Below, piece after piece: positions 1 to 64,000 of a stretch of 64,000 nt of DNA. The position numbers were made by a program, and so were the translations under genes. The DNA comes from Arthrobacter sp. SLBN-100 (GTDB lineage: Bacteria; Actinomycetota; Actinomycetes; Actinomycetales; Micrococcaceae). Location: assembly GCF_006715305.1 (NCBI RefSeq), contig NZ_VFMY01000002.1, positions 1 through 64,000 on the forward strand, read 5' to 3'. Within the stretch, counting starts at the first letter, position 1; the number at the start of each line of letters is the position of its first letter. Below the pieces are notes generated by a model. The model saw nothing but the letters and a program-made list of their open reading frames with translations, made no database searches and was not told where the DNA came from.

Positions 1-206
1 CCAACGTAGGGTCCCTACTCGGTATCGGGTTTCCGACATGGACCGGCGGCGCCGCGCAATTCGTGGTGGGGTACCCCGGTGGCGTCCACGCCTTCGTGGA
101 CCGTGCCCGTCAGCTCGCCAAGAAATACGGGGAACGCTTCGAGCCACCCGCGTCGGTGGTCCACGCCGCCAAGACCCCCATGCAGTCAGAAGGCGCTGGG
201 GTCTGA
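1..206 (+). CDS. 3-hydroxyacyl-CoA dehydrogenase (FadB/FadJ type), C-terminal end only
   Basis: The gene enters from the left edge, is read from base 3, and stops with TGA at 204-206, leaving 67 residues. The visible part has the conserved GIGFPTWTGGAAQ turn followed by a GGVHAFVDRARQLA helix, which is the very end of the second C-terminal domain of the multifunctional beta-oxidation protein. That family oxidises 3-hydroxyacyl-CoA with NAD+, usually fused to enoyl-CoA hydratase in the cytoplasm. This end looks intact, unlike the decayed genes that follow. The rest cannot be judged from this window. An SDR, thiolase and MaoC further right belong to the same pathway. Confidence 0.8.
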   Translation, partial: NVGSLLGIGFPTWTGGAAQFVVGYPGGVHAFVDRARQLAKKYGERFEPPASVVHAAKTPMQSEGAGV

Positions 207-499
207 AACTTTGCGGCAGGTGGTCTCGGCCGACGTCGAGACCCCCTGCCGCAGTAGCCTTTCGTTGACGAATGGATCAGAAATACCCGTCTCTTCCGGC
301 GAGCCGCCACATAGGTGATCAAAATTGTCGACGCAGGCACCAGTCGTTTCCGTATTTCCTCCATGCAGTCACCCTGCTCTGCTCGCGTCTGGGAGACCCG
401 CATGTTCATATTTTCCTGCCGGAAAATTCCATGCAGAACTGGCTTCAGTGTCTGAGGAACCGGACCTAAAATCCGCGACCTGTGAATGGAACTAGAACT
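207..499. other. Intergenic stretch, nothing recognised
   Basis: About 290 bases between the beta-oxidation gene end and the MaoC remnant. I see no convincing gene, hairpin or repeat. Confidence 0.4.
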
Positions 500-960
500 A
501 TGACACTAAGTCTGGACACTATCGGCCAGGAATGGACTGCTAGAGAGCGGTTTTGGGACTCCACGCAAGCCATCTCCTATGCACTCGGAGTCCGCGCCGT
601 GGTGCCACGGACCCTGGGACGAGGTGGAGTTCACGACCGAAAACTCCCAAGGGGTAGACCAAAAAATCCTCCCACCTTTGCCGTCGTCCTTAGTTCCTTT
701 GACGGCCGTCTAAGCCGGTTCGGTGACTTCCCCCTCTCCGCCGTCCTGCATCCAGGACAGGAACTGACACTGCACGGGCCCTTGCCCACGGCGAAACCTG
801 CGTCACGAGGTCGCGCGTGGTGGACGTCCTGGACAGGGCCGCGTTGGTGGAGTCCTCAGCTAGTGGGCGCCGGGCGTCCAGGACGGAGGCGGCCGGGCGG
901 CAGACGTCCATCGGGTGCTAGGTCGTCGGCAAGGCGTCAATTTCCTGCCGGATGATCGCA
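500..960 (+). pseudogene. Decayed MaoC-like dehydratase/enoyl-CoA hydratase
   Basis: An ATG at 500 opens MTLSLDTIGQEW, and later segments TFAVVLSSFDG, FGDFPLSAVLHPGQELTLH and SRVVDVLDRAALVES are each in different reading frames. In that order they match the N-terminal hot-dog domain of two-domain MaoC hydratases of the HSD17B4/Hsd4B type, which hydrate 2-enoyl-CoA. At least two frameshifts interrupt the frame and the second domain is not found, so no working enzyme is possible. It fits the adjacent fatty-acid or steroid breakdown genes. The family assignment rests on remembered motifs and is fairly safe; the right limit is approximate. Confidence 0.6.
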
Positions 961-1149
961 TCCAGGGCCCGTCTCCTCGAAGCTGCACCGGACGGTGAGT
1001 TCTTGGACGGGATAGCAGCGAGCGATAGAGCAGCGAATTCGTGTCCGGTTCGACCTGGGACACCGCGATGTAGTTCACCATGACCCGGTGAGGCCCTTTT
1101 TGATGTCTTGAAGACGCCGGAATCGAATCTGTTGTATGCCTTCATAATT

Positions 1150-1660
1150 CACGAGGTCATAGGGGCGGGCTCTGGTGAGCATTTCCGGCACTCGCACGTG
1201 TATGTTGACTCCGGGCCGGCCAGCTCCTCCACCGTGAACGGTGCGCTCTGGCCGAACTCGGTCATGTTGGCCAGGATCGGGACGTCGACGGCGTCGCCGA
1301 TGGCCTGGAACTCGGACAGTTCCTTCATGGCCCTGGTGAAGATGGCGTCGGCGCCGGCCTCCATGAACGCCCTGTCACGGTCCTGGTGGCCGCCAGGCCG
1401 TCGATGTCCCGGATGTGGATATGGGCGATGATCAGGAAGTTCGGGTCCCCTGCGCGTCGGCCGTCGCGCGGACCCCGCTTGGAGGCGGTGTCGAGGTCCA
1501 CTACGTTCTTGGCGTCCAGGGGTCTGCAGTGCTTGGGACCTAGCTGGTCCTCGACGAGGCAGCCGCCCATTCCGAGGTTTTCGAGCTCGAGCTCCTAGGC
1601 GCTGCGGACGACGTTCGTGGGCTCACCGAAGCCGGCGTCGGCGTCCATGATGCAGGGGCA
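1150..1660 (-). pseudogene. Methylisocitrate lyase/PEP mutase family remnant (PrpB-like)
   Basis: Read on the minus strand, segments MDADAGFGEPTNVVRSA, then a TAG stop, then GGCLVEDQLGPKHC, DPNFLIIAHIHIRDIDGL and EAGADAIF...VPILANMTEFG follow the order of the isocitrate-lyase superfamily barrel of 2-methylisocitrate lyase. They occupy different frames and contain an in-frame stop. The N-terminal and C-terminal thirds are absent. The intact enzyme cleaves methylisocitrate to pyruvate and succinate in propionate use. This is a dead fragment in the decayed left region. A related PEP-mutase-family lyase cannot be excluded. Confidence 0.6.
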
Positions 1661-1667
1661 GGTCAGT

Positions 1668-2205
1668 CATCCTGTGATTCTCCCGGTGCGGGCGGTCTCA
1701 TCAAAACCACTGCGATGTCCAGCCCGGCGTCATCAGCGAGCCCGGCGAGCCAGCGGCCCCCTGCTCGCCGCCCACGCGTCGACCTGATCCGGGTCCACTC
1801 GGGAGGCTCCGTCGGGCTCAGTGGAGAAGACCCGCGTGAAGTGGCCGGTGGTCGGGACACACAGGAGGGCGAACGGGCGCTTGAAGGAGTCGGTGAACTC
1901 GTACACGGGTCGATTTCGGGGCCCGCTTTGGCAGCTGTACAGGCCCCACGGCGTCAAGCTCAAGGGGGGCTGAACGGTAGAGGTTCGTTCCGGAGTACTT
2001 GGAGAGCCGGAAGGCCATCCGTGTTCCGAAGCGGTTAACAACAGACTGGCCGTGCGTGTCCTGCACCGTCAGGGCGCTGGCCCCGGCCAGGACCAGCAGT
2101 AGGACGGTTCTTTGCATTCGGTGATAATTGCCCCCACTGGCCACTCCCCCGTTGAGTCCTTCGCGGTTTTTCACATTGCCGGCTAATTCTTGGACGCTGC
2201 TTTGG
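1668..2205 (-). pseudogene. Broken partial copy of the SCO6880-type conjugation gene
   Basis: The minus strand carries pieces homologous to the intact conjugation gene at 23670-25178: VYEFTDSFKRPFALL, FSTEPDGAS, VDPDQVDAW, WLAGLADDAGLD and HGQSVVNRFGTRMAFRLS. Similarity reaches back past the GTG start into the 3' end of the upstream TrbL-like gene. The segments lie in several frames, and a stretch of roughly 200-250 bases after the start is missing relative to the intact copy. It is therefore a diverged, frameshifted second copy, which shows that another conjugation module was once here or was brought in. Limits are approximate. Confidence 0.75.
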
Positions 2206-2624
2206 CACCAGTCTGCCGTCAATCCATCCCAAGCCGCTGTTGCCGTTGGCCGGCCAGTTTACAGCTAGTGGGACTCAACAGTCCATCACCGTCGCCAACA
2301 ACGAGGTCGGGCGAAGCAAGCGAAGGAGTTGCGGGTCCTCGGCCACCATCCCGCGACCCAGAGAGGGATAAGTTCGGGGTCTTCGAGTAACGTCGCGCGC
2401 ACTCCGACCACCACCGTTGTTGTGACATGTACCGCCACTGGTCGACCCCGGGCCACGCCGCGGAACTGGCTCCGAAGACATCGATACCTGAGGCCAGACC
2501 CTTGGCGACCGACAAGCCGAGCAGCCATGCGCGATGGGTGCGCCGAATGGGATGTTCGGCTTGTTCGAGGCCAACCTCGAACTCTTCCAAGGCCCAGTCA
2601 GTGGGTAGGTTGATGGTTCGGGAG
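2206..2624. other. Unassigned decayed stretch
   Basis: About 420 bases between the conjugation remnant and the OYE gene. Minus-strand frames are open for long runs but I cannot place any of them in a family, and none has a ribosome site. It is probably degenerate sequence like its left neighbours. Confidence 0.3.
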
Positions 2625-3755
2625 CTATCGGACGAAGTCGTCCCACATGCTCGTGATGTAATCGATGAACCGGGGGCCCACATCCTCCGCCTCGAGGTGG
2701 CGTCGAGAGACGGGCTGGTCGATGCTCACGAACTTGGGGTCTGCAAGCACCCGGTTAGCGAAATCGTGATGCAAGATCGCGCCGGTGCCGACCATGACGA
2801 AGTCGGCGCCCTCGTCGAGGCACCATTGGACCGCTGCAGCTGAGGTGATCTTCCCCGCCACGCCGAGGCGGGTGCCGTGTCGGGGCAGCGCGGAGAAGAG
2901 CTCGGTCAGCGTCTGACCACCGTACTGTGCCTCCTCCGGTCGCGACTTCACGTCCCACAGCGACATGTCCAGGTAGTCGACGAGACCGCTGGCCATGATC
3001 TGCTCGGCGACGACCAATGACTCGTCCAAAACGATGCCGTAGCGCCACGGGCTCAGCCGGATCCCGACCTGGAAGCCAGGCTCAGTGGCGCCGCGCACCG
3101 CCTCGAGAACCTCGAGGAGGATCCGTGAGCGGTTAGTGAGGTGGCCGCCATATTCGTCGTTGCGGGTGTTCCTTGTGGCATCGAGGAACTGCGCGAGGAG
3201 GTATCCGTGCCCTGCGTGGATCTCAACGCCGTCGAAGCCCGCCTCCTGTACACGGCGTGCCGCTCGCGCGAAGTTCGCCACGACGCCCTTGATCTCGGCA
3301 GTGGTCAGCGCCCTGGCCCCGTGTTCCGTATCGTCCCACGGAGCGACGGCAGGAACGCCGGAGACAGCAGGATTGGCCCGCCTGCCGCCATGGTGGAGTT
3401 GGACGCAGGAAACTGCCCCACCCGTTCGAAGGGCGGTCGCCAACTGGGTAAGTCCGGGCAGGCACCGGTCGTCCCATACGCCGAGCTGACCCGGGAAGGC
3501 CTTACCCTCCGGAGCGACGTACGCGGCGCAGGTCATCACCATGCCGAAACCGCCGATCGCGCGGCGCCCGAGCCAGCGCAACTCGTCCTCGTGGAGTGTG
3601 CCGTCTTGGTTGCTCTGCTGGTTGGTGAGCGGAGCTAGCACCAGCCGGTTGGGCCACGCCGGACCATTGTCCAGTTCCATCGGGCGCGCAGGCAGTGGCG
3701 CGGGCGGAATCAGCTCGTTGTGGCGTGTGGACGACACGACGGTCCTCCCCGTCAT
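2625..3755 (-). CDS. Old yellow enzyme family NADH:flavin oxidoreductase
   Basis: The 376-residue protein is full length for the FMN-binding TIM-barrel family. Visible marks are NRLVLAPLTNQQSN near the N-terminus, the substrate-anion pocket QLHHGGRRA, the barrel segment GFDGVEIHAGHGYLLAQF, NDEYGGHLTNRSR, and a phosphate-binding end DFVMVGTGAI. Such cytoplasmic enzymes reduce activated C=C bonds or act on dienoyl-CoA, steroid or nitro substrates with NAD(P)H; the substrate cannot be read from sequence. The ATG at 3755 overlaps the stop of a short upstream frame as ATGA, so translation is probably coupled. It is one of few intact genes in the left region. Confidence 0.9.
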   Translation of the reverse strand: MTGRTVVSSTRHNELIPPAPLPARPMELDNGPAWPNRLVLAPLTNQQSNQDGTLHEDELRWLGRRAIGGFGMVMTCAAYVAPEGKAFPGQLGVWDDRCLPGLTQLATALRTGGAVSCVQLHHGGRRANPAVSGVPAVAPWDDTEHGARALTTAEIKGVVANFARAARRVQEAGFDGVEIHAGHGYLLAQFLDATRNTRNDEYGGHLTNRSRILLEVLEAVRGATEPGFQVGIRLSPWRYGIVLDESLVVAEQIMASGLVDYLDMSLWDVKSRPEEAQYGGQTLTELFSALPRHGTRLGVAGKITSAAAVQWCLDEGADFVMVGTGAILHHDFANRVLADPKFVSIDQPVSRRHLEAEDVGPRFIDYITSMWDDFVR

Positions 3756-3913
3756 GCTCTCTGCTCCCTGTCCGGAGCGTGTGCCCTGCCCGTCTCAGGC
3801 GCGTGGCGGGCAGTGGCCCACGCCGTGCCGACCTGGGCCAAGCGGCGCGCCAGGCCGCGTCCCTGCGCGTCTGTGCCACCAAGAACGGTGATAGTGGGCT
3901 CTGCAATTTGCAT
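3752..3913 (-). pseudogene. Truncated Rossmann protein, NADPH-dependent F420 reductase-like N-terminus
   Basis: A 53-residue frame starts with ATG at 3913 behind an AGGAG ribosome site and ends at the ATGA overlap with the OYE gene. It contains TITVLGGTDAQGRGLARRLA, the dinucleotide-binding start of the F420H2:NADP+ oxidoreductase family, whose members are normally about 200-240 residues. Everything after the first beta-alpha unit is missing, apparently by a deletion that joined it to the OYE start. It may still be translated as a leader that feeds ribosomes to the OYE gene. The family call is an inference from one motif. Confidence 0.5.
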
Positions 3914-4425
3914 GTGGAACTCCTAGCTGTGATGGTTGGGTTGCCATGTGTCGGATCTTCCCCTTCTCGGCGATAATCTGGCGCGACTTACGGCGGCTCC
4001 TCGATCTAGGAACGTCCGGAAGGATAGGGGGAACGATTGGTGCTCTTCGCTGTGGAGCGTATTTCGACGGAATCCACCTCTTGCCGCGCACGCTCGAGAA
4101 TCCGTGGCGGGATGCGAACCGTGGCCCGTGCCGTTCCTCCGGTTTGCATCACGAAAGGGCTGACGCCGCCGGGGTAGCCGGTGATGAAACTGTGCCGCGC
4201 TACCGATCCAGACGGGGAATCCGATCCCCTAGAAGACGAAACCCGCGGGCCGGGAGTCTCGGGGCCGGTCATCCATGCCCACTGTCGGAGCCCGAGTCCT
4301 GCCCTGGATACCTCCCGCGATGACGGGTGGGAGACTGGCGCGCGTTCGGGTTAATGGGCGCAGCAGCGGTGGACCTTATCATTTCCGGAAGCACCCGACG
4401 ATGGGTCGTCGCGGACGCCAGCACG
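3914..4425. other. Intergenic stretch, nothing recognised
   Basis: About 510 bases upstream of the truncated F420-reductase-like frame. Open frames exist on both strands but none shows a family motif or ribosome site. The promoter of the OYE unit is probably close to 3914-4000. Confidence 0.3.
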
Positions 4426-4540
4426 ACCGAACTTGAGTCACTGAGCTCGGCCTTGAACTTCGTAGTAACCTTTCTCCTGCTCAACCAGCGGCCGGGGAGG
4501 AGCTTCGCGAGCCGATTCAGCTCCAGCAGTTCCCCTCAGG
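4426..4540 (+). repeat. Diverged repeat A1, inverted copy at 14575-14690
   Basis: About 115 bases that match, by eye and with scattered mismatches, the reverse complement of 14575-14690. Shared words include GAACTTGAGTC, AGCTCGGCC, AACTTCGTA/CACTTCGTTA, GGGGAGG and TTCGCGAGCCGAT. On the minus strand it could encode a short helix similar to a MarR-family N-terminus (LNRLAKLLPGRWL), but both copies are interrupted. Confidence 0.6.
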
Positions 4541-4832
4541 CACCGAAGGAGGGCGTTCCCACCATGCTGCCGCCTCGCGTCAGCGAGTGTCGAAGCTTCT
4601 TCAGCGGTTGGTAATCCGGGTCGTCGTAGAAGCTGCGGAACGCCTCTTCGGACGGGAACTTGAGGATCACCACGCCCGGAGCGGGCGGCTTTCCCTCGAT
4701 CGGGGCGGCTTCGGCTGCCGCAGCGACCTCTCCGCCATGCCTGGTGATGATCTCCACGGCGCCGGGGATGTAGTCCTCGCCGTAGCGCTTGGGGTCCTCG
4801 ATGGCGTGGTGGACGACTGCGTAGTAGCTCAC
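4536..4832 (-). CDS. DUF1330 family protein
   Basis: A 98-residue protein beginning with GTG at 4832 behind AGGAG. It matches the small DUF1330 ferredoxin-like fold: YYAVVHHAIEDPKRYGEDYI at the start, a central GVVILKFPSEEAFRSFYDDP, and YQPLKKLRHSLTRG at the end. The FPSEEAFRSFYDDPDYQPLK stretch is the family signature. Function is unknown; members are cytoplasmic and often lie beside catabolic genes. It appears complete and has no close partner gene here. Confidence 0.85.
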   Translation of the reverse strand: MSYYAVVHHAIEDPKRYGEDYIPGAVEIITRHGGEVAAAAEAAPIEGKPPAPGVVILKFPSEEAFRSFYDDPDYQPLKKLRHSLTRGGSMVGTPSFGA

Positions 4833-4859
4833 ACGATTCTCCTGTTCTTTTAAGGTTGG

Positions 4860-5830
4860 TCGGTGCGCTCAGCCCCAGGAGGAGCCGAGGGTTGAGCGCA
4901 TCAGGGCTCGCGCGCCGGGCTGCGCGTCAGTAAGAACGGTATCCACTCCCGCCGGGTACAGTCAACCCAATTGACCAAATAAGTTTGCTGAAGCCGGTTC
5001 CTGCGCAGTCCGGCGGATCGATGAATATGGGCCTGCGGGCTTGGTTGAACTTCTAGCATCCGCTAAAAAGCGAAGACACACGCGGGCCACCCGGTTTGCA
5101 ATACCAGCCCACAGCGCGGGGAATACGGGATCGGCTAAGACGCTGGCCGGTCGTACGGGCGCGGCGACGCGCTCGTACAAATATCCGTCAGAATCGCATC
5201 ACGCGGGGGCGGCTTCGGACATGTGAAGCTTCCGCCTGCAAGGCTTTGCAAATCGGACCCACACCAGATCACCCTTGTCCGAGACCTCGTCAACCTCTAC
5301 GGACTCCTTTAGGCCCGAGTCGTGCTGCAGGACAACCCGGTCCTGCGGATGCAGGGTGGTCCAATTAACGGTGTCTAGTTTGGCGGCACCGCTCGTATCG
5401 GCGCTTGCATTTCGCTGTCATGCGAGTCTAATTTCCAATGAAGGCTAGGGGCCAGGCATCGAAATGAGTTTCGCGCCCCACGCCCATTTAGAGGGGGATT
5501 TCCGCCCATCGGAATTAGGGAGCACTTCATCGCCGTTTCTTCCCATCCCACTGCAGCAGGCATCACCGACGATTGTCGTCCGTCTGTCGCTGCCCTGGTG
5601 CGCTCCGCTGGACGGTGAAATCCAGGTGCGTGGGAGCGCTCAATAACGGAGCAGTCCGGCTAATTCATTGAGCCAGCACGTCCACACCCCGTGGTTGCCG
5701 CCCTGGGGGCTAGCATGTCCGCGTGGGGTTTCATCAACGAAGTCTCGCCCGTTCATTCCACTTGAGTGCTCCGTCAGGCTGAACCTTAGATTGTCGAAAT
5801 CAACAGTTCTACTTCCGTACAGTCAAGTGG
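4860..5830. other. Long stretch without a confident gene
   Basis: Nearly 1 kb. The only coding-like part is a minus-strand frame from about 5417 to 5199 with acidic/beta composition (NWTTLHPQDRVVLQHDSG, then DEVSDKGDLVWVRFAKP) but no usable start codon; it resembles small actinobacterial proteins of unknown function and may be a remnant. The remainder shows nothing I can name. Confidence 0.4.
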
Positions 5831-6592
5831 TTAGCGCGGGGCCATTCGGATGGCCCCGTCGAGTCGGATCGTCTCCCCGTTGAGCATCGGGTTTTCGATG
5901 ATGTGGGCGGCGAGGGCCGCGTATTCCGCCGGTGTTCCCAGCCGGGACGGATGAGGTGTCTGGGAACCTAGGGAAGCAATGGCCTCCTCCGGCAATGACT
6001 CGAACATCGGCGTATGGAACAGCCCGGGGGCAATGGTCATGACCCGGATCTTGTGCTGGGCCAAGTCGCGGGCAATCGGCAGCGTCATGCCGGTGACGCC
6101 TGCCTTGGACGCCGCGTAGGCCGCCTGCCCGATTTGCCCGTCAAACGCCGCGACCGAGGCGGTGTTGATGATAACGCCCCGCTCCTCGGCCTCCGTCGGG
6201 TCCTCAATCATACGGGCAGCCGCCAGACGGATGACATTGAAGGTGCCAATGAGGTTGATTTCGATTACCCTGCGGAAGTCCGCTAGCGGGTGCGGACCCT
6301 TCTTGCCGACGACGCGGACGGCGCTGGCGACGCCAGCACAGTTCACTACGATATTCAGGCCGCCGAGCTCCGTCGCGGCGTCAACGGCCGCCTGGACGTC
6401 ATTCTCATCGGTGACATCCACCGGGGAGAACCTGACGCGTGCCCCGAGTTCCTTGGCGATGACCTCGCCATTGGACGAGGGGAGATCGGCGATCACGGCC
6501 GATCCCCCCGCTTCCACGATGCGGCGAACCGTTGCCAGGCCGAGGCCGGATGCTCCGCCGGTCACCAGTGCTGTCCTGTTGGTGATTTCCAT
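5831..6592 (-). CDS. SDR-family dehydrogenase, 3-hydroxyacyl-CoA dehydrogenase type 2-like
   Basis: The 253-residue protein is a complete classical SDR. It has the cofactor motif TGGASGLG near residue 11, the structural NCAG (usually NNAG), and the catalytic YAASK with an upstream Ser in [10 protein letters not shown]. The whole sequence, including the C-terminal [20 protein letters not shown], resembles the HSD17B10/3-hydroxyacyl-CoA dehydrogenase type 2 group, which oxidises 3-hydroxyacyl-CoA with NAD+ in the cytoplasm. It is divergent from the thiolase at 6805, which would perform the following step. A 22-bp palindrome lies between them. Substrate is inferred, not shown. Confidence 0.88.
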
Positions 6593-6718
6593 AGTTTGTC
6601 CGTCATTTCCTTCTGCGATGGTGCACTACGGGCCGAGTGCGTCCGCACTGGCCTCCATTGCGGGCTTTGGTCCGAAGAGGCATGCCCTACATGGACAACT
6701 TACTTGGAAGCCCTAGCA

Positions 6719-6740
6719 TTTACTAGGGAGTCCTAGTAAA
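6719..6740. promoter_or_regulatory. 22-bp operator-like palindrome between SDR and thiolase
   Basis: TTTACTAGG, four bases, then CCTAGTAAA form perfect 9-bp arms. A second, overlapping dyad CCCTAG/CTAGGG covers 6711-6728. The site sits 65 bases before the thiolase ATG and about 130 bases before the SDR ATG, a good place for a TetR-type repressor controlling both divergent genes. No such regulator gene is intact in the neighbourhood. Confidence 0.55.
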
Positions 6741-6804
6741 TTGAGAGAGAGCACCATCCTTCGGGATTCGGTTTCCCTGTTTCTACAAGCAGACGGGCGT
6801 TAGA

Positions 6805-7989
6805 ATGCGCAGCAGTGAAAAAATAGTCCTTCTCGATGGGGCGCGCACGCCGATCGGCAGTTTCGGCGGTGTCTTCAAGGATGTCCCAGGGTATGAGCTC
6901 GGAGCCGTGGCGGCCAAGGTGGCCCTGGAACGCTCGAAGGTTGCGGCCGGGGATATTGAAGAGGTCGTTATGGGCTGCATCGGGCAGGTCGGCCCGGATG
7001 CCTATAATGCCCGCCGCGTGGCCATTGCGGCCGGGCTGCCGAAGAATACCCCGGCGTACACCGTCAACCGGCTCTGCGGGTCCGGGCTGCAGGCCATCTG
7101 GTCCGCGGCCATGCAGATGCGCTGGGGCGGTGTGGACTTCGCCCTGGCCGGCGGCAACGAGTCCATGACGCGCATGCCGTTCTACGACTTCGGCGCCCGC
7201 GACGGATACAGGCTCGGCGACCGTAAACTGGTCGACGGGACCGTCGCGATCCTGACCGACCCCTTCAGCGGCAGCCACATGGGTGTTACGGCCGAGAACG
7301 TGGCCCGGAAGTACAACGTCTCCCGCCAGGCACAGGATGAATTTGCCCTCGAGTCCCAGCGCCGCGCAGCCAGTGACGTTGCGCGCGCAGCCTTCGCCGA
7401 GGAAATTACCGCGGCGCAGACCGGTGGACGCAAACCGGTCACTGTGGATGTGGACGAGCACCCCAAGCCCGGCACGACTTTGGAGGCCCTCGGCAAGCTG
7501 CGCGCGGCCTTCGAAGACGGTGGGACCGTCACCGCGGGCAACTCCTCGGGCATCAACGATGGCGCCGCGGCCGTCGTGCTCGCCCGCGAGTCCGTCGCCG
7601 CCGAGCGCGGGCTGACTGGGCTAGTTACCCTGGAGGCCGTCGCCACGGCTGCGATGGAACCAGAGCTGATGGGCTACGCGCCCGTCCTCGCCCTGCACAA
7701 GCTGTTTCAGCAGACCGGCACCACCGCCGCCGACATCGATGTGATCGAACTCAACGAGGCATTCGCCGCCCAGGCCGTCGCCGTGATCCGGGACGCGAAG
7801 CTGGACCCGGAAAAAACCAATCCCTACGGCGGTGCCATCGCACTGGGCCACCCGGTCGGGGCCACCGGGGCGATCCTGTCTTTGCGTGTGGCCAAGGACC
7901 TGGCCCGCCGCGACCTGGAACTCGGCATCGTCACCATGTGCATCGGCGGGGGCCAGGCCCTCGCCGCCCTCTTCCGCCGGGTTTCATAA
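6805..7989 (+). CDS. Acetyl-CoA C-acyltransferase (thiolase)
   Basis: The 394-residue length is typical. The acyl-accepting cysteine is in NRLCGSGLQ near residue 91, the catalytic histidine in GHPVGATGA near 348, and the second cysteine in MCIGGGQA near 379; NEAFAAQ is also present. It either condenses two acetyl-CoA or cleaves 3-ketoacyl-CoA, in the cytoplasm as a tetramer. Beside an acyl-CoA-type SDR and beta-oxidation fragments, the degradative role is more likely. A long antisense open frame on the other strand (6733-7461) is a codon-bias shadow. No strong ribosome site is seen before the ATG. Confidence 0.93.
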   Translation: MRSSEKIVLLDGARTPIGSFGGVFKDVPGYELGAVAAKVALERSKVAAGDIEEVVMGCIGQVGPDAYNARRVAIAAGLPKNTPAYTVNRLCGSGLQAIWSAAMQMRWGGVDFALAGGNESMTRMPFYDFGARDGYRLGDRKLVDGTVAILTDPFSGSHMGVTAENVARKYNVSRQAQDEFALESQRRAASDVARAAFAEEITAAQTGGRKPVTVDVDEHPKPGTTLEALGKLRAAFEDGGTVTAGNSSGINDGAAAVVLARESVAAERGLTGLVTLEAVATAAMEPELMGYAPVLALHKLFQQTGTTAADIDVIELNEAFAAQAVAVIRDAKLDPEKTNPYGGAIALGHPVGATGAILSLRVAKDLARRDLELGIVTMCIGGGQALAALFRRVS

Positions 7990-8159
7990 CCCCTGGGCTA
8001 GCCAGAACGGACGGTCGATGGATGGAAGGCCCCGTAAATCGGCAGGGGCGCCGACCAGAGCATCGCTGCAACTAACAAAGCTCGCGGCGAGCTGTTCGGC
8101 CGGAGGGAAGAGCCGACTGACGGCCCGGCCAGATGGCGCATCAAGGAAGTAAGGAACGG

Positions 8160-8408
8160 ATGTCTACGATTTATGTGCGTGCCCGGAACGCTTGGGACGC
8201 CCAGGAACAACTTAACGCGGCAGAGGGCAGGTTGCAGCTGCAGGGAATGCGAATCCGCACGCACGGAATTCTGGCCACGGAGATCAGCGCAGGACATTTT
8301 GCGGTCGCGCTCACCGAGCGTTTCCCCTGCGGGTTCACGCACGTGGAGTCGGTGAACCCGCCGCTAGAAGAGGCAGTGCGGAGGGCTTTCCGAAACGTGC
8401 CGCCTTAG
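8160..8408 (+). CDS. Small protein of unknown function
   Basis: An 82-residue frame starting with ATG at 8160 behind AAGGAA. The sequence MSTIYVRARNAWDAQEQLNA is followed by alternating beta/alpha-type segments and ends at RNVPP. I do not recognise the family. The start is chosen over an upstream ATG at 8133 because of the ribosome site. It lies between an intact thiolase and a broken hydratase, so it may be cargo or a survivor; no operon partner is visible. Confidence 0.45.
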   Translation: MSTIYVRARNAWDAQEQLNAAEGRLQLQGMRIRTHGILATEISAGHFAVALTERFPCGFTHVESVNPPLEEAVRRAFRNVPP

Positions 8409-8434
8409 GTTCCCCGGTACGACAGGGGGAACCT

Positions 8435-8694
8435 GTGACGAAGCTGGCCTCCCGCGTGGTGCTGGCCGCGGACGCCGTCGAGGAGGCGCTCAAGGCCACC
8501 GCGGTGATCGAGTCCAAGTCGAAGCCGGTGGCGATGCTGGCGAAGTAAGCCGTGAACGCCGCCTTCGAAACCGGCGTGGCGCAGGGCGTGCTGTTCGAAC
8601 GCCGCCTGTTCCACTCGCTGTTCGCCACCGAGGACCAAAGGAGTGCATGGCGGCCTTCACCGAGAAGCGCCAGCCCGAGTTCAGGCAAAGCTGA
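8435..8694 (+). pseudogene. Enoyl-CoA hydratase C-terminal remnant
   Basis: The frame reads TKLASRVVLAADAVEEALK, KSKPVAMLAK, a stop, [28 protein letters not shown], and after a frameshift [15 protein letters not shown] and TGA. This is the C-terminal third of a crotonase-fold enoyl-CoA hydratase, where the ERRLFHxLFATEDQ helix and MAAFxEKRxPxF tail are typical. A stop and a frameshift make it non-functional, and the N-terminal two-thirds carrying the oxyanion hole are absent. It adds to the decayed beta-oxidation set around it. Confidence 0.75.
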
Positions 8695-8780
8695 ACCAGG
8701 GGCAGGTTTATGGGCAGGGCGCGGAGACTATAAGCGGCCCAACTTCTCAGGAGATATCAACTAGATGTCACGCCGGTGGC

Positions 8781-8795
8781 CCAGCATCTTGCTGG
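8781..8795 (+). terminator. Short hairpin with T-run in the pntA leader
   Basis: CCAGCA, three bases, TGCTGG, followed by TTGGTTTTTG. It could end any read-through from the left or attenuate pntA. Confidence 0.4.
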
Positions 8796-8828
8796 TTGGT
8801 TTTTGAAGAATGAATCGATACTGGTGCG

Positions 8829-8849
8829 CCGGGCAAGGGTGTTGCCCGG
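8829..8849 (+). promoter_or_regulatory. Hairpin just before the pntA start
   Basis: CCGGGCAA, five bases, TTGCCCGG, then TTTGGTTGG; its 3' side ends 23 bases before the GTG at 8873. It is placed to affect ribosome access or to act with the hairpin at 8781 as an attenuator. I see no known riboswitch pattern. Confidence 0.4.
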
Positions 8850-8872
8850 TTTGGTTGGTTGGATGAAAGAGA

Positions 8873-10447
8873 GTGAACGTGACACGTATTGGCATTGTGG
8901 CCGAGTTAGGCCGCGAGACGAGGGTGGCGGCTACACCCGTCACCGTCAGGCAGTTGGCGGATTTGGGCTACGACGTTGTGGTCGAAAAGGGTGCCGGGGA
9001 GGCCGCGTCCTTCCGTGATGAGGCATATGCCGAGGCGGGTGCGCTGATCGTGGGCGCGGACGAGGCCTGGGGCAGTGAAGTCGTCTTGCGGATCAATCCG
9101 CCTACTGAGGACGAGATCGGCCGACTCGCGTATGGCGCAACGCTGATCGGAATGCTGGCCCCCAGCTTGCGGCCGGAGCTGGTGGAGGCTTTGGCGACGC
9201 GTCCGATTACGGCGCTGGCGTTGGATGCGGTGCCGCGGATCTCGCGTGCGCAGGCCATGGACGTGCTCAGCTCCATGGCCAACATTGCAGGGTACCGGGC
9301 CGTGATTGAGGCCGCCCACGAGTTTGGCCGATTTTTTACCGGCCAGGTGACCGCGGCAGGCAAGGTACCGCCGGCGAAGGTCTTGGTGGCCGGTGCCGGC
9401 GTGGCGGGCCTGGCGGCGATCGGGGCCGCGTCCAGCCTGGGCGCGATCGTGCGGGCCACGGACCCGAGACCGGAAGTAGCGGATCAGGTGAAGTCCATTG
9501 GTGGGACCTACCTCAAGGTTGAAGTCGAGGAGGAGATGAAGTCCTCCGACGGATATGCCAAGGCCACTTCCGAGGCCTACAACCGGCGCGCGGCAGAAAT
9601 TTACACCGAACAGGCGCGCGACGTGGACATCATCATCACCACGGCACTGATTCCGGGACGCCCAGCGCCGAAGCTGCTGACGGCCGAGGACGTCGCCGAA
9701 ATGAAGCCGGGCAGTGTGATTGTTGATATGGCTGCCGGCCAGGGTGGCAACGTGGAAGGCTCGGTGGCCGGAGAACGGGTCGTGACAGATAACGGCGTGG
9801 TCATCCTCGGCTATACCGACCTGCCGGCCCGGTTGCCGGCCCAGGCGTCCCAGCTGTATGGGACGAACCTTCTGAACTTGCTTAAGCTCCTGACCCCGTA
9901 CAAGGACGGCCAGCTCAGGATCGACTTTGAGGACGTCGTGCAGCGGTCGGTGACCGTGGTGCGGGACGGTGAGAAGACCTGGCCGCCGCCACCTGTTCAA
10001 GTCTCGGCCGTGCCCCCAGCAGCCCAGGCGGACGCCACCGGCACCGGGGAGCGCTCCGCCGAAAAGGCAGCAAAGAAGACTGGCCTGAGCCCTGCCGGGA
10101 AAGCCGGACTCATTGCTGCGGGTATCGCTGTTCTTTTTGGGATTAACACGGTGGCTCCGGCGCCGTTGCCGCAGCACTTCACGGTGCTGATGCTGTCGGT
10201 TGTTGTCGGCTTTTACGTCATCGGGAAAGTCCATCACGCCCTTCACACACCTCTGATGTCGGTCACGAACGCGATCTCCGGGATCATCGTCGTCGGTGCC
10301 CTGCTGCAGGTCACCTCGGAGAACCCCGTGATGCAGGTCCTGGCCGCGGTCGCGGTGCTGCTGGCCAGCATTAACATTTTCGGCGGGTTCGCCGTGACCC
10401 GGCGGATGCTCGCGATGTTCTCCCGCGGAAGCGGGGCACGTAAATGA
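8873..10447 (+). CDS. pntA: NAD(P) transhydrogenase alpha subunit
   Basis: The 524-residue protein begins with GTG at 8873. Residues 1-370 form the NAD(H)-binding dI domain: [17 protein letters not shown] at the start, a Rossmann motif [18 protein letters not shown] near residue 172, and [11 protein letters not shown] charged linker follows, then about four membrane segments from residue 410 to 515. With PntB it moves hydride from NADH to NADP+ driven by the proton gradient at the cell membrane. Domains I and the alpha membrane part are fused as in the E. coli subunit rather than split. It overlaps pntB by ATGA. Two leader hairpins may regulate it. Confidence 0.95.
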
Positions 10448-11922
10448 GTACCGTCACTGTCACCGAAGCAGCATTGATTACTAGGAGCTTGACTGTGTCT
10501 GACACCGTTTCCGGTCCGTTGACCGCTGATTCCATCGCGGGGGCGGCGTACATTGTCGCGGGCCTGCTGTTCATCCTGTCCCTCGCCGGGCTGAGCAGGC
10601 ACGAGAAGGCCCGGGCCGGGGTCATCTACGGCATCACGGGCATGGTCATCGCCCTCGCGGCTACGGTCTGGCTGACCGTGCAGGGTGTCTGGGGCACCGG
10701 CCACGCCCTGACCGGCCTGGTCCTGCTCGTGATGGCTGTCCTGGTCGGCGGCGCGATCGGGCTCTGGCGCGCCCGCGTCGTCGAAATGACCGGAATGCCC
10801 GAACTCATCGCACTGCTGCATTCCTTTGTGGGCTTCGCAGCGGTCCTGGTCGGCTGGAACGGCCACCTTGAAGCCCCGGCCCTGGCCCCGGATTTGATGG
10901 CCGTCCACCATGCCGAGGTGTTCATCGGCGTGTTCATCGGCGCGGTAACTTTCACCGGCTCGATCGTGGCGTTCCTGAAACTCTCGGCGAAGATGAAATC
11001 CTCACCCCTGATGCTGCCGGGCAAGAACGGCATCAACGTCGGCGCCCTCGCGGGGTTCATCGCGCTCACCGTCTGGTACGTCAACGACTCCCAGCTCTGG
11101 CTCCTCGCCGTGGTTACCGTCCTGGCGCTGGGTTTGGGCTGGCACCTGGTGGCCTCGATCGGCGGCGGCGACATGCCCGTGGTCGTGTCCATGCTCAACA
11201 GCTACTCTGGTTGGGCCGCCGCCGCGGCGGGCTTCCTGCTGAACAACGACCTGCTCATCATCACCGGCGCCCTGGTCGGTTCTTCGGGTGCGTACCTGTC
11301 CTACATCATGTGCAAAGCCATGAACCGGTCCTTCATCTCCGTAATTGCCGGCGGCTTCGGCATCTCAGCCCCCACTACCGGGGGAGACGCGAACCAGGGC
11401 GAGCACCGGGAAATCACGGCCGAAGCCACCGCGGAAATGCTGGCCAGCGCTTCCACCGTTGTCATCACCCCCGGCTACGGGATGGCAGTGGCCCAGGCCC
11501 AGTACCCCGTCGCTGAACTCGCTAACCAGCTCCGCGAACGCGGCGTTGACGTGCGCTTCGGCATCCACCCCGTCGCCGGCCGGCTGCCCGGGCACATGAA
11601 CGTGCTCCTCGCCGAAGCTAAAGTCCCGTACGACATCGTTCTGGAAATGGACGAAATCAACGACGACCTCGACGGGACCTCCGTGGTCCTAGTGATCGGG
11701 GCGAACGACACCGTCAACCCCGCCGCCGCCGAGGACCCCTCCAGCCCCATCGCCGGTATGCCAGTCCTCAAAGTCTGGGAAGCAGACAACGTCATCGTCT
11801 TCAAACGCTCCATGGCCGCAGGCTACGCCGGTGTCCAAAACCCCCTCTTCTACCGCGAGAACTCACACATGCTCTTCGGCGACGCCAAAGCCCGCGTCGA
11901 AGACATCCTCAAAGCGTTTTAA
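10444..11922 (+). CDS. pntB: NAD(P) transhydrogenase beta subunit
   Basis: The 492-residue partner has about nine membrane helices in residues 20-290 and a C-terminal NADP(H)-binding dIII domain with [10 protein letters not shown] near 344, [18 protein letters not shown] and a DTVNPAA loop. Together with PntA it forms the proton-translocating transhydrogenase that supplies NADPH. The ATG at 10444 overlaps the pntA stop; a GTG at 10495 with a good AGGAG nearby is an alternative start giving 475 residues, closer to the usual length. Codon use and completeness suggest a live gene. Confidence 0.95.
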
Positions 11923-12586
11923 CGAGAGAACAGACCATGCTGAGACGCCGAGTTGTCACCGATAACATCGGCCAGAAGGCAAGGTGCCCGGGCGTGCTGG
12001 AGCGGGCTCCTCGCGCAGAGGAACACCGACAGCCCGGCAGGCCATCACCATCGACGACCTGTGCGCATCCCCCGGGGTCGGCCTCCACTTCCGCCATGAG
12101 TTCCTGCTCCAACACTGGCACGAGCTGTTGGTGCAGCACGGCCAGGAGTGAGGCTCCTTGGAGTATCCGTTGGCGTCTGTCTGGAGGCGCCGGCGGAAAC
12201 CGCACGACAAACACCAGCCAAGACAGTAAAGACTTCTGACCATGCAAGTAGCGACTGATGGTCTCCTCATAGCGTTCAGCTCCGAAAGGAATTAGATGCC
12301 TTACAGCTACCGGTAGCCGTCTGCCGAGGGGTATTTTCTGGCTTCTTTGGCCCTTACTGGTACCTCTGCGGATGCAGTGTGTGTAGAGTACGGATTTTCT
12401 AAGCCCGGAAGGCTTTAGTTGAAGTTATACAAATGGGTGGGGACATTCCGCGAAAAAGGGCGAAGAACCAGCTCAACACCCGTAGTGCCCCCCATCCGCC
12501 TATATCACTGGCTATGACCTGTCAGTCGACGGGCCAACAGATTCGTCTAGATCGTGATGCCAACCCTAAAAAACGAAGGAGTTTTC
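11923..12586. other. Intergenic stretch, nothing recognised
   Basis: About 660 bases between pntB and the MaoC gene. Open frames at 11909-12247 (minus) and 11937-12239 (plus) have no motif I can name. The MaoC promoter should lie near 12450-12560. Confidence 0.35.
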
Positions 12587-13039
12587 GTGACTAAATTCAG
12601 AAACCTCGAGGAACTGTTGGCGGCGGCCGGATCGGATCTGGGCAGCTCAAGGACTATCATCCTTGACCAACCCCGTGTCGATACTTTCGCGGACATCACA
12701 GAGGATCGGCAATGGATACACACAGACCAGGAACGCGCTGCGGAGGGGCCATTCGGCACGACCATTGCGCACGGGTTCTATACGCTTTCGCTGGTTGCCC
12801 CGTTCCTCGAGGATTTGCTGGAAGTCGAGGGGGTGTCCTCCGCCGTCAACTACGGGCTGAACAAGGTGCGTTTCCCCTCGGCGGTCCCCACCGGTTCCGA
12901 GCTGTCTGCCAAGGGCACCCTCGGGTCGGTGGCGGCCACCACCGCCGGGGCGGAAGCCACGGTCAATGTCATCATTGAGCGTACTGGCGGGACCAAGCCT
13001 GTCTGCGTCGCAGAAGTTATCATCCGGTACTTTCACTGA
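12587..13039 (+). CDS. MaoC family enoyl-CoA hydratase
   Basis: A 150-residue single hot-dog domain. GTG at 12587, five bases after AGGAG, is preferred to the in-frame ATG at 12554. The hydratase motif is intact: the Asp/His dyad appears in DRQWIHTDQERAAEGPFG followed by TTIAHGFYTLS. Such proteins hydrate trans-2-enoyl-CoA to (R)-3-hydroxyacyl-CoA. It is complete and could supply the hydratase step that the remnants at 500 and 8435 no longer give. The conserved NYGLNKVRFPSAVPTGS segment supports the NodN/MaoC subgroup. Confidence 0.9.
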   Translation: MTKFRNLEELLAAAGSDLGSSRTIILDQPRVDTFADITEDRQWIHTDQERAAEGPFGTTIAHGFYTLSLVAPFLEDLLEVEGVSSAVNYGLNKVRFPSAVPTGSELSAKGTLGSVAATTAGAEATVNVIIERTGGTKPVCVAEVIIRYFH

Positions 13040-13185
13040 TACAGAAAACCGGTAGGGCCTGCCCTGCCGGCTGAAACTTTCGCGGTGGCGGTGTCCGCAG
13101 TCTTGCCGGTTTCCGCTGCCGGTTCATCTTCGTTGTCGGGATCCGCACGTCAGCAAGGAACCTCATCGGAACTTACGTGAGTTGA

Positions 13186-13222
13186 GACAGGAAAATCCCC
13201 GGGTTTCCGGGATCTTCCTGTC
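13186..13222. terminator. Bidirectional hairpin terminator
   Basis: Arms GACAGGAAAATCCC and GGGATCTTCCTGTC (one mismatch in 14), nine-base loop, followed by TTTTG. It lies 147 bases after the MaoC stop. Confidence 0.6.
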
Positions 13223-13399
13223 TTTTGATGTCGGTGTCTGGCTGCTTTTTGGGATTTTTGATGGGGTCGTGGGCGAAAGCTACGGCTTGGTGCTGTCTCG
13301 GTGTGGGCATGGCCAACAGGTCGGAGGAGCCTTGGGATAATGTCGGCGAGCAATCTTTCGAGCCGGGCCTGCCCGCACACCGAGAGCATAGAGCTCGGT

Positions 13400-13560
13400 A
13401 GCGGCCGTCGCTACTCATGTGCCCCAATTCGTGGCCGAGAGTGGTGTCGGCGAACCAAGACCTGATAACCAGCTTCGAGGACGGTGAACAAATCTGCGCG
13501 GCCAGCAATTCCATCACCACGTCCCGTTCCGGCATCCTGGCCGCCAAGGTCGATTCGGAG
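13400..13560 (-). pseudogene. Transposase fragment, possibly IS1634/IS4-like
   Basis: A minus-strand piece reads DVVMELLAAQICSPSSKL, then SWFADTTLGHELGHM, then DGRYRAL. The order of a helix, xPSSKL, a W-x-ADTTL segment and LY/RYxAL resembles the early DDE-region lead-in of large IS4-superfamily transposases. The HELGH string looks like a zinc protease site but has no protease context. No complete frame or terminal repeat is seen. Assignment is tentative. Confidence 0.35.
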
Positions 13561-13756
13561 CTCAGCCCCGTGGCCCTGGCGTAGACAGTTTCGATATTCC
13601 TGTTGGTAGGGAGTGGACGACCTGCAGTTGCGAGCTAAGTATTTGAAGCTATGAGCGCCCCCTGTTCGTGCGGTTCAGCGCCGGGGGTCGTGCGAGAGAG
13701 CACCAGCGGTCGCGCGGCCTGGCGCCGCTGGCGCCCTCCGTGAAAGTTGCTAGGCG

Positions 13757-13925
13757 GTTGCTAGTGCTGTGTGTTCGCGCCTGTTGCAATTGCCTGTCTC
13801 GGCCCAGATCGTGTTGTAGATGATCCGGTCCATAATCGCGTCGGTGAGAACGCGGAGCCGAGCCGCTGGTAGCAGTCCTCATGCGAGTACTGGGTGCTGA
13901 ACACTGCAGACGTCTCCCCGTCCAG
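13757..13925 (-). pseudogene. IS21-family IstB ATPase, C-terminal remnant
   Basis: On the minus strand, ETSAVFSTQYSHEDCYQRL is followed, after a frameshift, by LTDAIMDRIIYNTIWAETGN and REHTALATA with a stop. This is the end of the IstB helper ATPase of IS21 elements, where Sensor-type STQY and the ADAIMDRIVHNT helix are characteristic. Only the last 55 or so residues remain, with at least one frameshift, and no istA transposase is found. It marks past insertion-sequence activity in the decayed left region. Confidence 0.6.
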
Positions 13926-14189
13926 GCCAGCCTTCGCGACTGCGATAAGGAAGGTCGCGAGAATTGTGGCAACGATCGCCTTGTTGACGTCAATCGTTGC
14001 TTCCGCAGTCGACATATCGACGCCACCCACATCAGGAGTGCTGCATGCAGTAGGCGCTAAAGCAGATTCCGCGTCAATGATGCACAAACTCGATGTCGTT
14101 TTATGCTGATGCTTTCTCCTCGTAATCATCCAGAACGCCGTTGCGCGCCAAAGGCTTGCGAATGCCCGAAGCCCATCACGATCCAGTAC

Positions 14190-14559
14190 CTTTACCCCAC
14201 CATGCGCAGCAAGCGCAAGGATGCTCGGCCCAGTGACATTGGGTACTCGCTGGTCTTCGTCCACGTGCGGGACTTCGACGGAACCCTGGCTCGTCTCTTG
14301 AAAGCCGGTGCGACCCGATGACCACCAACTCAGCGACCAAGGCGTTCTCAACATCGCTCTCGGTGCTCGTGAGCGGGTGCCGTGGGAGCACACCCGTAGG
14401 CGCGTCGCTGCCGCGGAAGGTACGAAGGTCCACCTCGAGCTTCCACTGACGGAGGTTGCGGCCACCAACTACGTCGACGATCCCGACGGATTCAGCGTCG
14501 AGCTGATCTACATGGAGCAGTCCGCCAATAAGGACTTCGGGCTCGTTCCTGTCGAGTAG
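14190..14559 (+). pseudogene. VOC (glyoxalase/bleomycin-resistance) protein, frameshifted
   Basis: One frame gives IGYSLVFVHVRDFDGTLARL, a typical beta-alpha unit of the vicinal oxygen chelate fold, up to about 14320. After a frameshift, another frame gives QGVLNIALG, KVHLELPLTEVA, YVDDPDGFSVELIYME and FGLVPVE. The DPDGFSVEL strand carries the metal-binding Glu of the family. The N-terminal beta-alpha unit is unclear. A single-base sequencing error is an alternative, but decay all around makes a true pseudogene likelier. Confidence 0.6.
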
Positions 14560-14574
14560 CAGCGCCGAGCAGGG

Positions 14575-14690
14575 ACCACGCGGAACTGCTAGCGCTGGAT
14601 CGGCTCGCGAACCCCCTCCCCAACCGCTGATTGATCAGGAGAAGCCCATAACGAAGTGCAGGGCCGAGCTTAACGACTCAAGTTCGATTG
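14575..14690 (-). repeat. Diverged repeat A2, inverted copy of 4426-4540
   Basis: The minus strand here matches 4426-4540 across about 115 bases with roughly one difference every five bases. The two copies lie 10 kb apart in inverted orientation around the only intact catabolic genes. Confidence 0.6.
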
Positions 14691-15172
14691 CATTGGGGGG
14701 ATCGCGACGACTCACTCCGGCGGCATGAGCGGACGTGACGCAACAGCGCGGTCGACAACACAGCACCCAAACGCGGCGAGTCGGTCTGATGCGAGCCAAC
14801 CCAAGTTTCTCGTCAGGGTCAGGTGAGCTCGCCTGCGTCGGAGCGTTATCCGCTCGACCACAGTTGACTAGCGTGGCGCTTGTGGTTCTCGAGGCTGGGT
14901 CAAGCGAACATCGGCTGGTGCCCCCTAGGATGCACACCCCCGGTAACGGGAGGCAACGGGACACCGTGTAACGCCAAGACAACGGCTCGCGAATGAGCGA
15001 GCGTGGCATTCCTACAGTTCAACTCCATTTTTCACAGGAGCTGTCTAATCCTCGATCCGCCGACGCGGCTCGGCAATGGTGGCGATTCTGCTTCGGCAGG
15101 GATTGCTGGTCCTGGGCAGGGATTGAGCGATTTTGTTGGTAAAGAGAATAAAGGGCAACAAAGGAGGGCAGC
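14691..15172. other. Intergenic stretch, nothing recognised
   Basis: About 480 bases with no convincing gene. The last 15 bases hold a strong AAGGAGG ribosome site for the SDR remnant at 15173. Confidence 0.35.
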
Positions 15173-15932
15173 ATGCTTCAAGGTAAAGTAATCATCGTCA
15201 CCGGCGGCGCACGCGGGATCGGAAAAGCCTGCGCGGAACTGTTTGCAAACGATGGCGCGAAGATCATGATAAATGACCTGTCGCTTGACAATGCGGAAGC
15301 CACCGCGGCCGAAATACGCGCAAAGGGTGGTGATGTGCGCGCCGTTGGCGGCGACATGTCGGTCGAGGCTGACGTCATTGCAATGGTGGACAAGACCATC
15401 GAGGCCTTTGGTCGGATCGACGGTGCCGTGAACAACGCGGGCGTCGCCATGACCGGTGCGCCGATCAGCGAACTGCCGCTCGAAGGCTGGAACCACGTCA
15501 TCGGGGTCAACCTAACCGGGCGTATACCTCTGCACCAAGTATGCATCCCGTGCGATGACGAAGACTGGGGGCGGCGCCATCGTCAACATATCGTCGGCTG
15601 ACGGGCTGATCGAACGGCCTGACGCGGCTGACTATAATGCGTCGAAGCACGGCGTGATCGGCCTCACTAAGTCGGCGTCAACGGAGTATCGTGAATCTCG
15701 CGTTCGCGTCAACGCGGTTCTGCCGGGGCTAACCGTCACACCGCTGATCGAGAGCTTGTTGGATGACCCTTCCTTCGGGCCACAGGTCGCAAATATCGCG
15801 GCTCGCCACACGATCGACCGGCACGGGCAGCCGATCGACATCGCCGAAGCCTGCCGCTGGCTCCTGTCAAATCATTCATCGTACATCAACGGGGTCAGCC
15901 TGCCGGTCGATGGTGGCTACTTGGCGCGCTGA
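15173..15932 (+). pseudogene. SDR oxidoreductase with one frameshift
   Basis: ATG at 15173 follows a near-perfect AAGGAGG. The first frame has VTGGARGIGKAC, VNNAGVAMTG and GVNLTG; an extra C at about 15521 shifts the frame, and the continuing frame gives VYLCTKYA, GGAIVNISSADG, the catalytic YNASK, and a normal C-terminus GVSLPVDGGYLAR at 15932. Everything else is intact and about 252 residues would result without the base. So it is either a recent mutation or a sequencing error. The family reduces or oxidises alcohols/ketones with NAD(P); the substrate is unknown. Confidence 0.85.
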
Positions 15933-16061
15933 TGCAGATGGAGGGCGCGCATCGAGGGTGGGCTCCGGGTACCAACTCTCGAGCAGGGACAGCGTTCGCC
16001 CGCCGGTATGCCGTCAAAGTAGAGCGAGGTAAGGTGGTGCCGGAAATTTGGACACGTGGCT

Positions 16062-16600
16062 AGCTACGGCGTGTTTCAAAAGTGGTCACTTCGCGACCAC
16101 AGGTTGATCGCGGCGATGCGGATGGTGGCGGTGTAACAGACGGCTTGCCGTATCCGGTGGCCACGGCGCGGTTCTGCTTGAGCAACTTGATCCCGCACTC
16201 GACGGCGTGACGTTGCTTGTAGGATTCGTGGGCGAAGGTTGCTGAGCGGCAACGGCCGATCCCTTGCGCTTGCGGTAAACCGCCTCGTCGGCCTTGACCG
16301 GGACCGTGCCCGGACACCGCGGTGACCAGGTGAGCGCGGTTCGCCGCGCTGCTGCATGCCTTGGCGGCAAGCACCCGGTCCGGACGGGTCCGCGGTCGGC
16401 AACAAACGGGTTGCGGGACTTTGATGCCGGCGGGCACCGCGGTGAACTGCGGACTGTCCCCGCGCTGTTCGGCGATGACCACGATCGACAGCGGCTTGCG
16501 GGCCTGCTCGCAGGCAAGGTGCGTCTAGGTGGTTCACCCGCCCCGGGACCGGGCCCAGGGCGTGATCGTCTGGCTCGGTTTCGACGCCGCTGGGGGTGTC
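16062..16600 (-). pseudogene. IS5-family transposase, C-terminal half, frameshifted
   Basis: Minus-strand pieces SIVVIAEQRGDSPQFTAV, PRTRPDRVLAAKAC, SSAANRAHLVTAV, YKQRHAVECGIKLLKQNRA and IRIAAINLW run in the order of actinobacterial IS5-type DDE transposases, the YKQRHAVECGIxLLKQ helix carrying the catalytic Glu. They lie in at least two frames, the N-terminal half is missing, and an in-frame stop breaks the start. No terminal inverted repeats are apparent, so the element is dead. Confidence 0.75.
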
Positions 16601-16810
16601 CCTAGTTCTTTGTCAAGCGTCGGGTCGGATTTTTCTCGTTCGTGTTGCAGCCGCTTAGGGCAAGGAGTGTTGGCCTGGCCCTGTCGAAGACTGTTACGCC
16701 GGGTTGTGTGGTTGACGGACAACCCCACACACCGGGCGGCAAACCCGCTTTGGCTGCTGCCGAGCTCAAAGGGAATGACGAGTTCATTGGGAAAGGTTAG
16801 GGCCCGTTGC

Positions 16811-16922
16811 CCACGGCCGGGGACAATCCTTGAGTTATCCGCCGTTTCTGCTGCTGGGGGGAGCTACCCAACGGCTCCCCGATATCAGGCGTGGATAACC
16901 GGTATTGACCCCAGGTGTGGAC
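16811..16922. repeat. Nested palindromic repeat NP-1
   Basis: First of three copies. From the outside in: CCACGGccGGGGACAAT, GTTATCCgCCG, GAGCTACCC, a short centre, GGCTCCCCGATATCAG, CGTGGATAACC, ATTGACCCCAggTGTGG. Each left block is the reverse complement of its right counterpart, so the ~112 bases could fold into one long cruciform. No open frame fits. Confidence 0.8.
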
Positions 16923-17110
16923 AGCTCGTAGGACGCCCTTGAGTTGGACATAGTCAGAGTTCTTCAGCCCCTTGCTGCTTCGGAAGCGCCCTTCGGGGGG
17001 AGGATCACAATGGGAGGGGTTTGAGCTTGTTTGTGGCGTGGCCTCCGCTGACGGGTTTGCAGCCTTTAAAGGGTCCGTCGGCTACACGGTGCCCTGGCTG
17101 CTGGAGAGTG

Positions 17111-17220
17111 TTCACAGTTGGGGCCAATTTAGGTATCCACGGCTGATATCGGGGAGCCATACGGGTAGCTCCTGGCCATCGTAGCGGTGGATAACCGTCG
17201 AAAATTGTCCCCATCTGTGG
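17111..17220. repeat. Nested palindromic repeat NP-2
   Basis: Second copy, best aligned on the minus strand: CCACAGATGGGGACAAT, GGTTATCCACCGCTAC, GGAGCTACCCG, TGGCTCCCCGATATCAG, CCGTGGAT, ATTGGCCCCAACTGTG. It lies about 230 bases before the FMN reductase start. Confidence 0.8.
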
Positions 17221-17450
17221 GTAGCGGGCTGGCGCTTCTGATTGCAGCGGAAACCGTCGCGGGCTGAAATGCAGTCACCGCTAGAAGGGTGGTGGCGCTG
17301 TCGCGGGGCGCATCGGGATGAATTCAAATTCCAAATTCTGACCCGGGAATAAGAAGCGGACCGTAGTCCGTTTAGAACCATGAAGGCAAACAAGCCTCAG
17401 CTGTCACCGGGCGGCGGCCCCCTCCCGCCGCCCCTACCCCAGGAGTCCAC
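17221..17450. other. Spacer and promoter region of the FMN reductase
   Basis: No gene. The ribosome site CAGGAG lies six bases before the ATG at 17451. A short GCGGCGGC...GCCGCC tract at 17410-17435 could form a weak hairpin in the leader. Confidence 0.4.
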
Positions 17451-18008
17451 ATGACCAAGAGCACCGTACTAACCCTCGTCGGCAGCCTCCGCGCCGAGTC
17501 CACCAACCAGAAGCTGGCCGAAGCCATGCAGTTGAATGCACCGGAGCATGTGGAGGTTGTTATCCACGAGAACCTGGGAAACATCCCGTTCTACAACGAG
17601 GACATCGACGTCGAAGGCCAGGTTCCGGCTGCTGCTGCCGCCCTGCGCGCCGCAGCCAACGACGCGGACACCCTCCTCCTGGTTACCCCCGAGCACAACG
17701 GCACCGTCCCCGCAGCGCTGAAGAACGCCATCGACTGGCTGTCCCGCCCCTACGGTGCCGGCGCCCTCGCCGGCAAGCCCACCGCCGTCGTCGGCACCGC
17801 CTTTGGCCAGTTCGGCGGCGTCTGGGCGCAAGACGAGGCCCGCAAGGCAGCAGGAATCGCCGGCGCCCAGATCATTGAGGACGCCAAACTCGCCGTTCCG
17901 GGTTCCCTGGTGCGCTTCGCCGAACTGCACCCGAAGGATGACGCAGAGGTCGTGGAGCAGATCAAGGGCGTATTCGACGCCCTCACCGCTGCGCAGCCCG
18001 CCGCGTAA
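17451..18008 (+). CDS. NADPH-dependent FMN reductase family flavoprotein
   Basis: The 185-residue flavodoxin-like protein has the phosphate-binding loop LVGSLRAEST near residue 10, the flavin loop TPEHNGTVPAALKNAIDWLS (residues 79-98, usually PEYN) and a second loop GTAFGQFGG near 119. These are the marks of the NAD(P)H:FMN/azoreductase-type family, cytoplasmic dimers or tetramers that reduce free or bound FMN, quinones or azo compounds. The ATG follows CAGGAG closely. A perfect terminator hairpin follows the stop. A dodecin gene, which stores flavin, lies about 600 bases downstream, suggesting a flavin-related pair. Confidence 0.9.
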   Translation: MTKSTVLTLVGSLRAESTNQKLAEAMQLNAPEHVEVVIHENLGNIPFYNEDIDVEGQVPAAAAALRAAANDADTLLLVTPEHNGTVPAALKNAIDWLSRPYGAGALAGKPTAVVGTAFGQFGGVWAQDEARKAAGIAGAQIIEDAKLAVPGSLVRFAELHPKDDAEVVEQIKGVFDALTAAQPAA

Positions 18009-18020
18009 CCAGCCTTCCAA

Positions 18021-18050
18021 AGTGCCCGGCGCAAACGTGCGCCGGGCACT
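18021..18050 (+). terminator. Terminator of the FMN reductase gene
   Basis: AGTGCCCGGCGCA, four-base loop, TGCGCCGGGCACT: perfect 13-bp arms, 13 bases after the stop codon. The T-run after it is weak. Confidence 0.8.
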
Positions 18051-18613
18051 GCTGCTTAACGCCGGGCTTCGGCTTGGCTGGTCCCGATGTTACCCGAAAC
18101 CTGCTCATGTGCTTGTTAGGGGCGGCTGGCGGGGTGGGTTCGTCAAAGAGAGCCTAGCCTTTACTGGTGAGGACTCCTCGATGGCTAACCTCACGCTTTC
18201 CGTCATGGAGCTTTTGCCGAATTCGACGCCCCCTCATAATGGAGCGTCAGAGCAACGGCCACTCATACTGCATCGAGTGTAAAAGCTAAGCATTTCCCCC
18301 GCCATGTCGCTTTGAGCAGAGGACGTTAGTGGGTGACGGCCCATCCATGCGCGGTCCGCTGGTGCGATGGCACCATGGCCGAATACTGCGCCGCTTCGGG
18401 GTCGAGAACTGCTCTTTGAGCAGTTTCTTCAACTGCGCCGCTGGGTTAGCGAGCTCGTTTCCTAGGGGCAAATCGCCTCGGAATGTCAGATCATCCAATG
18501 TGACGGTTCTGAGCAGAACGTCGGGACGTGGGCTGGTCAACGCTCTTGGAGTGCTACTACTCTTCAAGGACGGCCCGCAACCGGGAGCCCCAAGGAAATC
18601 ACGAGGAGCCAAG
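18051..18613. other. Stretch without a confident gene
   Basis: About 560 bases. A 33-codon frame from ATG 18181 (MANLTLSVMELLP) has no ribosome site and no certain family. A minus-strand open frame at 18286-18654 overlaps the dodecin antisense and is a shadow. Confidence 0.35.
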
Positions 18614-18826
18614 TTGTCCAACCACACGTACAGCATTTCTGAAATTGTCGGCACGTCGAATCAGGGAGTGGACGACGCCGTCCGGAACGGAATCGCCAAG
18701 GCATCCCAGACCCTCCGCAACCTTGACTGGTTTGAGGTCAAGGAAATCCGGGGGCACCTGGAAGAGGGCAAAATCGCTGACTGGCAGGTCACCATCAAGC
18801 TCGGTTTTCGCCTCGAACAACACTAA
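18614..18826 (+). CDS. Dodecin flavin-binding protein
   Basis: A 70-residue protein read from TTG at 18614, seven bases after GAGGAG; the longer upstream open frame has no family match and is not used. The sequence shows the dodecin pattern: YSISEIVGTSNQGVDDAVRN, then ASQTLRNLDWFEVKEIRGHL with the flavin-stacking Trp, and WQVTIKLGFRLE at the end. Dodecins form 12-subunit hollow spheres that bind and store FMN/FAD or related cofactors in the cytoplasm. Short length, TTG start and position make it easy to miss. It neighbours an FMN reductase. Confidence 0.88.
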   Translation: MSNHTYSISEIVGTSNQGVDDAVRNGIAKASQTLRNLDWFEVKEIRGHLEEGKIADWQVTIKLGFRLEQH

Positions 18827-18829
18827 TTT

Positions 18830-19187
18830 CCGCCCAACTGGCTCGCAGTGAAGTCGTTTTGGACTCTACTTCCTGACTTCCTGCCGGTATGGCTCAAGGG
18901 ACGCAGACTGCCGCAAGCTTCGGGTCCGAAGACTTTGCCATTAGAGTTCATTGGTCAGGCGCTCGTTCACCCGTCAGTGTGACCAACACCCCAACCTGAC
19001 GTCAGGCAGTAACCAAAAGAGCGTCAGAATAGGGTACTTGGGACGGTTCTGACACTCCCAAAGCCGCCGGTCCTAGATTCAAACCTGACAGCCGGGCGAG
19101 CTGAGCAGCTTGCGGGGAGGTCCGGCAATTGTGCAACGGCCTGTTGCGCAATCGTGGAGTTACCGTCTGGGTGATCAGTTCCGCTGC
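18830..19187. other. Intergenic stretch before NP-3
   Basis: About 360 bases, no gene recognised. A CAACACCCCAACCTGACGTCAGG segment near 18982 is the only structured-looking part. Confidence 0.3.
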
Positions 19188-19302
19188 CCACAGCCGGGGA
19201 CAATCCTGATGGGTTATCCACCGCTACTGCTGCTAAGGGAGCTACCCCACTGGCTCCCAAATCCCAGCCGTGGATAACCCGGATTGACCCCAACCATGGA
19301 CT
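19188..19302. repeat. Nested palindromic repeat NP-3
   Basis: Third copy: CCACAGccGGGGACAAT, GGGTTATCCACCGCTAC, GGGAGCTACCCC, TGGCTCCCAAATC, AGCCGTGGATAACCC, ATTGACCCCAACcaTGGAC. NP-2 and NP-3 bracket the FMN reductase-dodecin block; NP-3 ends about 140 bases before lsr2. Confidence 0.8.
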
Positions 19303-19443
19303 GCTCACACCCGCGCGCTTCCCCTTCGGTGTTGCCCAACCCAGTTCGGATCTAAAAGCTTTCATTGTCCGGCGGATTAGGTGGCTCACCGTCGCCTCCT
19401 AATTGGAGAATCCGGTTGCACAATGGGCTGCTAGCCTTAATTC

Positions 19444-19773
19444 ATGGCAAAAAAGACAGTTGTGGTGTTGGAAGATGATATTGACGGCTCGAAAGCGACC
19501 GAAACTTTATCTTTCGCCCTCGACGGCAGTGAATACGAAATTGACCTCAACGAGAACCACGCCAGCGAACTCCGTGAAGCCCTGGCACGCTTCACCAACG
19601 CCGGCCGCAAAGTATCCGGCGGACGTGGCCGTGCCGTAGCCCGTACAAAGTCCTCGGGTGGTGGCCCGGATGCCAAGGCGGTACGTCTGTGGGCGGCCGA
19701 GAATGGCATCCAAGTGAACACGCGCGGTCGTATCCAAGCGGACGTCGTGGAGAAGTACGAAGCCGCTCACTAG
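19444..19773 (+). CDS. lsr2: Lsr2 nucleoid-associated xenogeneic silencer
   Basis: A 109-residue Lsr2 protein. The N-terminal dimerisation domain (MAKKTVVVLEDDIDGSKATE, then LDGSEYEIDLNENHASEL) is followed by a basic linker and the C-terminal AT-hook-like DNA-binding domain with AKAVRLWAAENG and the RGR motif in NTRGRIQADVVEKYEAA. Lsr2 binds AT-rich foreign DNA in the minor groove and represses it, the actinobacterial counterpart of H-NS. A plasmid copy may lower the cost of carriage or silence the conjugation operon that converges with it. It ends at a strong bidirectional terminator. Length and motifs are normal. Confidence 0.95.
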   Translation: MAKKTVVVLEDDIDGSKATETLSFALDGSEYEIDLNENHASELREALARFTNAGRKVSGGRGRAVARTKSSGGGPDAKAVRLWAAENGIQVNTRGRIQADVVEKYEAAH

Positions 19774-19781
19774 AAAAAGCA

Positions 19782-19821
19782 AAATCAGGGCTGAAACATA
19801 AAAGTGTTCCAGCCCTGATTT
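19782..19821. terminator. Bidirectional terminator between lsr2 and the conjugation operon
   Basis: AAATCAGGGCTGAAACA and TGTTCCAGCCCTGATTT pair along 17 bp with one mismatch, with A/T runs on both sides. It serves convergent transcription from lsr2 and the minus-strand operon ending at 19858. Confidence 0.85.
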
Positions 19822-19857
19822 CTCTTTAAGTGGAATGCCGTCCGGTAGCTAACCCTG

Positions 19858-20295
19858 TCAGCCCGGAATAGTCCGAACGTCCGGGAACCATCCCGCCGGG
19901 GCTTTTCTGGGTTCGAGGTGTTCGGGGTCGCGGTGTTCTTTCATGTCGCAGTTGTAGAAGGGGCCTTGTGGGTCCAAAAGGACTCGCATGTGGTGGTCAG
20001 CGTGGTCCCGCCACCAGACGCTCATGCCGGTGGCAGCGTCGAGGCGCAGGTGCTCCCAGGCCCGCCACATGGCAGCAACACGCGACACGGCTTCGGGGTG
20101 GAAGTACCACTCGATGCACCACTTCGCGGACTTCCCGGTCACGCTGCGGACATATGTGGGCAGCAACTGCTCATGAAGGAACTCCTCGGGCGAGCCGTAG
20201 ACGAGCTCTGGCTTTTTCTCGGCTCTTTCGTCTTCGCTTCCGCCGGCGCTGGTCGGCGGAGTGTCCGTATCGAACAGCCCAAAATCGTCTGTCAT
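19858..20295 (-). CDS. DUF4913 domain protein of the conjugation operon
   Basis: The frame from ATG at 20295 gives 145 residues; a longer upstream frame overlaps the VirD4 gene antiparallel to nothing useful and is not used. The core FLHEQLLPTYVRSVTGKSAK, WCIEWYFHPEAVSRVAAMWR, AWEHLRLD and WWRDHADHHMRVLLDPQGPF is the DUF4913 signature, common at the end of actinobacterial conjugation clusters. The role is unknown; there is no membrane segment, so a cytoplasmic accessory role is likely. It begins 14 bases after the VirD4 stop and is the last gene of the operon. Confidence 0.85.
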   Translation of the reverse strand: MTDDFGLFDTDTPPTSAGGSEDERAEKKPELVYGSPEEFLHEQLLPTYVRSVTGKSAKWCIEWYFHPEAVSRVAAMWRAWEHLRLDAATGMSVWWRDHADHHMRVLLDPQGPFYNCDMKEHRDPEHLEPRKAPAGWFPDVRTIPG

Positions 20296-20308
20296 GGCAG
20301 CAGCCTTC

Positions 20309-22078
20309 TTACTTCGTGACCCAGGGATTATCGACAGGTGCGGCCGCGACCGGCACCGCCTCTTCCTCGGGCTGTGGGCTGTACGTCTTGATGGATGCTT
20401 CAACAGCTTCTTCGTGCGGGCCGGTGTACCAGGGCATGGTGCGGACCAGCGTGGCGGGGGCGCCGGAGGAGAGGACGACGGCGCGGCCGCGGTCCAGCTC
20501 CGCCAGGTTGGAGACATCGAAGATCCGTTCCTTGGACTCCTGGCGGGAGCGGCTGGACCCTGACTTTCCCGAGGAGATGGAGACGTTGATGTAGCTGTAG
20601 TCCCCGATCAAGTCGGAGAGGGCGCGGAGGAACCCTTCTTCGGCCACGCCGCCGCCGTAGACCTTGACGTTCGCGGCGGACCAGATTTTCCGCATGTTTG
20701 CCTCTCCCCAGAGTTCCACGCCCTGGGACCAGGACTGCAGGATGCCCATCACGATCAGGCCTTTGGAGCCGTAGTGGCTGAACTGGTCCGGCAGGCCGGC
20801 CCAGCGGACCACGTTGGCCAGCTCGTCCAGGGCAAACAGCGCGGGCCTGGGCAGTCGGCCGCCGCTGCGCTCTGCCCGTTCCTCCATCGCCTCTGCAATC
20901 GCGACGGTTAGCGCCGTGGTGAGCGGGGCGGCTGAGCCGGCGCCTTCCTTGGAGAGGATGTAGATGGTCTCCTGTGAGGCGGCGAAGGCATGTGGGTTGA
21001 ACTGCCTGCGGGTATCACTGGCTACGCTGGCGCCGCCCGTGGGTGCGACCCAGCGGAGCGTGTTGCGGCTCTTGAGGCACTGGATCATCTTCTCGGCGGT
21101 GCCAAAGATGCCGTCGCGCTGTTTGTCGGCCAGTTCCAGCGTGGACTCCAGGCCCTTGTACTGCAGCTCGTAGTCGTGCTGTTTGAGGATGTTGATCGGT
21201 TGACGGTTGACCTGCTCGGTCACCCATAGATAGACCTCAGTGATGGGCAGGCCGCCGAGTGCGGCCGCGAGGAAGTACGAGGACAGGATGTCTTCGGCTT
21301 TGGGGTCGAAGTAGGCGTCCGGTTTGGATCCCGGGACCCGGGAACCAACCGAGAAATGCTGGGTGAGCTTGTAGGCCTTTTCTTCGTCGGTGACGTAGGA
21401 CAGCGGGTTCCACCACCAGTTCGGTTCCTCTTGGGCGATCTTCTGCGGATCGAAGATCCACACGGGGGCCACGTTCTCGCGGACGCCGCGGGTGCCGTCC
21501 ACGACGTCTCGCTTGTTCGACGTCGAGACGACGGCCCCGGGCGCGTCCAGGATCGCGGGCATCACGCGGGACGTGGACTTACCCGTTCGGGGTCCCCAGA
21601 TGTCGAGGCTGAGGTCTTCCCAGGACTGGACGAATTTCTGGCCGGTGGAGACTACCTTGCCGACGACGATGCCGGGGTTGTCCTTGATACCGAGACGTTC
21701 GGCTTTGGCCCGTGCGCCCTTTTCGGAGAACGCTTCGAGGGACTTGCCGCGGCCCAGGTAGCGGGCGGCCTTGTCGACCCGGGCACGCTTGGACGCGCCC
21801 TTCCGCCACGCCACGAGCACGACAATAGCCAGCACCAGGATCACGCCGGCCATGAGGCTCGCCGCGACCCTGGCTTGGGTTGGCCAAGGCACCTTGCCCT
21901 TGATGAGCCCGGCGACCAAATCAATCGGGTGGGCAGGGGGTGCGTCGATTCCTGCCATCCAGGACCCGAGGTGGACGGCAGCGTAGGTGCCGCCGCCGAA
22001 GATGACGATGGCGCCGATGGCGAGCCAGACCAGCAGGGCATCTTCGAGGCCCATTCCTTTGCGGTTTGGTGCACTCAC
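20309..22078 (-). CDS. Type IV coupling protein, TraG/VirD4 family
   Basis: A 589-residue protein from GTG at 22078, with AGGAGG seven bases upstream and a GTGA overlap with the VirB4 stop. Two membrane helices lie in residues 8-35 and 63-85. The Walker A loop is WGPRTGKST near residue 157, and the TraM-binding/Walker B region reads PALFALDELANVVRW followed by GLPDQFSHYGSKGLIVMGIL. Coupling proteins bring the relaxase-DNA complex to the secretion channel using ATP at the inner membrane. Its C-terminus is short and Pro/Glu-rich. A broken relative lies at 39719-40230. Confidence 0.92.
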   Translation of the reverse strand: MSAPNRKGMGLEDALLVWLAIGAIVIFGGGTYAAVHLGSWMAGIDAPPAHPIDLVAGLIKGKVPWPTQARVAASLMAGVILVLAIVVLVAWRKGASKRARVDKAARYLGRGKSLEAFSEKGARAKAERLGIKDNPGIVVGKVVSTGQKFVQSWEDLSLDIWGPRTGKSTSRVMPAILDAPGAVVSTSNKRDVVDGTRGVRENVAPVWIFDPQKIAQEEPNWWWNPLSYVTDEEKAYKLTQHFSVGSRVPGSKPDAYFDPKAEDILSSYFLAAALGGLPITEVYLWVTEQVNRQPINILKQHDYELQYKGLESTLELADKQRDGIFGTAEKMIQCLKSRNTLRWVAPTGGASVASDTRRQFNPHAFAASQETIYILSKEGAGSAAPLTTALTVAIAEAMEERAERSGGRLPRPALFALDELANVVRWAGLPDQFSHYGSKGLIVMGILQSWSQGVELWGEANMRKIWSAANVKVYGGGVAEEGFLRALSDLIGDYSYINVSISSGKSGSSRSRQESKERIFDVSNLAELDRGRAVVLSSGAPATLVRTMPWYTGPHEEAVEASIKTYSPQPEEEAVPVAAAPVDNPWVTK

Positions 22079-23670
22079 AGCGCGCCTCCTTCTGTCGGCA
22101 GCGTAGGTGCTGCAGGGTCCATGAGCGGTTCGGCTGGTGGGTGCCAGCGGGTGTCGGTGTCGTTCAGTCCGTCGTTCTTTTCGATGGAGGTCAGACCGAT
22201 CTGAACGGGGATGCCGGGACGGCCGCCGACCTTGATCAGGAACTTGCCCCGGCCCGGGGGTTCGACGTCGACGCCGCGTGAGTCCCAGGCGGGCGGGTCC
22301 TGCCAGGAGTTGAGTTTCTGTTGTTCCTGCCGGGAGAGGGGAATCGCTGAGGTCAGCAGCGGCATTTCTGAGGCGGGCAGGCCGCCGCAGATCACCATGC
22401 CGGAGCGTTCGACGAAGCCGCGGGCCTTCATCCGGTCCTCTTCTGCCGGCAGTGCCAGCAGATCGGACATGGTGTGGGAAATCATGATCTGCCCTACGCC
22501 CACGGACCGGTTCAGGCGGGTCAGGGCATCCACCCGGTCCACCATGCCCTTGCCGGAGCGCAGCGCACGCCACAGCTCATCAAGGACCACGAAGTAGTTC
22601 CGGCGCGGTTCCAGACCAGCGTCGGCGAGGGCGTTGGCGACGTTCACTGTGCCGAAGCCGTAGGACCAGCAGGCGAGCAGCACGGCAGCCTGCAGGTCAG
22701 TTTCGGTTTCGTCGATGCTGGAGACGTCGAAGACAACGGCGCGGTCCCGTCTCATGGGGTTGGTGGTCTGCCTGGAGAAGATTTCTCCCAGCTTCCCTCC
22801 CCCGGTCAGACCCAGCAGGGTCGCTTCCAGCGCCCGGGTCTCCTGCAGATAGACGGTCATTTCACCACGGTCCAGTGCGACTTGGCGCAGCTCATCGGGC
22901 GCGGAGATGATGACGTCCAGGAGGTCCTCCAATACGGGGATACCGTCGAACCGGTCATCGAGGACCCGCAGTGCCCGGTCCAGAATGGTTTGTTCCTGAT
23001 CGGTGGGCGGCTTATTGCGGCTGATGGTGATCAGGGAGACGACCATGTTCAGGCGGCGGCCGTGCGCATCGGCCCGGACCCGGGTGGCTGCTTCGTGGTG
23101 GCCGTGGTCCTCGAGGAGCTGGGCGACCTCAACGGCCTGGCCGGGATCGAGAATGTTCAGGTATCCGACTCCGCGGCCGAGCTTGATGACCTGCCCGCCG
23201 AGGGCTTCGACGGCTTTGACGTGCTCGCCTTTCAGGTCACCGAGAACCAGCGGGTTGACGCCCTGGCCGGCAAGGCCCAGGAACATGCGGCGGACCAGGG
23301 TGGACTTTCCGAGACCGGGTTTGCCGAGGATGAAGGCGGAAGGGTTGGAGATGAGCCGTGCACGCTGGAACCAGCTGATCGGGTCACAGCAGACCGTGGC
23401 CTGGGTTTCCTCGTGCCGGCCGAGTGGGACGCCGATCATGGGCGAGGAGGCACCGGAGGAGAACGGCCACAGGCCGCAGACCTGGACCGTAGTTCCCCTG
23501 TACTCCTTCACCGACGGGACAAGCTGGGCCATGCCGCCGCCACGTCCAGACCAGCCACGGGCACCCGGCACTGCCCCACGACGATGCTTCTTACCAGCGT
23601 TCTGCGCTGCCGCTTTTGCTGGCTTTACTGTCTTTGCTGTCATTGACGTCAAAAGGTCTTTGAGGGCCAT
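22075..23670 (-). CDS. VirB4/TraC-type conjugation ATPase
   Basis: The 531-residue protein has a Walker A loop FILGKPGLGKSTLVRRM near residue 119, Walker B YFVVLDELWRALRSG near residue 352, and a C-terminal arginine-finger-like region with VGQIMISHTMSDLLALPA. This is the C-terminal motor domain of VirB4; the N-terminal substrate domain of classical VirB4 is carried instead by the separate SCO6880-type protein upstream, the usual actinobacterial split. It energises assembly and transport at the inner membrane. Its ATG at 23670 abuts the previous stop and its own stop overlaps the VirD4 start. Confidence 0.9.
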   Translation of the reverse strand: MALKDLLTSMTAKTVKPAKAAAQNAGKKHRRGAVPGARGWSGRGGGMAQLVPSVKEYRGTTVQVCGLWPFSSGASSPMIGVPLGRHEETQATVCCDPISWFQRARLISNPSAFILGKPGLGKSTLVRRMFLGLAGQGVNPLVLGDLKGEHVKAVEALGGQVIKLGRGVGYLNILDPGQAVEVAQLLEDHGHHEAATRVRADAHGRRLNMVVSLITISRNKPPTDQEQTILDRALRVLDDRFDGIPVLEDLLDVIISAPDELRQVALDRGEMTVYLQETRALEATLLGLTGGGKLGEIFSRQTTNPMRRDRAVVFDVSSIDETETDLQAAVLLACWSYGFGTVNVANALADAGLEPRRNYFVVLDELWRALRSGKGMVDRVDALTRLNRSVGVGQIMISHTMSDLLALPAEEDRMKARGFVERSGMVICGGLPASEMPLLTSAIPLSRQEQQKLNSWQDPPAWDSRGVDVEPPGRGKFLIKVGGRPGIPVQIGLTSIEKNDGLNDTDTRWHPPAEPLMDPAAPTLPTEGGAL

Positions 23671-25178
23671 CAGAGAGCGGCCTTGATTTCCGAGGGCACC
23701 ATGCTGTGCTTGGGCAGGACGAGTCCCAGCGGCAGTGACGCCGCGAAGGCGGTGTCCTGTGCGCCGTACGCGCGGCGCAGGAGGACCCGGGCTGTGCCGG
23801 AGGTCTGTTCGATGGCGGCCACGGCATCGGGCAGCCGGTCCCGGTCGGTGACGGTGGCGGTGACGACCATGCCGAAGTTCACCAGGCCGGCGCCGCGGGC
23901 TTCTTCCTGGGCGGTCTGCACGGCGGAGCGGGCATCGACCAGGGCGCGTGCGCTGGGCCGGGTGTCGGAGGTGATGGCGACGTTGGCGTTGTTCTGGTCC
24001 CGCTCGACGACGGTTGCGGCCGTCGCGGAGTCCATCGGGCGGTAGAGCAGGGATACCCGTTTGCGGTCAATGTCCCCGTGCGGGGCCAGCAGCCGGGACA
24101 GAACCGAAGAGTTCACCGAGCCGCGGGGTGCGCCGGTCATGGTCCAGGAGACGGAGAACGCTGAATCATGGCGGTACTCATCCCAGCTTGCCTGGGTTGC
24201 GGTGGGGCCGACCTCACCCCAAGTCAGGGAGACTGGGGAACCGGCGGCGTGGGCTTCGTCGATGATCAACGCTGCAGGCGGGTCGTAGGCGATGCGGACG
24301 ACCTCGCAGAGTTCCTGTGCGGACATGGGCCGCGCGATCCCGGCGCCTGTGGACTGTAGGCGGGCGGACAGGCCGGGGATCCGGGAGGCGAGGTCGCGGG
24401 CCACGTCTTCGGGCGTGTGCTTCTTTGACCCGGACCGCAGGGATGAGTTGAAGGTCAGGGACACCCAGGCGCGGACCGTGGCTGATCCTTCCGGGTAGGT
24501 GTCCACGACCTCGCGCAGGATGGCCTGAGCGAATTCGGGTGCATTCGGGTCGATATTCATCTCGACTTCGTTCCGCAGCCGGTACCCGGAGTCCGGGGCG
24601 GTCTCCACGGTAACGGCCGCGGCGTCCAGCCCAGCCTCGTCGGCCAGGCCGGCGAGCCAGCCACCCCAGTTCGCGACCCACGCGTCGACCTGCTCAGGGT
24701 CCACCAGGGAGGCCCCGTCGGGTTCGGTGGAGAAGATCACGGTGAAGTGGCTGGTGGCCGGCACATGCAACATGGCGAAAGGGCGCTTGTAGGAGTCAGT
24801 GAACTCGTACAGCGCGGACTGGGCCGCCAAGCCCGGGAGCTGGTACATGCCCCACTCGGTCACACCCAAGGGGCCTGAACGGTAAAGGTTCGTTCCGGAC
24901 GAGCGGGACATCCGGAAGGTCATTTTGGTAGCGAACCGGTCGATAGCGGACTGGCCGTGTTTGTCCTTGAGGGAAAGCGCCAGGACCAGGATTCCGGTGA
25001 CCACGAAAACAGCCAAGCCAATCCAGAGGCCCCAGATCATGAAGCTGATAATGGTCAGCAGCAGACCGCTGAAGGCTATGCCGGTGTTGATGGCACTGAG
25101 ACTTGCCAGGCCCGCTGACTTCGGCACCCGCCAGTTGCCGTAAGACCTTTCCTTGTGTTCGGTGTTAATTGCTGCCAC
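23670..25178 (-). CDS. SCO6880-type conjugation protein (VirB4 N-terminal-like with PrgI-type membrane part)
   Basis: Starting from GTG at 25178 behind GGGGAGGG gives 502 residues; an ATG at 25217 lies inside the upstream gene and is less likely. Two membrane helices (residues about 28-66, GIAFSGLLLTIISFMIWGLW and IGLAVFVVTGILVLALSL) are followed by a large soluble part with HGQSAIDRFATKMTFR, GTNLYRSGPLG, YEFTDSYKRPFAMLHV and FSTEPDGASLVDPEQVDAWV. It belongs to the SCO6880 family found before VirB4 in actinobacterial conjugation operons, a membrane-channel component. It overlaps the TrbL-like gene by 14 bases. A degenerate copy lies at 1668-2205. Confidence 0.85.
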   Translation of the reverse strand: MAAINTEHKERSYGNWRVPKSAGLASLSAINTGIAFSGLLLTIISFMIWGLWIGLAVFVVTGILVLALSLKDKHGQSAIDRFATKMTFRMSRSSGTNLYRSGPLGVTEWGMYQLPGLAAQSALYEFTDSYKRPFAMLHVPATSHFTVIFSTEPDGASLVDPEQVDAWVANWGGWLAGLADEAGLDAAAVTVETAPDSGYRLRNEVEMNIDPNAPEFAQAILREVVDTYPEGSATVRAWVSLTFNSSLRSGSKKHTPEDVARDLASRIPGLSARLQSTGAGIARPMSAQELCEVVRIAYDPPAALIIDEAHAAGSPVSLTWGEVGPTATQASWDEYRHDSAFSVSWTMTGAPRGSVNSSVLSRLLAPHGDIDRKRVSLLYRPMDSATAATVVERDQNNANVAITSDTRPSARALVDARSAVQTAQEEARGAGLVNFGMVVTATVTDRDRLPDAVAAIEQTSGTARVLLRRAYGAQDTAFAASLPLGLVLPKHSMVPSEIKAAL

Positions 25179-26460
25179 TGGGGCCCTCCCCGGTTGAATC
25201 CTGCGCGGTCTTTTCAATTGCCTGCGACGTCTTGGTAGCCACTTGCGCGCCGGCGGCTAGAGCCATGCCAGCCGGGCCAGCTGCTGCTGCCCCGCCGCTT
25301 GCCCCTGCCGCTGCTCCTGCGGTGCCTGCTTTGCCTGCGGTTGCAGCGCCAGCGGCTCCGCCCGGACCCGTAACACCGGGGGTCGGCTGTCCTCCCCCGC
25401 CCCGAGGGCCAGGTGTTCCATTGCTGCCCTTCGGCGAACTACCGACATGAGAGCTCTGTGTACTGGCGGCGCTGCTCGTGGTCGCGGGGATTGGCGCGGC
25501 ATTGCCTCTTCCGCTGCCGCCGCGGCCCAGGGACACTGCACCCGTCGCCACCGCACCAACGGCAGCCCCAGCTGCAGCACCGCTGCCCGCGGCGACGGCA
25601 CCAACCATCGGCGTGACGAACCGCATCAATGCCGGAAGTGCGAATAGGGCAACGATCATCAACGTGAAACCCGTGATCGAGCCGACCAAGGCGTCCTGCC
25701 CGCTGCTGTTGCCCATCAAGAGGAAGGCGACCGAGTACACGATGGCCGCCGCAGGCTTGTAAAGAATGAAAGCAATGGTCCAGCCAACTGCTTTCTGGAA
25801 CCACTGCCTGCCCATCTCGGTGTTCGTGAACGCGGCAGTGGTGGGCAGAATGCCCGCCAGGATTACCAACATGCCGCTCCTGACCACCATCAGGACGATC
25901 TGGACCAGTGAAGCGATCAGCCCGATCAGGCCCAGGACGATGAGGATGAACCTGGCGACCCCCGTCTGGCCAGTCATCACGAGGACGCTCAGCGACTGTG
26001 CAAAGCCCTTACCGTCCGTGGAACGCTCAATGATGGCGGCCGAGAACGCATCCGCCGCGATCACCAGAATCGAGATAACACCCAGTCCAAGGCCGGAAAC
26101 CAGAGTCAGCGTGAGCAACGAACGGAGCAGGTCTTTCAGCGGCGCTCCGCGCTGTTCCCAGATCATCCGAATACCGCCGAGGATAACGGCGAGAACCGCC
26201 AGCGTCAGCGTCCAGGGCATCAATTCGCTGTTGACCGCAGAGACAACAGGGCTGGGTGTGCTGCCGTCCTCGCTAGCCAGATTCACCGTGGGCATTGAAA
26301 TCCAGAAGGTAGACAGAGTCGTCACCATCTGGCTCATACCCTCCGTGATGGCTTTAGCCAGATTGTTGATTGCGTCGTCCGCGATCCCTGCCGCAACGTT
26401 GCCGAGGCGCTGTTCGCCCATACAGACGACGTTCCAAACTTCGCATCCCTTTTCTGCCAT
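25165..26460 (-). CDS. TrbL/VirB6-like polytopic conjugation protein
   Basis: The 431-residue protein has six or seven membrane helices between residues 80 and 310, for example LMPWTLTLAVLAVILGGI, VARFILIVLGLIGLIASLV and SITGFTLMIVALFALPALM. The last 120 residues are low-complexity Ala/Gly/Pro/Ser, a common feature of actinobacterial TrbL proteins. TrbL/VirB6 forms the inner-membrane channel for DNA transfer. The amphipathic first 60 residues contain two cysteines. It starts two bases before the next upstream stop region and overlaps the SCO6880 gene. Family placement is by topology and operon position rather than strict sequence motif. Confidence 0.8.
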   Translation of the reverse strand: MAEKGCEVWNVVCMGEQRLGNVAAGIADDAINNLAKAITEGMSQMVTTLSTFWISMPTVNLASEDGSTPSPVVSAVNSELMPWTLTLAVLAVILGGIRMIWEQRGAPLKDLLRSLLTLTLVSGLGLGVISILVIAADAFSAAIIERSTDGKGFAQSLSVLVMTGQTGVARFILIVLGLIGLIASLVQIVLMVVRSGMLVILAGILPTTAAFTNTEMGRQWFQKAVGWTIAFILYKPAAAIVYSVAFLLMGNSSGQDALVGSITGFTLMIVALFALPALMRFVTPMVGAVAAGSGAAAGAAVGAVATGAVSLGRGGSGRGNAAPIPATTSSAASTQSSHVGSSPKGSNGTPGPRGGGGQPTPGVTGPGGAAGAATAGKAGTAGAAAGASGGAAAAGPAGMALAAGAQVATKTSQAIEKTAQDSTGEGPSGSN

Positions 26461-26461
26461 G

Positions 26462-27208
26462 TCAGACGCCAGCCCAAGGGATAAAGGAGCTTAGATCACT
26501 CAGTTCCCGAACTGCGCCGCCGCCGGCGGCTGGGAAATCCATTTTCCAGTCACCGTCCTCCCACAGCAGTGACGTTGAGAGAGCGCCGTATCCGCCATCT
26601 TTCGTCTTGAAAGCCAGCTCAACGACTGCTGCATCAGGAGTGTACGAATGGATGATGAAGCCGGCAATTTGAACTTTCAGTGAGGTGCCTCCACTGACGT
26701 CCTTGCCTTCCTGGATGGCCTGCACAGCCTTGTCCCGCGACGGGCTGTCCGCAGATAGGTCCAGGTAGACCTCTTTGGCATAGCCATTGAACGACGATGC
26801 CCAGATGTTCGCCGTCGCGTAGAGGGCTCCTGTCGGGGACTGGGCAAAGCATGACCTCAGACCGTCCGGGGCAACCGTTCCAGGGCCTGCCGTTGACGGA
26901 TCTGCGGGAACAGCCATGGTTCCTAGCAGCTCCCACTTTGAATGAGGCGCGGTTCCAAGCGCAGTTTCGCTGCTACCGGGAAGCCCGCAGACGCTCTTGT
27001 CCGCCCCAGCTGAAGCACTGGGGCTGACAGTGGCTGAACCGCTGGTTTCTTCCGGGGCAGGGGCCGGCTGCGCGTTTCCCTGTCCCTTGGGGAGGAGAAA
27101 AATGATGACGGTTGCTGCGATCAGCGCGACCACCAGCGCGGCAGCAATGATGAACCCGGGCTTGGTGAACGGATTGCTTGCGGTGGTGCTCTCTGTTGAC
27201 TGGCTCAT
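26462..27208 (-). CDS. Membrane-anchored conjugation protein, possibly VirB8/TcpC-like
   Basis: The 248-residue protein has one N-terminal membrane helix (residues 20-40, IIAAALVVALIAATVIIFLL), a Pro/Ala/Ser linker, and an extracytoplasmic domain with two cysteines (VCGLPGSS and RSCFAQSP). That layout is the same as VirB8/TcpC, a bitopic protein with an NTF2-like periplasmic domain, and the C-terminal strands (AAVVELAFKT, SLLWEDGDWKMDF) fit an NTF2 fold. No exact family signature is recognised. ATG at 27208 follows GGGAGG. It sits between the VirB2-like and TrbL-like genes. Confidence 0.6.
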   Translation of the reverse strand: MSQSTESTTASNPFTKPGFIIAAALVVALIAATVIIFLLPKGQGNAQPAPAPEETSGSATVSPSASAGADKSVCGLPGSSETALGTAPHSKWELLGTMAVPADPSTAGPGTVAPDGLRSCFAQSPTGALYATANIWASSFNGYAKEVYLDLSADSPSRDKAVQAIQEGKDVSGGTSLKVQIAGFIIHSYTPDAAVVELAFKTKDGGYGALSTSLLWEDGDWKMDFPAAGGGAVRELSDLSSFIPWAGV

Positions 27209-27235
27209 GGTGAACCTCCCGTTGTTGGTGCTGGC

Positions 27236-27505
27236 TTAGACGAAGGCGCGGACGATGCCGGCGGCACCGGTGATGATGATGCAGCCCAGAAGGACCCAGC
27301 CGAGTTTGCCGATAGCCTGTGCGCCTTCGCCGCGCTGGAGTTGGATCACCATGCCGATGCCAACGATGATGACGCCAAGGACGCCGAGGACCAGGCCGAT
27401 GCCAGAGGCCCAGTTCAGGACCAGGAGCAGCCCGTCTGCTTCTGCAGGGATGGTCGGAGTGGGGTTGGGGATGACGCCTGTTGCAAGTGCGGAGGAGTAG
27501 TTCAT
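27236..27505 (-). CDS. Small two-helix membrane protein, VirB2/TrbC-pilin-like
   Basis: An 89-residue protein with two membrane helices (residues 25-52, GLLLVLNWASGIGLVLGVLG, and 65-88, GKLGWVLLGCIIITGAAGIV) separated by a short basic loop QLQRGEGAQAIG. This matches the shape of VirB2/TrbC pilins or small channel proteins in Gram-positive conjugation operons. Its start overlaps the upstream stop by four bases. No cleavable signal peptide is clear. Function is inferred from topology and position. Confidence 0.6.
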   Translation of the reverse strand: MNYSSALATGVIPNPTPTIPAEADGLLLVLNWASGIGLVLGVLGVIIVGIGMVIQLQRGEGAQAIGKLGWVLLGCIIITGAAGIVRAFV

Positions 27506-28119
27506 GGTGAGGCCTTTCGGTGGGTGGTTGATGTGGTGTTGGTAGCTAAGGTGGCTATGTCAGCGATGAAGCGTTGAAATTCGCGGGACACCGGGGCCGT
27601 CGTGTCCCCATGTCGCCAAGCTTCTACCCAGGGCAGGGTCCAGAGCCGGGGCGCTCCCCCACCGACGATGGCGGCGAAGTCACGCAGCGCTTTGGGAGTT
27701 TTCCCCCGTGCGTCCGCCAGGATGGCGAGGCCGAGTAGGTCTACTTCCGGTGTGGCTCCTGACGCCCATTGGGTCAGCGCGCTTCTGGCGGCTGTCAGGC
27801 CGCGCATGTCGGCGCGGCAGACCAGCAGGATCCGGGGGTTGCTTCCGTCCCGGAGGACGGGCCAGCAGTGATTGGTGGCACGTGCACCGAGGAGGTCCGC
27901 GATTCTGTTTTCGCCCGCTCCCCCGTGAGCGCCGATGATCCATAGCGCGGCGGAACCGGTCATGGTGCTGCTGGGCAGGCGGTCGGCTGTGTCGGGTTCA
28001 ACCATTCCCTTCAGAGGGGCACTGATGACTGCCGCCGGCGGCATGTACGTATCCAGTGTTTCCACCTCCGCGGTGTCGGTGGTGGGGCTGGTGATCCAAG
28101 GGTTCAGGGACTGTTGCAT
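27502..28119 (-). CDS. Conjugation-operon protein with degenerate P-loop (DUF6668-like)
   Basis: ATG at 28119 follows AGGAGG; the product has 205 residues. After an unstructured 55-residue N-terminus there is WIIGAHGGAGENRIADLLG, shaped like the P-loop of ParA-type ATPases but with E-N in place of the Lys-Ser/Thr pair, so nucleotide binding is doubtful. IILVCRADMRGLTAA-like and VDLLGLAILADARG strands follow. The next upstream gene is a ParA-like ATPase, so this may be its degenerate partner. It resembles the actinobacterial DUF6668 family as I remember it. It overlaps the VirB2-like start. Confidence 0.6.
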   Translation of the reverse strand: MQQSLNPWITSPTTDTAEVETLDTYMPPAAVISAPLKGMVEPDTADRLPSSTMTGSAALWIIGAHGGAGENRIADLLGARATNHCWPVLRDGSNPRILLVCRADMRGLTAARSALTQWASGATPEVDLLGLAILADARGKTPKALRDFAAIVGGGAPRLWTLPWVEAWRHGDTTAPVSREFQRFIADIATLATNTTSTTHRKASP

Positions 28120-28154
28120 GGTTCCTCCTTTCGAAAGTCCGTTGGTAGGTGGTT

Positions 28155-29603
28155 TTAGAAGCCCTTCGCGACGGCGGCTGCGGCCGCCAGCCATGCCCGC
28201 TGGGTGGCGGGCTGGAGGGCTTGATAGCGAATGGGGCCGTTGACCAGGGCCGGGTCGTAGGGAATCCGGACGACGGCCCGGACGAACGGTTCAAAACCAT
28301 CCGCGATCCGCTGGGCCTCGTCCTTGGCCCGCTTCAAGGCATCCCCCGACATGGCCCGCTTGGCATCGGTGGATTCAGAGACGATCACGACCGCGTTGCG
28401 GGCCAGCTCGGCGTCATGGCCACCACGGGATTCGAGGGTCTGCAGCGCCAGCCGGGCAGCTTCGGCGCGGTCCTCAATGGCCGTCACCGGCACGACGAGC
28501 TGGTTCGTGTGGTGGATCATCCTGCGCCAGTTCGCTGCCCGGGCGGTGTTGCCCGAGTCCATGACCACCAGCCGGTAGTACCGGGTAAGGACCTGGTGGG
28601 CGATGTCGACTTCCTCAGCCGTGACCTCGTGGTCGCCTTCTTCGTTCTCGTCCGATCGGAGGACATCGAATTTATCTGCGGTCTGGTGGTGGACGAACTT
28701 GGCAATCTCGGCGGCGTTCGTTGACGGGGAAAGCAGTTCGGTCGAGGAATCAATCAGGTCCAGGACGCTCCGGTCGTGAGCTCCCTTTTCGGTCCGCCAG
28801 CCCAGGGTGCCTTGGGACTCGTTGTTGTCCCAGGCGACGGTCGCGGCACCGCTGTAGCGGGCGAGGATGGCCGAGAGCATGACCACCGTGGGGGTCTTGT
28901 TCGCCCCGCCCTTGCGGTTGACCACGGCAATGGTCCGGGGACCGGGCCAGTGCTGGCTGACCGTGCGGACATCCTCACGTTCTGAGAGTTCTTCGGCGGA
29001 GGGGTCCATCCGGAAGCCAAGGCGTGTGAGCGCACCCCGCCACCCCTGGGTGGCCGGCTCCAGGACCGGGGCGCTGACCAGGAATGAGGTTTCCTTCAAG
29101 CTGCGCCGGGTCGGCGGTGTTTCCTCCGTGGCAACTGCCGGCGCTGTCGTCTCTGGTGCGACGGGATTGGGCGGCCACGGCTGGCGGTCCACCGCGGCGA
29201 CGGCGGCAGCCGTGGGCTCTAACCGAGCATCCACAGACTCAGGCGCAGGAGCCGGGACGGTATCAATGACGGCCGGAGCTACGGCCTCAGGTGTGGGTTT
29301 CGGTGCTTCGGCCCGACGGCGGGCGGGGCGTACCTCGTAGGAGACGGATTCGATCGTGTTGTCCGGGTGCACGATCAGTTCCCCGTGTCCCTCGGGATCC
29401 TCGATCTGGGCCCTGACGGGACGGTTCAAGGTCTGGGCCTCGCCCAAGACGAGGGCCAGGGCGTTGTTGCGAAGATCCTGCAGGGACTCCCCGGCCGGGA
29501 CGATGCGGGAGTTACCGGCGACGATGACCTCGGCGGTCCCGTTGTCACGGACGATGGCACTGATGTTTGGAAAGGCGAGGACCTCGGTTGATGTGGTGCT
29601 CAT
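28155..29603 (-). CDS. ParA/MinD-like ATPase of the conjugation operon
   Basis: From ATG at 29603 the protein has 482 residues. The first 90 form a small domain, then comes a Pro/Ala-rich linker (residues 95-190), then a SIMIBI ATPase domain with NRKGGANKTPTVVMLSA near residue 228, where the deviant Walker A keeps KGG but the usual GKT is NKT. VVMDSGNTARAANWRRMIHH and VVPVTAIEDRAEAARLAL follow. The Gly-to-Asn change could weaken ATP use. Related proteins occur in actinobacterial conjugation operons; localisation of the apparatus is a reasonable guess. It is not the partition ParA, which is at 38153. Confidence 0.75.
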   Translation of the reverse strand: MSTTSTEVLAFPNISAIVRDNGTAEVIVAGNSRIVPAGESLQDLRNNALALVLGEAQTLNRPVRAQIEDPEGHGELIVHPDNTIESVSYEVRPARRRAEAPKPTPEAVAPAVIDTVPAPAPESVDARLEPTAAAVAAVDRQPWPPNPVAPETTAPAVATEETPPTRRSLKETSFLVSAPVLEPATQGWRGALTRLGFRMDPSAEELSEREDVRTVSQHWPGPRTIAVVNRKGGANKTPTVVMLSAILARYSGAATVAWDNNESQGTLGWRTEKGAHDRSVLDLIDSSTELLSPSTNAAEIAKFVHHQTADKFDVLRSDENEEGDHEVTAEEVDIAHQVLTRYYRLVVMDSGNTARAANWRRMIHHTNQLVVPVTAIEDRAEAARLALQTLESRGGHDAELARNAVVIVSESTDAKRAMSGDALKRAKDEAQRIADGFEPFVRAVVRIPYDPALVNGPIRYQALQPATQRAWLAAAAAVAKGF

Positions 29604-29644
29604 GGGCTTCTTCCTTAGGTGTGTGAGTTGGGGAGTTCCGGCGC

Positions 29645-30157
29645 TTAGGACGAGGGTGGTGTGAAGCGGTTGACCTTCCACGGGGCTTCCTTGCCCGTGC
29701 GGAGCAGCTGGAGCGTGTAGGTTCCGGCGTCGGTGGGCACTGCTGCCATCACGCCGTAGCCGTTGGTCTCATCGACGCTTAGCGTGGCCGGGCCGGTGAC
29801 GCGGCTGGCGGGAATGTTGGCCGGGTCCACAGCCGAGTAGTCGGCAGTGGCCTGTGGCGTGAGCCAGCGGGCTAGATCGTTGGCCCACTGCTTTTCCTCC
29901 ACCGCCGGGCGGGCGAAATCAGTCGTGGCCTTCCCAGCCACGTCTATGGCCGCGTCCTTGCTGGCCTGATCCCAGGTGATACCGATCGTGGCCGGCACCG
30001 TTCCCCCGGGCGCCTGCGGGCCGCTGCTGGCGCTCAGCGAGACGGGAGCGGAGGGCGTGGCGGTCGTGGTTTCTGCCGGGGCAGGCGTGGTGTTTGCTGC
30101 CGGTGCGCACGCGGTGCAGAGCAGGGCTACTGCGATGAGGGCACAGGGCTTTTTCAT
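29645..30157 (-). CDS. Secreted lipoprotein of the conjugation operon
   Basis: The 170-residue protein starts MKKPCALIAVALLCTAC, a lipoprotein signal with lipobox LLCTAC and Cys17 as the lipidated residue. A Thr/Ala/Pro linker leads to a 110-residue domain that ends in YTLQLLRTGKEAPWKVNRF, the last strands typical of an NTF2-like fold. It would be anchored outside the membrane, perhaps as part of the transfer channel like other NTF2-fold conjugation proteins. Its ATG overlaps the stop of the hydrolase gene (TAATG). The exact family is unknown. Confidence 0.7.
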   Translation of the reverse strand: MKKPCALIAVALLCTACAPAANTTPAPAETTTATPSAPVSLSASSGPQAPGGTVPATIGITWDQASKDAAIDVAGKATTDFARPAVEEKQWANDLARWLTPQATADYSAVDPANIPASRVTGPATLSVDETNGYGVMAAVPTDAGTYTLQLLRTGKEAPWKVNRFTPPSS

Positions 30158-31233
30158 TACTTCTCCTCTTGGGTGGGCAGGTACAGGAACGCTGAGGGGA
30201 CATCGCTGCTGACGGTCCGGGTGTAGTAGTTGTGGTCATCCGGGGGCAGGTAGCCGTTGTAGCCCTCTTCGACGTAGGTCCCGTCGTCTTTGACTTCCTT
30301 CACCACGGCGACGTGACCGAAGGTCGGGTCCGCTCCCCCGACCCCTGGTGCGTACCAGACAACCGCACCAACCCGGGGAACGGACCCGGTGGGCCAGCCT
30401 TTGGCGTCCCAGCCGGCCTTCCACGTAAGGGCCGATCCCAGGCCCTGCCCGTCCGGGCGGAAGTTGCCGTTGAGGAATTTGAACGGTTCACCCGTGGAGC
30501 CCGTCTGCTGGTTCACCCGCCACAGGGCAAAGTCCACGCATTCGCGGTGAAACATGCCCAGCGGCGACGCGGCGGCTGCTCCGGCCCCGACCTGCATCCA
30601 GGTAGGAGAGTCTTTCCACGGGTAGTCATCCCCGGCACCGGACTTCCCCGGAATGGCGCAGTCACTGCGTCCCAGTGAAAACTTCCCGTCCGAGAGTGCC
30701 TGGACGAGCTTGACGGCCTCGGGCCAGTACTTCTGGTAGTGGTACGGGTCCGCGTTGCGCTGGGCTTTATTGCCGGCGATGGTCGGTTCCAACAGCTCCC
30801 AACCTTCGACCTTCTGCAGGGCCTTGATGAAGTTCGTGGTGCTGATGGTCGGGTCCATGCGGTCCGCGTAGGAGCCCCACGCTCCATTGTCGCGTTGCTG
30901 GAACAGCCCGCGGGAGTCAGCTCCGGATCCGTCGCCGTGGTCCAGGACCCGCAGGCCCGACTCCCCCAGGGAAACCATGACGCTGATCATCTGACCCTTC
31001 ACGGACAGGTCCAGGGCCTTACCGGCACCCATGATCGCAGCGGCGTTTTTCAACTGCTCCTCGGTGTAACCCTCGGCCTTCGTATCGGCCTTGATGACAA
31101 CAGAGACGGACGAGCCGCAGGTGGCCGCGGTAGATTTCGAAGGGGTGAGCAGCACGAGCATGCTGAATATCAGGCCAAAAAACAGTACCGGGGTGGCGGC
31201 GAGCGTAACCAGAGCAAATGACCTGCCTTGCAT
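30157..31233 (-). CDS. CHAP-domain cell-wall hydrolase, first gene of the conjugation operon
   Basis: The 358-residue protein has an N-terminal membrane anchor/signal (ALVTLAATPVLFFGLIFSML). Residues 55-165 look like a lysozyme-type domain (SLGESGLRVLDHGDG, SRGLFQQRDNGAWGSYADRM), as in bifunctional VirB1/TcpG-like hydrolases. Residues 225-345 form a CHAP amidase/endopeptidase with catalytic Cys in MFHRECVDFALWRV and His in FGHVAVV. It would open peptidoglycan for the transfer machine at the cell surface. The operon promoter should be in the 195 bases between it and the divergent regulator at 31428. Confidence 0.85.
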   Translation of the reverse strand: MQGRSFALVTLAATPVLFFGLIFSMLVLLTPSKSTAATCGSSVSVVIKADTKAEGYTEEQLKNAAAIMGAGKALDLSVKGQMISVMVSLGESGLRVLDHGDGSGADSRGLFQQRDNGAWGSYADRMDPTISTTNFIKALQKVEGWELLEPTIAGNKAQRNADPYHYQKYWPEAVKLVQALSDGKFSLGRSDCAIPGKSGAGDDYPWKDSPTWMQVGAGAAAASPLGMFHRECVDFALWRVNQQTGSTGEPFKFLNGNFRPDGQGLGSALTWKAGWDAKGWPTGSVPRVGAVVWYAPGVGGADPTFGHVAVVKEVKDDGTYVEEGYNGYLPPDDHNYYTRTVSSDVPSAFLYLPTQEEK

Positions 31234-31427
31234 CAGCGCAGACCCCCGTATGGTCCGACTAACAACAGGCCCGCGGCGTCCGTTTTCGTCGCCAGGTCAG
31301 TGGTGGAAGCGCAAAAGGTATCGGAGATGAGGCCAAGACGCTGCGGGCAGCTGACTTCACGACTCCACATGAAGAGAGCCGCGGCACGGACTCTTTTATT
31401 TAGCAATAGAGTGAGGCATGGAAAATT

Positions 31428-31778
31428 GTGATGATTCAATGGAAAGTCGGGCAATATAGACGCATGCCCCGACTGATCCGACCGAATCTTCCTCCAGATG
31501 TCGAGGCCGCAGTGAGATTCATGGGCAACAGGGCTCAAGCGAACGTCTTGAGGCAGTTGGCCATTCTTGGTCCCTCGACGATCGGGCAACTCCAGGCCGA
31601 GCTGGACATAGGCAGACCGAGCCTGAACCGGCATCTGGAAACTCTTGAAGATGATGGTCTGATCGAAACGGATCCTCCGCGCGGTGTGCGCCAAGGCCGG
31701 GATGTTACTTATACGGTGCAACCAAGAAGGATTCGAAGTCTGGCGCGCACGTACCTTGACTACGTCGAGGGAAATTAA
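31428..31778 (+). CDS. Winged-helix transcriptional regulator (ArsR-like)
   Basis: A 116-residue protein; an internal ATG at 31464 would give 104. The DNA-binding part is standard: VRFMGNRAQANVLRQLAILG, then the helix-turn-helix TIGQLQAELDIGRPSLNRHL, the recognition ETLEDDGLIET, and a beta wing RGVRQGRDVTYTV. It reads away from the conjugation operon and its 5' region is shared with that operon's promoter, so it may control transfer genes. No metal-binding cysteines are seen. The ligand is unknown. Confidence 0.8.
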   Translation: MMIQWKVGQYRRMPRLIRPNLPPDVEAAVRFMGNRAQANVLRQLAILGPSTIGQLQAELDIGRPSLNRHLETLEDDGLIETDPPRGVRQGRDVTYTVQPRRIRSLARTYLDYVEGN

Positions 31779-31888
31779 GGCTGACGCCTTGGGAAGCGCC
31801 GGGAGGTCTTCTCTGCTCCTGTTGATCATGCCTTAATCACCGGTTCATCATTCCGTTCACTTGCTGGCTTCCACGCAGAGTCACGCAC

Positions 31889-31905
31889 GCGTCACGCATG
31901 AGTGA
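31889..31905. promoter_or_regulatory. Operator-like motif O1
   Basis: GCGTCACGCATGAGTGA, 16 of 17 bases identical to a site at 34494-34510. A related TCACGCACGCGTCACG word precedes it. It lies beyond the 3' end of the four-gene operon while its twin lies at the operon's 5' end. Confidence 0.45.
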
Positions 31906-31984
31906 GTACACAAAAGACGATAGCAGTGTGACGAAGCTTGTCAAACCCCACCGAGGGCTACCGGAAGGAGAGCCTTGGGGGTGG

Positions 31985-32416
31985 CTAGACGCCCTCATCC
32001 AAAATCTTGGCGATGGCCTTCAGCGTCTCGGGATCAACTGGGCCGAGTGCACGGGTCGCAAAATTGCGAACCTCCGCACGCCTCATGCTTCGAATGAGTT
32101 CCAACTCCGCCTCGACTCGTTCCGGAAGTTTACCGCCCTCCTGGAGGAGGTATTCGGGATCCACGTCGAATACGGTGGCTATTGCCCGTAGGGCTTCGTC
32201 AGGAACGACTTGTTCCTTCCCTGCCTTTAGTAGTGTCCATCGAGTCCGAGACAGGTAGTAGCCAGCCTTTTGGGCTCCATCGCGCATGGCCGGATAGTCG
32301 AAGGGTTTGCCAGTCTCAGAGACGAGCACATCCAGTAGGAGATTGATCTTCCGCGCGAGCGTTTCCGCCCGCAAGGCCCCGGCCGCGCGCTGCGGCGAAA
32401 GATCAAAATCACTCAA
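31985..32416 (-). CDS. EspR/XRE-like regulator
   Basis: TTG at 32416 overlaps the preceding stop as TTGA with GGAG nine bases before it; this gives 143 residues. The first 65 residues hold a helix-turn-helix related to XRE proteins (KINLLLDVLVSETGKPF, YYLSRTRWTLLKAG), then VVPDEALRAIATVFDVDPEYLLQEGG, and a C-terminal helical dimerisation part AEVRNFATRALGPVDPETLKA. This layout is that of EspR, the mycobacterial nucleoid-associated regulator. It is the last gene of a four-gene overlapping operon with an ImmA-type protease and two membrane proteins. Confidence 0.7.
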   Translation of the reverse strand: MSDFDLSPQRAAGALRAETLARKINLLLDVLVSETGKPFDYPAMRDGAQKAGYYLSRTRWTLLKAGKEQVVPDEALRAIATVFDVDPEYLLQEGGKLPERVEAELELIRSMRRAEVRNFATRALGPVDPETLKAIAKILDEGV

Positions 32417-33018
32417 CTGATCCAGCTCCAATTTTTAGTTCCAACGAAACAGCAATAAGTGATGATGCCTAGCAATGCCCCTGCCACTGCCTCTCGCCAA
32501 GTATGCTCCCTCAGTGCCGTTCGGCTCAGCATCATCATCGGTGATAGTACCAACAGCCAAATAAGAACCGATCCGAATACATCAGTCACCCAAAGTACGG
32601 CGAATGTCGTGACAGATACGTGAGCCGAAGCGTTCATCCGGCGTCTGGCCAGCGCCAGTAGAGCATTTCCTGCTACGAAGCCCAGCACGGTCGCGGGAAC
32701 TGGGGCCGGCACACTGAGAAGAACACAAGCTAATGCTCCAGCAATAGTGAGTGTTGTGACAGCCATCGTTCGCCCACTGCTCGGCAAACCGAACTTTCGG
32801 GCAATCCCGGCAAATTTCTTGTACGCCAATCCCGGAAGAATGACAATGCCGGCGGCTAAGACCGCAACGCCCCAGAAGCCCAAGCCAGCTTTGACGCCTG
32901 CCAAAACAATGACGACAAGCAGGAGGCCGGCTGGCATAAGTAGTTTGGAGAAGTTACCCGCCAGCGGAAGAAGAGTGGTGGGCGCGGTTCGGGCCGTTGT
33001 GTGCAAGTCTCGCCTCAA
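32413..33018 (-). CDS. PAP2-like membrane phosphatase homologue
   Basis: A 201-residue protein with about five membrane helices. NASAHVSVTTFAVLWVTD stands where PAP2 enzymes have PSGH, and SRTALREHTWREAVAGALLG matches the SRxxxxxHxxxD motif with Glu for Asp; the first motif (KxxxxxxRP) is not clear. It may be a divergent lipid-phosphate phosphatase, as in other actinobacterial operons of this kind. The ATG at 33018 lies 65 bases inside the upstream gene; ATG 32937 is an alternative. Activity is uncertain because of the altered motifs. Confidence 0.55.
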   Translation of the reverse strand: MRRDLHTTARTAPTTLLPLAGNFSKLLMPAGLLLVVIVLAGVKAGLGFWGVAVLAAGIVILPGLAYKKFAGIARKFGLPSSGRTMAVTTLTIAGALACVLLSVPAPVPATVLGFVAGNALLALARRRMNASAHVSVTTFAVLWVTDVFGSVLIWLLVLSPMMMLSRTALREHTWREAVAGALLGIITYCCFVGTKNWSWIS

Positions 33019-33952
33019 TTTTGTCTAGTACCTCAATGTCATCAGTCGACAAAAGGTTCGGATTCTCAATACGAATATCGTCGACAAAAATCACCCAACG
33101 GTAGAGCTGATCTTTGGAAAAGCGCCGCAGGCTTAGCGCTGCAGCCTCGCGCGCCCGTTCGCCGGCATCGGTTTGAAGAAGCCTCTCCACAATCGGCTGA
33201 AGGCTAACCAGCGACTCCCGACGCGCCTTCCAGTCAATCCATTGTTGCAAGCCTCGGCTGAACGCAGGAAGTGCGAATCCCACGGCAAAACCAAGCAAAG
33301 TAATAGCGATCAACCCGCGATAGACCAGATAGGCCACTTCCGTAGACCGGCTCTCCACTCCCTGGGCTTCTTGAATCACCAGATGCAGTTTGGTAACAAC
33401 TGCCGTAACTCCGGACAAGCAAGCGCCTGCGATGATGTCGAAGCCAATACGGAACGAAACCGTTTCCTCTGCTCGTTTCCTGCGCACGCATTCGTACCCG
33501 GTGTAGGCGGTGATGATGCCAATCCAGGCGAAGAAGAGGCCCTGGTACAGGGCAATAGCGGGAATACCGGCAAATACGTCCGTGAAGTTGGTGGCTGATC
33601 CAGGTGTCGCCGTCGAAAACAATAGGGCTGCCTGAGCGGCCGCCAGGCCAAGGCCGACCGTAACCAGAAGACGCCACCTCACGGTGGATGCATTGGTGGC
33701 GGCCACAACCAGCCTACTCAGTTCCGTCATGCCAAGACCCAAGACCACATGGACGACGAGATTGAGCAGATTCCGGTCACCAATCCAAGCATCAACGGTT
33801 AGGTAGACGGGATCTATATTCAGCGTTGTGCCTATCGACACGAGGAGCATCGCCCTGAGAATGCCCTGTTTCCAGCCGAACCTCAATCCTACAATCCGTA
33901 CCAAGACGACGGCCCAGAGGATTAAAGCTGGCAGTAGCTGTACGAGTCTCAT
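32954..33952 (-). CDS. MAB_1171c-like (DUF6545-type) putative transporter
   Basis: The 332-residue protein has seven or so membrane helices in residues 1-230 (for example VYLTVDAWIGDRNLLNLVVH between helices 1 and 2 regions, and YRGLIAITLLGFAVGFALP) and a cytoplasmic C-terminal tail ending in a Ser/His-rich stretch. It fits the actinobacterial MAB_1171c group, which has unknown function and commonly sits beside ImmA/IrrE and XRE genes. The start overlaps the ImmA stop by four bases. Assignment is from topology, size and gene context. Confidence 0.65.
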   Translation of the reverse strand: MRLVQLLPALILWAVVLVRIVGLRFGWKQGILRAMLLVSIGTTLNIDPVYLTVDAWIGDRNLLNLVVHVVLGLGMTELSRLVVAATNASTVRWRLLVTVGLGLAAAQAALLFSTATPGSATNFTDVFAGIPAIALYQGLFFAWIGIITAYTGYECVRRKRAEETVSFRIGFDIIAGACLSGVTAVVTKLHLVIQEAQGVESRSTEVAYLVYRGLIAITLLGFAVGFALPAFSRGLQQWIDWKARRESLVSLQPIVERLLQTDAGERAREAAALSLRRFSKDQLYRWVIFVDDIRIENPNLLSTDDIEVLDKIEARLAHNGPNRAHHSSSAGG

Positions 33953-34482
33953 TCAAAGACCTTTTCGAAGTCACTGGCTGGCACCGACGGCTTTTCCCGC
34001 GTAGCGGACGAAAGCAAGTACGCAACTTCCTCGGCAGCCTTTTCCATGTCACTCCACTGTGGCGATCGCGCAAGTATGCGTCTGAGGCCTTGTGCCTGGC
34101 CGACATGATGGAAAACGGAGGACATAGAGGCAGCCAACCCTTCACAACCTTGGTGCCGGAGAAGGATATGGCCGAATTCGTGGCAGATCACATGCATCCT
34201 GTGTAGCTCTGAGAGTCCGCTTCGAACGAGCACGAGTGAACGTTTGGCAGATTCAACCCAAAGCCCGGACACTCCAGACAGCCCATGACCAGGAACCTCG
34301 CGAATAGATATCGGCTTACCATGAGCTGAAGATACGGCTTGAAGAAGGGCTTCGAAGGTTACGTGCCTTGGTAGAGCGAGCATGGAGACGGCATTCCGAG
34401 GTGTTATACGACCGCTCCCGTTTGCGCTGTGCTCAATCATGATCGGTGACATTTTCTCCCAAACTGACGAAAACACACGCAT
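33949..34482 (-). CDS. ImmA/IrrE family metallopeptidase
   Basis: A 177-residue protein with the zinc motif HVICHEFGHILLRH in its centre and a preceding strand RSLVLVRSGLSELHRMH, as in ImmA/IrrE proteins that cleave or inactivate phage/ICE-type repressors. No XRE domain is fused; the EspR-like regulator three genes downstream may be its partner. Several ATG codons are possible (34482, 34452, 34440) and the first lies within an operator-like repeat region, so the true start may be further in. Cytoplasmic. It is the first gene of the operon. Confidence 0.8.
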   Translation of the reverse strand: MRVFSSVWEKMSPIMIEHSANGSGRITPRNAVSMLALPRHVTFEALLQAVSSAHGKPISIREVPGHGLSGVSGLWVESAKRSLVLVRSGLSELHRMHVICHEFGHILLRHQGCEGLAASMSSVFHHVGQAQGLRRILARSPQWSDMEKAAEEVAYLLSSATREKPSVPASDFEKVFE

Positions 34483-34493
34483 GCGTCACTCGT

Positions 34494-34510
34494 GCGTCAC
34501 GCATGTGTGA
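34494..34510. promoter_or_regulatory. Operator-like motif O2
   Basis: GCGTCACGCATGTGTGA, with an overlapping ACGCATGCGTCACTCGTGCG word just to its left. It lies directly upstream of the ImmA operon and is 16/17 identical to O1 at 31889. Confidence 0.5.
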
Positions 34511-34902
34511 CTAGACTGTGTTCTATCGTTGCTCCTCCAAGTTCCTACTAAAAGATGGCATGAAGGGTGGCTCTAGCATCAAATCGACAGGGCTGCCTGT
34601 CATAGGAGAGGGCGAAGTTGGAGTGCTGAACACGTTGAGAGGACTAAAGGTTTCGGCCCGGTACGTGACCGATCGTCAACCTTGGGCCAGACCAGTCATT
34701 GGGGCCGCCCCTAGCGCTGAGTGGTCGCTGCTGGGAACCCAGTCCCCCTCAGAGTCGAAGAGCGAGCCCAAAGTCACAAACGCGACACGCTACCGTTTTC
34801 TGAAAACAAATCCCCGGGCCTTCAATTGCCCGGTGATAGCTTCAGAGCAGTCGCAATGACAACCCAGTCAGTTTGAGCGGCAGGCAATACAACGATGAAG
34901 CT
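34511..34902. other. Intergenic stretch, nothing recognised
   Basis: About 390 bases. A plus-strand frame at 34518-34859 has no ribosome site or motif and its composition does not look coding. Confidence 0.35.
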
Positions 34903-34922
34903 GTAACCGCTCTAGCGGTTAC
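34903..34922. promoter_or_regulatory. 20-bp palindrome before the small plasmid gene
   Basis: GTAACCGCT, CT, AGCGGTTAC: perfect 9-bp arms, 22 bases before the ATG at 34944. Likely operator for self-control of the small DNA-binding protein or of rep. Confidence 0.6.
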
Positions 34923-34943
34923 AAAATTCAAAGGACACAGCAC

Positions 34944-35180
34944 ATGACGGCAGTAGCAGTAAATCGAGGCGGCGGGCGCCCCAGTAAAGGCCTGCGTAAG
35001 TTCATTGGTTTCCGCACACAGGAACACACCGCTGACGGGATCGCCAAGGTGGCCGCCCACAAGGGTCTAACCGTCACTGAATACGTTCTGTCCGTTGTAG
35101 AGCCAAAGCTGCAAGAGGACCTGGCCGCACTCGACCAGGATGACTACCAGCAGGAGCTGCCCATCCGCATTGCCTCATAA
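34944..35180 (+). CDS. Small basic plasmid protein, ribbon-helix-helix-like
   Basis: A 78-residue protein behind AAAGGA. After a basic N-terminus with GGGRPSKGLRK there is a strand FIGFRTQEHTADGIAKVAAH followed by GLTVTEYVLSVVEPKL, the strand-helix-helix shape of CopG/MobC-type ribbon-helix-helix proteins. With the palindrome directly upstream and the rep gene directly downstream, a copy-number or mobilisation regulator is plausible. A clean terminator separates it from rep. Family assignment is by pattern only. Confidence 0.6.
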   Translation: MTAVAVNRGGGRPSKGLRKFIGFRTQEHTADGIAKVAAHKGLTVTEYVLSVVEPKLQEDLAALDQDDYQQELPIRIAS

Positions 35181-35186
35181 CAAAAA

Positions 35187-35211
35187 GAAGGCCCGCACTA
35201 GGCGGGCCTTC
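35187..35211 (+). terminator. Rho-independent terminator
   Basis: GAAGGCCCGC, five-base loop, GCGGGCCTTC; perfect 10-bp arms, 7 bases after the stop at 35180. Confidence 0.8.
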
Positions 35212-35289
35212 GAAGCTTGAGACTTACCCTCTGGATTGCTTGCCGGCGGATCAGATTGTAAGTCGTGGAGAGCCTGAACAGGCCATCCT

Positions 35290-37224
35290 TTGTGTTGCTA
35301 TGAAACCGATCTGGCAGGATCGGCCCTTTTTCGTACCTCAATCCCCGAAAGGATTACCCACATCGTACATCAGCACGTCTCCGTGCTGCCAGCACGCCCC
35401 GCTGTTGGCGTGTCAACGCAGCCAGACGACCCAGCAACCGTTTGGTCAGCTCTAGCTCCCTTGCTAGCCGGTCAGCCCAGAATTCGCCTCTCTCGTGATG
35501 CAGGTAAAACGTACCCGCAGAAGCACGAACGGAACCTGACCAAAGCACTCCCCTCGCTCCCCGCGGCCGTGAGAATTTTCGGTAAGGACGGCACCTGCGC
35601 GGCGATCTTCCTTGACTTTGACTCATCAGTGGCGGATCTGGACTGGGTCCAGGCCGATGTCCGAGCCGTCCAGACCTGGCTGCACTCGGTCGGAGCTCGC
35701 TGGATTGAGGACTATTCCCCCAACGGCGGCCGCCACGTTTACGTCCCGCTGGCACGGCGGGTCACCTTCTCCGAAGCGCGTGATCTTGTCGAGGCGCTGG
35801 GCACCCGATACCGGACCTTGGACAAGACCCCGCACCAGAACCTGCTCCACGGCTGCATGCGAACACCAGGATCCCCGCACAAGCGCGGCGGCCATCAGGA
35901 ACTGGCGATGAGCCTGTCCATGGCCTACGACGTGGCCCGCAGGCCCAACACTCCAACAGTGTGGAATGCCATGACCAAGGATCTGGCGGCGGAGATCAAG
36001 GCTGTCCGTGCGCTCCGTCTCGAGGAAACTTTCACCCCGGTGACCGGGGATATGCCGGCGGTCGAGCTGCCGGCCGGACGCATGTCGCGCACGATGCAGG
36101 TGCTGGCTCAGACCGGTTTGTACGACTCCAACAGGTACGCCTCAGACTCGGACGCCCGCCAGGCCGTCATCCTCAGTGCCGCGGCCGCGGGCCTGCAGCT
36201 GGTGGATGTTGAACGCCGGATACTCCAGGGAACCTGGCCCGGGCTGGCTTCCTTCTACGCCCGCTACGCAGCCCGCCACCGCCTTCCGTCCTTGCGCCGT
36301 GACTGGATGAGCGCCCTCAGCTACTTAAGCAAAAAGCCCACCAAAACCGACCCGAATGACAACGTCCGCAGTTCCCCCACAAGCCAGCCAATTACACAGG
36401 CGGGAGGGACAAAGGTTATAAATCCAATTTCAAATCCCGATGCAGAGCATCGGCACATCCGCACGTGGCGCAGTGCTATCAGGATCAGAGAGGTCCAGTA
36501 CCAGGAGTCCAGGGCAGGCATGGCACGTCGAATGGTGCTTAGGGCGATAGGGGAGGCGGCCCATATGACGGCGTCGCGTTTCATTGAGTTCGGCGTCCGG
36601 TCGATCGCCGTGGCCACTGGCCTGGACCACACCACGGTCGGTCTTCATCTAAGAGAACTGCGGGCGGAAAAAGATCCCTTGGTCACGCTGGTGGAAGAAG
36701 CTAGGGGAACCAAGGGTGATCTCTATATGCTGACCGTTCCTGAAGAGTTGAAGTCGGCGGCTGAGGATGCGACCTGGCAGAAGGGGAAAATCCATGCCCT
36801 GCGGCCGGTGTTCCGCGAACTCGGATTGCCGGCGGCGTTTGTCTATGAGGCGTTGGAGCACTCCCCCGCCCTGCAAACGTCAGACATTGTGCGAGTTACG
36901 AGGCTTTCCCGGTCGGCAGTCTATGAGGCTCTTGAAGTCCTCGCGGCGTGGAATCTTATTGCCCGTGATGCCGGGCGGGCGTGGTCGGTGGTGAGCACAA
37001 CGTCCCTGAAGCAACTCGCGGAACAGTTCGGCGTTCTGGAGGCAGTGGCCGCACAGTTACAGCGCTACCGCAACGACCGGATCATTTGGCGGGAATGGCT
37101 CGCCAAGAACGTCAATACCGTCCCGGAGCTGCTCTCCCCCGACGAAGACTATCCCTGGGAGATGTTCGAGGGGCCACCCGATGAATGGCTACTCTCCGAC
37201 ATGGCCTTCTACAGAACAGGATGA
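35290..37224 (+). CDS. Plasmid replication initiator with AEP-type primase domain
   Basis: The frame opens with TTG at 35290 (644 residues); in-frame GTG codons further in are possible starts. Residues 100-210 carry an archaeo-eukaryotic primase core: FLDFDSS with the two metal-binding Asp near 109, SPNGGRHVYVP near 145 with the GGxH step, and CMRTPGSPHKRGG near 190. The C-terminal half has two helix-turn-helix units (ASRFIEFGVRSIAVATGLDH and SDIVRVTRLSRSAVYEALEV). This domain order is known in replication proteins of actinobacterial plasmids, where the protein both binds the origin and primes. It lies next to the partition genes. Confidence 0.8.
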   Translation: MCCYETDLAGSALFRTSIPERITHIVHQHVSVLPARPAVGVSTQPDDPATVWSALAPLLAGQPRIRLSRDAGKTYPQKHERNLTKALPSLPAAVRIFGKDGTCAAIFLDFDSSVADLDWVQADVRAVQTWLHSVGARWIEDYSPNGGRHVYVPLARRVTFSEARDLVEALGTRYRTLDKTPHQNLLHGCMRTPGSPHKRGGHQELAMSLSMAYDVARRPNTPTVWNAMTKDLAAEIKAVRALRLEETFTPVTGDMPAVELPAGRMSRTMQVLAQTGLYDSNRYASDSDARQAVILSAAAAGLQLVDVERRILQGTWPGLASFYARYAARHRLPSLRRDWMSALSYLSKKPTKTDPNDNVRSSPTSQPITQAGGTKVINPISNPDAEHRHIRTWRSAIRIREVQYQESRAGMARRMVLRAIGEAAHMTASRFIEFGVRSIAVATGLDHTTVGLHLRELRAEKDPLVTLVEEARGTKGDLYMLTVPEELKSAAEDATWQKGKIHALRPVFRELGLPAAFVYEALEHSPALQTSDIVRVTRLSRSAVYEALEVLAAWNLIARDAGRAWSVVSTTSLKQLAEQFGVLEAVAAQLQRYRNDRIIWREWLAKNVNTVPELLSPDEDYPWEMFEGPPDEWLLSDMAFYRTG

Positions 37225-37343
37225 GGATCAGCGCCAAAGGCGTGTCAGTTGTGAGCTTTTCCCAGACCTGTACACCTTGACGGGTGTCGATGCGGCCGGC
37301 CACCGCATCCACTTCCCCGGCGTAGCTATGGCAGTCTTGTGCT

Positions 37344-37367
37344 CATGCCATAAGCCATGCCATAAGC
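37344..37367. repeat. Tandem 12-bp repeat, iteron/centromere-like
   Basis: CATGCCATAAGC occurs twice head to tail. The 11-bp core returns on the other strand at 39562-39572, so copies lie on both sides of the par genes. Confidence 0.6.
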
Positions 37368-37409
37368 ACTACTGGAAGACAAGCCATGCTAGTTCAAGGA
37401 GCTTCTGGA

Positions 37410-38156
37410 TCACTCTTTCGCAGTCGGCCCCGCCTGGATATGAAGCTTGAATACGGCCGAGACGAGCGCGCTGCGTGAAGGTGCGTCGAACTCGTTGACT
37501 TTTTCATCCAGCCAAGCGACCTGCAGCCCGTCGAGGCGTAGCTGGATCTGGATGCCGGCCTCGCCGCGTTTTCGCGGTGCACGGCGGGGAATGCCGGAGC
37601 GGGTCAGGGTGGTTTCGGGAGTGAACTCCTTGGCGATCTGAATGTCGTCGACGGCTTCGAAGGCGTCAATTAACAGGTCCGCGTATGTGGTCCGCTCCTG
37701 GTAGACCGTATCCTTGACCTGGGCCAGGAGCGCCGGCGGCAGGTACACCCCGACGTTGCGCAGTGCCCCGGGAACCAGCTCGGAGGCTTTGGTGACGTTA
37801 GCTGCCTTCTTGGCAGCAGGTTGACGCTGACTGGTGGCCTTTGGGGCCTTAACGGCTGTAGGCGCGGGCTCCTCCTGCTCTCCTGCCGCCTCAAGAGGTG
37901 CCTCCTCAACAGGTGCCTGTTCAGCTGGCCGCTCATCCGCCTGCGGTTGCTCAGTAGGTGCCTGTGCGGGACCGGGTGCTGCTGCTGGCTGGACCTGTAC
38001 AAGTTCCTGGGCCGGCGCCTCCACCGACTCTCCGGCTTTGGGTTCCGGTGCAGGGGCGCTCCTCCCCCGCTTCGGAGCCAGCAGTCCTTGGAGTGCTGCA
38101 CCGCGGGCAGGCGCTACAGGTGCGAATGCGCCCGCAAGGCTCTGTCGGCCGCTCAC
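37410..38156 (-). CDS. Partition partner protein (ParB-analogue) with Pro/Ala-rich arm
   Basis: A 248-residue protein, ATGA-overlapped with the ParA stop. Residues 30-125 are low-complexity Pro/Ala/Glu/Gln, a flexible arm. Residues 130-175 (LRNVGVYLPPALLAQVKDTV, then YADLLIDAFEAV) look like a ribbon-helix-helix DNA-binding unit, and a second strand-helix set (GIQIQLRLDGLQVAWLDEKV) ends the protein. There is no ParB spacer domain. Small unrelated centromere-binding partners are usual for plasmid ParA of type Ib. The repeat at 37344, just past its stop, could be its site. Confidence 0.7.
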   Translation of the reverse strand: MSGRQSLAGAFAPVAPARGAALQGLLAPKRGRSAPAPEPKAGESVEAPAQELVQVQPAAAPGPAQAPTEQPQADERPAEQAPVEEAPLEAAGEQEEPAPTAVKAPKATSQRQPAAKKAANVTKASELVPGALRNVGVYLPPALLAQVKDTVYQERTTYADLLIDAFEAVDDIQIAKEFTPETTLTRSGIPRRAPRKRGEAGIQIQLRLDGLQVAWLDEKVNEFDAPSRSALVSAVFKLHIQAGPTAKE

Positions 38157-39094
38157 GCTTCGTTCCCGCTTTCGATCTCGTTAAGTCGGGCGAGGATCTC
38201 GCCGGTCAGCTGCTCGTACTCTTCAGCGAGTCCCCCGGCGTTTCGCGAGAAGAAGCCGTCCGTCGGCTTCTCCCCCGCCCGGAGCGCCTTTAGGCGGTTC
38301 TTCTGAGCTTCGGTAACGGCACCTTCAAGTTCGTGGAAGAGCAGGCCCTTGCGGCGGGCGTCCGCGCTTGCGCTCTCGAGGTTCCTGATGCGGGTTCCGA
38401 AAACCGGGGCGACTGTGCCGAGCATTTGTTCCAAGGTGTCTCGGACGCTGCGTTCCAGGCGCATGGAGCGCGGTCCTACACCGAACAAGACAATGCCTGC
38501 CAACTGCAGGGACGGGTTCCGGTCACGTACAGCCATGAAGCGGCGTGCAATGCGTTCGACACCGTCAATGCTCGCATCATCGGATCGGGTAGGAACGACG
38601 ACTGCACTGGAGATCGCGAAGGCGCCTTCTACGAGGATCCGCTCCCCTGGCGGGGTGTCGATCAGGATCAAGTCGTACTCGTCTGCCAACGGGGCCAGGA
38701 CTGCATAGAGCATGTCGCCGAAGTCGCCGGCGTCGGAGCGGCTGGAGCGGGACACCATGAGGCCTTGGATGTCTTCGAGGTCCTGGCCGCCCGGGATTAC
38801 GTCAAGGTTTTCCCGAACGTCGCGCAGGATCATCGGTGGTGTACCGGCGATCAGAGCCTGAAAGAATTCCTTCCCTGTCTGCCGCTCGTATCCGAGGTCG
38901 CGGGCCAGATCGCCCTGAGGGTCAAGGTCGATCAGCAGCACACGGGAGCCGGCCAGCGCCACGTACCCGCCAACGTTGGCTGCAGTGGTGGTCTTGCCGA
39001 CTCCGCCTTTGCCGTTCGCCAGAGAGATGACACGGTCAATGGCCCGTGTTGCTTTGGGTTTCGGGGGTACGGGGGTTTCCAGTGATCGTGCCAT
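38153..39094 (-). CDS. parA: Plasmid partition ATPase ParA
   Basis: A 313-residue ATPase with deviant Walker A SLANGKGGVGKTTTAANVGG near residue 29, switch I LIDLDPQGDLARDLGY, and Walker B DLILIDTPPGER. There is no N-terminal helix-turn-helix, so this is the type Ib/short class in which the partner or other factors regulate. It binds DNA and moves plasmid copies apart using ATP. It is cotranscribed with the partner at 37410 through an ATGA overlap. The region upstream contains dyads and repeats expected of a regulated par promoter. Normal length and motifs. Confidence 0.92.
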   Translation of the reverse strand: MARSLETPVPPKPKATRAIDRVISLANGKGGVGKTTTAANVGGYVALAGSRVLLIDLDPQGDLARDLGYERQTGKEFFQALIAGTPPMILRDVRENLDVIPGGQDLEDIQGLMVSRSSRSDAGDFGDMLYAVLAPLADEYDLILIDTPPGERILVEGAFAISSAVVVPTRSDDASIDGVERIARRFMAVRDRNPSLQLAGIVLFGVGPRSMRLERSVRDTLEQMLGTVAPVFGTRIRNLESASADARRKGLLFHELEGAVTEAQKNRLKALRAGEKPTDGFFSRNAGGLAEEYEQLTGEILARLNEIESGNEA

Positions 39095-39381
39095 TAGCCG
39101 GCGACTCTCCTACTTGCTGGGTTGCATGTTGTCCTGCTGCTAAGGCTATGTGCAGTCCCCTGGGATTGTTTGTAGTGACACGCATAGGAGGTATAACAGT
39201 GCACGGCGCAGGGCGGTACATGGCATGCAATGCAGTAGATACGGCTGGGTATGGTGCCCGCTTCCCTATGCGTCCTCAAGCCACATGTCCCATTGGCGCT
39301 TAAACATGGCCTCACATTGGAGTTGTAGCCGTTTTTCCTGTACGAGACCTCACTGTTTGACTGATGGTTGTTCCTATGGAT

Positions 39382-39396
39382 CGTACAGCTTGTACG
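39382..39396. promoter_or_regulatory. Dyad in the par upstream region
   Basis: CGTACA, GCT, TGTACG: perfect 6-bp arms, about 290 bases upstream of parA. A TGTACG half-site also occurs at about 39340. Confidence 0.4.
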
Positions 39397-39561
39397 CCTA
39401 CCTGCCGTAGAACGTTATGTGAGGCCTGGCCGGCTATTTGGTCACGTATTGGGCGGTCTGCTTGTCCAGAGGTGAGACGCTGCACGCGTCGAATGGCTGG
39501 AGTCCTAGGCAGTGTTCTAACGAGACTTCTGGCTGATCGTCAAACGGGAGATATGGCATTA

Positions 39562-39572
39562 CTTATGGCATG
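39562..39572 (-). repeat. Inverted copy of the 37344 repeat core
   Basis: CTTATGGCATG here is the reverse complement of CATGCCATAAG at 37344 and 37356. Confidence 0.55.
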
Positions 39573-39718
39573 AACCATAGCTGGTCGCGCCATGGATTCC
39601 ATAACCTATGGTGCAGCAAGGAGCATGGCTGGGACCGCCGGCTCTGCAACCATGCTAACCGGGGCGCCTGGCGCAGAGATCACCATCGCCCGGGGTTAAA
39701 TTAACACAGTCGCGCCAG

Positions 39719-40230
39719 TTAACCGGTGAGGGCGTCGGCAGACCGCTGGGGGAGAGGGCGGGGGAGGTTGACCGCCTTGCCGGTCTGGGTGAAGCCGTGG
39801 TCCATGAGAATCGGCACGGCCGCGTCGTCGGTCGGGTCAGTCAGCCAAGTGTGCACCTGTGTGATGGGAAGGTCAGCCAGGGCGGCCGCGAGCAGCAGGC
39901 CGGCCCCAGCAGGTCCCTGCCCGACAGGGTCGAAGTACGCGTCTGTCTGGGCTCCCGGCCCACGTGAGCCGGAGGTGAAGGGGTCAGCGAGGCGGGTGGC
40001 CGGGTTCGTCGGTGACGTAGGACAGCGGGTTCCACCACCAAGAAGGTTCTTCCAAGCCGACGGCTTGCGGATTAAAGTCCCACGCCGGGCCCTCAACAGC
40101 CCGGACGCCGCGGTGCCGTCCACGATGTCGCGTGTGTTCGAGGTGACCAGGGTCGCGCTGGGCGCGGAGAGGATAGCGGGGATCGCCCGGAGGTTGGTTT
40201 TACCAGTTATTGGCGGCCCAGATGTCGAAT
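39719..40230 (-). pseudogene. VirD4/TraG coupling-protein remnant
   Basis: Minus-strand segments GPPITGKTNLRAIPAILSAP, SNTRDIVDGT, EEPSWWWNPLSYVTDEP, DAYFDP and LADLPITQVHTWLTD match the intact coupling protein at 20309-22078 in the same order (there GPRTGKSTSRVMPAILDAP, WWWNPLSYVTDE, LGGLPITEVYLWVTE). They occupy different frames, the Walker A Ser/Thr context is changed, and the N-terminal and C-terminal thirds are missing. With the remnant at 1668 it shows that parts of a second conjugation system are scattered here. Confidence 0.75.
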
Positions 40231-40545
40231 GCTCATCAAAGGCTTAATTTGCTTTTGTTGAGAATCACGCGTGTGAGACACATTAATAGGACGAAGCAAT
40301 GTCCGGGAAGACACTGCAATTCCAAACATCGACAAGCCGAGGACGGGCGAGCCTCCAGTCTTGATAAAGGATCGTTTCCTGAGACGGCGCTCGTAGGAGC
40401 GCTGTGGGCGTGGTGGTGCAACATCTGGACGCGGCCAGGCAAGTGCTGGCCGTGCTGGAAACGAGGACGGACTAACGGCACATTGCCGGTCTGTGCCGGT
40501 GGCTTTGTCCGTGGATAAGCTGTGCTCCTATTAGTTGGGGGAACA
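40231..40545. other. Intergenic stretch, nothing recognised
   Basis: About 315 bases. A GTGGATAAGCTGTG word at 40511 resembles a DnaA-box (TTATCCAC) and may be chance. The small membrane gene promoter must lie here. Confidence 0.3.
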
Positions 40546-40767
40546 ATGGCGCGCTTATGGCAGGTTGGCTTGGGGCTGGTACTTGCCACCGTGTGTTTGA
40601 CGATCGCGGGGACTCAGACGGTAACAAGGGACAAGAACGGTCCTGACGCTCTGATTCACTACGTGGGTGAGGAGCCAACCGCGTTGGGGCACGCCTTGAC
40701 GTTCTTTGCCTGGTTTCTCGTAGTCGTGGCGGCAGTGAATCTAATGCGATTTTTCAGTGGTAAGTGA
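40546..40767 (+). CDS. Small two-helix membrane protein, unknown function
   Basis: From ATG at 40546, with GGGGG six bases upstream, the product has 73 residues: a first membrane helix VGLGLVLATVCLTIAGTQTV, a polar 25-residue loop, and a second helix ALTFFAWFLVVVAAVNLMRF. No family recognised. The charge pattern predicts the loop outside. No operon partner is clear. Confidence 0.5.
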   Translation: MARLWQVGLGLVLATVCLTIAGTQTVTRDKNGPDALIHYVGEEPTALGHALTFFAWFLVVVAAVNLMRFFSGK

Positions 40768-41008
40768 TCAACAGGGACTATCGGCGCGAGAGCAACGGAC
40801 CCAGCAGAGGGCCGGCCTAAATGGCCGACTCTTTTCTCGGGGTCACGCGGCCAAGCGGCGGAGCGATGGCATGAAATCGACGAGACCTTGCCCGAGCGGG
40901 GCCGCATGGGGACCCTTCTCGCTGAATGACACGCTGCCCGAGCGTTTAGCAGCCTCGGGTAAAGCACCCTAAAGCACTTCTGCCGCGGCTGCAGGGCAGA
41001 ATGGCCTC

Positions 41009-41725
41009 ATGTGCGGTAGATATGTGATGTCCAAGGCCACCGGCGACCTTTTGAGTCACTTTGAGGCTAAAGAGATTGAGGGGAGTCCGCCCCCGCCGAG
41101 CTGGAATGTGGCACCCACTCAAAGTGTGCCGATTGTTGCCGAACGTTTGGATGAGGGCACCATCGACCGGCATCTGCTTATTGCCCGCTGGGGCCTGGTG
41201 CCGTCATGGGCGAAGGACATCAAGATCGGCTCCAAGCTTATTAACGCCCGCAGCGAGAGCATTTTGGAGAAGCCGTCCTTCCGGAAGGCCGCGGTGAAGC
41301 GGCGTGCGATCGTCCCTGCGGAGGGTTATTACGAGTGGCAGAAGACTGAGGACGGGAAAAAGATCCCGAACTATCTGTACTCCGAGAACGAGCCTTTGCT
41401 GGGTTTCGCCGGTCTGTACGAGTGGTGGGCTGATCCGTCGCTGCCCGAGGGCGACCCTGGTCGCTGGCTGCTCACCTGCACCGTTCTTACCACCACAACG
41501 CAGGACGCCTTGGGGCACGTCCATGACCGTTCCCCAGTGATCATCCCGCGGGACCGGTTTGCTGAGTGGCTGGACCCGGACCTGACCGACAAGGACGGCA
41601 TCCAGCACCTGCTGGACTCTTTGCCGGAACCGACCCTGACACCGCGGATCGTCAGCCCCCGGGTGAACAGCGTGCGCAACAATGGCCCGGAGCTCATTGA
41701 GCCCGCCGAGCCTGCTGCCCCATAG
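41009..41725 (+). CDS. SOS response-associated peptidase (SRAP/YedK/HMCES family)
   Basis: A complete 238-residue protein. After Met removal, the catalytic Cys2 in MCGRY is exposed; WNVAPTQSVPIV, ARWGLVPSWAKD, INARSES, IVPAEGYYEWQK and LGHVHDRSPVIIP follow, giving the conserved Asn, Glu and His that complete the site. The family forms thiazolidine crosslinks to abasic sites in single-stranded DNA and shields them. It is cytoplasmic. A 47-residue conserved ORF and a reversed ligase fragment follow it. The last third is duplicated at 52352-52579. Confidence 0.95.
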   Translation: MCGRYVMSKATGDLLSHFEAKEIEGSPPPPSWNVAPTQSVPIVAERLDEGTIDRHLLIARWGLVPSWAKDIKIGSKLINARSESILEKPSFRKAAVKRRAIVPAEGYYEWQKTEDGKKIPNYLYSENEPLLGFAGLYEWWADPSLPEGDPGRWLLTCTVLTTTTQDALGHVHDRSPVIIPRDRFAEWLDPDLTDKDGIQHLLDSLPEPTLTPRIVSPRVNSVRNNGPELIEPAEPAAP

Positions 41726-41734
41726 GCCCAGGCG

Positions 41735-41878
41735 GTGATACTCATCGGGACCATCACTAACCCGGACGGCAGTTACGGCCACATTGAGGCCGAAGGCAAC
41801 ACCTATGAGGAAGCGCGGGAAAACCTCTACGCGCTTCTGGAAGACGGCAAAAACCTCATAGCTATCCGCAAGGACTAG
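41735..41878 (+). CDS. Conserved 47-residue protein downstream of SRAP
   Basis: GTG at 41735, 10 bases after the SRAP stop, opens VILIGTITNPDGSYGHIEAE and ends LEDGKNLIAIRKD. A diverged copy at 52593-52738 keeps the core (NPDGS, HIEAEG, TYEEARENLYALLE) although many third codon positions differ, which is good evidence that it codes for protein. Function unknown; possibly a small partner of SRAP. No ribosome site stronger than GGCGG is seen, so it may be translated by coupling. Confidence 0.6.
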   Translation: MILIGTITNPDGSYGHIEAEGNTYEEARENLYALLEDGKNLIAIRKD

Positions 41879-41980
41879 CCTGGCTGAAGCCTCTCCGGCA
41901 GGCGCCCTGGCTCCGAGTGCTCGTAAGGGATGCCGGCGGGCAGGCCAAGCCCTGACGACCATGGGAGTACACGCGGAGGT
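41879..41980 (-). pseudogene. DNA ligase C-terminal remnant
   Basis: On the minus strand, RRHPLRALGARAPAGEA and nearby bases resemble the final segment of the ligase at 52735 (FRHPLRILRARPELSPADV). Only about 100 bases are left. It shows that SRAP, the 47-residue ORF and a reversed ligase were once a unit here, as at 52352-53622. Confidence 0.5.
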
Positions 41981-41986
41981 GTCCTA

Positions 41987-42004
41987 GTTCCAAGGAATTG
42001 GAAC
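41987..42004. promoter_or_regulatory. 18-bp palindrome upstream of the AlbA_2 gene
   Basis: GTTCCAA, GGAA, TTGGAAC: perfect 7-bp arms, 98 bases before the ATG at 42102. It may be an operator. Confidence 0.4.
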
Positions 42005-42101
42005 AGTTCGCCTGGAGGCGTTATGGGTTAGCGTTCAGTGTCGGGATGTCCCTCGCTGTCCATATTGTTGTGCGCGTTCACTGACTGAAGGGCATTTCCA
42101 A

Positions 42102-43091
42102 ATGCAGTCCATAGAGCTAGAGATGCGCGTGCTGGCCGCCATTGAAGCGATCAAGCAGCACCGGCTGGGGGAGGACGACATGGTCGAGTTCAAGGCTGAG
42201 TGGCCTGAACCGGACAAGGAGAGATTCGTCCGTCAGCTCGCGGGAAGCCTCAATCGTGCTGCGGGAGAGACCATCGTGTTGGTCATTGGGGTCGACGAGA
42301 AGACTGGGGAACACTTCCCTTGGACCGGCCGTGAGGTGAGTACTTGGTGGGCCAGCGTCCAGAAGCACTTTGATCAGGCCTTACCTGAGTTGGTCCGCGA
42401 TCGATCGATGGTTATCGCAGGTGGTAAGTCCATTCGCGCATTGGCAATATCCTCTGACAGGGCCCCCTACATTTTGAAGGTTGGACAAACTAGAGAAATC
42501 CTGATTCGTGAAGCAACGGGCACCCGCCCTGCTGCCAGAGACGAAATACTGCGTATGCTCGTTCCAGCCATACAGATTCCCAACGTTGACGTTCTAAAGA
42601 TCGGCGCCACTTTAGAAGAAGATCATGGCGACGCCGATCCAGATTCGGACTATAATGGCGGCATTTATTTCACCGGTTGGGCTGACATCTTCGTTGAACA
42701 CACCTTCAGCAGGTCAAGCGTGATGTTCCCTCGTCACCGCATCACAGGGGAAATCGAGCCGCTCGCGATGGCCCTCAAAATTAGCTCTCCACCATGGGGA
42801 ATCCCCGAGCAAAAGGTGATACCTGGTCACGAAGGGGTCGTTGAGCGGACTGATGGGTTCATCGTTAGCGGACCTGGGACGATGAGGGTCCGGTTCAGAT
42901 CGGAGTTCCTCGACTGGGAGAAGCATAAGCAGATCTTTCATGCCGACTTGTTGCATTTGGCTCTCGAGCTACCCGTCAGCGGAACGAACAGATCGGTACA
43001 CGTGGACCAGGTGTTGCGTCGACACGACGAGGCAATAAGCTACACAGGGAGCAGCACGGACCCCATGGCTCACTGGTCCCAGAGCTTCTAG
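42102..43091 (+). CDS. AlbA_2-domain (Schlafen-like) protein
   Basis: The 329-residue protein has, in residues 15-65, the AlbA_2 pattern: EDDMVEFKAEWPE, then RQLAGSLNRAAGETIVLVIG and DEKTG, with the conserved Glu-Phe-Lys and the NxxGG-type turn replaced by NRAAGE. AlbA_2 domains occur in putative ATP-dependent regulators, phage-defence and toxin-type proteins. The remaining 250 residues (ILIREATGTRPAARDEILRM, then a beta-rich part) are unfamiliar. AAGGG precedes the ATG. Convergent with the next gene across a perfect terminator. A stand-alone defence or regulatory role is an inference. Confidence 0.7.
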   Translation: MQSIELEMRVLAAIEAIKQHRLGEDDMVEFKAEWPEPDKERFVRQLAGSLNRAAGETIVLVIGVDEKTGEHFPWTGREVSTWWASVQKHFDQALPELVRDRSMVIAGGKSIRALAISSDRAPYILKVGQTREILIREATGTRPAARDEILRMLVPAIQIPNVDVLKIGATLEEDHGDADPDSDYNGGIYFTGWADIFVEHTFSRSSVMFPRHRITGEIEPLAMALKISSPPWGIPEQKVIPGHEGVVERTDGFIVSGPGTMRVRFRSEFLDWEKHKQIFHADLLHLALELPVSGTNRSVHVDQVLRRHDEAISYTGSSTDPMAHWSQSF

Positions 43092-43142
43092 TAAACGGGT
43101 CATATGTCACCTGTCTATTCGCAGCCGTCACGACGTCGTTTC

Positions 43143-43173
43143 GGCTTCCCGTCCTCTAGAAAGACGGGAAGCC
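43143..43173. terminator. Bidirectional terminator
   Basis: GGCTTCCCGTC, nine bases, GACGGGAAGCC: perfect 11-bp arms between two convergent genes. Confidence 0.8.
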
Positions 43174-43175
43174 TT

Positions 43176-44114
43176 CTAGAGGCTTTCAAGTGCTTTCTCC
43201 GCCAAGCCGTTCAGGGCTTCTACGGCGTTCTCAGCGGTGCCGAGAGCGAGCACTTCCATCATCCGGGTAAGGAGTGACTTCAGCCGACTCGGCGCTGGTG
43301 CAGGAGCGTTCGTTTCCTGTTCGAGCTCAGTGGCAACTTCTACGACTTCTGCCTGACGTTCGGCGGGGATACCAAGGATGGGAAGCATCTCCCTGAGTGC
43401 CGCGGCGACCTTGCGAACATCATCAACTTGATTAGACGTCAGTGTGATCGACTGAGAGACGTTGCTGCCCCCAGTGGTGAGGTTCATGCTGCCCGAATTG
43501 TTGATGTGGATCACTGGTGCCCTTTCGCTTGCTGCCACAGCTGGCGGCATGTCTTGGTCTTCGATCTTCTGTATGCCCAACGCTGTGATTTCGGGCCGAA
43601 TGACGGCACCGCCCATGGCAGCTTTACCACGGATGAACTGCCGTTCCCGGAGGAAACGGGTCGCTTGGCTTATCTCAGTCTCGGTGAAGTCATCACCATA
43701 GAACTTGCCGTACTTACTGATAGTAAATCTGGCGATGTTGGGCGATGACCGCCCGTGCAGGTGCTCATCGTAGAGCCATTGGAGCACCGCATCGCGAGCG
43801 GCCATATTACGTTTCCGAGGGTCAGTTATGAAGGACCGGAAATCGTCGGCGGCGTCGACGCCCTGGTGAGTGATGGTGACATCGTTTGTTCGTCCGGAGG
43901 CCTTCTCGTAGAAGATCCACTCCTTGTCCAGGAGCGCCTCAAGATCGCCGTGAAAAGCGCGCCAATCGAGGCCAAACTTCTCCGCTTCCTCGTACAGCCC
44001 TGTTATCTCCGCTGAACGGTGCCGGTTCTCGTCCGCCAACTGCTTGATGTTCAGTAGAAGAAGAAACTGCCGCAGCGCCGACGGAGACCTAACCTCCGCC
44101 TCAAAATTGACCAT
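43176..44114 (-). CDS. Unknown protein with helical N-terminus and NNSG-type strand
   Basis: A 312-residue protein with no clear family. Residues 1-180 look like two winged-helix units (LDWRAFHGDLEALLDKEWIF, VTITHQGVDAADDFRSF; then YGDDFTETEISQATRFLRER). A short low-complexity strand follows, VIHINNSGSMNLTTGGSNVS, like the beta-repeat linkers seen in AbiTii-type and other phage-conflict proteins, and then a helical C-terminus that ends LNGLAEKALESL. A defence role is possible given its neighbours but not shown. The TTTCATGATG start region overlaps no other gene. Confidence 0.5.
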   Translation of the reverse strand: MVNFEAEVRSPSALRQFLLLLNIKQLADENRHRSAEITGLYEEAEKFGLDWRAFHGDLEALLDKEWIFYEKASGRTNDVTITHQGVDAADDFRSFITDPRKRNMAARDAVLQWLYDEHLHGRSSPNIARFTISKYGKFYGDDFTETEISQATRFLRERQFIRGKAAMGGAVIRPEITALGIQKIEDQDMPPAVAASERAPVIHINNSGSMNLTTGGSNVSQSITLTSNQVDDVRKVAAALREMLPILGIPAERQAEVVEVATELEQETNAPAPAPSRLKSLLTRMMEVLALGTAENAVEALNGLAEKALESL

Positions 44115-44349
44115 TTCATGATGCTAACAGCGCGGGTTGTCCTGCTTGGTGTTGTGTTTGGGTGTCTTTTCTTGTGTGGTGATTGGTCGCCGCCCTGCAG
44201 CTTCTGGTTGTCATCGCGCGTAACCGGCTGGGAGCCCCCAAGTGCCTTAGAACCTCCTCACTGGCTCAGGGTTCCTGTGCCTGCCAGACCCGGCCCCGCA
44301 TAGTAGATGTGTGTCGTCCCGGCTGAAAGAAACCCGGCCACGACGGCGG

Positions 44350-44770
44350 GGGAGACGGCAACGCCACGGATTGGTCGGTGGGGGAGTTGGGGAGCCCAGG
44401 GCGTCTTTCAAATCTTCGACGAGGGCAGGGAAGAGTACGAACCTGACCGCCAGCACCTGCGCAGCCTGCTGTCCATCTCCGAGTACGACGCTGCCCGCGA
44501 GTGGGTCTGGGAGGAACCCGAACGAGCCACACGTCTGATCGATGAGTACAACCCGCGCTTCAACTCCATCGTCCTGCGTGACTACAGCACCGAAGGGGAC
44601 AGGCTCACCCTGCCGGGCATGCCCAAGGACTTCGCGCCCCGGCTCCACCAGCGCTCCGCCGTGGCACGGATGCTGTCCGAACCTGCCGTCGGCCTATTCC
44701 ACCAGGTCGGTGCCGGGAAGACGGCTGAAATGGTCATCGGCGCGATGGAGCTGCGGCGCCTGGGCATGGT
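44350..44770 (+). pseudogene. Fragment of a large plasmid SNF2 helicase/N-6 methylase
   Basis: The plus strand reads FQIFDEGREEYEP, EYDAAREWVWEEPERATRLI, RFNSIVLRDYSTEGDRLTLP, HQRSAVARMLSEPAVGLFHQ and VGAGKTAEMVIGAMELRRLG. This is the section around helicase motif I (GAGKT) of the very large helicase-methylase proteins of actinobacterial plasmids and ICEs, normally above 1,500 residues. Only about 140 residues remain; the frame then runs into antisense resolvase sequence at about 44770. A rearrangement breakpoint is therefore here. Confidence 0.7.
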
Positions 44771-44884
44771 GCTTGCCTTTAAGCCTCCCCTTCGCTTTTG
44801 CGACTGCCATGCTCTCGCGAGTTCGCATCCGGATCAGGTCCGCTTCAAACTCGGCCACCATTCCCAGGACGTAGATAATGCCAA
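44771..44884 (-). pseudogene. Serine recombinase (resolvase) fragment
   Basis: On the minus strand, YVLGMVAEFEADLIRMRTRE and MAVAKAKGRLKGK are the long helix E and start of the arm region of resolvase/invertase recombinases. The catalytic Ser domain and DNA-binding end are missing. It joins a helicase fragment with no spacer. Confidence 0.65.
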
Positions 44885-45117
44885 ACGCTGGCTGACAAAT
44901 GGCCCAGCGAAGACCCAGCTCGGCAGGGGCTCCACCGAGAGCGCCGGTGCCTGGCGACCGTGCTTGGCCATCCCACTTAGGAGGGGCGCATACCCAGCTG
45001 GCTCGCGCTAGATTTGCTGCCTAGGGCTTAGGGAGAGCCCTAGGATTGCACTGATGATCTGCACGATTGCGCAGCCACTTGTCTGCGGATCCGGAAAAGA
45101 CCAAATAGCGGGGGGAA
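44885..45117. other. Upstream region of the PLD-helicase gene
   Basis: About 230 bases with no gene. AGCCCTAGG-type words at 45022-45044 (CTAGGGC, GAGCCCTAGG) form a weak dyad. AGCGGGGGGAAATG supplies the ribosome site for 45118. Confidence 0.4.
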
Positions 45118-48100
45118 ATGCCAACGATTTTCGACAACTCTGAGACCAATACTCTTGGAGGAAGCCTCCTCAAAACGTTCCCGGAGCATAAACGGATAGA
45201 CGTGGCAACGGGATACTTTGATCTGCGAGGTTGGGGGACCTTTTCCGATCTGGTTGATATGAAGCACCCAGCGGAGGGGCACCCGGGTGATCCGGTTGCC
45301 CGAGTCCTTGTGGGGATGGTTGCGCCCTCGGCCGCTGAATCCGTGTTGCATGATCTTCAGGAGCAGGTTCAGCCGCCAGACCCGCATGCAGGGATTGCCG
45401 ATTTCGAGTCTGCCCGTAATCGGCAGGCCCAGCTGGTAAACCACCTGCGGGAACAGCTCATGAGAGGCCTTTCCACTAAGGAAGGCCAGACTTCGCTTCG
45501 TGCACTGAAGCGACAGCTCCGGTCTGGTTTGGTTGAAATCAAGGTTTTCACACGGCGCCCTCTGCACGGCAAAGCCTACGTCCTGCACAACCCAGGACAC
45601 TATGCCCTGCCCATCATGGGCTACCTCGGGTCGTCCAATCTGACGGCGGCGGGACTGTATAGGAATCTCGAGCTTAACGTCGACGTCTTGGAACAGGACG
45701 CTGCGCACAAGCTGGACGATTGGTTTATAACCCATTGGAATGACACGTTCTCGCTGCCGATCACCGAACAGATCATTGAACTGATTGAGGAATCCTGGGC
45801 AGCAGAAGAACAGCCCACCCCTTTCGAGGTATTCCTGAAGGTCTGCCATTCCATGTCCCAGGACGTCCGAGACGGCTACGGCTACGTACTTCCCCCCTCA
45901 ATGCATCAGTTGCTCCTTGATTATCAAGAGAGCGCCGTACGAATCCTGGCGCGGCGGATAGTCCGTAGGGGCGGCACAATGCTTGGGGACGTGGTCGGCC
46001 TGGGCAAGACCCTTACCGCTGTGGCCACGGCCATGCTGCTGCAGGCCGCGGAGGACTACTCCACTCTTGTCCTGTGCCCGAAGAACCTTGAGGAGATGTG
46101 GCAAAAACACCTAGACGCCTACGACATCCCTGGCCGCGTTGTTCCTTACTCGATGGCCGCCAAGGTCCTTCCGGAGCTGAAACGCTTCCAACTGGTGATC
46201 TGCGACGAGTCCCATAACCTGCGCACCAACACGCGAAAAGACTACGAGGCCATCAGAGAGTACGTACGTGGGAACGACTCGAAGGTCCTGTTGTTGACCG
46301 CTACGCCATACAACCTTGCCTTTGAGGACGTCGCAAATCAGATTGGTCTGTACCTTGACGAAGATGATGATCTGGGTATTGAGCCAATGGCAGCCTTGGC
46401 GTTGAACCCGGCGCTGGCCGACAAGGTGGATGGGAAAACGAATACGCTGGCGGCGTTTCGGTTCTCGGAGGAATCGGAGGACTGGAAGCGGCTGATGAGC
46501 GATCACCTGGTCCGCCGCACGCGTTCGTTCATCAAGAGGACAGCCAAGAAGAAACCGGTCATGCTGGCCGACGGGCGAACCGTAGAGCGCGAATACCTGG
46601 AGTTCTCGGACGGGACACCATTCTTCTTTCCAGTCCGAGTGTCACGGCCTGTCAGCCATGATTTCGGCGCCGACGACCCGGCCCGGCTCATGGAGGACGA
46701 TGAAACCTTGGATGCCATCAAGTCTCTACTGCTTCCGAGGTATGTTCTGGCTTCCTACGACTCTCTGAAACACCGGCATACAGAAGAGGATAAAAAAATC
46801 CTCGACGACATCAGGACGGGCCGCGGAAACGTTGCAGGATTTGTGCGGACCGGCCTGTTCAAACGGCTGTCATCCTCCGGGTACTCCTTTATCCAGTCGC
46901 TGCAGCGTCAGCGGGCCCGGAACGACTTGTACCTTTACGCTATCGAGAACCGCCTTCCAGTGCCGTTAGGAAACTTCGCCGATAAACAGTTCGGAGCGGT
47001 GACCGACGAAGACATTGAGGAGACAGAAGGAACACACGGAACTTCCGCTTCCCGTTATGAATACCTCCGGGGGCACCTCCCAGCATCCACGAAGTGGCTC
47101 AACACGACCATCTTCACGGACGCACTTAGGGCAGACCTAGAGCGCGACAACGACACTCTCACCTGGCTGCTAGACAGGTACGGAACCTGGGATCCTTCCA
47201 AGGACTCGAAAATTAACGCTCTCGTCGACCTGCTGACCAAAAACCATCCTGGAGACAAGGTTCTGGTTTTCACTGAGTACAAGGACACGGCCGAGTACAT
47301 AGCCAAGGCCTTGCAGGAGTCCGGCATCGAAAACGTCGGTCTGGCTACCGGTAACACCGACAATCTTGGGTCCGTCGCCCGCCGCTTCTCCCCAACCTCC
47401 AATAAGCTCCCCGGGACCAAAGCAGATGACGCAGCAGTTACAGATCCCATCGATGTGTTGGTTGCCACTGACGTTCTTTCAGAAGGACAGAACCTCCAGG
47501 ACTCACACATTGTCGTCAACTACGACCTGCCCTGGGCAATCATTCGACTCATCCAGCGCGCCGGGCGAGTGGATCGCATCGGCCAGAAGTCACTTACCGT
47601 CTACGTCTACCTAATCTCACACGAAAAGGTCGAGCAGCAGATCAGCCTGCGCCTGCGCATTAAGCAACGGCTCGAGTCCTCCGCACAAGCTTTCGGCTCG
47701 GACGAGCAGTTCTTCGGCAGTGATGACGAAATCAGAATTCTCGACAACTTCTACGACGGAACACTGGAAGACGACTCGGTTGTGGATGAGGAAGCGGACG
47801 TGGTCAGCGAGGCCTGGCTCGTTTGGTCGCACGCCTTGGAAAAGCATCCACACATCGCCAAGCGCGTTCTGGCCATGCCGGACATGGTCCAGTCGACCCG
47901 GAACCGGTTCATCAACGAATCCCGGAGCTGTGTTGTCTGTTACGTCAACACAACCTCCGGTGTAGACGCTTTCGCTGTCTCGACCGGCGGAGAAGCTGGT
48001 CTGCGGGAACGGGAGAGACTCATCACCCCCTACGAGGCGTTCAAGCTCTTTCATGCTGAGCCGGAAACCCCTACCGCCCAGCTTAGAGACGACCACTTCG

Positions 48101-48423
48101 AAAGGCTGCAGCATCTTGTCCATGGCCCTCTTTCCAGTGACAGCGTTGCTACCGGCAACCTAAAGGGCGTTCGCAAACGAATCTGGGAACGATTTACAGG
48201 CACCCTCTTCATGCGCGGTGGCGAAGACGCCCTCAACGCTTTGCACGAACGACCCCTGCAGAAAGCAGCAGAAGTGAAACTCCGGGCCGCCCTGCGGATC
48301 CGGGTCTCTGACGACGACCTTGTCGCTATCCTCAATCAGCTGCATGACGACGACAAACTCGTCATCAAATCCATAGACAAGGACCCCCTACGGGTCGTCT
48401 GCTCACTAGGAATCCAGGACTAA
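45118..48423 (+). CDS. PLD-nuclease/SNF2-type helicase fusion, candidate restriction subunit
   Basis: A 1,101-residue protein. Residues 1-230 are a phospholipase-D-type nuclease with one HKD motif: RRPLHGKAYVL near 149 and GSSNLTAAGL about 20 residues later, as in PLD restriction nucleases that act as dimers. Residues 260-900 are a superfamily 2 SNF2-like helicase: GDVVGLGKTLT near 290, VICDESHNLR near 361, LLTATPYN, VLVFTEYKD, ATDVLSEGQNLQ and QRAGRVDRIGQ near 812. It should translocate on DNA by ATP and cut. The stop overlaps the methyltransferase start (TAATG), so both form one system. It appears complete. Similar to, but not the same gene order as, DISARM. Confidence 0.88.
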   Translation: MPTIFDNSETNTLGGSLLKTFPEHKRIDVATGYFDLRGWGTFSDLVDMKHPAEGHPGDPVARVLVGMVAPSAAESVLHDLQEQVQPPDPHAGIADFESARNRQAQLVNHLREQLMRGLSTKEGQTSLRALKRQLRSGLVEIKVFTRRPLHGKAYVLHNPGHYALPIMGYLGSSNLTAAGLYRNLELNVDVLEQDAAHKLDDWFITHWNDTFSLPITEQIIELIEESWAAEEQPTPFEVFLKVCHSMSQDVRDGYGYVLPPSMHQLLLDYQESAVRILARRIVRRGGTMLGDVVGLGKTLTAVATAMLLQAAEDYSTLVLCPKNLEEMWQKHLDAYDIPGRVVPYSMAAKVLPELKRFQLVICDESHNLRTNTRKDYEAIREYVRGNDSKVLLLTATPYNLAFEDVANQIGLYLDEDDDLGIEPMAALALNPALADKVDGKTNTLAAFRFSEESEDWKRLMSDHLVRRTRSFIKRTAKKKPVMLADGRTVEREYLEFSDGTPFFFPVRVSRPVSHDFGADDPARLMEDDETLDAIKSLLLPRYVLASYDSLKHRHTEEDKKILDDIRTGRGNVAGFVRTGLFKRLSSSGYSFIQSLQRQRARNDLYLYAIENRLPVPLGNFADKQFGAVTDEDIEETEGTHGTSASRYEYLRGHLPASTKWLNTTIFTDALRADLERDNDTLTWLLDRYGTWDPSKDSKINALVDLLTKNHPGDKVLVFTEYKDTAEYIAKALQESGIENVGLATGNTDNLGSVARRFSPTSNKLPGTKADDAAVTDPIDVLVATDVLSEGQNLQDSHIVVNYDLPWAIIRLIQRAGRVDRIGQKSLTVYVYLISHEKVEQQISLRLRIKQRLESSAQAFGSDEQFFGSDDEIRILDNFYDGTLEDDSVVDEEADVVSEAWLVWSHALEKHPHIAKRVLAMPDMVQSTRNRFINESRSCVVCYVNTTSGVDAFAVSTGGEAGLRERERLITPYEAFKLFHAEPETPTAQLRDDHFERLQHLVHGPLSSDSVATGNLKGVRKRIWERFTGTLFMRGGEDALNALHERPLQKAAEVKLRAALRIRVSDDDLVAILNQLHDDDKLVIKSIDKDPLRVVCSLGIQD

Positions 48424-51221
48424 TGGCTGCCACACTGCTCGGACTCGTTGACAAACATGACTACCAGAAACTCTTCCTCGAGCACCTGCGATGGTCTAGG
48501 CCGGACCAGCAACCTATAACCGTGCCGCTGGACGGCAGAGGAAAATATCACATAGCCAATGTGTCCAGTTATAAAGGGCTTCGCGTCTGGGTCTGTCCCG
48601 AGCTGCCAAACTCATCTGACCAGGCCGCAGTTGACCGCGCCATTGCTAAGACGTCAACGGACCGTCTGCTCATTTTTCACGATGAAACGAAGCAGGTCTG
48701 GCGCTGGCCGGTCCGAACTCTTAAGGCCGGTAGCGTCACTACGAGACTCACTTCTCACGTGCACGTCACAGGCATGGAAAACCCCAAGCTGCTAAGGCGG
48801 CTTCAAGCGATCACTCTGGGCATCACGGAGAGCCTGAGTGCAACTGATGTCATCGAACGCGTCAAGAGGGCCTTCGACGTAGAGACGGAGAAGGAAACCA
48901 AACGGGCCTCCAAGCTCATGGCATCCATGTTCGACGCCCTAAAAAAAGCAGGAACACCCGAACACGGGATCTCCGTAACCCTCGCACGCACTCTGTTCCT
49001 CATGTTCGGAGACGACACCGACATGTGGGACAAGGACCTGTTCCAGAAATTCATCATTGATCACACGCGCCCGGACGGTTCAGATCTTGCTGATCGTCTC
49101 AACGAACTTTTCATTTACCTGGACACTCCGGAAGACCGGGACGCAACGCCAAAGCACCTCGCAGGGTTTAAGTACGTCAACGGGGGTCTCTTCCGAGAAC
49201 GGATTACGCTTCCTCCGATTGGACCGGAACTGCGTACCGCGATCCTAGACGCCACTTCGTCTGACTGGTCGGATATATCTCCAGCCATTTTCGGCTCGAT
49301 GTTCCAATCCGTGCGCGATGCGAAGACACGGCGTGAATTCGGCGAACACTACACGTCGGAAAAGGACATTCTCAGGACCCTTAACCCTCTATTCCTCGAT
49401 GAGCTTCGGGAAGAGTATGCCAAGGCGGTCGATCATCGGGAAGAAACTGCCCTTTTGACCAAGCTACGGGAGCGACTGGCGCGCATCCGATTCCTGGACC
49501 CGGCATGCGGCTGCGGGAACTTCATTATCATCGCTTATCGAGAACTGCGGTTGCTTGAAATCGCGATCCTGGAACGGCTCAAACTCAAGGAATCCCAACG
49601 CAACAGCAAGGTAGATGCCAGCCAACTCGAAATTGCAATTGGAACAGCGGACAACAGGCAGGGACGCGGGAAGACAACGTTTCTGGACCCCAAGGTTGTC
49701 CTAGACAACTTCTTTGGAATCGAAATCGACGAATGGCCGGCCAAGATTGCGGAGACGGCCATGTTCCTCATGGACCGACAATGCGATCTCCAAATGATCG
49801 AACGCTTGGGCTATGCGCCTGAAAGGTTGCCGATTCAGCGGCAAGCGACCATCGTTACAGCAACGGAAGACAATCTAGGCCGTGGAAACAGCCTTCGGTT
49901 CGAATGGTCCGACCTCTTTCGCCCCGACGACGACACGATCGTTGCAGGCAATCCGCCCTACGCAGGCCAGTCACTACGGACAGATGAGCAGACTGCGGAT
50001 CTGCAGCTCGCCTGGGGTAACGACTATGACGGGTATCTGGACTACGTCACTGGATGGCACGCTAAAGCCATTACCTTCTTATCTTCGACGACGGGAGCCA
50101 GATTCGCCTACGTCACGACGAACTCCATTGCCCAGGGGCAACCAGTTCCAGCCCTCTTTGGGCCGATCTTCAGGGACGGATGGAGAATTCGGTTCGCTCA
50201 CCGGACGTTCCCCTGGGAATCGGAGGCTTCGGGCAAAGCTGCTGTCCATTGTGTGATCGTTGGCTTCGACAGGGGCGGCCCCCGGCCGCAGCTGTGGGAT
50301 TACAGCGGAGGCAAGGGAGCAGTCCAGCACAACGAAGTTCCGTTCATCAACGCTTACCTCGTTGACGGTCCAAACGTCCTGGTCCGGAAGCGATCCAAAC
50401 CACTCACGCCTTCGTTGCCTGAGGTGAACTATGGATCTAAGCCAGTGGATGGTGGATTTCTGGTGGTCAAGAAGCCGGAATATGACCATGTGGTGGCCGA
50501 TCCCATCGCGGCCAAATATTTGCGTTCGTTCATCGGGGCCGATGAGCTGATCGGTGGGACTGACCGATGGTGTCTATGGCTCGTGGATGCAACAGAGGCA
50601 GATATTGAGGCCTCACCTATTCTCCTGGAACGAGTCGAACGCGTTCGACAGATGCGTCTTGCGAGTACCAAAGCCGCAACCCGAACTCAGGCAGCAACTC
50701 CGCACATTTTCAGTGAGATACGCCAGCCGAAACGTCCCTACCTATGCATTCCGTCTGTCGTCAGCGAGAACCGAGCGTACTTGACGACGGCCCGCATGAA
50801 GCCAGAGGTTATTACGAGCAACCTGGCTTTTACCGCACCGGACGAGGATGGCTTCCTATTCGCACTAATTTCGTCCTCAATATTCATGGATTGGCAACGC
50901 CTGGTCGGAGGAAGGCTCAAATCCGACTATCGTTTCTCGAACACCATCGTTTGGAACAACTTTCCCCTTGGACATACAGATCCTGGACCACGCAAAGTAA
51001 TAGTTGACGCCGGCTCAAGGGTGCTGGCCGCGCGAGCCAAACACCCAGGGGCTTCACTCGAGAGCCTCTACGACCCGAGCGCCATGCCAGAGGATTTGCT
51101 GGCAGCCCACCTCGCCTTGGATAAGGAAGTTGATTCCTTCTTTGGCATACCCGTCGAAGCGTTGGAACTGGATCGTCAACGTTTACTACTTGAGCGCTAC
51201 GTGAGGTACGCATTGCGTTAG
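48423..51221 (+). CDS. MmeI-like N-6 adenine DNA methyltransferase, modification partner
   Basis: A 932-residue protein. Residues 290-325 read FGSMFQSVRDAKTRREFGEH then YTSEKDILRTLNPLFLDEL, the entry helix of MmeI-type methyltransferases; SAM motif I is FLDPACGCGNF near 358 and catalytic motif IV is NPPYAG near 510. The N-terminal 150 residues differ from the PD-(D/E)XK endonuclease of MmeI, and I see no clear nuclease motif, so cleavage probably rests with the fused PLD of the upstream gene. The C-terminal part has the target-recognition region (IFMDWQRLVGGRLKSDYRFS). It would protect host DNA at its site. Coupled to the helicase by TAATG. Confidence 0.88.
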   Translation: MAATLLGLVDKHDYQKLFLEHLRWSRPDQQPITVPLDGRGKYHIANVSSYKGLRVWVCPELPNSSDQAAVDRAIAKTSTDRLLIFHDETKQVWRWPVRTLKAGSVTTRLTSHVHVTGMENPKLLRRLQAITLGITESLSATDVIERVKRAFDVETEKETKRASKLMASMFDALKKAGTPEHGISVTLARTLFLMFGDDTDMWDKDLFQKFIIDHTRPDGSDLADRLNELFIYLDTPEDRDATPKHLAGFKYVNGGLFRERITLPPIGPELRTAILDATSSDWSDISPAIFGSMFQSVRDAKTRREFGEHYTSEKDILRTLNPLFLDELREEYAKAVDHREETALLTKLRERLARIRFLDPACGCGNFIIIAYRELRLLEIAILERLKLKESQRNSKVDASQLEIAIGTADNRQGRGKTTFLDPKVVLDNFFGIEIDEWPAKIAETAMFLMDRQCDLQMIERLGYAPERLPIQRQATIVTATEDNLGRGNSLRFEWSDLFRPDDDTIVAGNPPYAGQSLRTDEQTADLQLAWGNDYDGYLDYVTGWHAKAITFLSSTTGARFAYVTTNSIAQGQPVPALFGPIFRDGWRIRFAHRTFPWESEASGKAAVHCVIVGFDRGGPRPQLWDYSGGKGAVQHNEVPFINAYLVDGPNVLVRKRSKPLTPSLPEVNYGSKPVDGGFLVVKKPEYDHVVADPIAAKYLRSFIGADELIGGTDRWCLWLVDATEADIEASPILLERVERVRQMRLASTKAATRTQAATPHIFSEIRQPKRPYLCIPSVVSENRAYLTTARMKPEVITSNLAFTAPDEDGFLFALISSSIFMDWQRLVGGRLKSDYRFSNTIVWNNFPLGHTDPGPRKVIVDAGSRVLAARAKHPGASLESLYDPSAMPEDLLAAHLALDKEVDSFFGIPVEALELDRQRLLLERYVRYALR

Positions 51222-51329
51222 AGAGGAAATGCCGAGAGGGTATGGCCATCCTCGGTGGACAGCCAGCTGCCGATCATCGACAGAAAGATCCGACATGCCG
51301 CTGGTTCCCGGGCGCGTCCTTAGCCCGCC

Positions 51330-51926
51330 CTATGCAGACAGCTGGTTCGGGCCACCGAGACAGTAGAGCGCCACGTCGACATTTCTCGCAGACCAAACGT
51401 GCCCGTTCCGCTGCGCCAACAATCGCAGTTCTTCCACCAACGCCATGTAGCGTCCGTACCTACCGGGCGCCGCGGAGAGCGTACGGCCCAAAGTCATCAA
51501 TCCGGCTCGGGCTCGTCGGTCGTATACGGCCATGCGTTCGGGCGCTGCTGCCAGCAGGAGAGCTGACGCGAGTGCATCTCCCGTTCTGAAACCAGGCAAC
51601 GGCGTCAGCGCACCCCGCCCCGCATAAGCCGCCTCCGGTACGGTCAGCGATCCATCTGTTACGGCCTTTACCGCATTCGTCGTTACTGCCCGAACTTCCG
51701 GTTCTTCCAAGGTCATCAGCCGTGGAACCCATCTCGTATCCGCGCGGAGGCGCTTCCAGAAGAGCAACGCCCCGATATCGGCCTTGCCGATGCTGCCGGT
51801 CGCCTGAATTCGGTCAGCGACGTCGGTGAGCACTTGGTCGTATGCCGGCGAGGTAGCTGCAATATAGGCGGCTTGGGCCAATCCGAGCGTCTCCCAGACC
51901 TGCGAGTCGTCCATAGCTGGAAGCAT
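51330..51926 (-). CDS. Helix-hairpin-helix glycosylase-fold-like protein, unknown function
   Basis: A 198-residue protein convergent with the methyltransferase. GALLFWKRLRADTRWVPRLM, then TPLPGFRTGDALASALLLAA, and RMAVYDRRARAGL resemble the OGG-fold proteins of actinobacteria in which a Lys/Asp pair in a helical fold is near the DNA site. Motifs are weak and the catalytic residues cannot be assigned. ATG 51926 or 51914 could start it. Being next to a restriction-type system suggests a DNA-related or defence role; this is a guess. Confidence 0.5.
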   Translation of the reverse strand: MLPAMDDSQVWETLGLAQAAYIAATSPAYDQVLTDVADRIQATGSIGKADIGALLFWKRLRADTRWVPRLMTLEEPEVRAVTTNAVKAVTDGSLTVPEAAYAGRGALTPLPGFRTGDALASALLLAAAPERMAVYDRRARAGLMTLGRTLSAAPGRYGRYMALVEELRLLAQRNGHVWSARNVDVALYCLGGPNQLSA

Positions 51927-52351
51927 GCCACACGCCGGTCAAGACCTCTGGTTGCCACGAGGCGCTGATGGAGTCTCGCCCCAAGGTGGGCGCAGCTCGC
52001 GAAGCGGGGCGGCCCAAAACTGACGCGACTGGAACTGTGACGTCGCATGTTCGCCGGGTTTCCGCAGTCCGCATAATTTCCCGTGGACGATGCCACGTGG
52101 GTGTCATACATACTTGGGGTATCTGATAGCCAATCTTGAGCTGTTGCTGAGTGAGGGCAGGTAGATTGGTGTTTCGGTTCATTCAGGTTGGTAGCCAAGA
52201 GTCCCGAACGGCAAGGCCCTCGCTCACATGGCGGGGGTCTTGTCATGTACCTGGACGTCTGCGGGGTACCAGGTCCGGTCGTACGCGCGCAACGGGGGTC
52301 ACGCGATGATTCCACAGGGATCAAGAATTGCCTTCGCAAGTAGATATCCAG
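51927..52351. other. Stretch without a confident gene
   Basis: About 425 bases. Open frames at 51814-52182 (minus) and 52228-52596 (plus) partly overlap real remnants; none has a family motif. It separates the defence genes from the duplicated SRAP end. Confidence 0.3.
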
Positions 52352-52579
52352 CCACCCAGGACGCCCTGGGCCACGTCCATGACCGCCCCGGTGATCATCC
52401 CGCGGGACCGTTTCGCGGAATGGCTCGACCCGGACCTGACCGACAAGAACGACATCCAGCACCTGCTGGACTCCCTGCCAGAACCGACTCTGACACCAAG
52501 GATTGTCAGCCCCCGGGTCAACAGTGTCCGCAACAACGGGCCGGAGCTCATCGAGCCCGCCGAGCCCGCAGGCAAATAG
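52352..52579 (+). pseudogene. SRAP C-terminal remnant, duplicate of 41495-41725
   Basis: From DALGHVHDR on, the bases match the 3' third of the SRAP gene with modest divergence (FAEWLDPDLTDKNDIQHLLD, TPRIVSPRVNSVRNNGPELI). A 2-base deletion after GHVHDR breaks the frame and the first two-thirds are missing. Confidence 0.85.
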
Positions 52580-52592
52580 ATAGACTCAGGCG

Positions 52593-52738
52593 GTGATACT
52601 CGCGGCACTATCACTAACCCGGACGGCAGCTCCAACCACATCGAGGCCGAGGGCGACACCTATGAAGAAGCGCGGGAAAACCTCTACGCGCTTCTGGAAG
52701 AGGGTCAAAACCTCCTAGTGATCCGCACGGATCGCTAA
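52593..52738 (+). pseudogene. Frameshifted copy of the 47-residue SRAP companion
   Basis: It matches 41735-41878, keeping GTITNPDGS, HIEAEGDTYEEARENLYALL and a similar end. One base is lost after the GTG start, so the conserved frame has no start codon. Confidence 0.75.
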
Positions 52739-53622
52739 CCCGCATGAAGCCGGTCCGGCAACGTCACGTCGGCAGGTGATAGCTCCGGCCTGGCCCGGAG
52801 TATCCGCAAGGGGTGCCGGAAGGATCTTCCTGACCATGCGGTATCTGCGGAGACCTCAATAACCAGGGGCTCCACGAGCGTCAGCGCCACGGGTTCCTTG
52901 TCCCGGTTGAACCTGTCCAGGGCCGTACCTTTCACACTGGTTGGCCAGGGATGCTCACCCACAGGCGGGTGAAGCCATCTCGCCAGCTCCCTACTATCCC
53001 TCGCCTTCAGTGGCGTGGACCGGCCCACGATCCGCAGCTTCCCATCCAGGACGAGGCCGGCAACAACTTCAGATGGTTGGGTGATCGGCCCAATCACTGC
53101 GCCGCAGATGATGTCTACGGTTTCTCTGTGTTTGAGCTTCAGCCACGAGCGTGCACCCGGGGTGTAGGGCTGATTCAAATCTTTGATGACCAGCCCTTCA
53201 ATCCCTGTGGGTGGCAGGTCTTCGAACCACTTTTCGGCTACCTCCCGGTCAGTGGTGGCGGGGGAGAGGGACAGAGGCGGGTCCCAGCTGCTGGCGAGTT
53301 CTTCAAGGAGCGCCCGGCGGTCGGTCAGCGGCAGGTTCCTGGCGTCATGCCCGGCGACGGCAAGGACGTCGAACGCAGCGTAGCTGGCCGGCGTTGCAGC
53401 AACCAGCCCGGGAAGAGTCTTTGGCCCAGCACTCAGGCGCTGCTGCAGGGCGGTGAAGTTCAATCGTCCCTGGCTCCAGATCACGGCTTCGCCGTCGATC
53501 ACACATCCCGGTGGCACGGCCGCGGCGATCGCTGCAACGAGTTCCGGGAAGTACCCCGTCAATTCCTTCTGCTGCCGGGACCACAACGTGGCGCCGTTAT
53601 CGTCACGGATGCAGACGGCCCG
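52735..53622 (-). pseudogene. ATP-dependent DNA ligase, C-terminal part, cut off by an insertion
   Basis: The remaining ~296 residues begin RAVCIRDDNGATLWSRQQKE, run through the adenylation domain (VIDGEAVIW, GIEGLVIKDL, WLKLKH motif V) and the OB-fold to the C-terminus LPDRLHAG. The N-terminal 50 residues with the nucleotidyl-Lys (EPKWDGY) are missing here but are present on the same strand at 62679-62828, where they end exactly after KWDGY. In the intact cargo homologue (57299) the order is KFDGYR-VLIFRD, so the two parts join without loss. The product would lack the adenylated Lys and be inactive. Confidence 0.9.
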
Positions 53623-53681
53623 GCATGTTAACTGCACCTTGAGTTGGTCTTTTGGGAAATACCAGCTGGAAGGATGGGACT

Positions 53682-54845
53682 GTGACTGGCAACGTCGGCA
53701 GGGTCCTGAAAGCTAATACTGGTCTTCCGTATCGCCTCATCTTCCCGGAGGCGGAACACGTGGTGGTGTCATCGTTCCTGCGTGACCTTGCCGCCTCGGA
53801 TTGTTCGCCGGCCACGTTGCGTAGTTACGCCTACGACATGTTGCGCTGGTTCCGCTTCCTGCACGGGAGGTTTGTGCCCTGGGAGCGTGCTGAGCGGCTG
53901 GATGTCAGGGCTCTGGTAGAACACATGCGTGCATCCCCAACTGCAAATACCCTGCGGAAAGGGAGCGACCAGGTCACCGCGGTCAACACGGTGACTCGTA
54001 AGCGAGGATTGGGAACCACGTTTTCAGCCAATTCCATCAATCATCAGCTCACGGTTCTGTCCAGCTTTTACGATTTCGCGCTTGAGATGAACCTGGGTCC
54101 GCTAGTGAACCCGGTGCCCCGGCAGCGGGGCGTCGGGACACGGGCATACGCCCACCACAACCCGATGGAACAGTTTCGGCCGCCACGGCGGGGGACCTAC
54201 CGGCAACGTGTTCCAAAGCCGGCGTGGCGGGGGATCCCGGACTCGGCCATGGCGGCTATCTTCAATGGCTTGACGAACCATCGCGATAGGGCCTTGTTGT
54301 CCTTTTGGCTTAGCAGCGGGGCCCGGGCGGAAGAACTGCTTGGACTACGGCATGGGGACTACGACTTCGGTGAACACACACTCGTCGTGACTAGCAAAGG
54401 AACCCGTAACCGCGATCTCGTGCCTGCCAGCCCTGATGCTTTCGTGTGGTTGGCGCTGTACATGCGTGAGGGCCAGCCGGCCTCGCCTGGTGACCGGGTG
54501 TGGTGGACCCTGCACCAGAAAAACCGCCGGCCACTCGGGTATCCGGCCGCGCGTCAGATGTTTGCCAGAGCCCAAAAAGAGCTCGGCTCTAATTGGACCC
54601 TGCACGATTTGCGGCACACGGCCGCAGAGCGGATGATCGCCGACCCGGCTTTCACCCTTGTTGACGTGCAAACGGTGTTGCGGCACGTCAACGTCACGAC
54701 CACAACGATCTACACACAGCCCCGCATGGAGGATGTATTGCAGAAAGTCCTGGAGCACTACGCCAGACCTCCTCGGGAGGCGCCGGGAATCGAGCCAGAG
54801 TACGATGATGCGGCGCTGCGCGAACTGCTGGGGCTGGGCGAATGA
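53682..54845 (+). CDS. Tyrosine recombinase A of the 9-kb element
   Basis: GTG at 53682, with GGAAGG eight bases earlier, gives 387 residues; an in-frame TTG at 53652 is weaker. Residues 35-160 form a SAM-like core-binding domain (SSFLRDLAASDCSPATLRSY). Catalytic residues are in order: Arg in SSGARAEELLGL, Lys likely in VTSKGTRNRD, His-x-x-Arg in LHDLRHTAAERM, and Tyr in TTTTIYTQPRM after RHVN (His/Trp position His). It performs strand exchange at the element ends. It lies next to the left end and overlaps recombinase B by ATGA, so the two act together. Confidence 0.92.
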   Translation: MTGNVGRVLKANTGLPYRLIFPEAEHVVVSSFLRDLAASDCSPATLRSYAYDMLRWFRFLHGRFVPWERAERLDVRALVEHMRASPTANTLRKGSDQVTAVNTVTRKRGLGTTFSANSINHQLTVLSSFYDFALEMNLGPLVNPVPRQRGVGTRAYAHHNPMEQFRPPRRGTYRQRVPKPAWRGIPDSAMAAIFNGLTNHRDRALLSFWLSSGARAEELLGLRHGDYDFGEHTLVVTSKGTRNRDLVPASPDAFVWLALYMREGQPASPGDRVWWTLHQKNRRPLGYPAARQMFARAQKELGSNWTLHDLRHTAAERMIADPAFTLVDVQTVLRHVNVTTTTIYTQPRMEDVLQKVLEHYARPPREAPGIEPEYDDAALRELLGLGE

Positions 54846-57331
54846 CGGGTGAAACTACCATTCAGGATCTCCGGCTGGCGGCACAGGTCGCCGCGGCCCA
54901 AACATATATCCGTGCAAGGGAGTTGCGGCTGCAGGCCGACAGTCCTGTCACTGCAGCCAATAAGGCAATGCCCCGGCAAGCTTTTGACGCCGGAATTTTA
55001 GGTCCCCAGGACCAGCACTGGGAGTTTCGGCATCTTCAGTGGCTTGGAGCAGAGGATGCCTTCGCATGGGTTGAGCGCAGTAATGGAGCCTACGGAAGGA
55101 GCGGAGAACGCCAAAAATGCACCAGCCTCGCTACACGCGACGTCCTTGGATGGTTGTTGCGTTTTCCGGGGGAGACGTGGGATGAACGATGGTTCGCGTC
55201 TGGTCTGGATCAGGCGCCGAGAACGGGACGCACTGAACTTAGCGCACGACTGGCACGACCGATGCGGGAGATCAGCCTGGGTATGACGAGCATTGTCCGT
55301 GCCCGGCTCGTTCGACCTTCCTATGAATGGATGTTTTCGTCGAAGCAGTGGAACAACAGCCGTGGGGCCGTCACGTTCCTGGATGCTGCCGAACCGGAGG
55401 AAACGCCGCGTATGCGCAGGCTTCCTCAATATCAGGCAGCGCATGAGCTCGTGCGCCGGAATGCTGAGAACGCTATCGCCAGGGTAATGGTGAGAACAGG
55501 AAAACGGCTGGGGCAGCTGAGCGGGGAAGACCTTCTCGCGTACTCACATACCGCTCGTATAAACATGCGGCACGCTAAGGAGCATCTGGCATGGGAACTT
55601 CTTGTCGCCCTTGGCCCGTTGGCCGGAGAGCCTCCAACGCTGCGGGCCGCCTGGCACGCCAACGTAGTCAACCGTCGGCACACTGTCGAAACCCTGGTCC
55701 GGCGCTACGGCATCCCGCAGTCAGGAGTCAGGGATCTGCTGATCGATTACCTTGAAGAGCTCAAACCCAACATGGACTACAGCTCGCTCGAGAGTCTTTC
55801 CTACCGGCTGATCCGTTTGTTCTGGGCCGAGGTGCTCGACATTAACCCTGCGCAGCAGAACCTTCACCTTGCCCCGGAGGTTGCAGCTCAGTGGCGCGAG
55901 CGTGTCAAGATGACGCTTGGAGGCATGCCCCGCACTGAAACGGCATCAACCTTTTTCGCCGTCCGGGCCCTTTACCGGGACATCGCGGAGTGGTCGCACG
56001 AGCAACCCGAACGCTGGGGCGTCTGGGTCGCGCCCATCCCACTTCCACGCGCCGAATCCAAGGCCTCTTCCAAGCGCCGCCGCCAGGTCGTTGCACGGAT
56101 GCAGCAACGCACCCGATCCCTGACACCTCTGCTGCCGGCGTTCATGCGCTCCGCTGAGGCATTGAAGGAAAAGGGCAGCGCCCTGCTCGAACGCACCTTG
56201 GCCGCCGCCCACACGGAGACCTACACCGTCGAGGGGGTCACGTACCGGCGCCACGACCCGCCCGTACGCGCCAAGGCGAACACCCGCGCCCGAATTTGGG
56301 CTGAAGTGATAGCAGCGGATGAAGATGCCACGCCGCCTGTTTCCGTCGGAAAGCGGGCCGACATCACGGCATTCGAAGCTGACTGCTTCTGGGGCTGGGC
56401 GGTGGCAGCGACCCTCAAGGAAACGGGGGTCCGAATAGAAGAACTGCTGGAGCTGACCCAGCTGTCCCTTCGCCACTATGTGGCCCCCACAACCAACACC
56501 ATCGTGCCGCTCCTGCATATCGTGCCGTCCAAGAACGACCAGGAACGCCTGATCCCGATGTCTCCGGAACTCGTCAAAGTCCTCGTTGAAGTCCAGCGGC
56601 GCGCCCGCGGGACCGGCAAAGCGGTGCCACTTTCAACCCGGTACGATCCCAACGACAAGACCTTCAGCGAACCGTTGCCTCACCTGTTCGCCCGTCTGGT
56701 CGGGCCAACCCAAAACGTCTTGTCCTACCACTACGTTCGGAAGCTGCTCATCGGCATAGCTTCCTATGCAGGCCTCAGCGACGGCGGTATACCCGTGACG
56801 TTTACACCCCACGACTTCCGGAGACTCTTCGCCACCGAGCTCGTTGGTTCCGGATTACCCCTGCACATTGTCTCGACCCTCCTCGGACACCTGAACCTGG
56901 AAACCACCCGCGGGTACACAGCAGTGTTCCCCGAACACGTCATCCAGGCCCACCACGCCTTTATTGAACGCCGCCGGCATACCCGTCCCAGCCATGAACT
57001 CCGCCCGGCATCGTCCGAGGAATGGCAAGAGTTTGAACAGCACTTTCTCCTACGACGGGTCGCACTGGGGACCTGTCATCGCCCCTACGCCACCCCCTGC
57101 GTGCACGAACACGCCTGCATCAAATGCCGGTTCCTGCAGGTCGACCCCGCAGAGACAGGGCGAATAGAGGATATGACCGCGAATGCGGAAGCGCGCCTGG
57201 ACGAAGCCCGGAAGCACCAGTGGCTGGGAGAGGTCAAAGCCCTGGAGGAAAGCCTCGTGCACCTTCGCCGCCGACGCAATGAAGTGGCAGCTTCACCTTC
57301 ACCGGCCCGTGTTTCTGACGTTCAGTCGTGA
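54842..57331 (+). CDS. Large tyrosine recombinase B of the 9-kb element
   Basis: An 829-residue recombinase, about twice the usual length, as for TnpB of Tn554-type elements. The first 500 residues are mostly helical and unfamiliar. The catalytic domain is at the C-terminal side: Arg in TGVRIEELLELTQL, His-x-x-Arg in TPHDFRRLFATELV, His in LLGHLNLETTRGYTAVFPE with Tyr following. After it comes a Cys-rich segment, TCHRPYATPCVHEHACIKCR, probably a zinc finger, and a final coiled coil. The last 33 bases overlap the convergent ligase gene. It works with recombinase A, and both appear intact. Confidence 0.9.
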   Translation: MTGETTIQDLRLAAQVAAAQTYIRARELRLQADSPVTAANKAMPRQAFDAGILGPQDQHWEFRHLQWLGAEDAFAWVERSNGAYGRSGERQKCTSLATRDVLGWLLRFPGETWDERWFASGLDQAPRTGRTELSARLARPMREISLGMTSIVRARLVRPSYEWMFSSKQWNNSRGAVTFLDAAEPEETPRMRRLPQYQAAHELVRRNAENAIARVMVRTGKRLGQLSGEDLLAYSHTARINMRHAKEHLAWELLVALGPLAGEPPTLRAAWHANVVNRRHTVETLVRRYGIPQSGVRDLLIDYLEELKPNMDYSSLESLSYRLIRLFWAEVLDINPAQQNLHLAPEVAAQWRERVKMTLGGMPRTETASTFFAVRALYRDIAEWSHEQPERWGVWVAPIPLPRAESKASSKRRRQVVARMQQRTRSLTPLLPAFMRSAEALKEKGSALLERTLAAAHTETYTVEGVTYRRHDPPVRAKANTRARIWAEVIAADEDATPPVSVGKRADITAFEADCFWGWAVAATLKETGVRIEELLELTQLSLRHYVAPTTNTIVPLLHIVPSKNDQERLIPMSPELVKVLVEVQRRARGTGKAVPLSTRYDPNDKTFSEPLPHLFARLVGPTQNVLSYHYVRKLLIGIASYAGLSDGGIPVTFTPHDFRRLFATELVGSGLPLHIVSTLLGHLNLETTRGYTAVFPEHVIQAHHAFIERRRHTRPSHELRPASSEEWQEFEQHFLLRRVALGTCHRPYATPCVHEHACIKCRFLQVDPAETGRIEDMTANAEARLDEARKHQWLGEVKALEESLVHLRRRRNEVAASPSPARVSDVQS

Positions 57332-58369
57332 CGGAACGCCGACGTCTGCTGGGTCGATCTCGGGACGGACCCTGCGGAACCTCAGGGAATGCCGGAACGA
57401 CTGGCCAGACCAAGCAGCGTCGGCAAGCACCTCAACGACGACGGGATCAACGAGCGTCAGCTCGGTCGGCGACGCGTCACGATTGAAACGGTCCAGGGTC
57501 GTGCCCTTCACCACCGATGGCCAGGGGTGGGTCCCTGCGGGCGGCCGCAACCAGGGAGCAAGTGCCCTGCTGTCAGCAGCTTTCAACGAGGAGCTGCGGC
57601 CGACGATACGCAACTCGCCATCGATAGGCAGCCCGGCCACGATCTCGGTCGGTCGCTCCAGGGGGCCGATGACGGCAGCGCAAATGACGTCCACCTCTGA
57701 GACATGCTTGGCCTTAAGCCAGATTCGCTTCCCGCCCATATAAGCCTGACTGCTGCTCTTCGCCAGCAGTCCTTCCATACCAACCCCGGCAAGACCTTCG
57801 AACCACTGCCGGGCGAGGTCCCGGTCAGTCGTTTGAGGGGATAACGAGAGCGGGGGAGCCCAGACCGTTGCCAGCTCCTCCAACAGGGTCCGACGATCCG
57901 CAAGCGCCAGGTCCCTGACCTCTTGCCCGGCTACACCGAGAATGTCGAAGCCGACAAAATGGGCCGGCCGCTCTGCGGCCATGGACTGCAGTCTCTCCCT
58001 ACCTGCGGACAACCTCCGCTGGAGGGCTTCAAAATTCAACCTCCCGTCGGACCACACCACAGCTTCGCCATCGACCACACAACCAGGCGGAACCATGGAC
58101 GCTGCCGCCTCCGCTAGATCCGGAAAATACCGTGTCAGCTCTTTGCCTTGGCGAGACCAAATGCTCACCTGGTCGCGGTCCCGAAAAATTAGGACCCGGT
58201 AGCCGTCGAACTTCGGCTCGAAAAGCATCTGGCCAGGCAACGCTGCAGGCGGAGGAACGCCCTTCACAGCCTTCGCCAAGACCACCTCCAGCGGCGGGTG
58301 AAGCGACGGAGGAATCACCTCACTGGGCTCTGCCATGCCCTCAGAATAGGCCTCTTTGTGAGGATGCAA
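57299..58369 (-). CDS. Intact ATP-dependent DNA ligase carried as cargo
   Basis: Up to 356 residues from ATG 58369; ATG 58336 (MAEPSEV) is an alternative start. Nucleotidyl-Lys motif I is FEPKFDGYR, motif III WSRQGKELTR and VVDGEAVVW, motif V region GMEGLLAKSS and WLKAKH, then an OB-fold ending in VGVPSRLN. It resembles LigC-type ligases that seal breaks during end joining or repair in actinobacteria. It is homologous, nearly gap-free, to the ligase disrupted by the element itself (52735-53622 plus 62679-62828), so the element may replace the function it destroys. Cytoplasmic. Confidence 0.9.
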   Translation of the reverse strand: MHPHKEAYSEGMAEPSEVIPPSLHPPLEVVLAKAVKGVPPPAALPGQMLFEPKFDGYRVLIFRDRDQVSIWSRQGKELTRYFPDLAEAAASMVPPGCVVDGEAVVWSDGRLNFEALQRRLSAGRERLQSMAAERPAHFVGFDILGVAGQEVRDLALADRRTLLEELATVWAPPLSLSPQTTDRDLARQWFEGLAGVGMEGLLAKSSSQAYMGGKRIWLKAKHVSEVDVICAAVIGPLERPTEIVAGLPIDGELRIVGRSSSLKAADSRALAPWLRPPAGTHPWPSVVKGTTLDRFNRDASPTELTLVDPVVVEVLADAAWSGQSFRHSLRFRRVRPEIDPADVGVPSRLNVRNTGR

Positions 58370-58546
58370 TCTATTTCAAAGGGTTGCCCTGATGAACCTG
58401 AGCGCCGCTCAATTTGTTTGTGACGTGTAATTGCTCGGATTGGAGTGGAGTCTCACAACCTGAACTCGCCGCAGTGAGGTTTGGAGCCACATCAAGTCGG
58501 CTTATGCGATGGTCTTGCTGTCCGTAAGGGGATCGCGATCTGAAAC

Positions 58547-59281
58547 TTATATCCGGTGGACTTTGGCCTGGTCGATCCAACGGGCCAGCAAGCTGAAGGC
58601 TGCCAGTTGTTCTAGGGCAAGCTGCTCCTCGCCTCCGCGACTTTCCTGCGGCTTATGCATGCCAGGATTGCGGATCGCTGTATAAAGCCCATCCGCAAAT
58701 GATCGAGCGCCCCGATGATGGTTCTGATATGTCTTGCCCCCGTCGTCTTCTGTCAGCCTGAGTCGCGGCGCACCTTCCTTCGGCTCATCCATTGAGAAGG
58801 CCTCATTGAAAAGCGCTGTCTCAGATACATCCATGCGCTCCAGCTTCGCTTGCGTCTCGGCGTTGACGCGGATAGCGGCCTGCATTACGGCCTGATGATA
58901 ATGCCCTGTGTTCCAGTAGGATCGCCCGTTTTCCCAAGCCCAGGGGTGAAGATTGGCCGCATCCATATCTGGGGCGTTATCCCCTAGATTCTCAGCAAGC
59001 TCCGCCGCCCTTTGCATCGCAGCCTTGGCTCTTGAGGCTTGGTCCCGGAGCCAAACAAATTTCATATCCTTCTCTGGCCGATCCTGTCCCCAACCAGGCA
59101 GAACACGATCAAGAATCTGCTCCACCACGTGCGCACGCTGTGATGCTTCAGTCTGTGATCCGCGCAGGTGTGTTCCAAGGACTACGACTCCACCGCCACT
59201 ATTGTCGTAGCCGACTTGGTCGGTCACGCGTAGGAACTGGTCAATTTCTTTGATCGCCCATTCATGGTTCAACTTGCTCAT
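58547..59281 (-). CDS. TIGR02391-like protein of unknown function
   Basis: From ATG at 59281 the product has 244 residues. The C-terminal half shows the TIGR02391/Ymh pattern: WENGRSYWNTGHYHQAVMQA, AFSMDEPKEGAPRLRL, GARSFADGLYTAIRNPGMHK and LEQLAAFSLLARWIDQA. Members are found beside restriction and abortive-infection genes but their reaction is not known. The N-terminal half (NHEWAIKEIDQFLRVTDQV) is helical. It is divergent from the sigma-factor gene across a 14-bp inverted repeat. A defence link is only suggested. Confidence 0.7.
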   Translation of the reverse strand: MSKLNHEWAIKEIDQFLRVTDQVGYDNSGGGVVVLGTHLRGSQTEASQRAHVVEQILDRVLPGWGQDRPEKDMKFVWLRDQASRAKAAMQRAAELAENLGDNAPDMDAANLHPWAWENGRSYWNTGHYHQAVMQAAIRVNAETQAKLERMDVSETALFNEAFSMDEPKEGAPRLRLTEDDGGKTYQNHHRGARSFADGLYTAIRNPGMHKPQESRGGEEQLALEQLAAFSLLARWIDQAKVHRI

Positions 59282-59344
59282 ACAAGCATCGTGCCTTGTT
59301 ACGCCGACATCGCCCGGAAGGCCGGGCCTAGAGCGTATGCAGAG

Positions 59345-59395
59345 GCAGTGCATCCGTTAGCCGGTCGGACAACAGGAACGCAACGGATGCACTGC
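59345..59395. repeat. 14-bp perfect inverted repeat in the divergent promoter region
   Basis: GCAGTGCATCCGTT and AACGGATGCACTGC, 23 bases apart, between the TIGR02391-like gene and the sigma factor. It may be a regulator site or a hairpin. Confidence 0.6.
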
Positions 59396-59571
59396 GCCTG
59401 GGATTCGAAGTCCCGTTTGAGGAACCCTTTCGGGACACACAACATGCAAGAGCGCTAGCCGACCTGAGAGCTCGCCTGGCTCTGCGGGGAAGCGGCCGCC
59501 GTCTTTTCCGAAAAATTTGAAGTTTCTCCGCTTCAGTGAAACCTTTTGGGCTTTGCCGGACACTAAGGGGC

Positions 59572-60180
59572 ATGGGGAACAACGAAAGCGGGGAAGAGGA
59601 GCTGTGGCACCGAAGCCTACTAGGCCAGGGCGACGCCTTTGGCATCCTCTATGACCGGCACCGAGACAGGGTTTTCCGCCACGCGTACCGGTTGTGCGGC
59701 AACCACCACGATGCTGAAGACATCATGGCAGCCTCGTTCCTTGAACTCTGGCGCCGCCGAGAGCAGGTCCGGGTCGTGGAAGGATCCATTCTTCCTTGGC
59801 TGCTGGTCACGACCACGAACATGGCACGCAACCGCGTCCGTGCTGCCCTCCGCTACCAGCGGCTTCTGAATTCCCTTCCCCGTAGCCAGGAGGCCAACGA
59901 CCCCGCTGCAGATCCATATCGGAAATACCAGAACCAGCTCGATCAGGGCCTCACAACCGCGCTGAATACACTCACGGCAGAAGACCTGCATTTGGTGAGC
60001 CTGATCGTCTTCGAAGAGCGGACGGTTGCTGCGGCAGCCGCCGTCCTGAACCTCACTCCTGCGGCAGCAAAATCACGGATGCACAGGGCTCGTCAACGCT
60101 TAAGAGCCGCCCTCGACGGCGACACATCTACTAAACCGCCCACCGCTCCAACCCCGGTTCTGGAAGGAGAACGGCCATGA
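59572..60180 (+). CDS. ECF-family RNA polymerase sigma factor
   Basis: From ATG at 59572 the protein has 202 residues. Region 2 includes DAFGILYDRHRDRVFRHAYR, LCGNHHDAEDIMAASFLELW and the DNA-melting ILPWLLVTTTNMARNRVRA. Region 4 has TAEDLHLVSLIVFEERTVAA and a helix-turn-helix LNLTPAAAKSRMHRARQRLR. It directs RNA polymerase to a small gene set, possibly inside this element. The next gene overlaps it (ATGA) and codes for a membrane protein that may hold it inactive. The 5' region has a TGAAACCTTTTGGG word that could be its own -35 site. Confidence 0.9.
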   Translation: MGNNESGEEELWHRSLLGQGDAFGILYDRHRDRVFRHAYRLCGNHHDAEDIMAASFLELWRRREQVRVVEGSILPWLLVTTTNMARNRVRAALRYQRLLNSLPRSQEANDPAADPYRKYQNQLDQGLTTALNTLTAEDLHLVSLIVFEERTVAAAAAVLNLTPAAAKSRMHRARQRLRAALDGDTSTKPPTAPTPVLEGERP

Positions 60181-61091
60181 AGCAACTCCACGTTGACGAC
60201 GTTTTCAGCGATGCACTGCGGGCCGAACTGCTGACACGTGTCGAAAAGGCTGCCCCCGCCCGTACACGGAAACGCACCCGCCTCTGGGCCGGCGCTGCCG
60301 TCTTCGCCGGCATCGGTGTCTTGGGCGGGGTAGGCGCCACCGCCGGAGGCCTCTTCTCCATTCCGGGTTCAACTCAGGTAACCCCGTTGGCGTCACCTGT
60401 GACGGAGACTCGCACGGGAACGGCCACTGTTCAGCTCGGTCCGGCCCCGGAAGGTGCTACGGGCATCGATGTGCAGCTGAACTGCCTCAGCCCTGGGCGC
60501 TTCACCCTTGAGGACGGCGCCAACATCATCTGCAGCCAAGCTGACGTGGGAACACGCCAGGACTGGAGCGGCTATACGATTCCTCTCAAGGCCGGAGATG
60601 AGAGCATCACGATCACCACCAGCCCCGAGGCCCGCTGGAAACTAACAGCCCAATACGTTGACGCCAAAACCACCGACTGGGGAGTAAACGCCAACGGAGA
60701 TACCTACGGCGCAGAAAACGACAACGGAAGCCCCGATCTGGTCGCCGTGATAGCAACCAACGGAACACAGGGCTACGCCTATCGGACCGACCTCGATGAC
60801 GCTAATGGAACCACCGCCAGCAAGACGTTCAAGAGCCCAGCCGATGCTCTCGCCTGGCAGGAATCAATCAAGGGCAAAACGTTCGTCATTCCCGTCTACG
60901 ACGCAACCGGAAAGACAGTTGTCGGCGAATTTGTTATCAGCGCTGGCGGCGGGGCCTCCGGGATCTCTGGAGAGCCGCCTGGGGAATGCGCGGGAGTTCC
61001 GGCGACACTCGGTCCCGGTGAGGCATGGCCTTGCCCCGGTTTGTCGCCAGTAGAGACGGGACTCCCAGCGATCCCGGTGCCTCCCAACTGA
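60177..61091 (+). CDS. Single-span membrane protein, probable sigma-factor partner
   Basis: A 304-residue protein coupled to the sigma gene by ATGA. Residues 1-38 are cytoplasmic and short (VDDVFSDALRAELLTRVEKA), one membrane helix follows (LWAGAAVFAGIGVLGGVGAT), and about 240 residues lie outside, with strand-rich repeats and four Cys (LNCLSPGRF, NIICSQADVG, GECAGV, PCPGLS). An anti-sigma role is likely from position, but the cytoplasmic part is too short for a classic zinc anti-sigma domain. The C-terminal Pro/Gly tail is unusual. No family recognised. Confidence 0.6.
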   Translation: MKQLHVDDVFSDALRAELLTRVEKAAPARTRKRTRLWAGAAVFAGIGVLGGVGATAGGLFSIPGSTQVTPLASPVTETRTGTATVQLGPAPEGATGIDVQLNCLSPGRFTLEDGANIICSQADVGTRQDWSGYTIPLKAGDESITITTSPEARWKLTAQYVDAKTTDWGVNANGDTYGAENDNGSPDLVAVIATNGTQGYAYRTDLDDANGTTASKTFKSPADALAWQESIKGKTFVIPVYDATGKTVVGEFVISAGGGASGISGEPPGECAGVPATLGPGEAWPCPGLSPVETGLPAIPVPPN

Positions 61092-61402
61092 TTGCTCATT
61101 GTCGCAGCACTAGTGCCTACCAACAGAGAGCCTTCGGGCTTTTCAGCGGGACGTCCTGTTCGGGGAACGCTGAACGGGACGCCAGCCGTGAGTGCACACT
61201 CTAGATACATGCGGACCCAACGCTTGAAGGGACGCGCTTCGCCTTTTTATGCTCAGTTCTCTTACCTTGCAGTCCACAACGCGATCGCGCCGAATAGAAC
61301 GATTAGGACTCTTAGTACGTACCACGAGGGGACCGGTCACGGCGCCGTAAATTGCTAACGCGGCTCCACCGCTGCAACCGGTGATGATCCCTCACCGCGC
61401 TT
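61092..61402. other. Intergenic stretch, nothing recognised
   Basis: About 310 bases without a convincing gene or hairpin; base composition is less G+C-rich than in neighbouring genes. Confidence 0.35.
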
Positions 61403-61672
61403 CTAACGCCCAGTTAGAGAGTCTGTTTTCAGCGCTTCAGCGTGGCGCATGATGAGAGAAGCTGCAACTAAGACCGCAGAGAATAGGAGGCACACGACTG
61501 GGGCTAGCAGGTAAATCGTCGTGACCAGTATTGCCACGGGTGCGTCCCCCACGAATGTAGTGGTGCCGAAATTACCAATGATGAGCGGGCTCATCACTAC
61601 CAATAAGGCAGCGATTACAGCCAGACCTATCCCGGTACGCATCGTCGCCGTTGACAATTTTGACGCTTCCAC
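61403..61672 (-). CDS. Small membrane protein, unknown function
   Basis: GTG at 61672 behind GGGGG gives 89 residues; a TTG at 61711 would add 13. Two membrane helices are clear, GIGLAVIAALLVVMSPLIIG and LVTTIYLLAPVVCLLFSAVL, with a short polar loop (FGTTTFVGD) and a basic tail. No family recognised. The long overlap-free spacing to neighbours means it is probably monocistronic cargo of the element. Confidence 0.5.
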   Translation of the reverse strand: MEASKLSTATMRTGIGLAVIAALLVVMSPLIIGNFGTTTFVGDAPVAILVTTIYLLAPVVCLLFSAVLVAASLIMRHAEALKTDSLTGR

Positions 61673-61941
61673 CTTGGACCCCCATCCATCAATCAGATGA
61701 GTACCAGACAAACAGCACAGCCCGTCTTCTGCAAGGAGTTAGCCAAGAACGTTACCTCCTGGAGACTGTAAATGGTTCTGACGCGCCTTCAGCGGATCCT
61801 ACGCGCCGCCGAAAACTGTGATGGGCCGGAGGGACGGCCATGAGCACATCCCGAAAGAGGCCCGCCCGCAACCCGTCCCGTTAGTCGGTGGCTGGCCGCG
61901 ACGCTTCTACGCCGCGTTTGAGGAACCTTCAATGAGACGGA

Positions 61942-62535
61942 TCAGCCCGCCGCAGGGGCGATGTCCCCAAACTGCACTTTGACCGGGCAGCCGGCTGCCG
62001 CCGAGTACTTGCGCTCGAGTCCGGCAATGTCCGCCGTTGCCGCAATTGATTCGTCGAGCGTGAGTGCCAAGTGGGATCCATCAGGGGATACCGAAGTGAT
62101 ATTCACGGCGGGGTCTGAGGCCTGCAGTTCGCTGGCAAAATCCCTAAGTCTCCCAGGAGAGCAGGTCGCGGACTCGACCTGAATGTTGACGTTCGGAAAC
62201 CGGGCCCGTAGGTCCCTTTGCATCGAATCTGTCGGACCGTGCCAATGAACGATGATCCGGGTTCCCTCCTTCACTTCGACCGAGGCAAACCGAGAATTCC
62301 CTGCCAGCTCCTGACTCAGCGTGCTGGCCGTAAAGGCAATCGCCCCGTCCGCAGGCGAAATCTCAGGGGTGACCGGTGAGTCCGCAGTGGGTATCGGCTC
62401 TTTGGAGACAGGGGCACCTTCACCTCCAGCGACTGTAGACCCTGAGGTGGCGCACGACGTAGCAAAGAGAGAGAAACCCAGCAGGACAACCGTCAAGGTC
62501 CTGCACAAGTCTGAACCTTTAATTGGCGCGGCCAC
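61942..62535 (-). CDS. Putative secreted lipoprotein
   Basis: A 197-residue frame with GTG at 62535. The N-terminus LTVVLLGFSLFATSCATSGS is a lipoprotein signal with lipobox FATSC, so the mature protein is anchored outside the membrane. It then has a Ser/Pro-rich linker and a beta/alpha part (VEVKEGTRIIVHWHGPTDSM, FPNVNIQVESATCSPGRLRD) with two Cys that could pair. Function unknown. It is the last cargo gene before the right end of the element. TTG codons slightly inside are alternative starts. Confidence 0.6.
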   Translation of the reverse strand: MAAPIKGSDLCRTLTVVLLGFSLFATSCATSGSTVAGGEGAPVSKEPIPTADSPVTPEISPADGAIAFTASTLSQELAGNSRFASVEVKEGTRIIVHWHGPTDSMQRDLRARFPNVNIQVESATCSPGRLRDFASELQASDPAVNITSVSPDGSHLALTLDESIAATADIAGLERKYSAAAGCPVKVQFGDIAPAAG

Positions 62536-62678
62536 GCCTCATAGTATTGAACGCTCCGCCATACGACTACCCGGTCGCACCACTGTTATCGTTCCGGAAT
62601 CCTCAACGCAGTCCCAATGAGGGGTCCCTCACCGCGACAGCTCCGCTTAGACGTGCCGATTGACAGAGTGCAGTGAAT

Positions 62679-62828
62679 ATAGCCGTCCCACTTGGGTTCA
62701 TAGAGCAAAGTCCCGGGGATTGCGCCGACCCGCGGCATCTTTGTGACAGCCCGGGCCAAGGCCACTGTTACCGGAGGCGCCAGTCCCGCTGGCAGGCCGG
62801 CTCCAGCCAGTGACCTGTTAACCGTCAT
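62679..62828 (-). pseudogene. ATP-dependent DNA ligase, N-terminal part, cut off by the element
   Basis: Fifty residues from ATG 62828: GLPAGLAPPVTVALARAVTK, then GTLLYEPKWDGY. The last motif contains the nucleotidyl-Lys. The natural continuation RAVCIRDD is found at 53622 on the same strand. Past 62679 the frame reads element sequence and ends after another 30 codons. Confidence 0.85.
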
Positions 62829-62997
62829 CGAGGCCCCTTCCAGCCTTCGTCGCGGACGCGTCCCATGACCTCCACGCTACGCGTCAGAGGGCTGCAGGAG
62901 ACCTATCGAGCCCGGCGTGCAGCGGTTCCGTATTTAGTTACGTTATGTATTTTCGTTACGTCTTCCTAAAAGGAACGAAAGACGATAAGATGACGCT
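62829..62997. promoter_or_regulatory. Promoter region of the kfrA-like gene with a direct repeat
   Basis: AGTTACGT at 62936-62943 and CGTTACGT at 62954-62961 repeat GTTACGT with an 18-base period. KfrA-type proteins usually bind their own promoter, so these may be its sites. AAAGGAACGAAAG precedes the ATG. Confidence 0.5.
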
Positions 62998-64000
62998 ATG
63001 AGCGACAGCATTGTTGAAGTGGACGCACGCACTTGCCGCTACCCGGGCTGCCAGCGGCCCGCCATGGCAGCGGAGGCCGGCACAGGCCGGCCGCCCGAAT
63101 ACTGTGATGACCCCGCGCATAACCGCGCCTCGGCCTGGCGCGCACGGCAGCGCCCCAACGGGGACGCTGCCCGGGGCGTTGAGGCTCGCCCTGTCGACTC
63201 TGCGCGTCAGCGTGCCAGTGAGATCACGGGCCAGGTTAGCGGGATGATCGAGCACCTGGGCGGGCAGCTCGCGACACTTCTTGAGGAACTTCGCACCGTG
63301 GGGGATCCCGAGGCGGCAGAAGCTCAGATTGAGTCAGTAGCCAGCGAAGCCGCCGAGCGGGTTGCAGCCGCGAACGCGAGAGCTACCCGTGCTGAGCAGG
63401 CTCAGCGCCGGGCCGAGGCCGAGAAAGCCGAAGCCGACGCGGCAGCTGAAGAAGCAACGCGAACGAGCGAGGACCTCGCCCTGGAGCTGTCAGGTCGCCA
63501 GCAGGATCTGGACGCCGCCCTGTCCCAGGCTCAGCAACTCACCGATGAACTCGCGCAGGCCCATGCCTCGGCCGCCAGCGATCGGGAACTGGCGCAAGCG
63601 GAGAATGCCGGGCTGCGGGCCGACCTTGAAGCACTCCGTGGGCAACTGACTTTGGCTGAACAGGCACGTGACGCAGCCGCAGAACGGGCCGCGACAGAGG
63701 AACGGGCCCGGATTGAGGCAGAGCAACGTACCGGAATAGCCGAGAGCCGCACCGAGGCGGAGCGGGCACGCGCTGACCGCGAGGAATCTGCAGCCGAAGA
63801 GGCCCGGCGTCAGCTGGCGGCAGTCCGCGCCGACCTTGAGGCCACCCGCGAAGCTGCAGCCGATATGCGCAGCACCGTGGCGACCCTGACGGCGGAGCGG
63901 GAGGCCGCCAGAGCCGACGTCGAGCGTGAGCGCGCCCATGGTGAACAACGCGTCAAGGACCTTCACGAGACCTACAGCCACCAAATCGACCAGCTGCGCG
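62998..64000 (+). CDS. KfrA-like coiled-coil plasmid protein, 5' part
   Basis: From ATG at 62998 the frame is open through the right edge (over 334 residues). The N-terminus has two Cys/His pairs, CRYPGCQRP and YCDDPAHNRASAW, probably a zinc-binding unit, and from about residue 70 a continuous Ala/Glu/Arg-rich coiled coil (EAEKAEADAAAEEATRTSED and similar). This layout is typical of KfrA and related plasmid proteins thought to build filament-like scaffolds for plasmid stability and self-regulation. It starts after the ligase head and ends outside the window. The DNA-binding domain of classic KfrA is not evident. Confidence 0.75.
   Translation, partial: MSDSIVEVDARTCRYPGCQRPAMAAEAGTGRPPEYCDDPAHNRASAWRARQRPNGDAARGVEARPVDSARQRASEITGQVSGMIEHLGGQLATLLEELRTVGDPEAAEAQIESVASEAAERVAAANARATRAEQAQRRAEAEKAEADAAAEEATRTSEDLALELSGRQQDLDAALSQAQQLTDELAQAHASAASDRELAQAENAGLRADLEALRGQLTLAEQARDAAAERAATEERARIEAEQRTGIAESRTEAERARADREESAAEEARRQLAAVRADLEATREAAADMRSTVATLTAEREAARADVERERAHGEQRVKDLHETYSHQIDQLR

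Follow-up and report, generated by a model that had tools for sequence, protein, structure and literature searches.

Tn554 integrates into radC and is not known to carry a copy of its target gene. Three staphylococcal elements with Tn554-type recombinases, namely Tn553, Tn7702, and Tn552-II, are described in the available text of two papers (PMC10763498, PMC12486829). According to this text, the insertion sites of Tn553 and Tn552-II are divergent yolD-like genes, both plasmid-borne and chromosomal, and the elements carry a distinct yolD copy, for which the authors suggest possible complementation or rescue (PMC10763498, PMC12486829). The same text links yolD to error-prone polymerases and gives a rule for Tn553 and Tn554 in which the left 6 bp come from the target and the right 6 bp from the donor site (PMC10763498, PMC12486829). 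For actinobacteria, the available text of Van Houdt et al. (2012) describes a Tn554-related class composed of a long (611–828 aa) and a short (about 350 aa) tyrosine recombinase, located mostly on actinobacterial plasmids and including one pairing that lacks TnpC (PMC3414803). The long and short pairing is the same as in the element reported here, and that text describes no target genes or target-gene cargo for the class (PMC3414803).

The window, which is the whole stretch of 64,000 nucleotides that was analyzed, contains an element of about 9.06 kb (53622–62677) that interrupts a plasmid ATP-dependent DNA ligase gene inside KWDG/YR. The preliminary description had claimed that the element splits this gene at its active-site motif and carries an intact homologue, and both points held, since the flanks rejoin in frame and the carried gene (57299–58369) is full length. 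The contig of the window is 325.9 kb long, and another contig of the same genome is 4.6 Mb. Judged from relatives of the same genus, the smaller contig is apparently a plasmid of an Arthrobacter-group bacterium. The features of the locus are as follows.

52735–53621, reverse strand: 3' portion of the interrupted gene for the ATP-dependent DNA ligase, running from the Arg after KWDGY to the stop (DNA_ligase_A_M, positions 32–204 of 204)
53622–53627: GGCATG, the 6-bp coupling sequence at the left end, shared by 8 of 11 copies with resolved junctions
53628–53637: left terminal arm TTAACTGCAC, an imperfect inverted repeat of the right arm
53652–54845, forward strand: short tyrosine recombinase, 397 aa, with a 4-bp overlap with the next gene (PF00589, PF02899; HDLRH motif)
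54842–57331, forward strand: long tyrosine recombinase, 829 aa, with a helical N-terminal extension and core-binding and catalytic domains at about 292–691
57299–58369, reverse strand: intact ligase brought by the element (EPKFDGYR), whose gene converges on that of the recombinase and overlaps it (by homology, trees, and dN/dS)
58547–59353, reverse strand: Hypoth_ymh/HEPN-like protein, with 90% DNA identity to the related element in L030
59536–60180, forward strand: ECF sigma factor, other cargo
60177–61091, forward strand: hypothetical protein encoded after the sigma factor, other cargo, no family
61942–62535, reverse strand: hypothetical protein, other cargo, no family
62668–62677: right terminal arm GTGCAGTGAA
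62678–62683: TATAGC, 6 bp at the right junction, read as the target's own
62684–62828, reverse strand: 5' portion of the interrupted ligase gene, which includes EPKWDG with the catalytic Lys

The Hypoth_ymh protein (58547–59353) is common to the window and L030 elements and gives weak matches to HEPN and defence models. An MmeI-like methyltransferase with a target-recognition domain (48423–51221 of the window) adjoins the ligase locus.

When the element is removed, the ligase head, which ends in EPKWDG, rejoins the tail in frame. The tail shares 83% identity with the intact ligase of P. chlorophenolicus pACHL02 (L016) and starts at residue 46 of that protein. The 5' part keeps the motif with the catalytic lysine, and the 3' part keeps the rest; therefore, the target gene is broken. 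The preliminary description proposed that the element would avoid harm to its host, which may be so; the host genome has three further matching genes for ATP-dependent ligases. A scan of 52500–63100 against Rfam, which covers described families only, gave zero families at gathering score and thus no sign of a self-splicing insert. An IStron or other self-splicing insertion with a described intron was rejected on this result, as no such intron RNA was found.

At the left junction, the order is flank-[GGCATG]-TTAACTGCAC; at the right junction, it is GTNCAGTGAA-[6 bp]-flank. Other copies and uninterrupted alleles show that GGCATG (53622–53627) goes with the left end of the element and that the last base of the right arm is 62677. 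The bounds in the preliminary description, 53623 and 62678, had to be shifted by 1 bp on this evidence; KWDGYR is coded by both cuts. The 6 bp TATAGC (62678–62683) are read as the target's own sequence. GGCATG forms the left 6 bp in 8 of 11 junction-resolved copies, including the non-ligase sites of L034 and L035, and the right 6 bp equal the uninterrupted allele in both cases with a close allele (L030 with L015, L008 with pAD51). The Tn553/Tn554 rule is thus reversed here, with the left 6 bp mostly constant and the right 6 bp fitting the target.

Copy L030, excised by the end rule of the window, matches the uninterrupted L015 at 14 of 14 junction bases, with differences only further out. Copy L008, excised in the same way, is the allele of Arthrobacter sp. 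D5-1 pAD51 over the whole compared stretch. In both close-allele cases the flanks restore the uninterrupted sequence, with no target duplication and no lost target bases; Tn554, as far as its available description goes, also makes no target duplication. A search for an uninterrupted ligase allele had been proposed earlier, and in addition to the matches of L015 and pAD51 across the junctions, it yielded intact KWDG homologues in L016, L017, and L098. L015 and L018 are KWDG homologues that are uninterrupted at the insertion site and have frame breaks elsewhere. All five come from Pseudarthrobacter or Arthrobacter plasmids. One target-family ligase, L053 (G217:C7), matches without the N-terminal motif region and is seemingly broken.

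The short and long recombinase genes are adjacent and co-directional with a 4-bp overlap, and both proteins have the tyrosine-recombinase catalytic domain PF00589 and H-x-x-R motifs. As judged by gene layout and protein size, the pair (397 and 829 aa) is compatible with the Tn554-related class already known from actinobacteria. Tn554 likewise has adjacent recombinase genes and a unique integration site in the available text (PMC3414803). Any sequence relation to Tn554 appears to be remote. Matches of the long recombinase on staphylococcal and enterococcal plasmids, which are not named Tn554, reach about 25% identity over 30–35% of the query (E 1e-7 to 4e-6), and a match in a soil Peribacillus has a layout of two recombinases and a small protein. 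In the gene layout of the window, no co-directional tnpC was seen after the long recombinase, where the next gene is the convergent ligase. In contrast, Tn554 proper has tnpC directly after tnpB, while the available text includes pairs without TnpC in the actinobacterial class (PMC3414803). Elements of the Tn553 type also have tnpC, and their target is a yolD-like gene rather than a ligase active-site codon. A further group of compared elements has four core genes and gammaproteobacterial hosts, both unlike the present element. In genome G182, which holds a relative that is 36–39% identical, four identical copies of about 3.75 kb share the left 6 bp (4 of 4) and vary in the right 6 bp.

The sample of related copies comprised 15 recombinase pairs with flanks (the window, L008–L014, L030–L035, and L038) with a long recombinase at least about 55% identical. 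By tblastn, a ligase tail starting at the residue after KWDGY lies left of the pair in 10 of the 15, and L013 is an eleventh pair at the same ligase residue, seen by a short translated stretch only. Ligase halves were found at both ends in 7 of these 11, in one record for the window, L008, L009, L010, L030, and L031 and on a second contig for L032. The rejoined flanks are in frame at KWDG[Y/F]R in all seven, although in L009 a stop takes the place of the Tyr codon. The expected rejoining of flanks into a ligase in related copies was thus borne out. Interruption of ligase genes required at least seven changes on the ligase tree; the tree with five carried-type rows was built without L013, L014, L053, L056, L057, and rows of up to 150 residues. 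These results confirm that the arrangement is real, recurrent, and precise, and the use of the same residue in 10 of 15 pairs is not chance.

Four of the 15 pairs lie away from ligase genes: L033 inside sequence without an identified gene, L034 with a transporter gene on one side and gatC on the other, L035 where a gene of the LacI type has its 3' end, and L038 within a gene for a serine resolvase, whose flanks rejoin in frame. The names of the flanking genes of L034, L035, and L038 were read by eye from translations. The earlier claim that a conserved ligase codon is targeted therefore stands for most pairs, but targeting of the ligase site is preferential, given the four pairs elsewhere. Among the genomes with off-ligase pairs, G609 and G611 have zero target-family ligases (best match 36% identical), and in G610 the carried KLDG ligase is the only target-family ligase found. 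These three are without a free preferred ligase; therefore, the use of other sites accompanies a missing preferred site in three of the four. The fourth, G006, has an open KWDGFR ligase of the target family.

Of 10 plasmid loci, six (L009, L011, L015, L016, L017, and L098) have a umuD and/or Y-family polymerase gene in the annotated stretch around the ligase, and four (L008, L010, L012, and L018) do not. This can be compared with the link between yolD and polymerases in the Tn553 case.

The carried ligase (57299–58369) has an open full-length frame and is 61% identical to the disrupted tail. Its annotated start is TTG, with an ATG 11 codons in. It matches DNA_ligase_A_M and also PRK08224, the latter at 234 bits, which is under the model cut-off of 296. 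Among the 15 copies, three have it (the window, L030, and L034). The ligase search matched only the tail in the L008, L009, L011, and L012 records and gave no ligase match in the L010 record at the threshold used, and a carried-type ligase was not found in the genomes of L031, L032, L033, L035, and L038. Copper or arsenic resistance genes, and no ligase, adjoin the recombinases in L008 (11611–17008), L009 (11610–18636), and L012 (11548–18922). With a projected length of about 64 kb, the L008 element is likely to contain other insertions. In a Mycolicibacterium relative, L014, a LigC-type ligase with KWDGFR (11228–12295) starts 5 bp after the long recombinase; it is of another type than the carried one and possibly represents a separate ligase capture.

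The carried ligase persists in two places where the recombinases have decayed or are gone. A decayed copy, L037, is located in the host's own chromosome (G000:C1:1238000–1244400; L037 11957–18361). It has the long recombinase in broken pieces, a target ligase tail with stops, and an open carried ligase frame, and a search for the short recombinase gave no match. In L126 (G733), a solo carried-type ligase with an open frame is left with about 60 bp of a recombinase end, and the search matched no recombinase up to about 9 kb away. The claim that the element carries an intact homologue thus holds for the window, L030, L034, and the decayed L037, but the carried ligase is optional and not a fixed part of the element, being absent from most related copies. 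On the recombinase tree, this trait needs three gains or losses, which could be one gain plus losses, or exchange.

The carried ligases form one clade (100/100) that is sister to the disrupted sub-group (98/98), in a tree without L015, L018, L053, L057, L085, and matches under 180 residues, hence without L010. With a fifth carried-type row, the carried clade and the sister relation both have support of 100/99, and the sister sub-group holds the window and L030 targets and L015–L018. The dN/dS ratio is 0.09–0.12 in all six pairs among four carried ligases, a rough value because synonymous sites are near saturation. These ratios indicate that the carried ligases are under purifying selection.

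The conserved target arm beside the cut, C[GA]TCCCA[CT]TT, contains a single Trp codon. Free-standing ligases of the family have Trp in KxDG at 28 of 31 distinct readable loci (30 of 33 rows); 36 loci were tried, L047, L053, and L086 were unreadable, and L045/L118 and L048/L121 were duplicates. A survey of KxDG covered 120 of 314 homologues as listed plus eight own rows, with P0010 and P0006 repeating own rows and P0036/P0037 being one sequence. Among these rows (120 of 314 homologues plus eight own rows), the carried clade has 24 rows, 22 of them distinct, and the distinct rows read F in 13, L in 3, and V in 3 with 3 unreadable, which gives Trp in 0 of 19 readable rows. Outside the carried clade, among the same rows, the residue is W in 91, F in 6, and L in 1 with 6 unreadable (Trp in 91 of 98). 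Support for the 24-row node is only 63, and its 27-row parent, with a support of 99, holds two W. The Trp change in the carried clade may have been one or a few events.

Enzyme function or drift could explain this loss of Trp just as well as escape from insertion. In its favor, the residue between K and D in KxDG is variable across ligases, and seven rows outside the carried clade also have F or L (120 of 314 listed). The use of three different replacements with no Trp in 19 readable rows (120 of 314 listed) argues against it, as does the position of the Trp codon inside the conserved target arm, where it is kept also at the L034 site. At that non-ligase site, the right-hand arm fits the ligase-arm consensus at 15 of 16 positions, CCA included; the chance of such a fit is about 2e-7 for one random site, with a consensus made after seeing the sites. 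The off-ligase sites of L033, L035, and L038 fit at only 7, 4, and 8 of 16 positions, and the own sites of the carried ligase genes still fit at 13–14 of 16. Immunity of the carried ligase to insertion may be regarded as a good, unproven idea.

More distant relatives, with a 41%-identical long recombinase, occur in P. aurescens pTC2 (L105/L106) and Arthrobacter sp. NicSoilB11 (L103/L107). In L106 (14984–25155) and in L107, on the reverse strand, a gene for YhcG (DUF1016, a PDDEXK nuclease) is cut just before its VVVELK motif. Both halves were identified, and the element of about 9 kb contains a full-length YhcG. The carried YhcG copies are 97% identical to each other and the target heads 69%, and the termini are of the same kind as in the ligase-splitting elements. 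YhcG/DUF1016 is the PADLOC candidate defence family PDC-S02. IS21 istA-like transposase genes, read by eye from translations, are split at conserved codons in L102, L104, and G182 (L022, L026, L028, and L029), and no carried istA was found in the stretches covered around these copies.

On these data, the element is probably an Arthrobacter-group, Tn554-related transposon; it enters KWDG ligase genes, and a sub-lineage carries a ligase that probably replaces the lost function. This site-specific two-recombinase transposon enters LigC-like ATP-dependent ligase genes, mostly plasmid-borne, at one codon boundary by KWDG. It would move as a circle that includes a coupling segment of 6 bp, the route described for relatives of Tn554. 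The carried ligase of the sub-lineage descends from a sister of its targets and would replace the function lost by insertion, cutting the cost to the host plasmid. More weakly, the data suggest that the Trp codon may have been lost (to F, L, or V) as part of the DNA target of the recombinases, so that the spare could not be hit. Rescue by the carried ligase appears to be the likeliest reading, and the YhcG and Tn553/yolD cases repeat the match between target and cargo. Speaking against the proposal are the four off-ligase pairs, the presence of this ligase in only three of the 15 copies, and the three other ATP-dependent ligases of the host.

A wider version can be put forward tentatively, in which the element is of a disrupt-and-rescue kind that targets the TGG-containing active-site motif, common to most ligases of the target family, and brings a spare with that codon changed, which works but cannot be hit, and in which the same strategy, separate in YhcG and yolD elements, is a recurrent trait of the superfamily. 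An alternative, in which the ligase is a mere passenger that was picked up a single time by accident from an earlier target and has no rescue role, is unlikely. Such an accident would give a carried ligase from the target lineage, as found, and agrees with the 12 of 15 pairs that have no carried ligase as far as seen and with the copper and arsenic genes of L008, L009, and L012. However, it is at odds with the purifying selection on the carried ligase, with its persistence beside decayed or lost recombinases (L037 and L126), and with the repeated target-cargo match in the separate YhcG case and, in the available text, the published yolD case (PMC10763498, PMC12486829). A role in transposition, with the ligase sealing nicks from a strand-biased exchange such as the single-strand exchange thought to occur, in the available text, in SEs and by analogy in Tn554-like elements, is very improbable, as L008, L031, and L032 have apparently intact recombinase frames without a carried ligase and other members carry YhcG or yolD instead.

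The preferred reading, rescue by a carried ligase, has a precedent. A target-plus-replacement arrangement had been called unfamiliar for this recombinase type, which cannot be upheld in view of Tn553/Tn552-II and yolD in the available text (PMC10763498, PMC12486829). The present element shares with the Tn553 type an intact carried homologue of the disrupted gene in the window and L030, but not in most related copies. This kind of arrangement is therefore known already from staphylococci. Ligase and YhcG genes as targets, the separate repetition of the arrangement, a left 6 bp that stays constant, and the altered Trp site appear to be new. Among the papers listed by a literature search, with subscription papers mostly outside its scope, none deals with elements of the class that target ligases.

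A target is now identified for actinobacterial Tn554-like elements, and their ends and uninterrupted sites are available for tests. Together with the YhcG and yolD cases, the element shows that members of the superfamily have repeatedly come to carry a copy of the gene they split. Natural KWDG and KFDG genes make the idea of blocked insertion directly testable, and if the Trp-site change does block insertion, the element would be a naturally occurring equivalent of the engineered cleave-and-rescue drives. The element of the window may both break a ligase gene and supply the spare.
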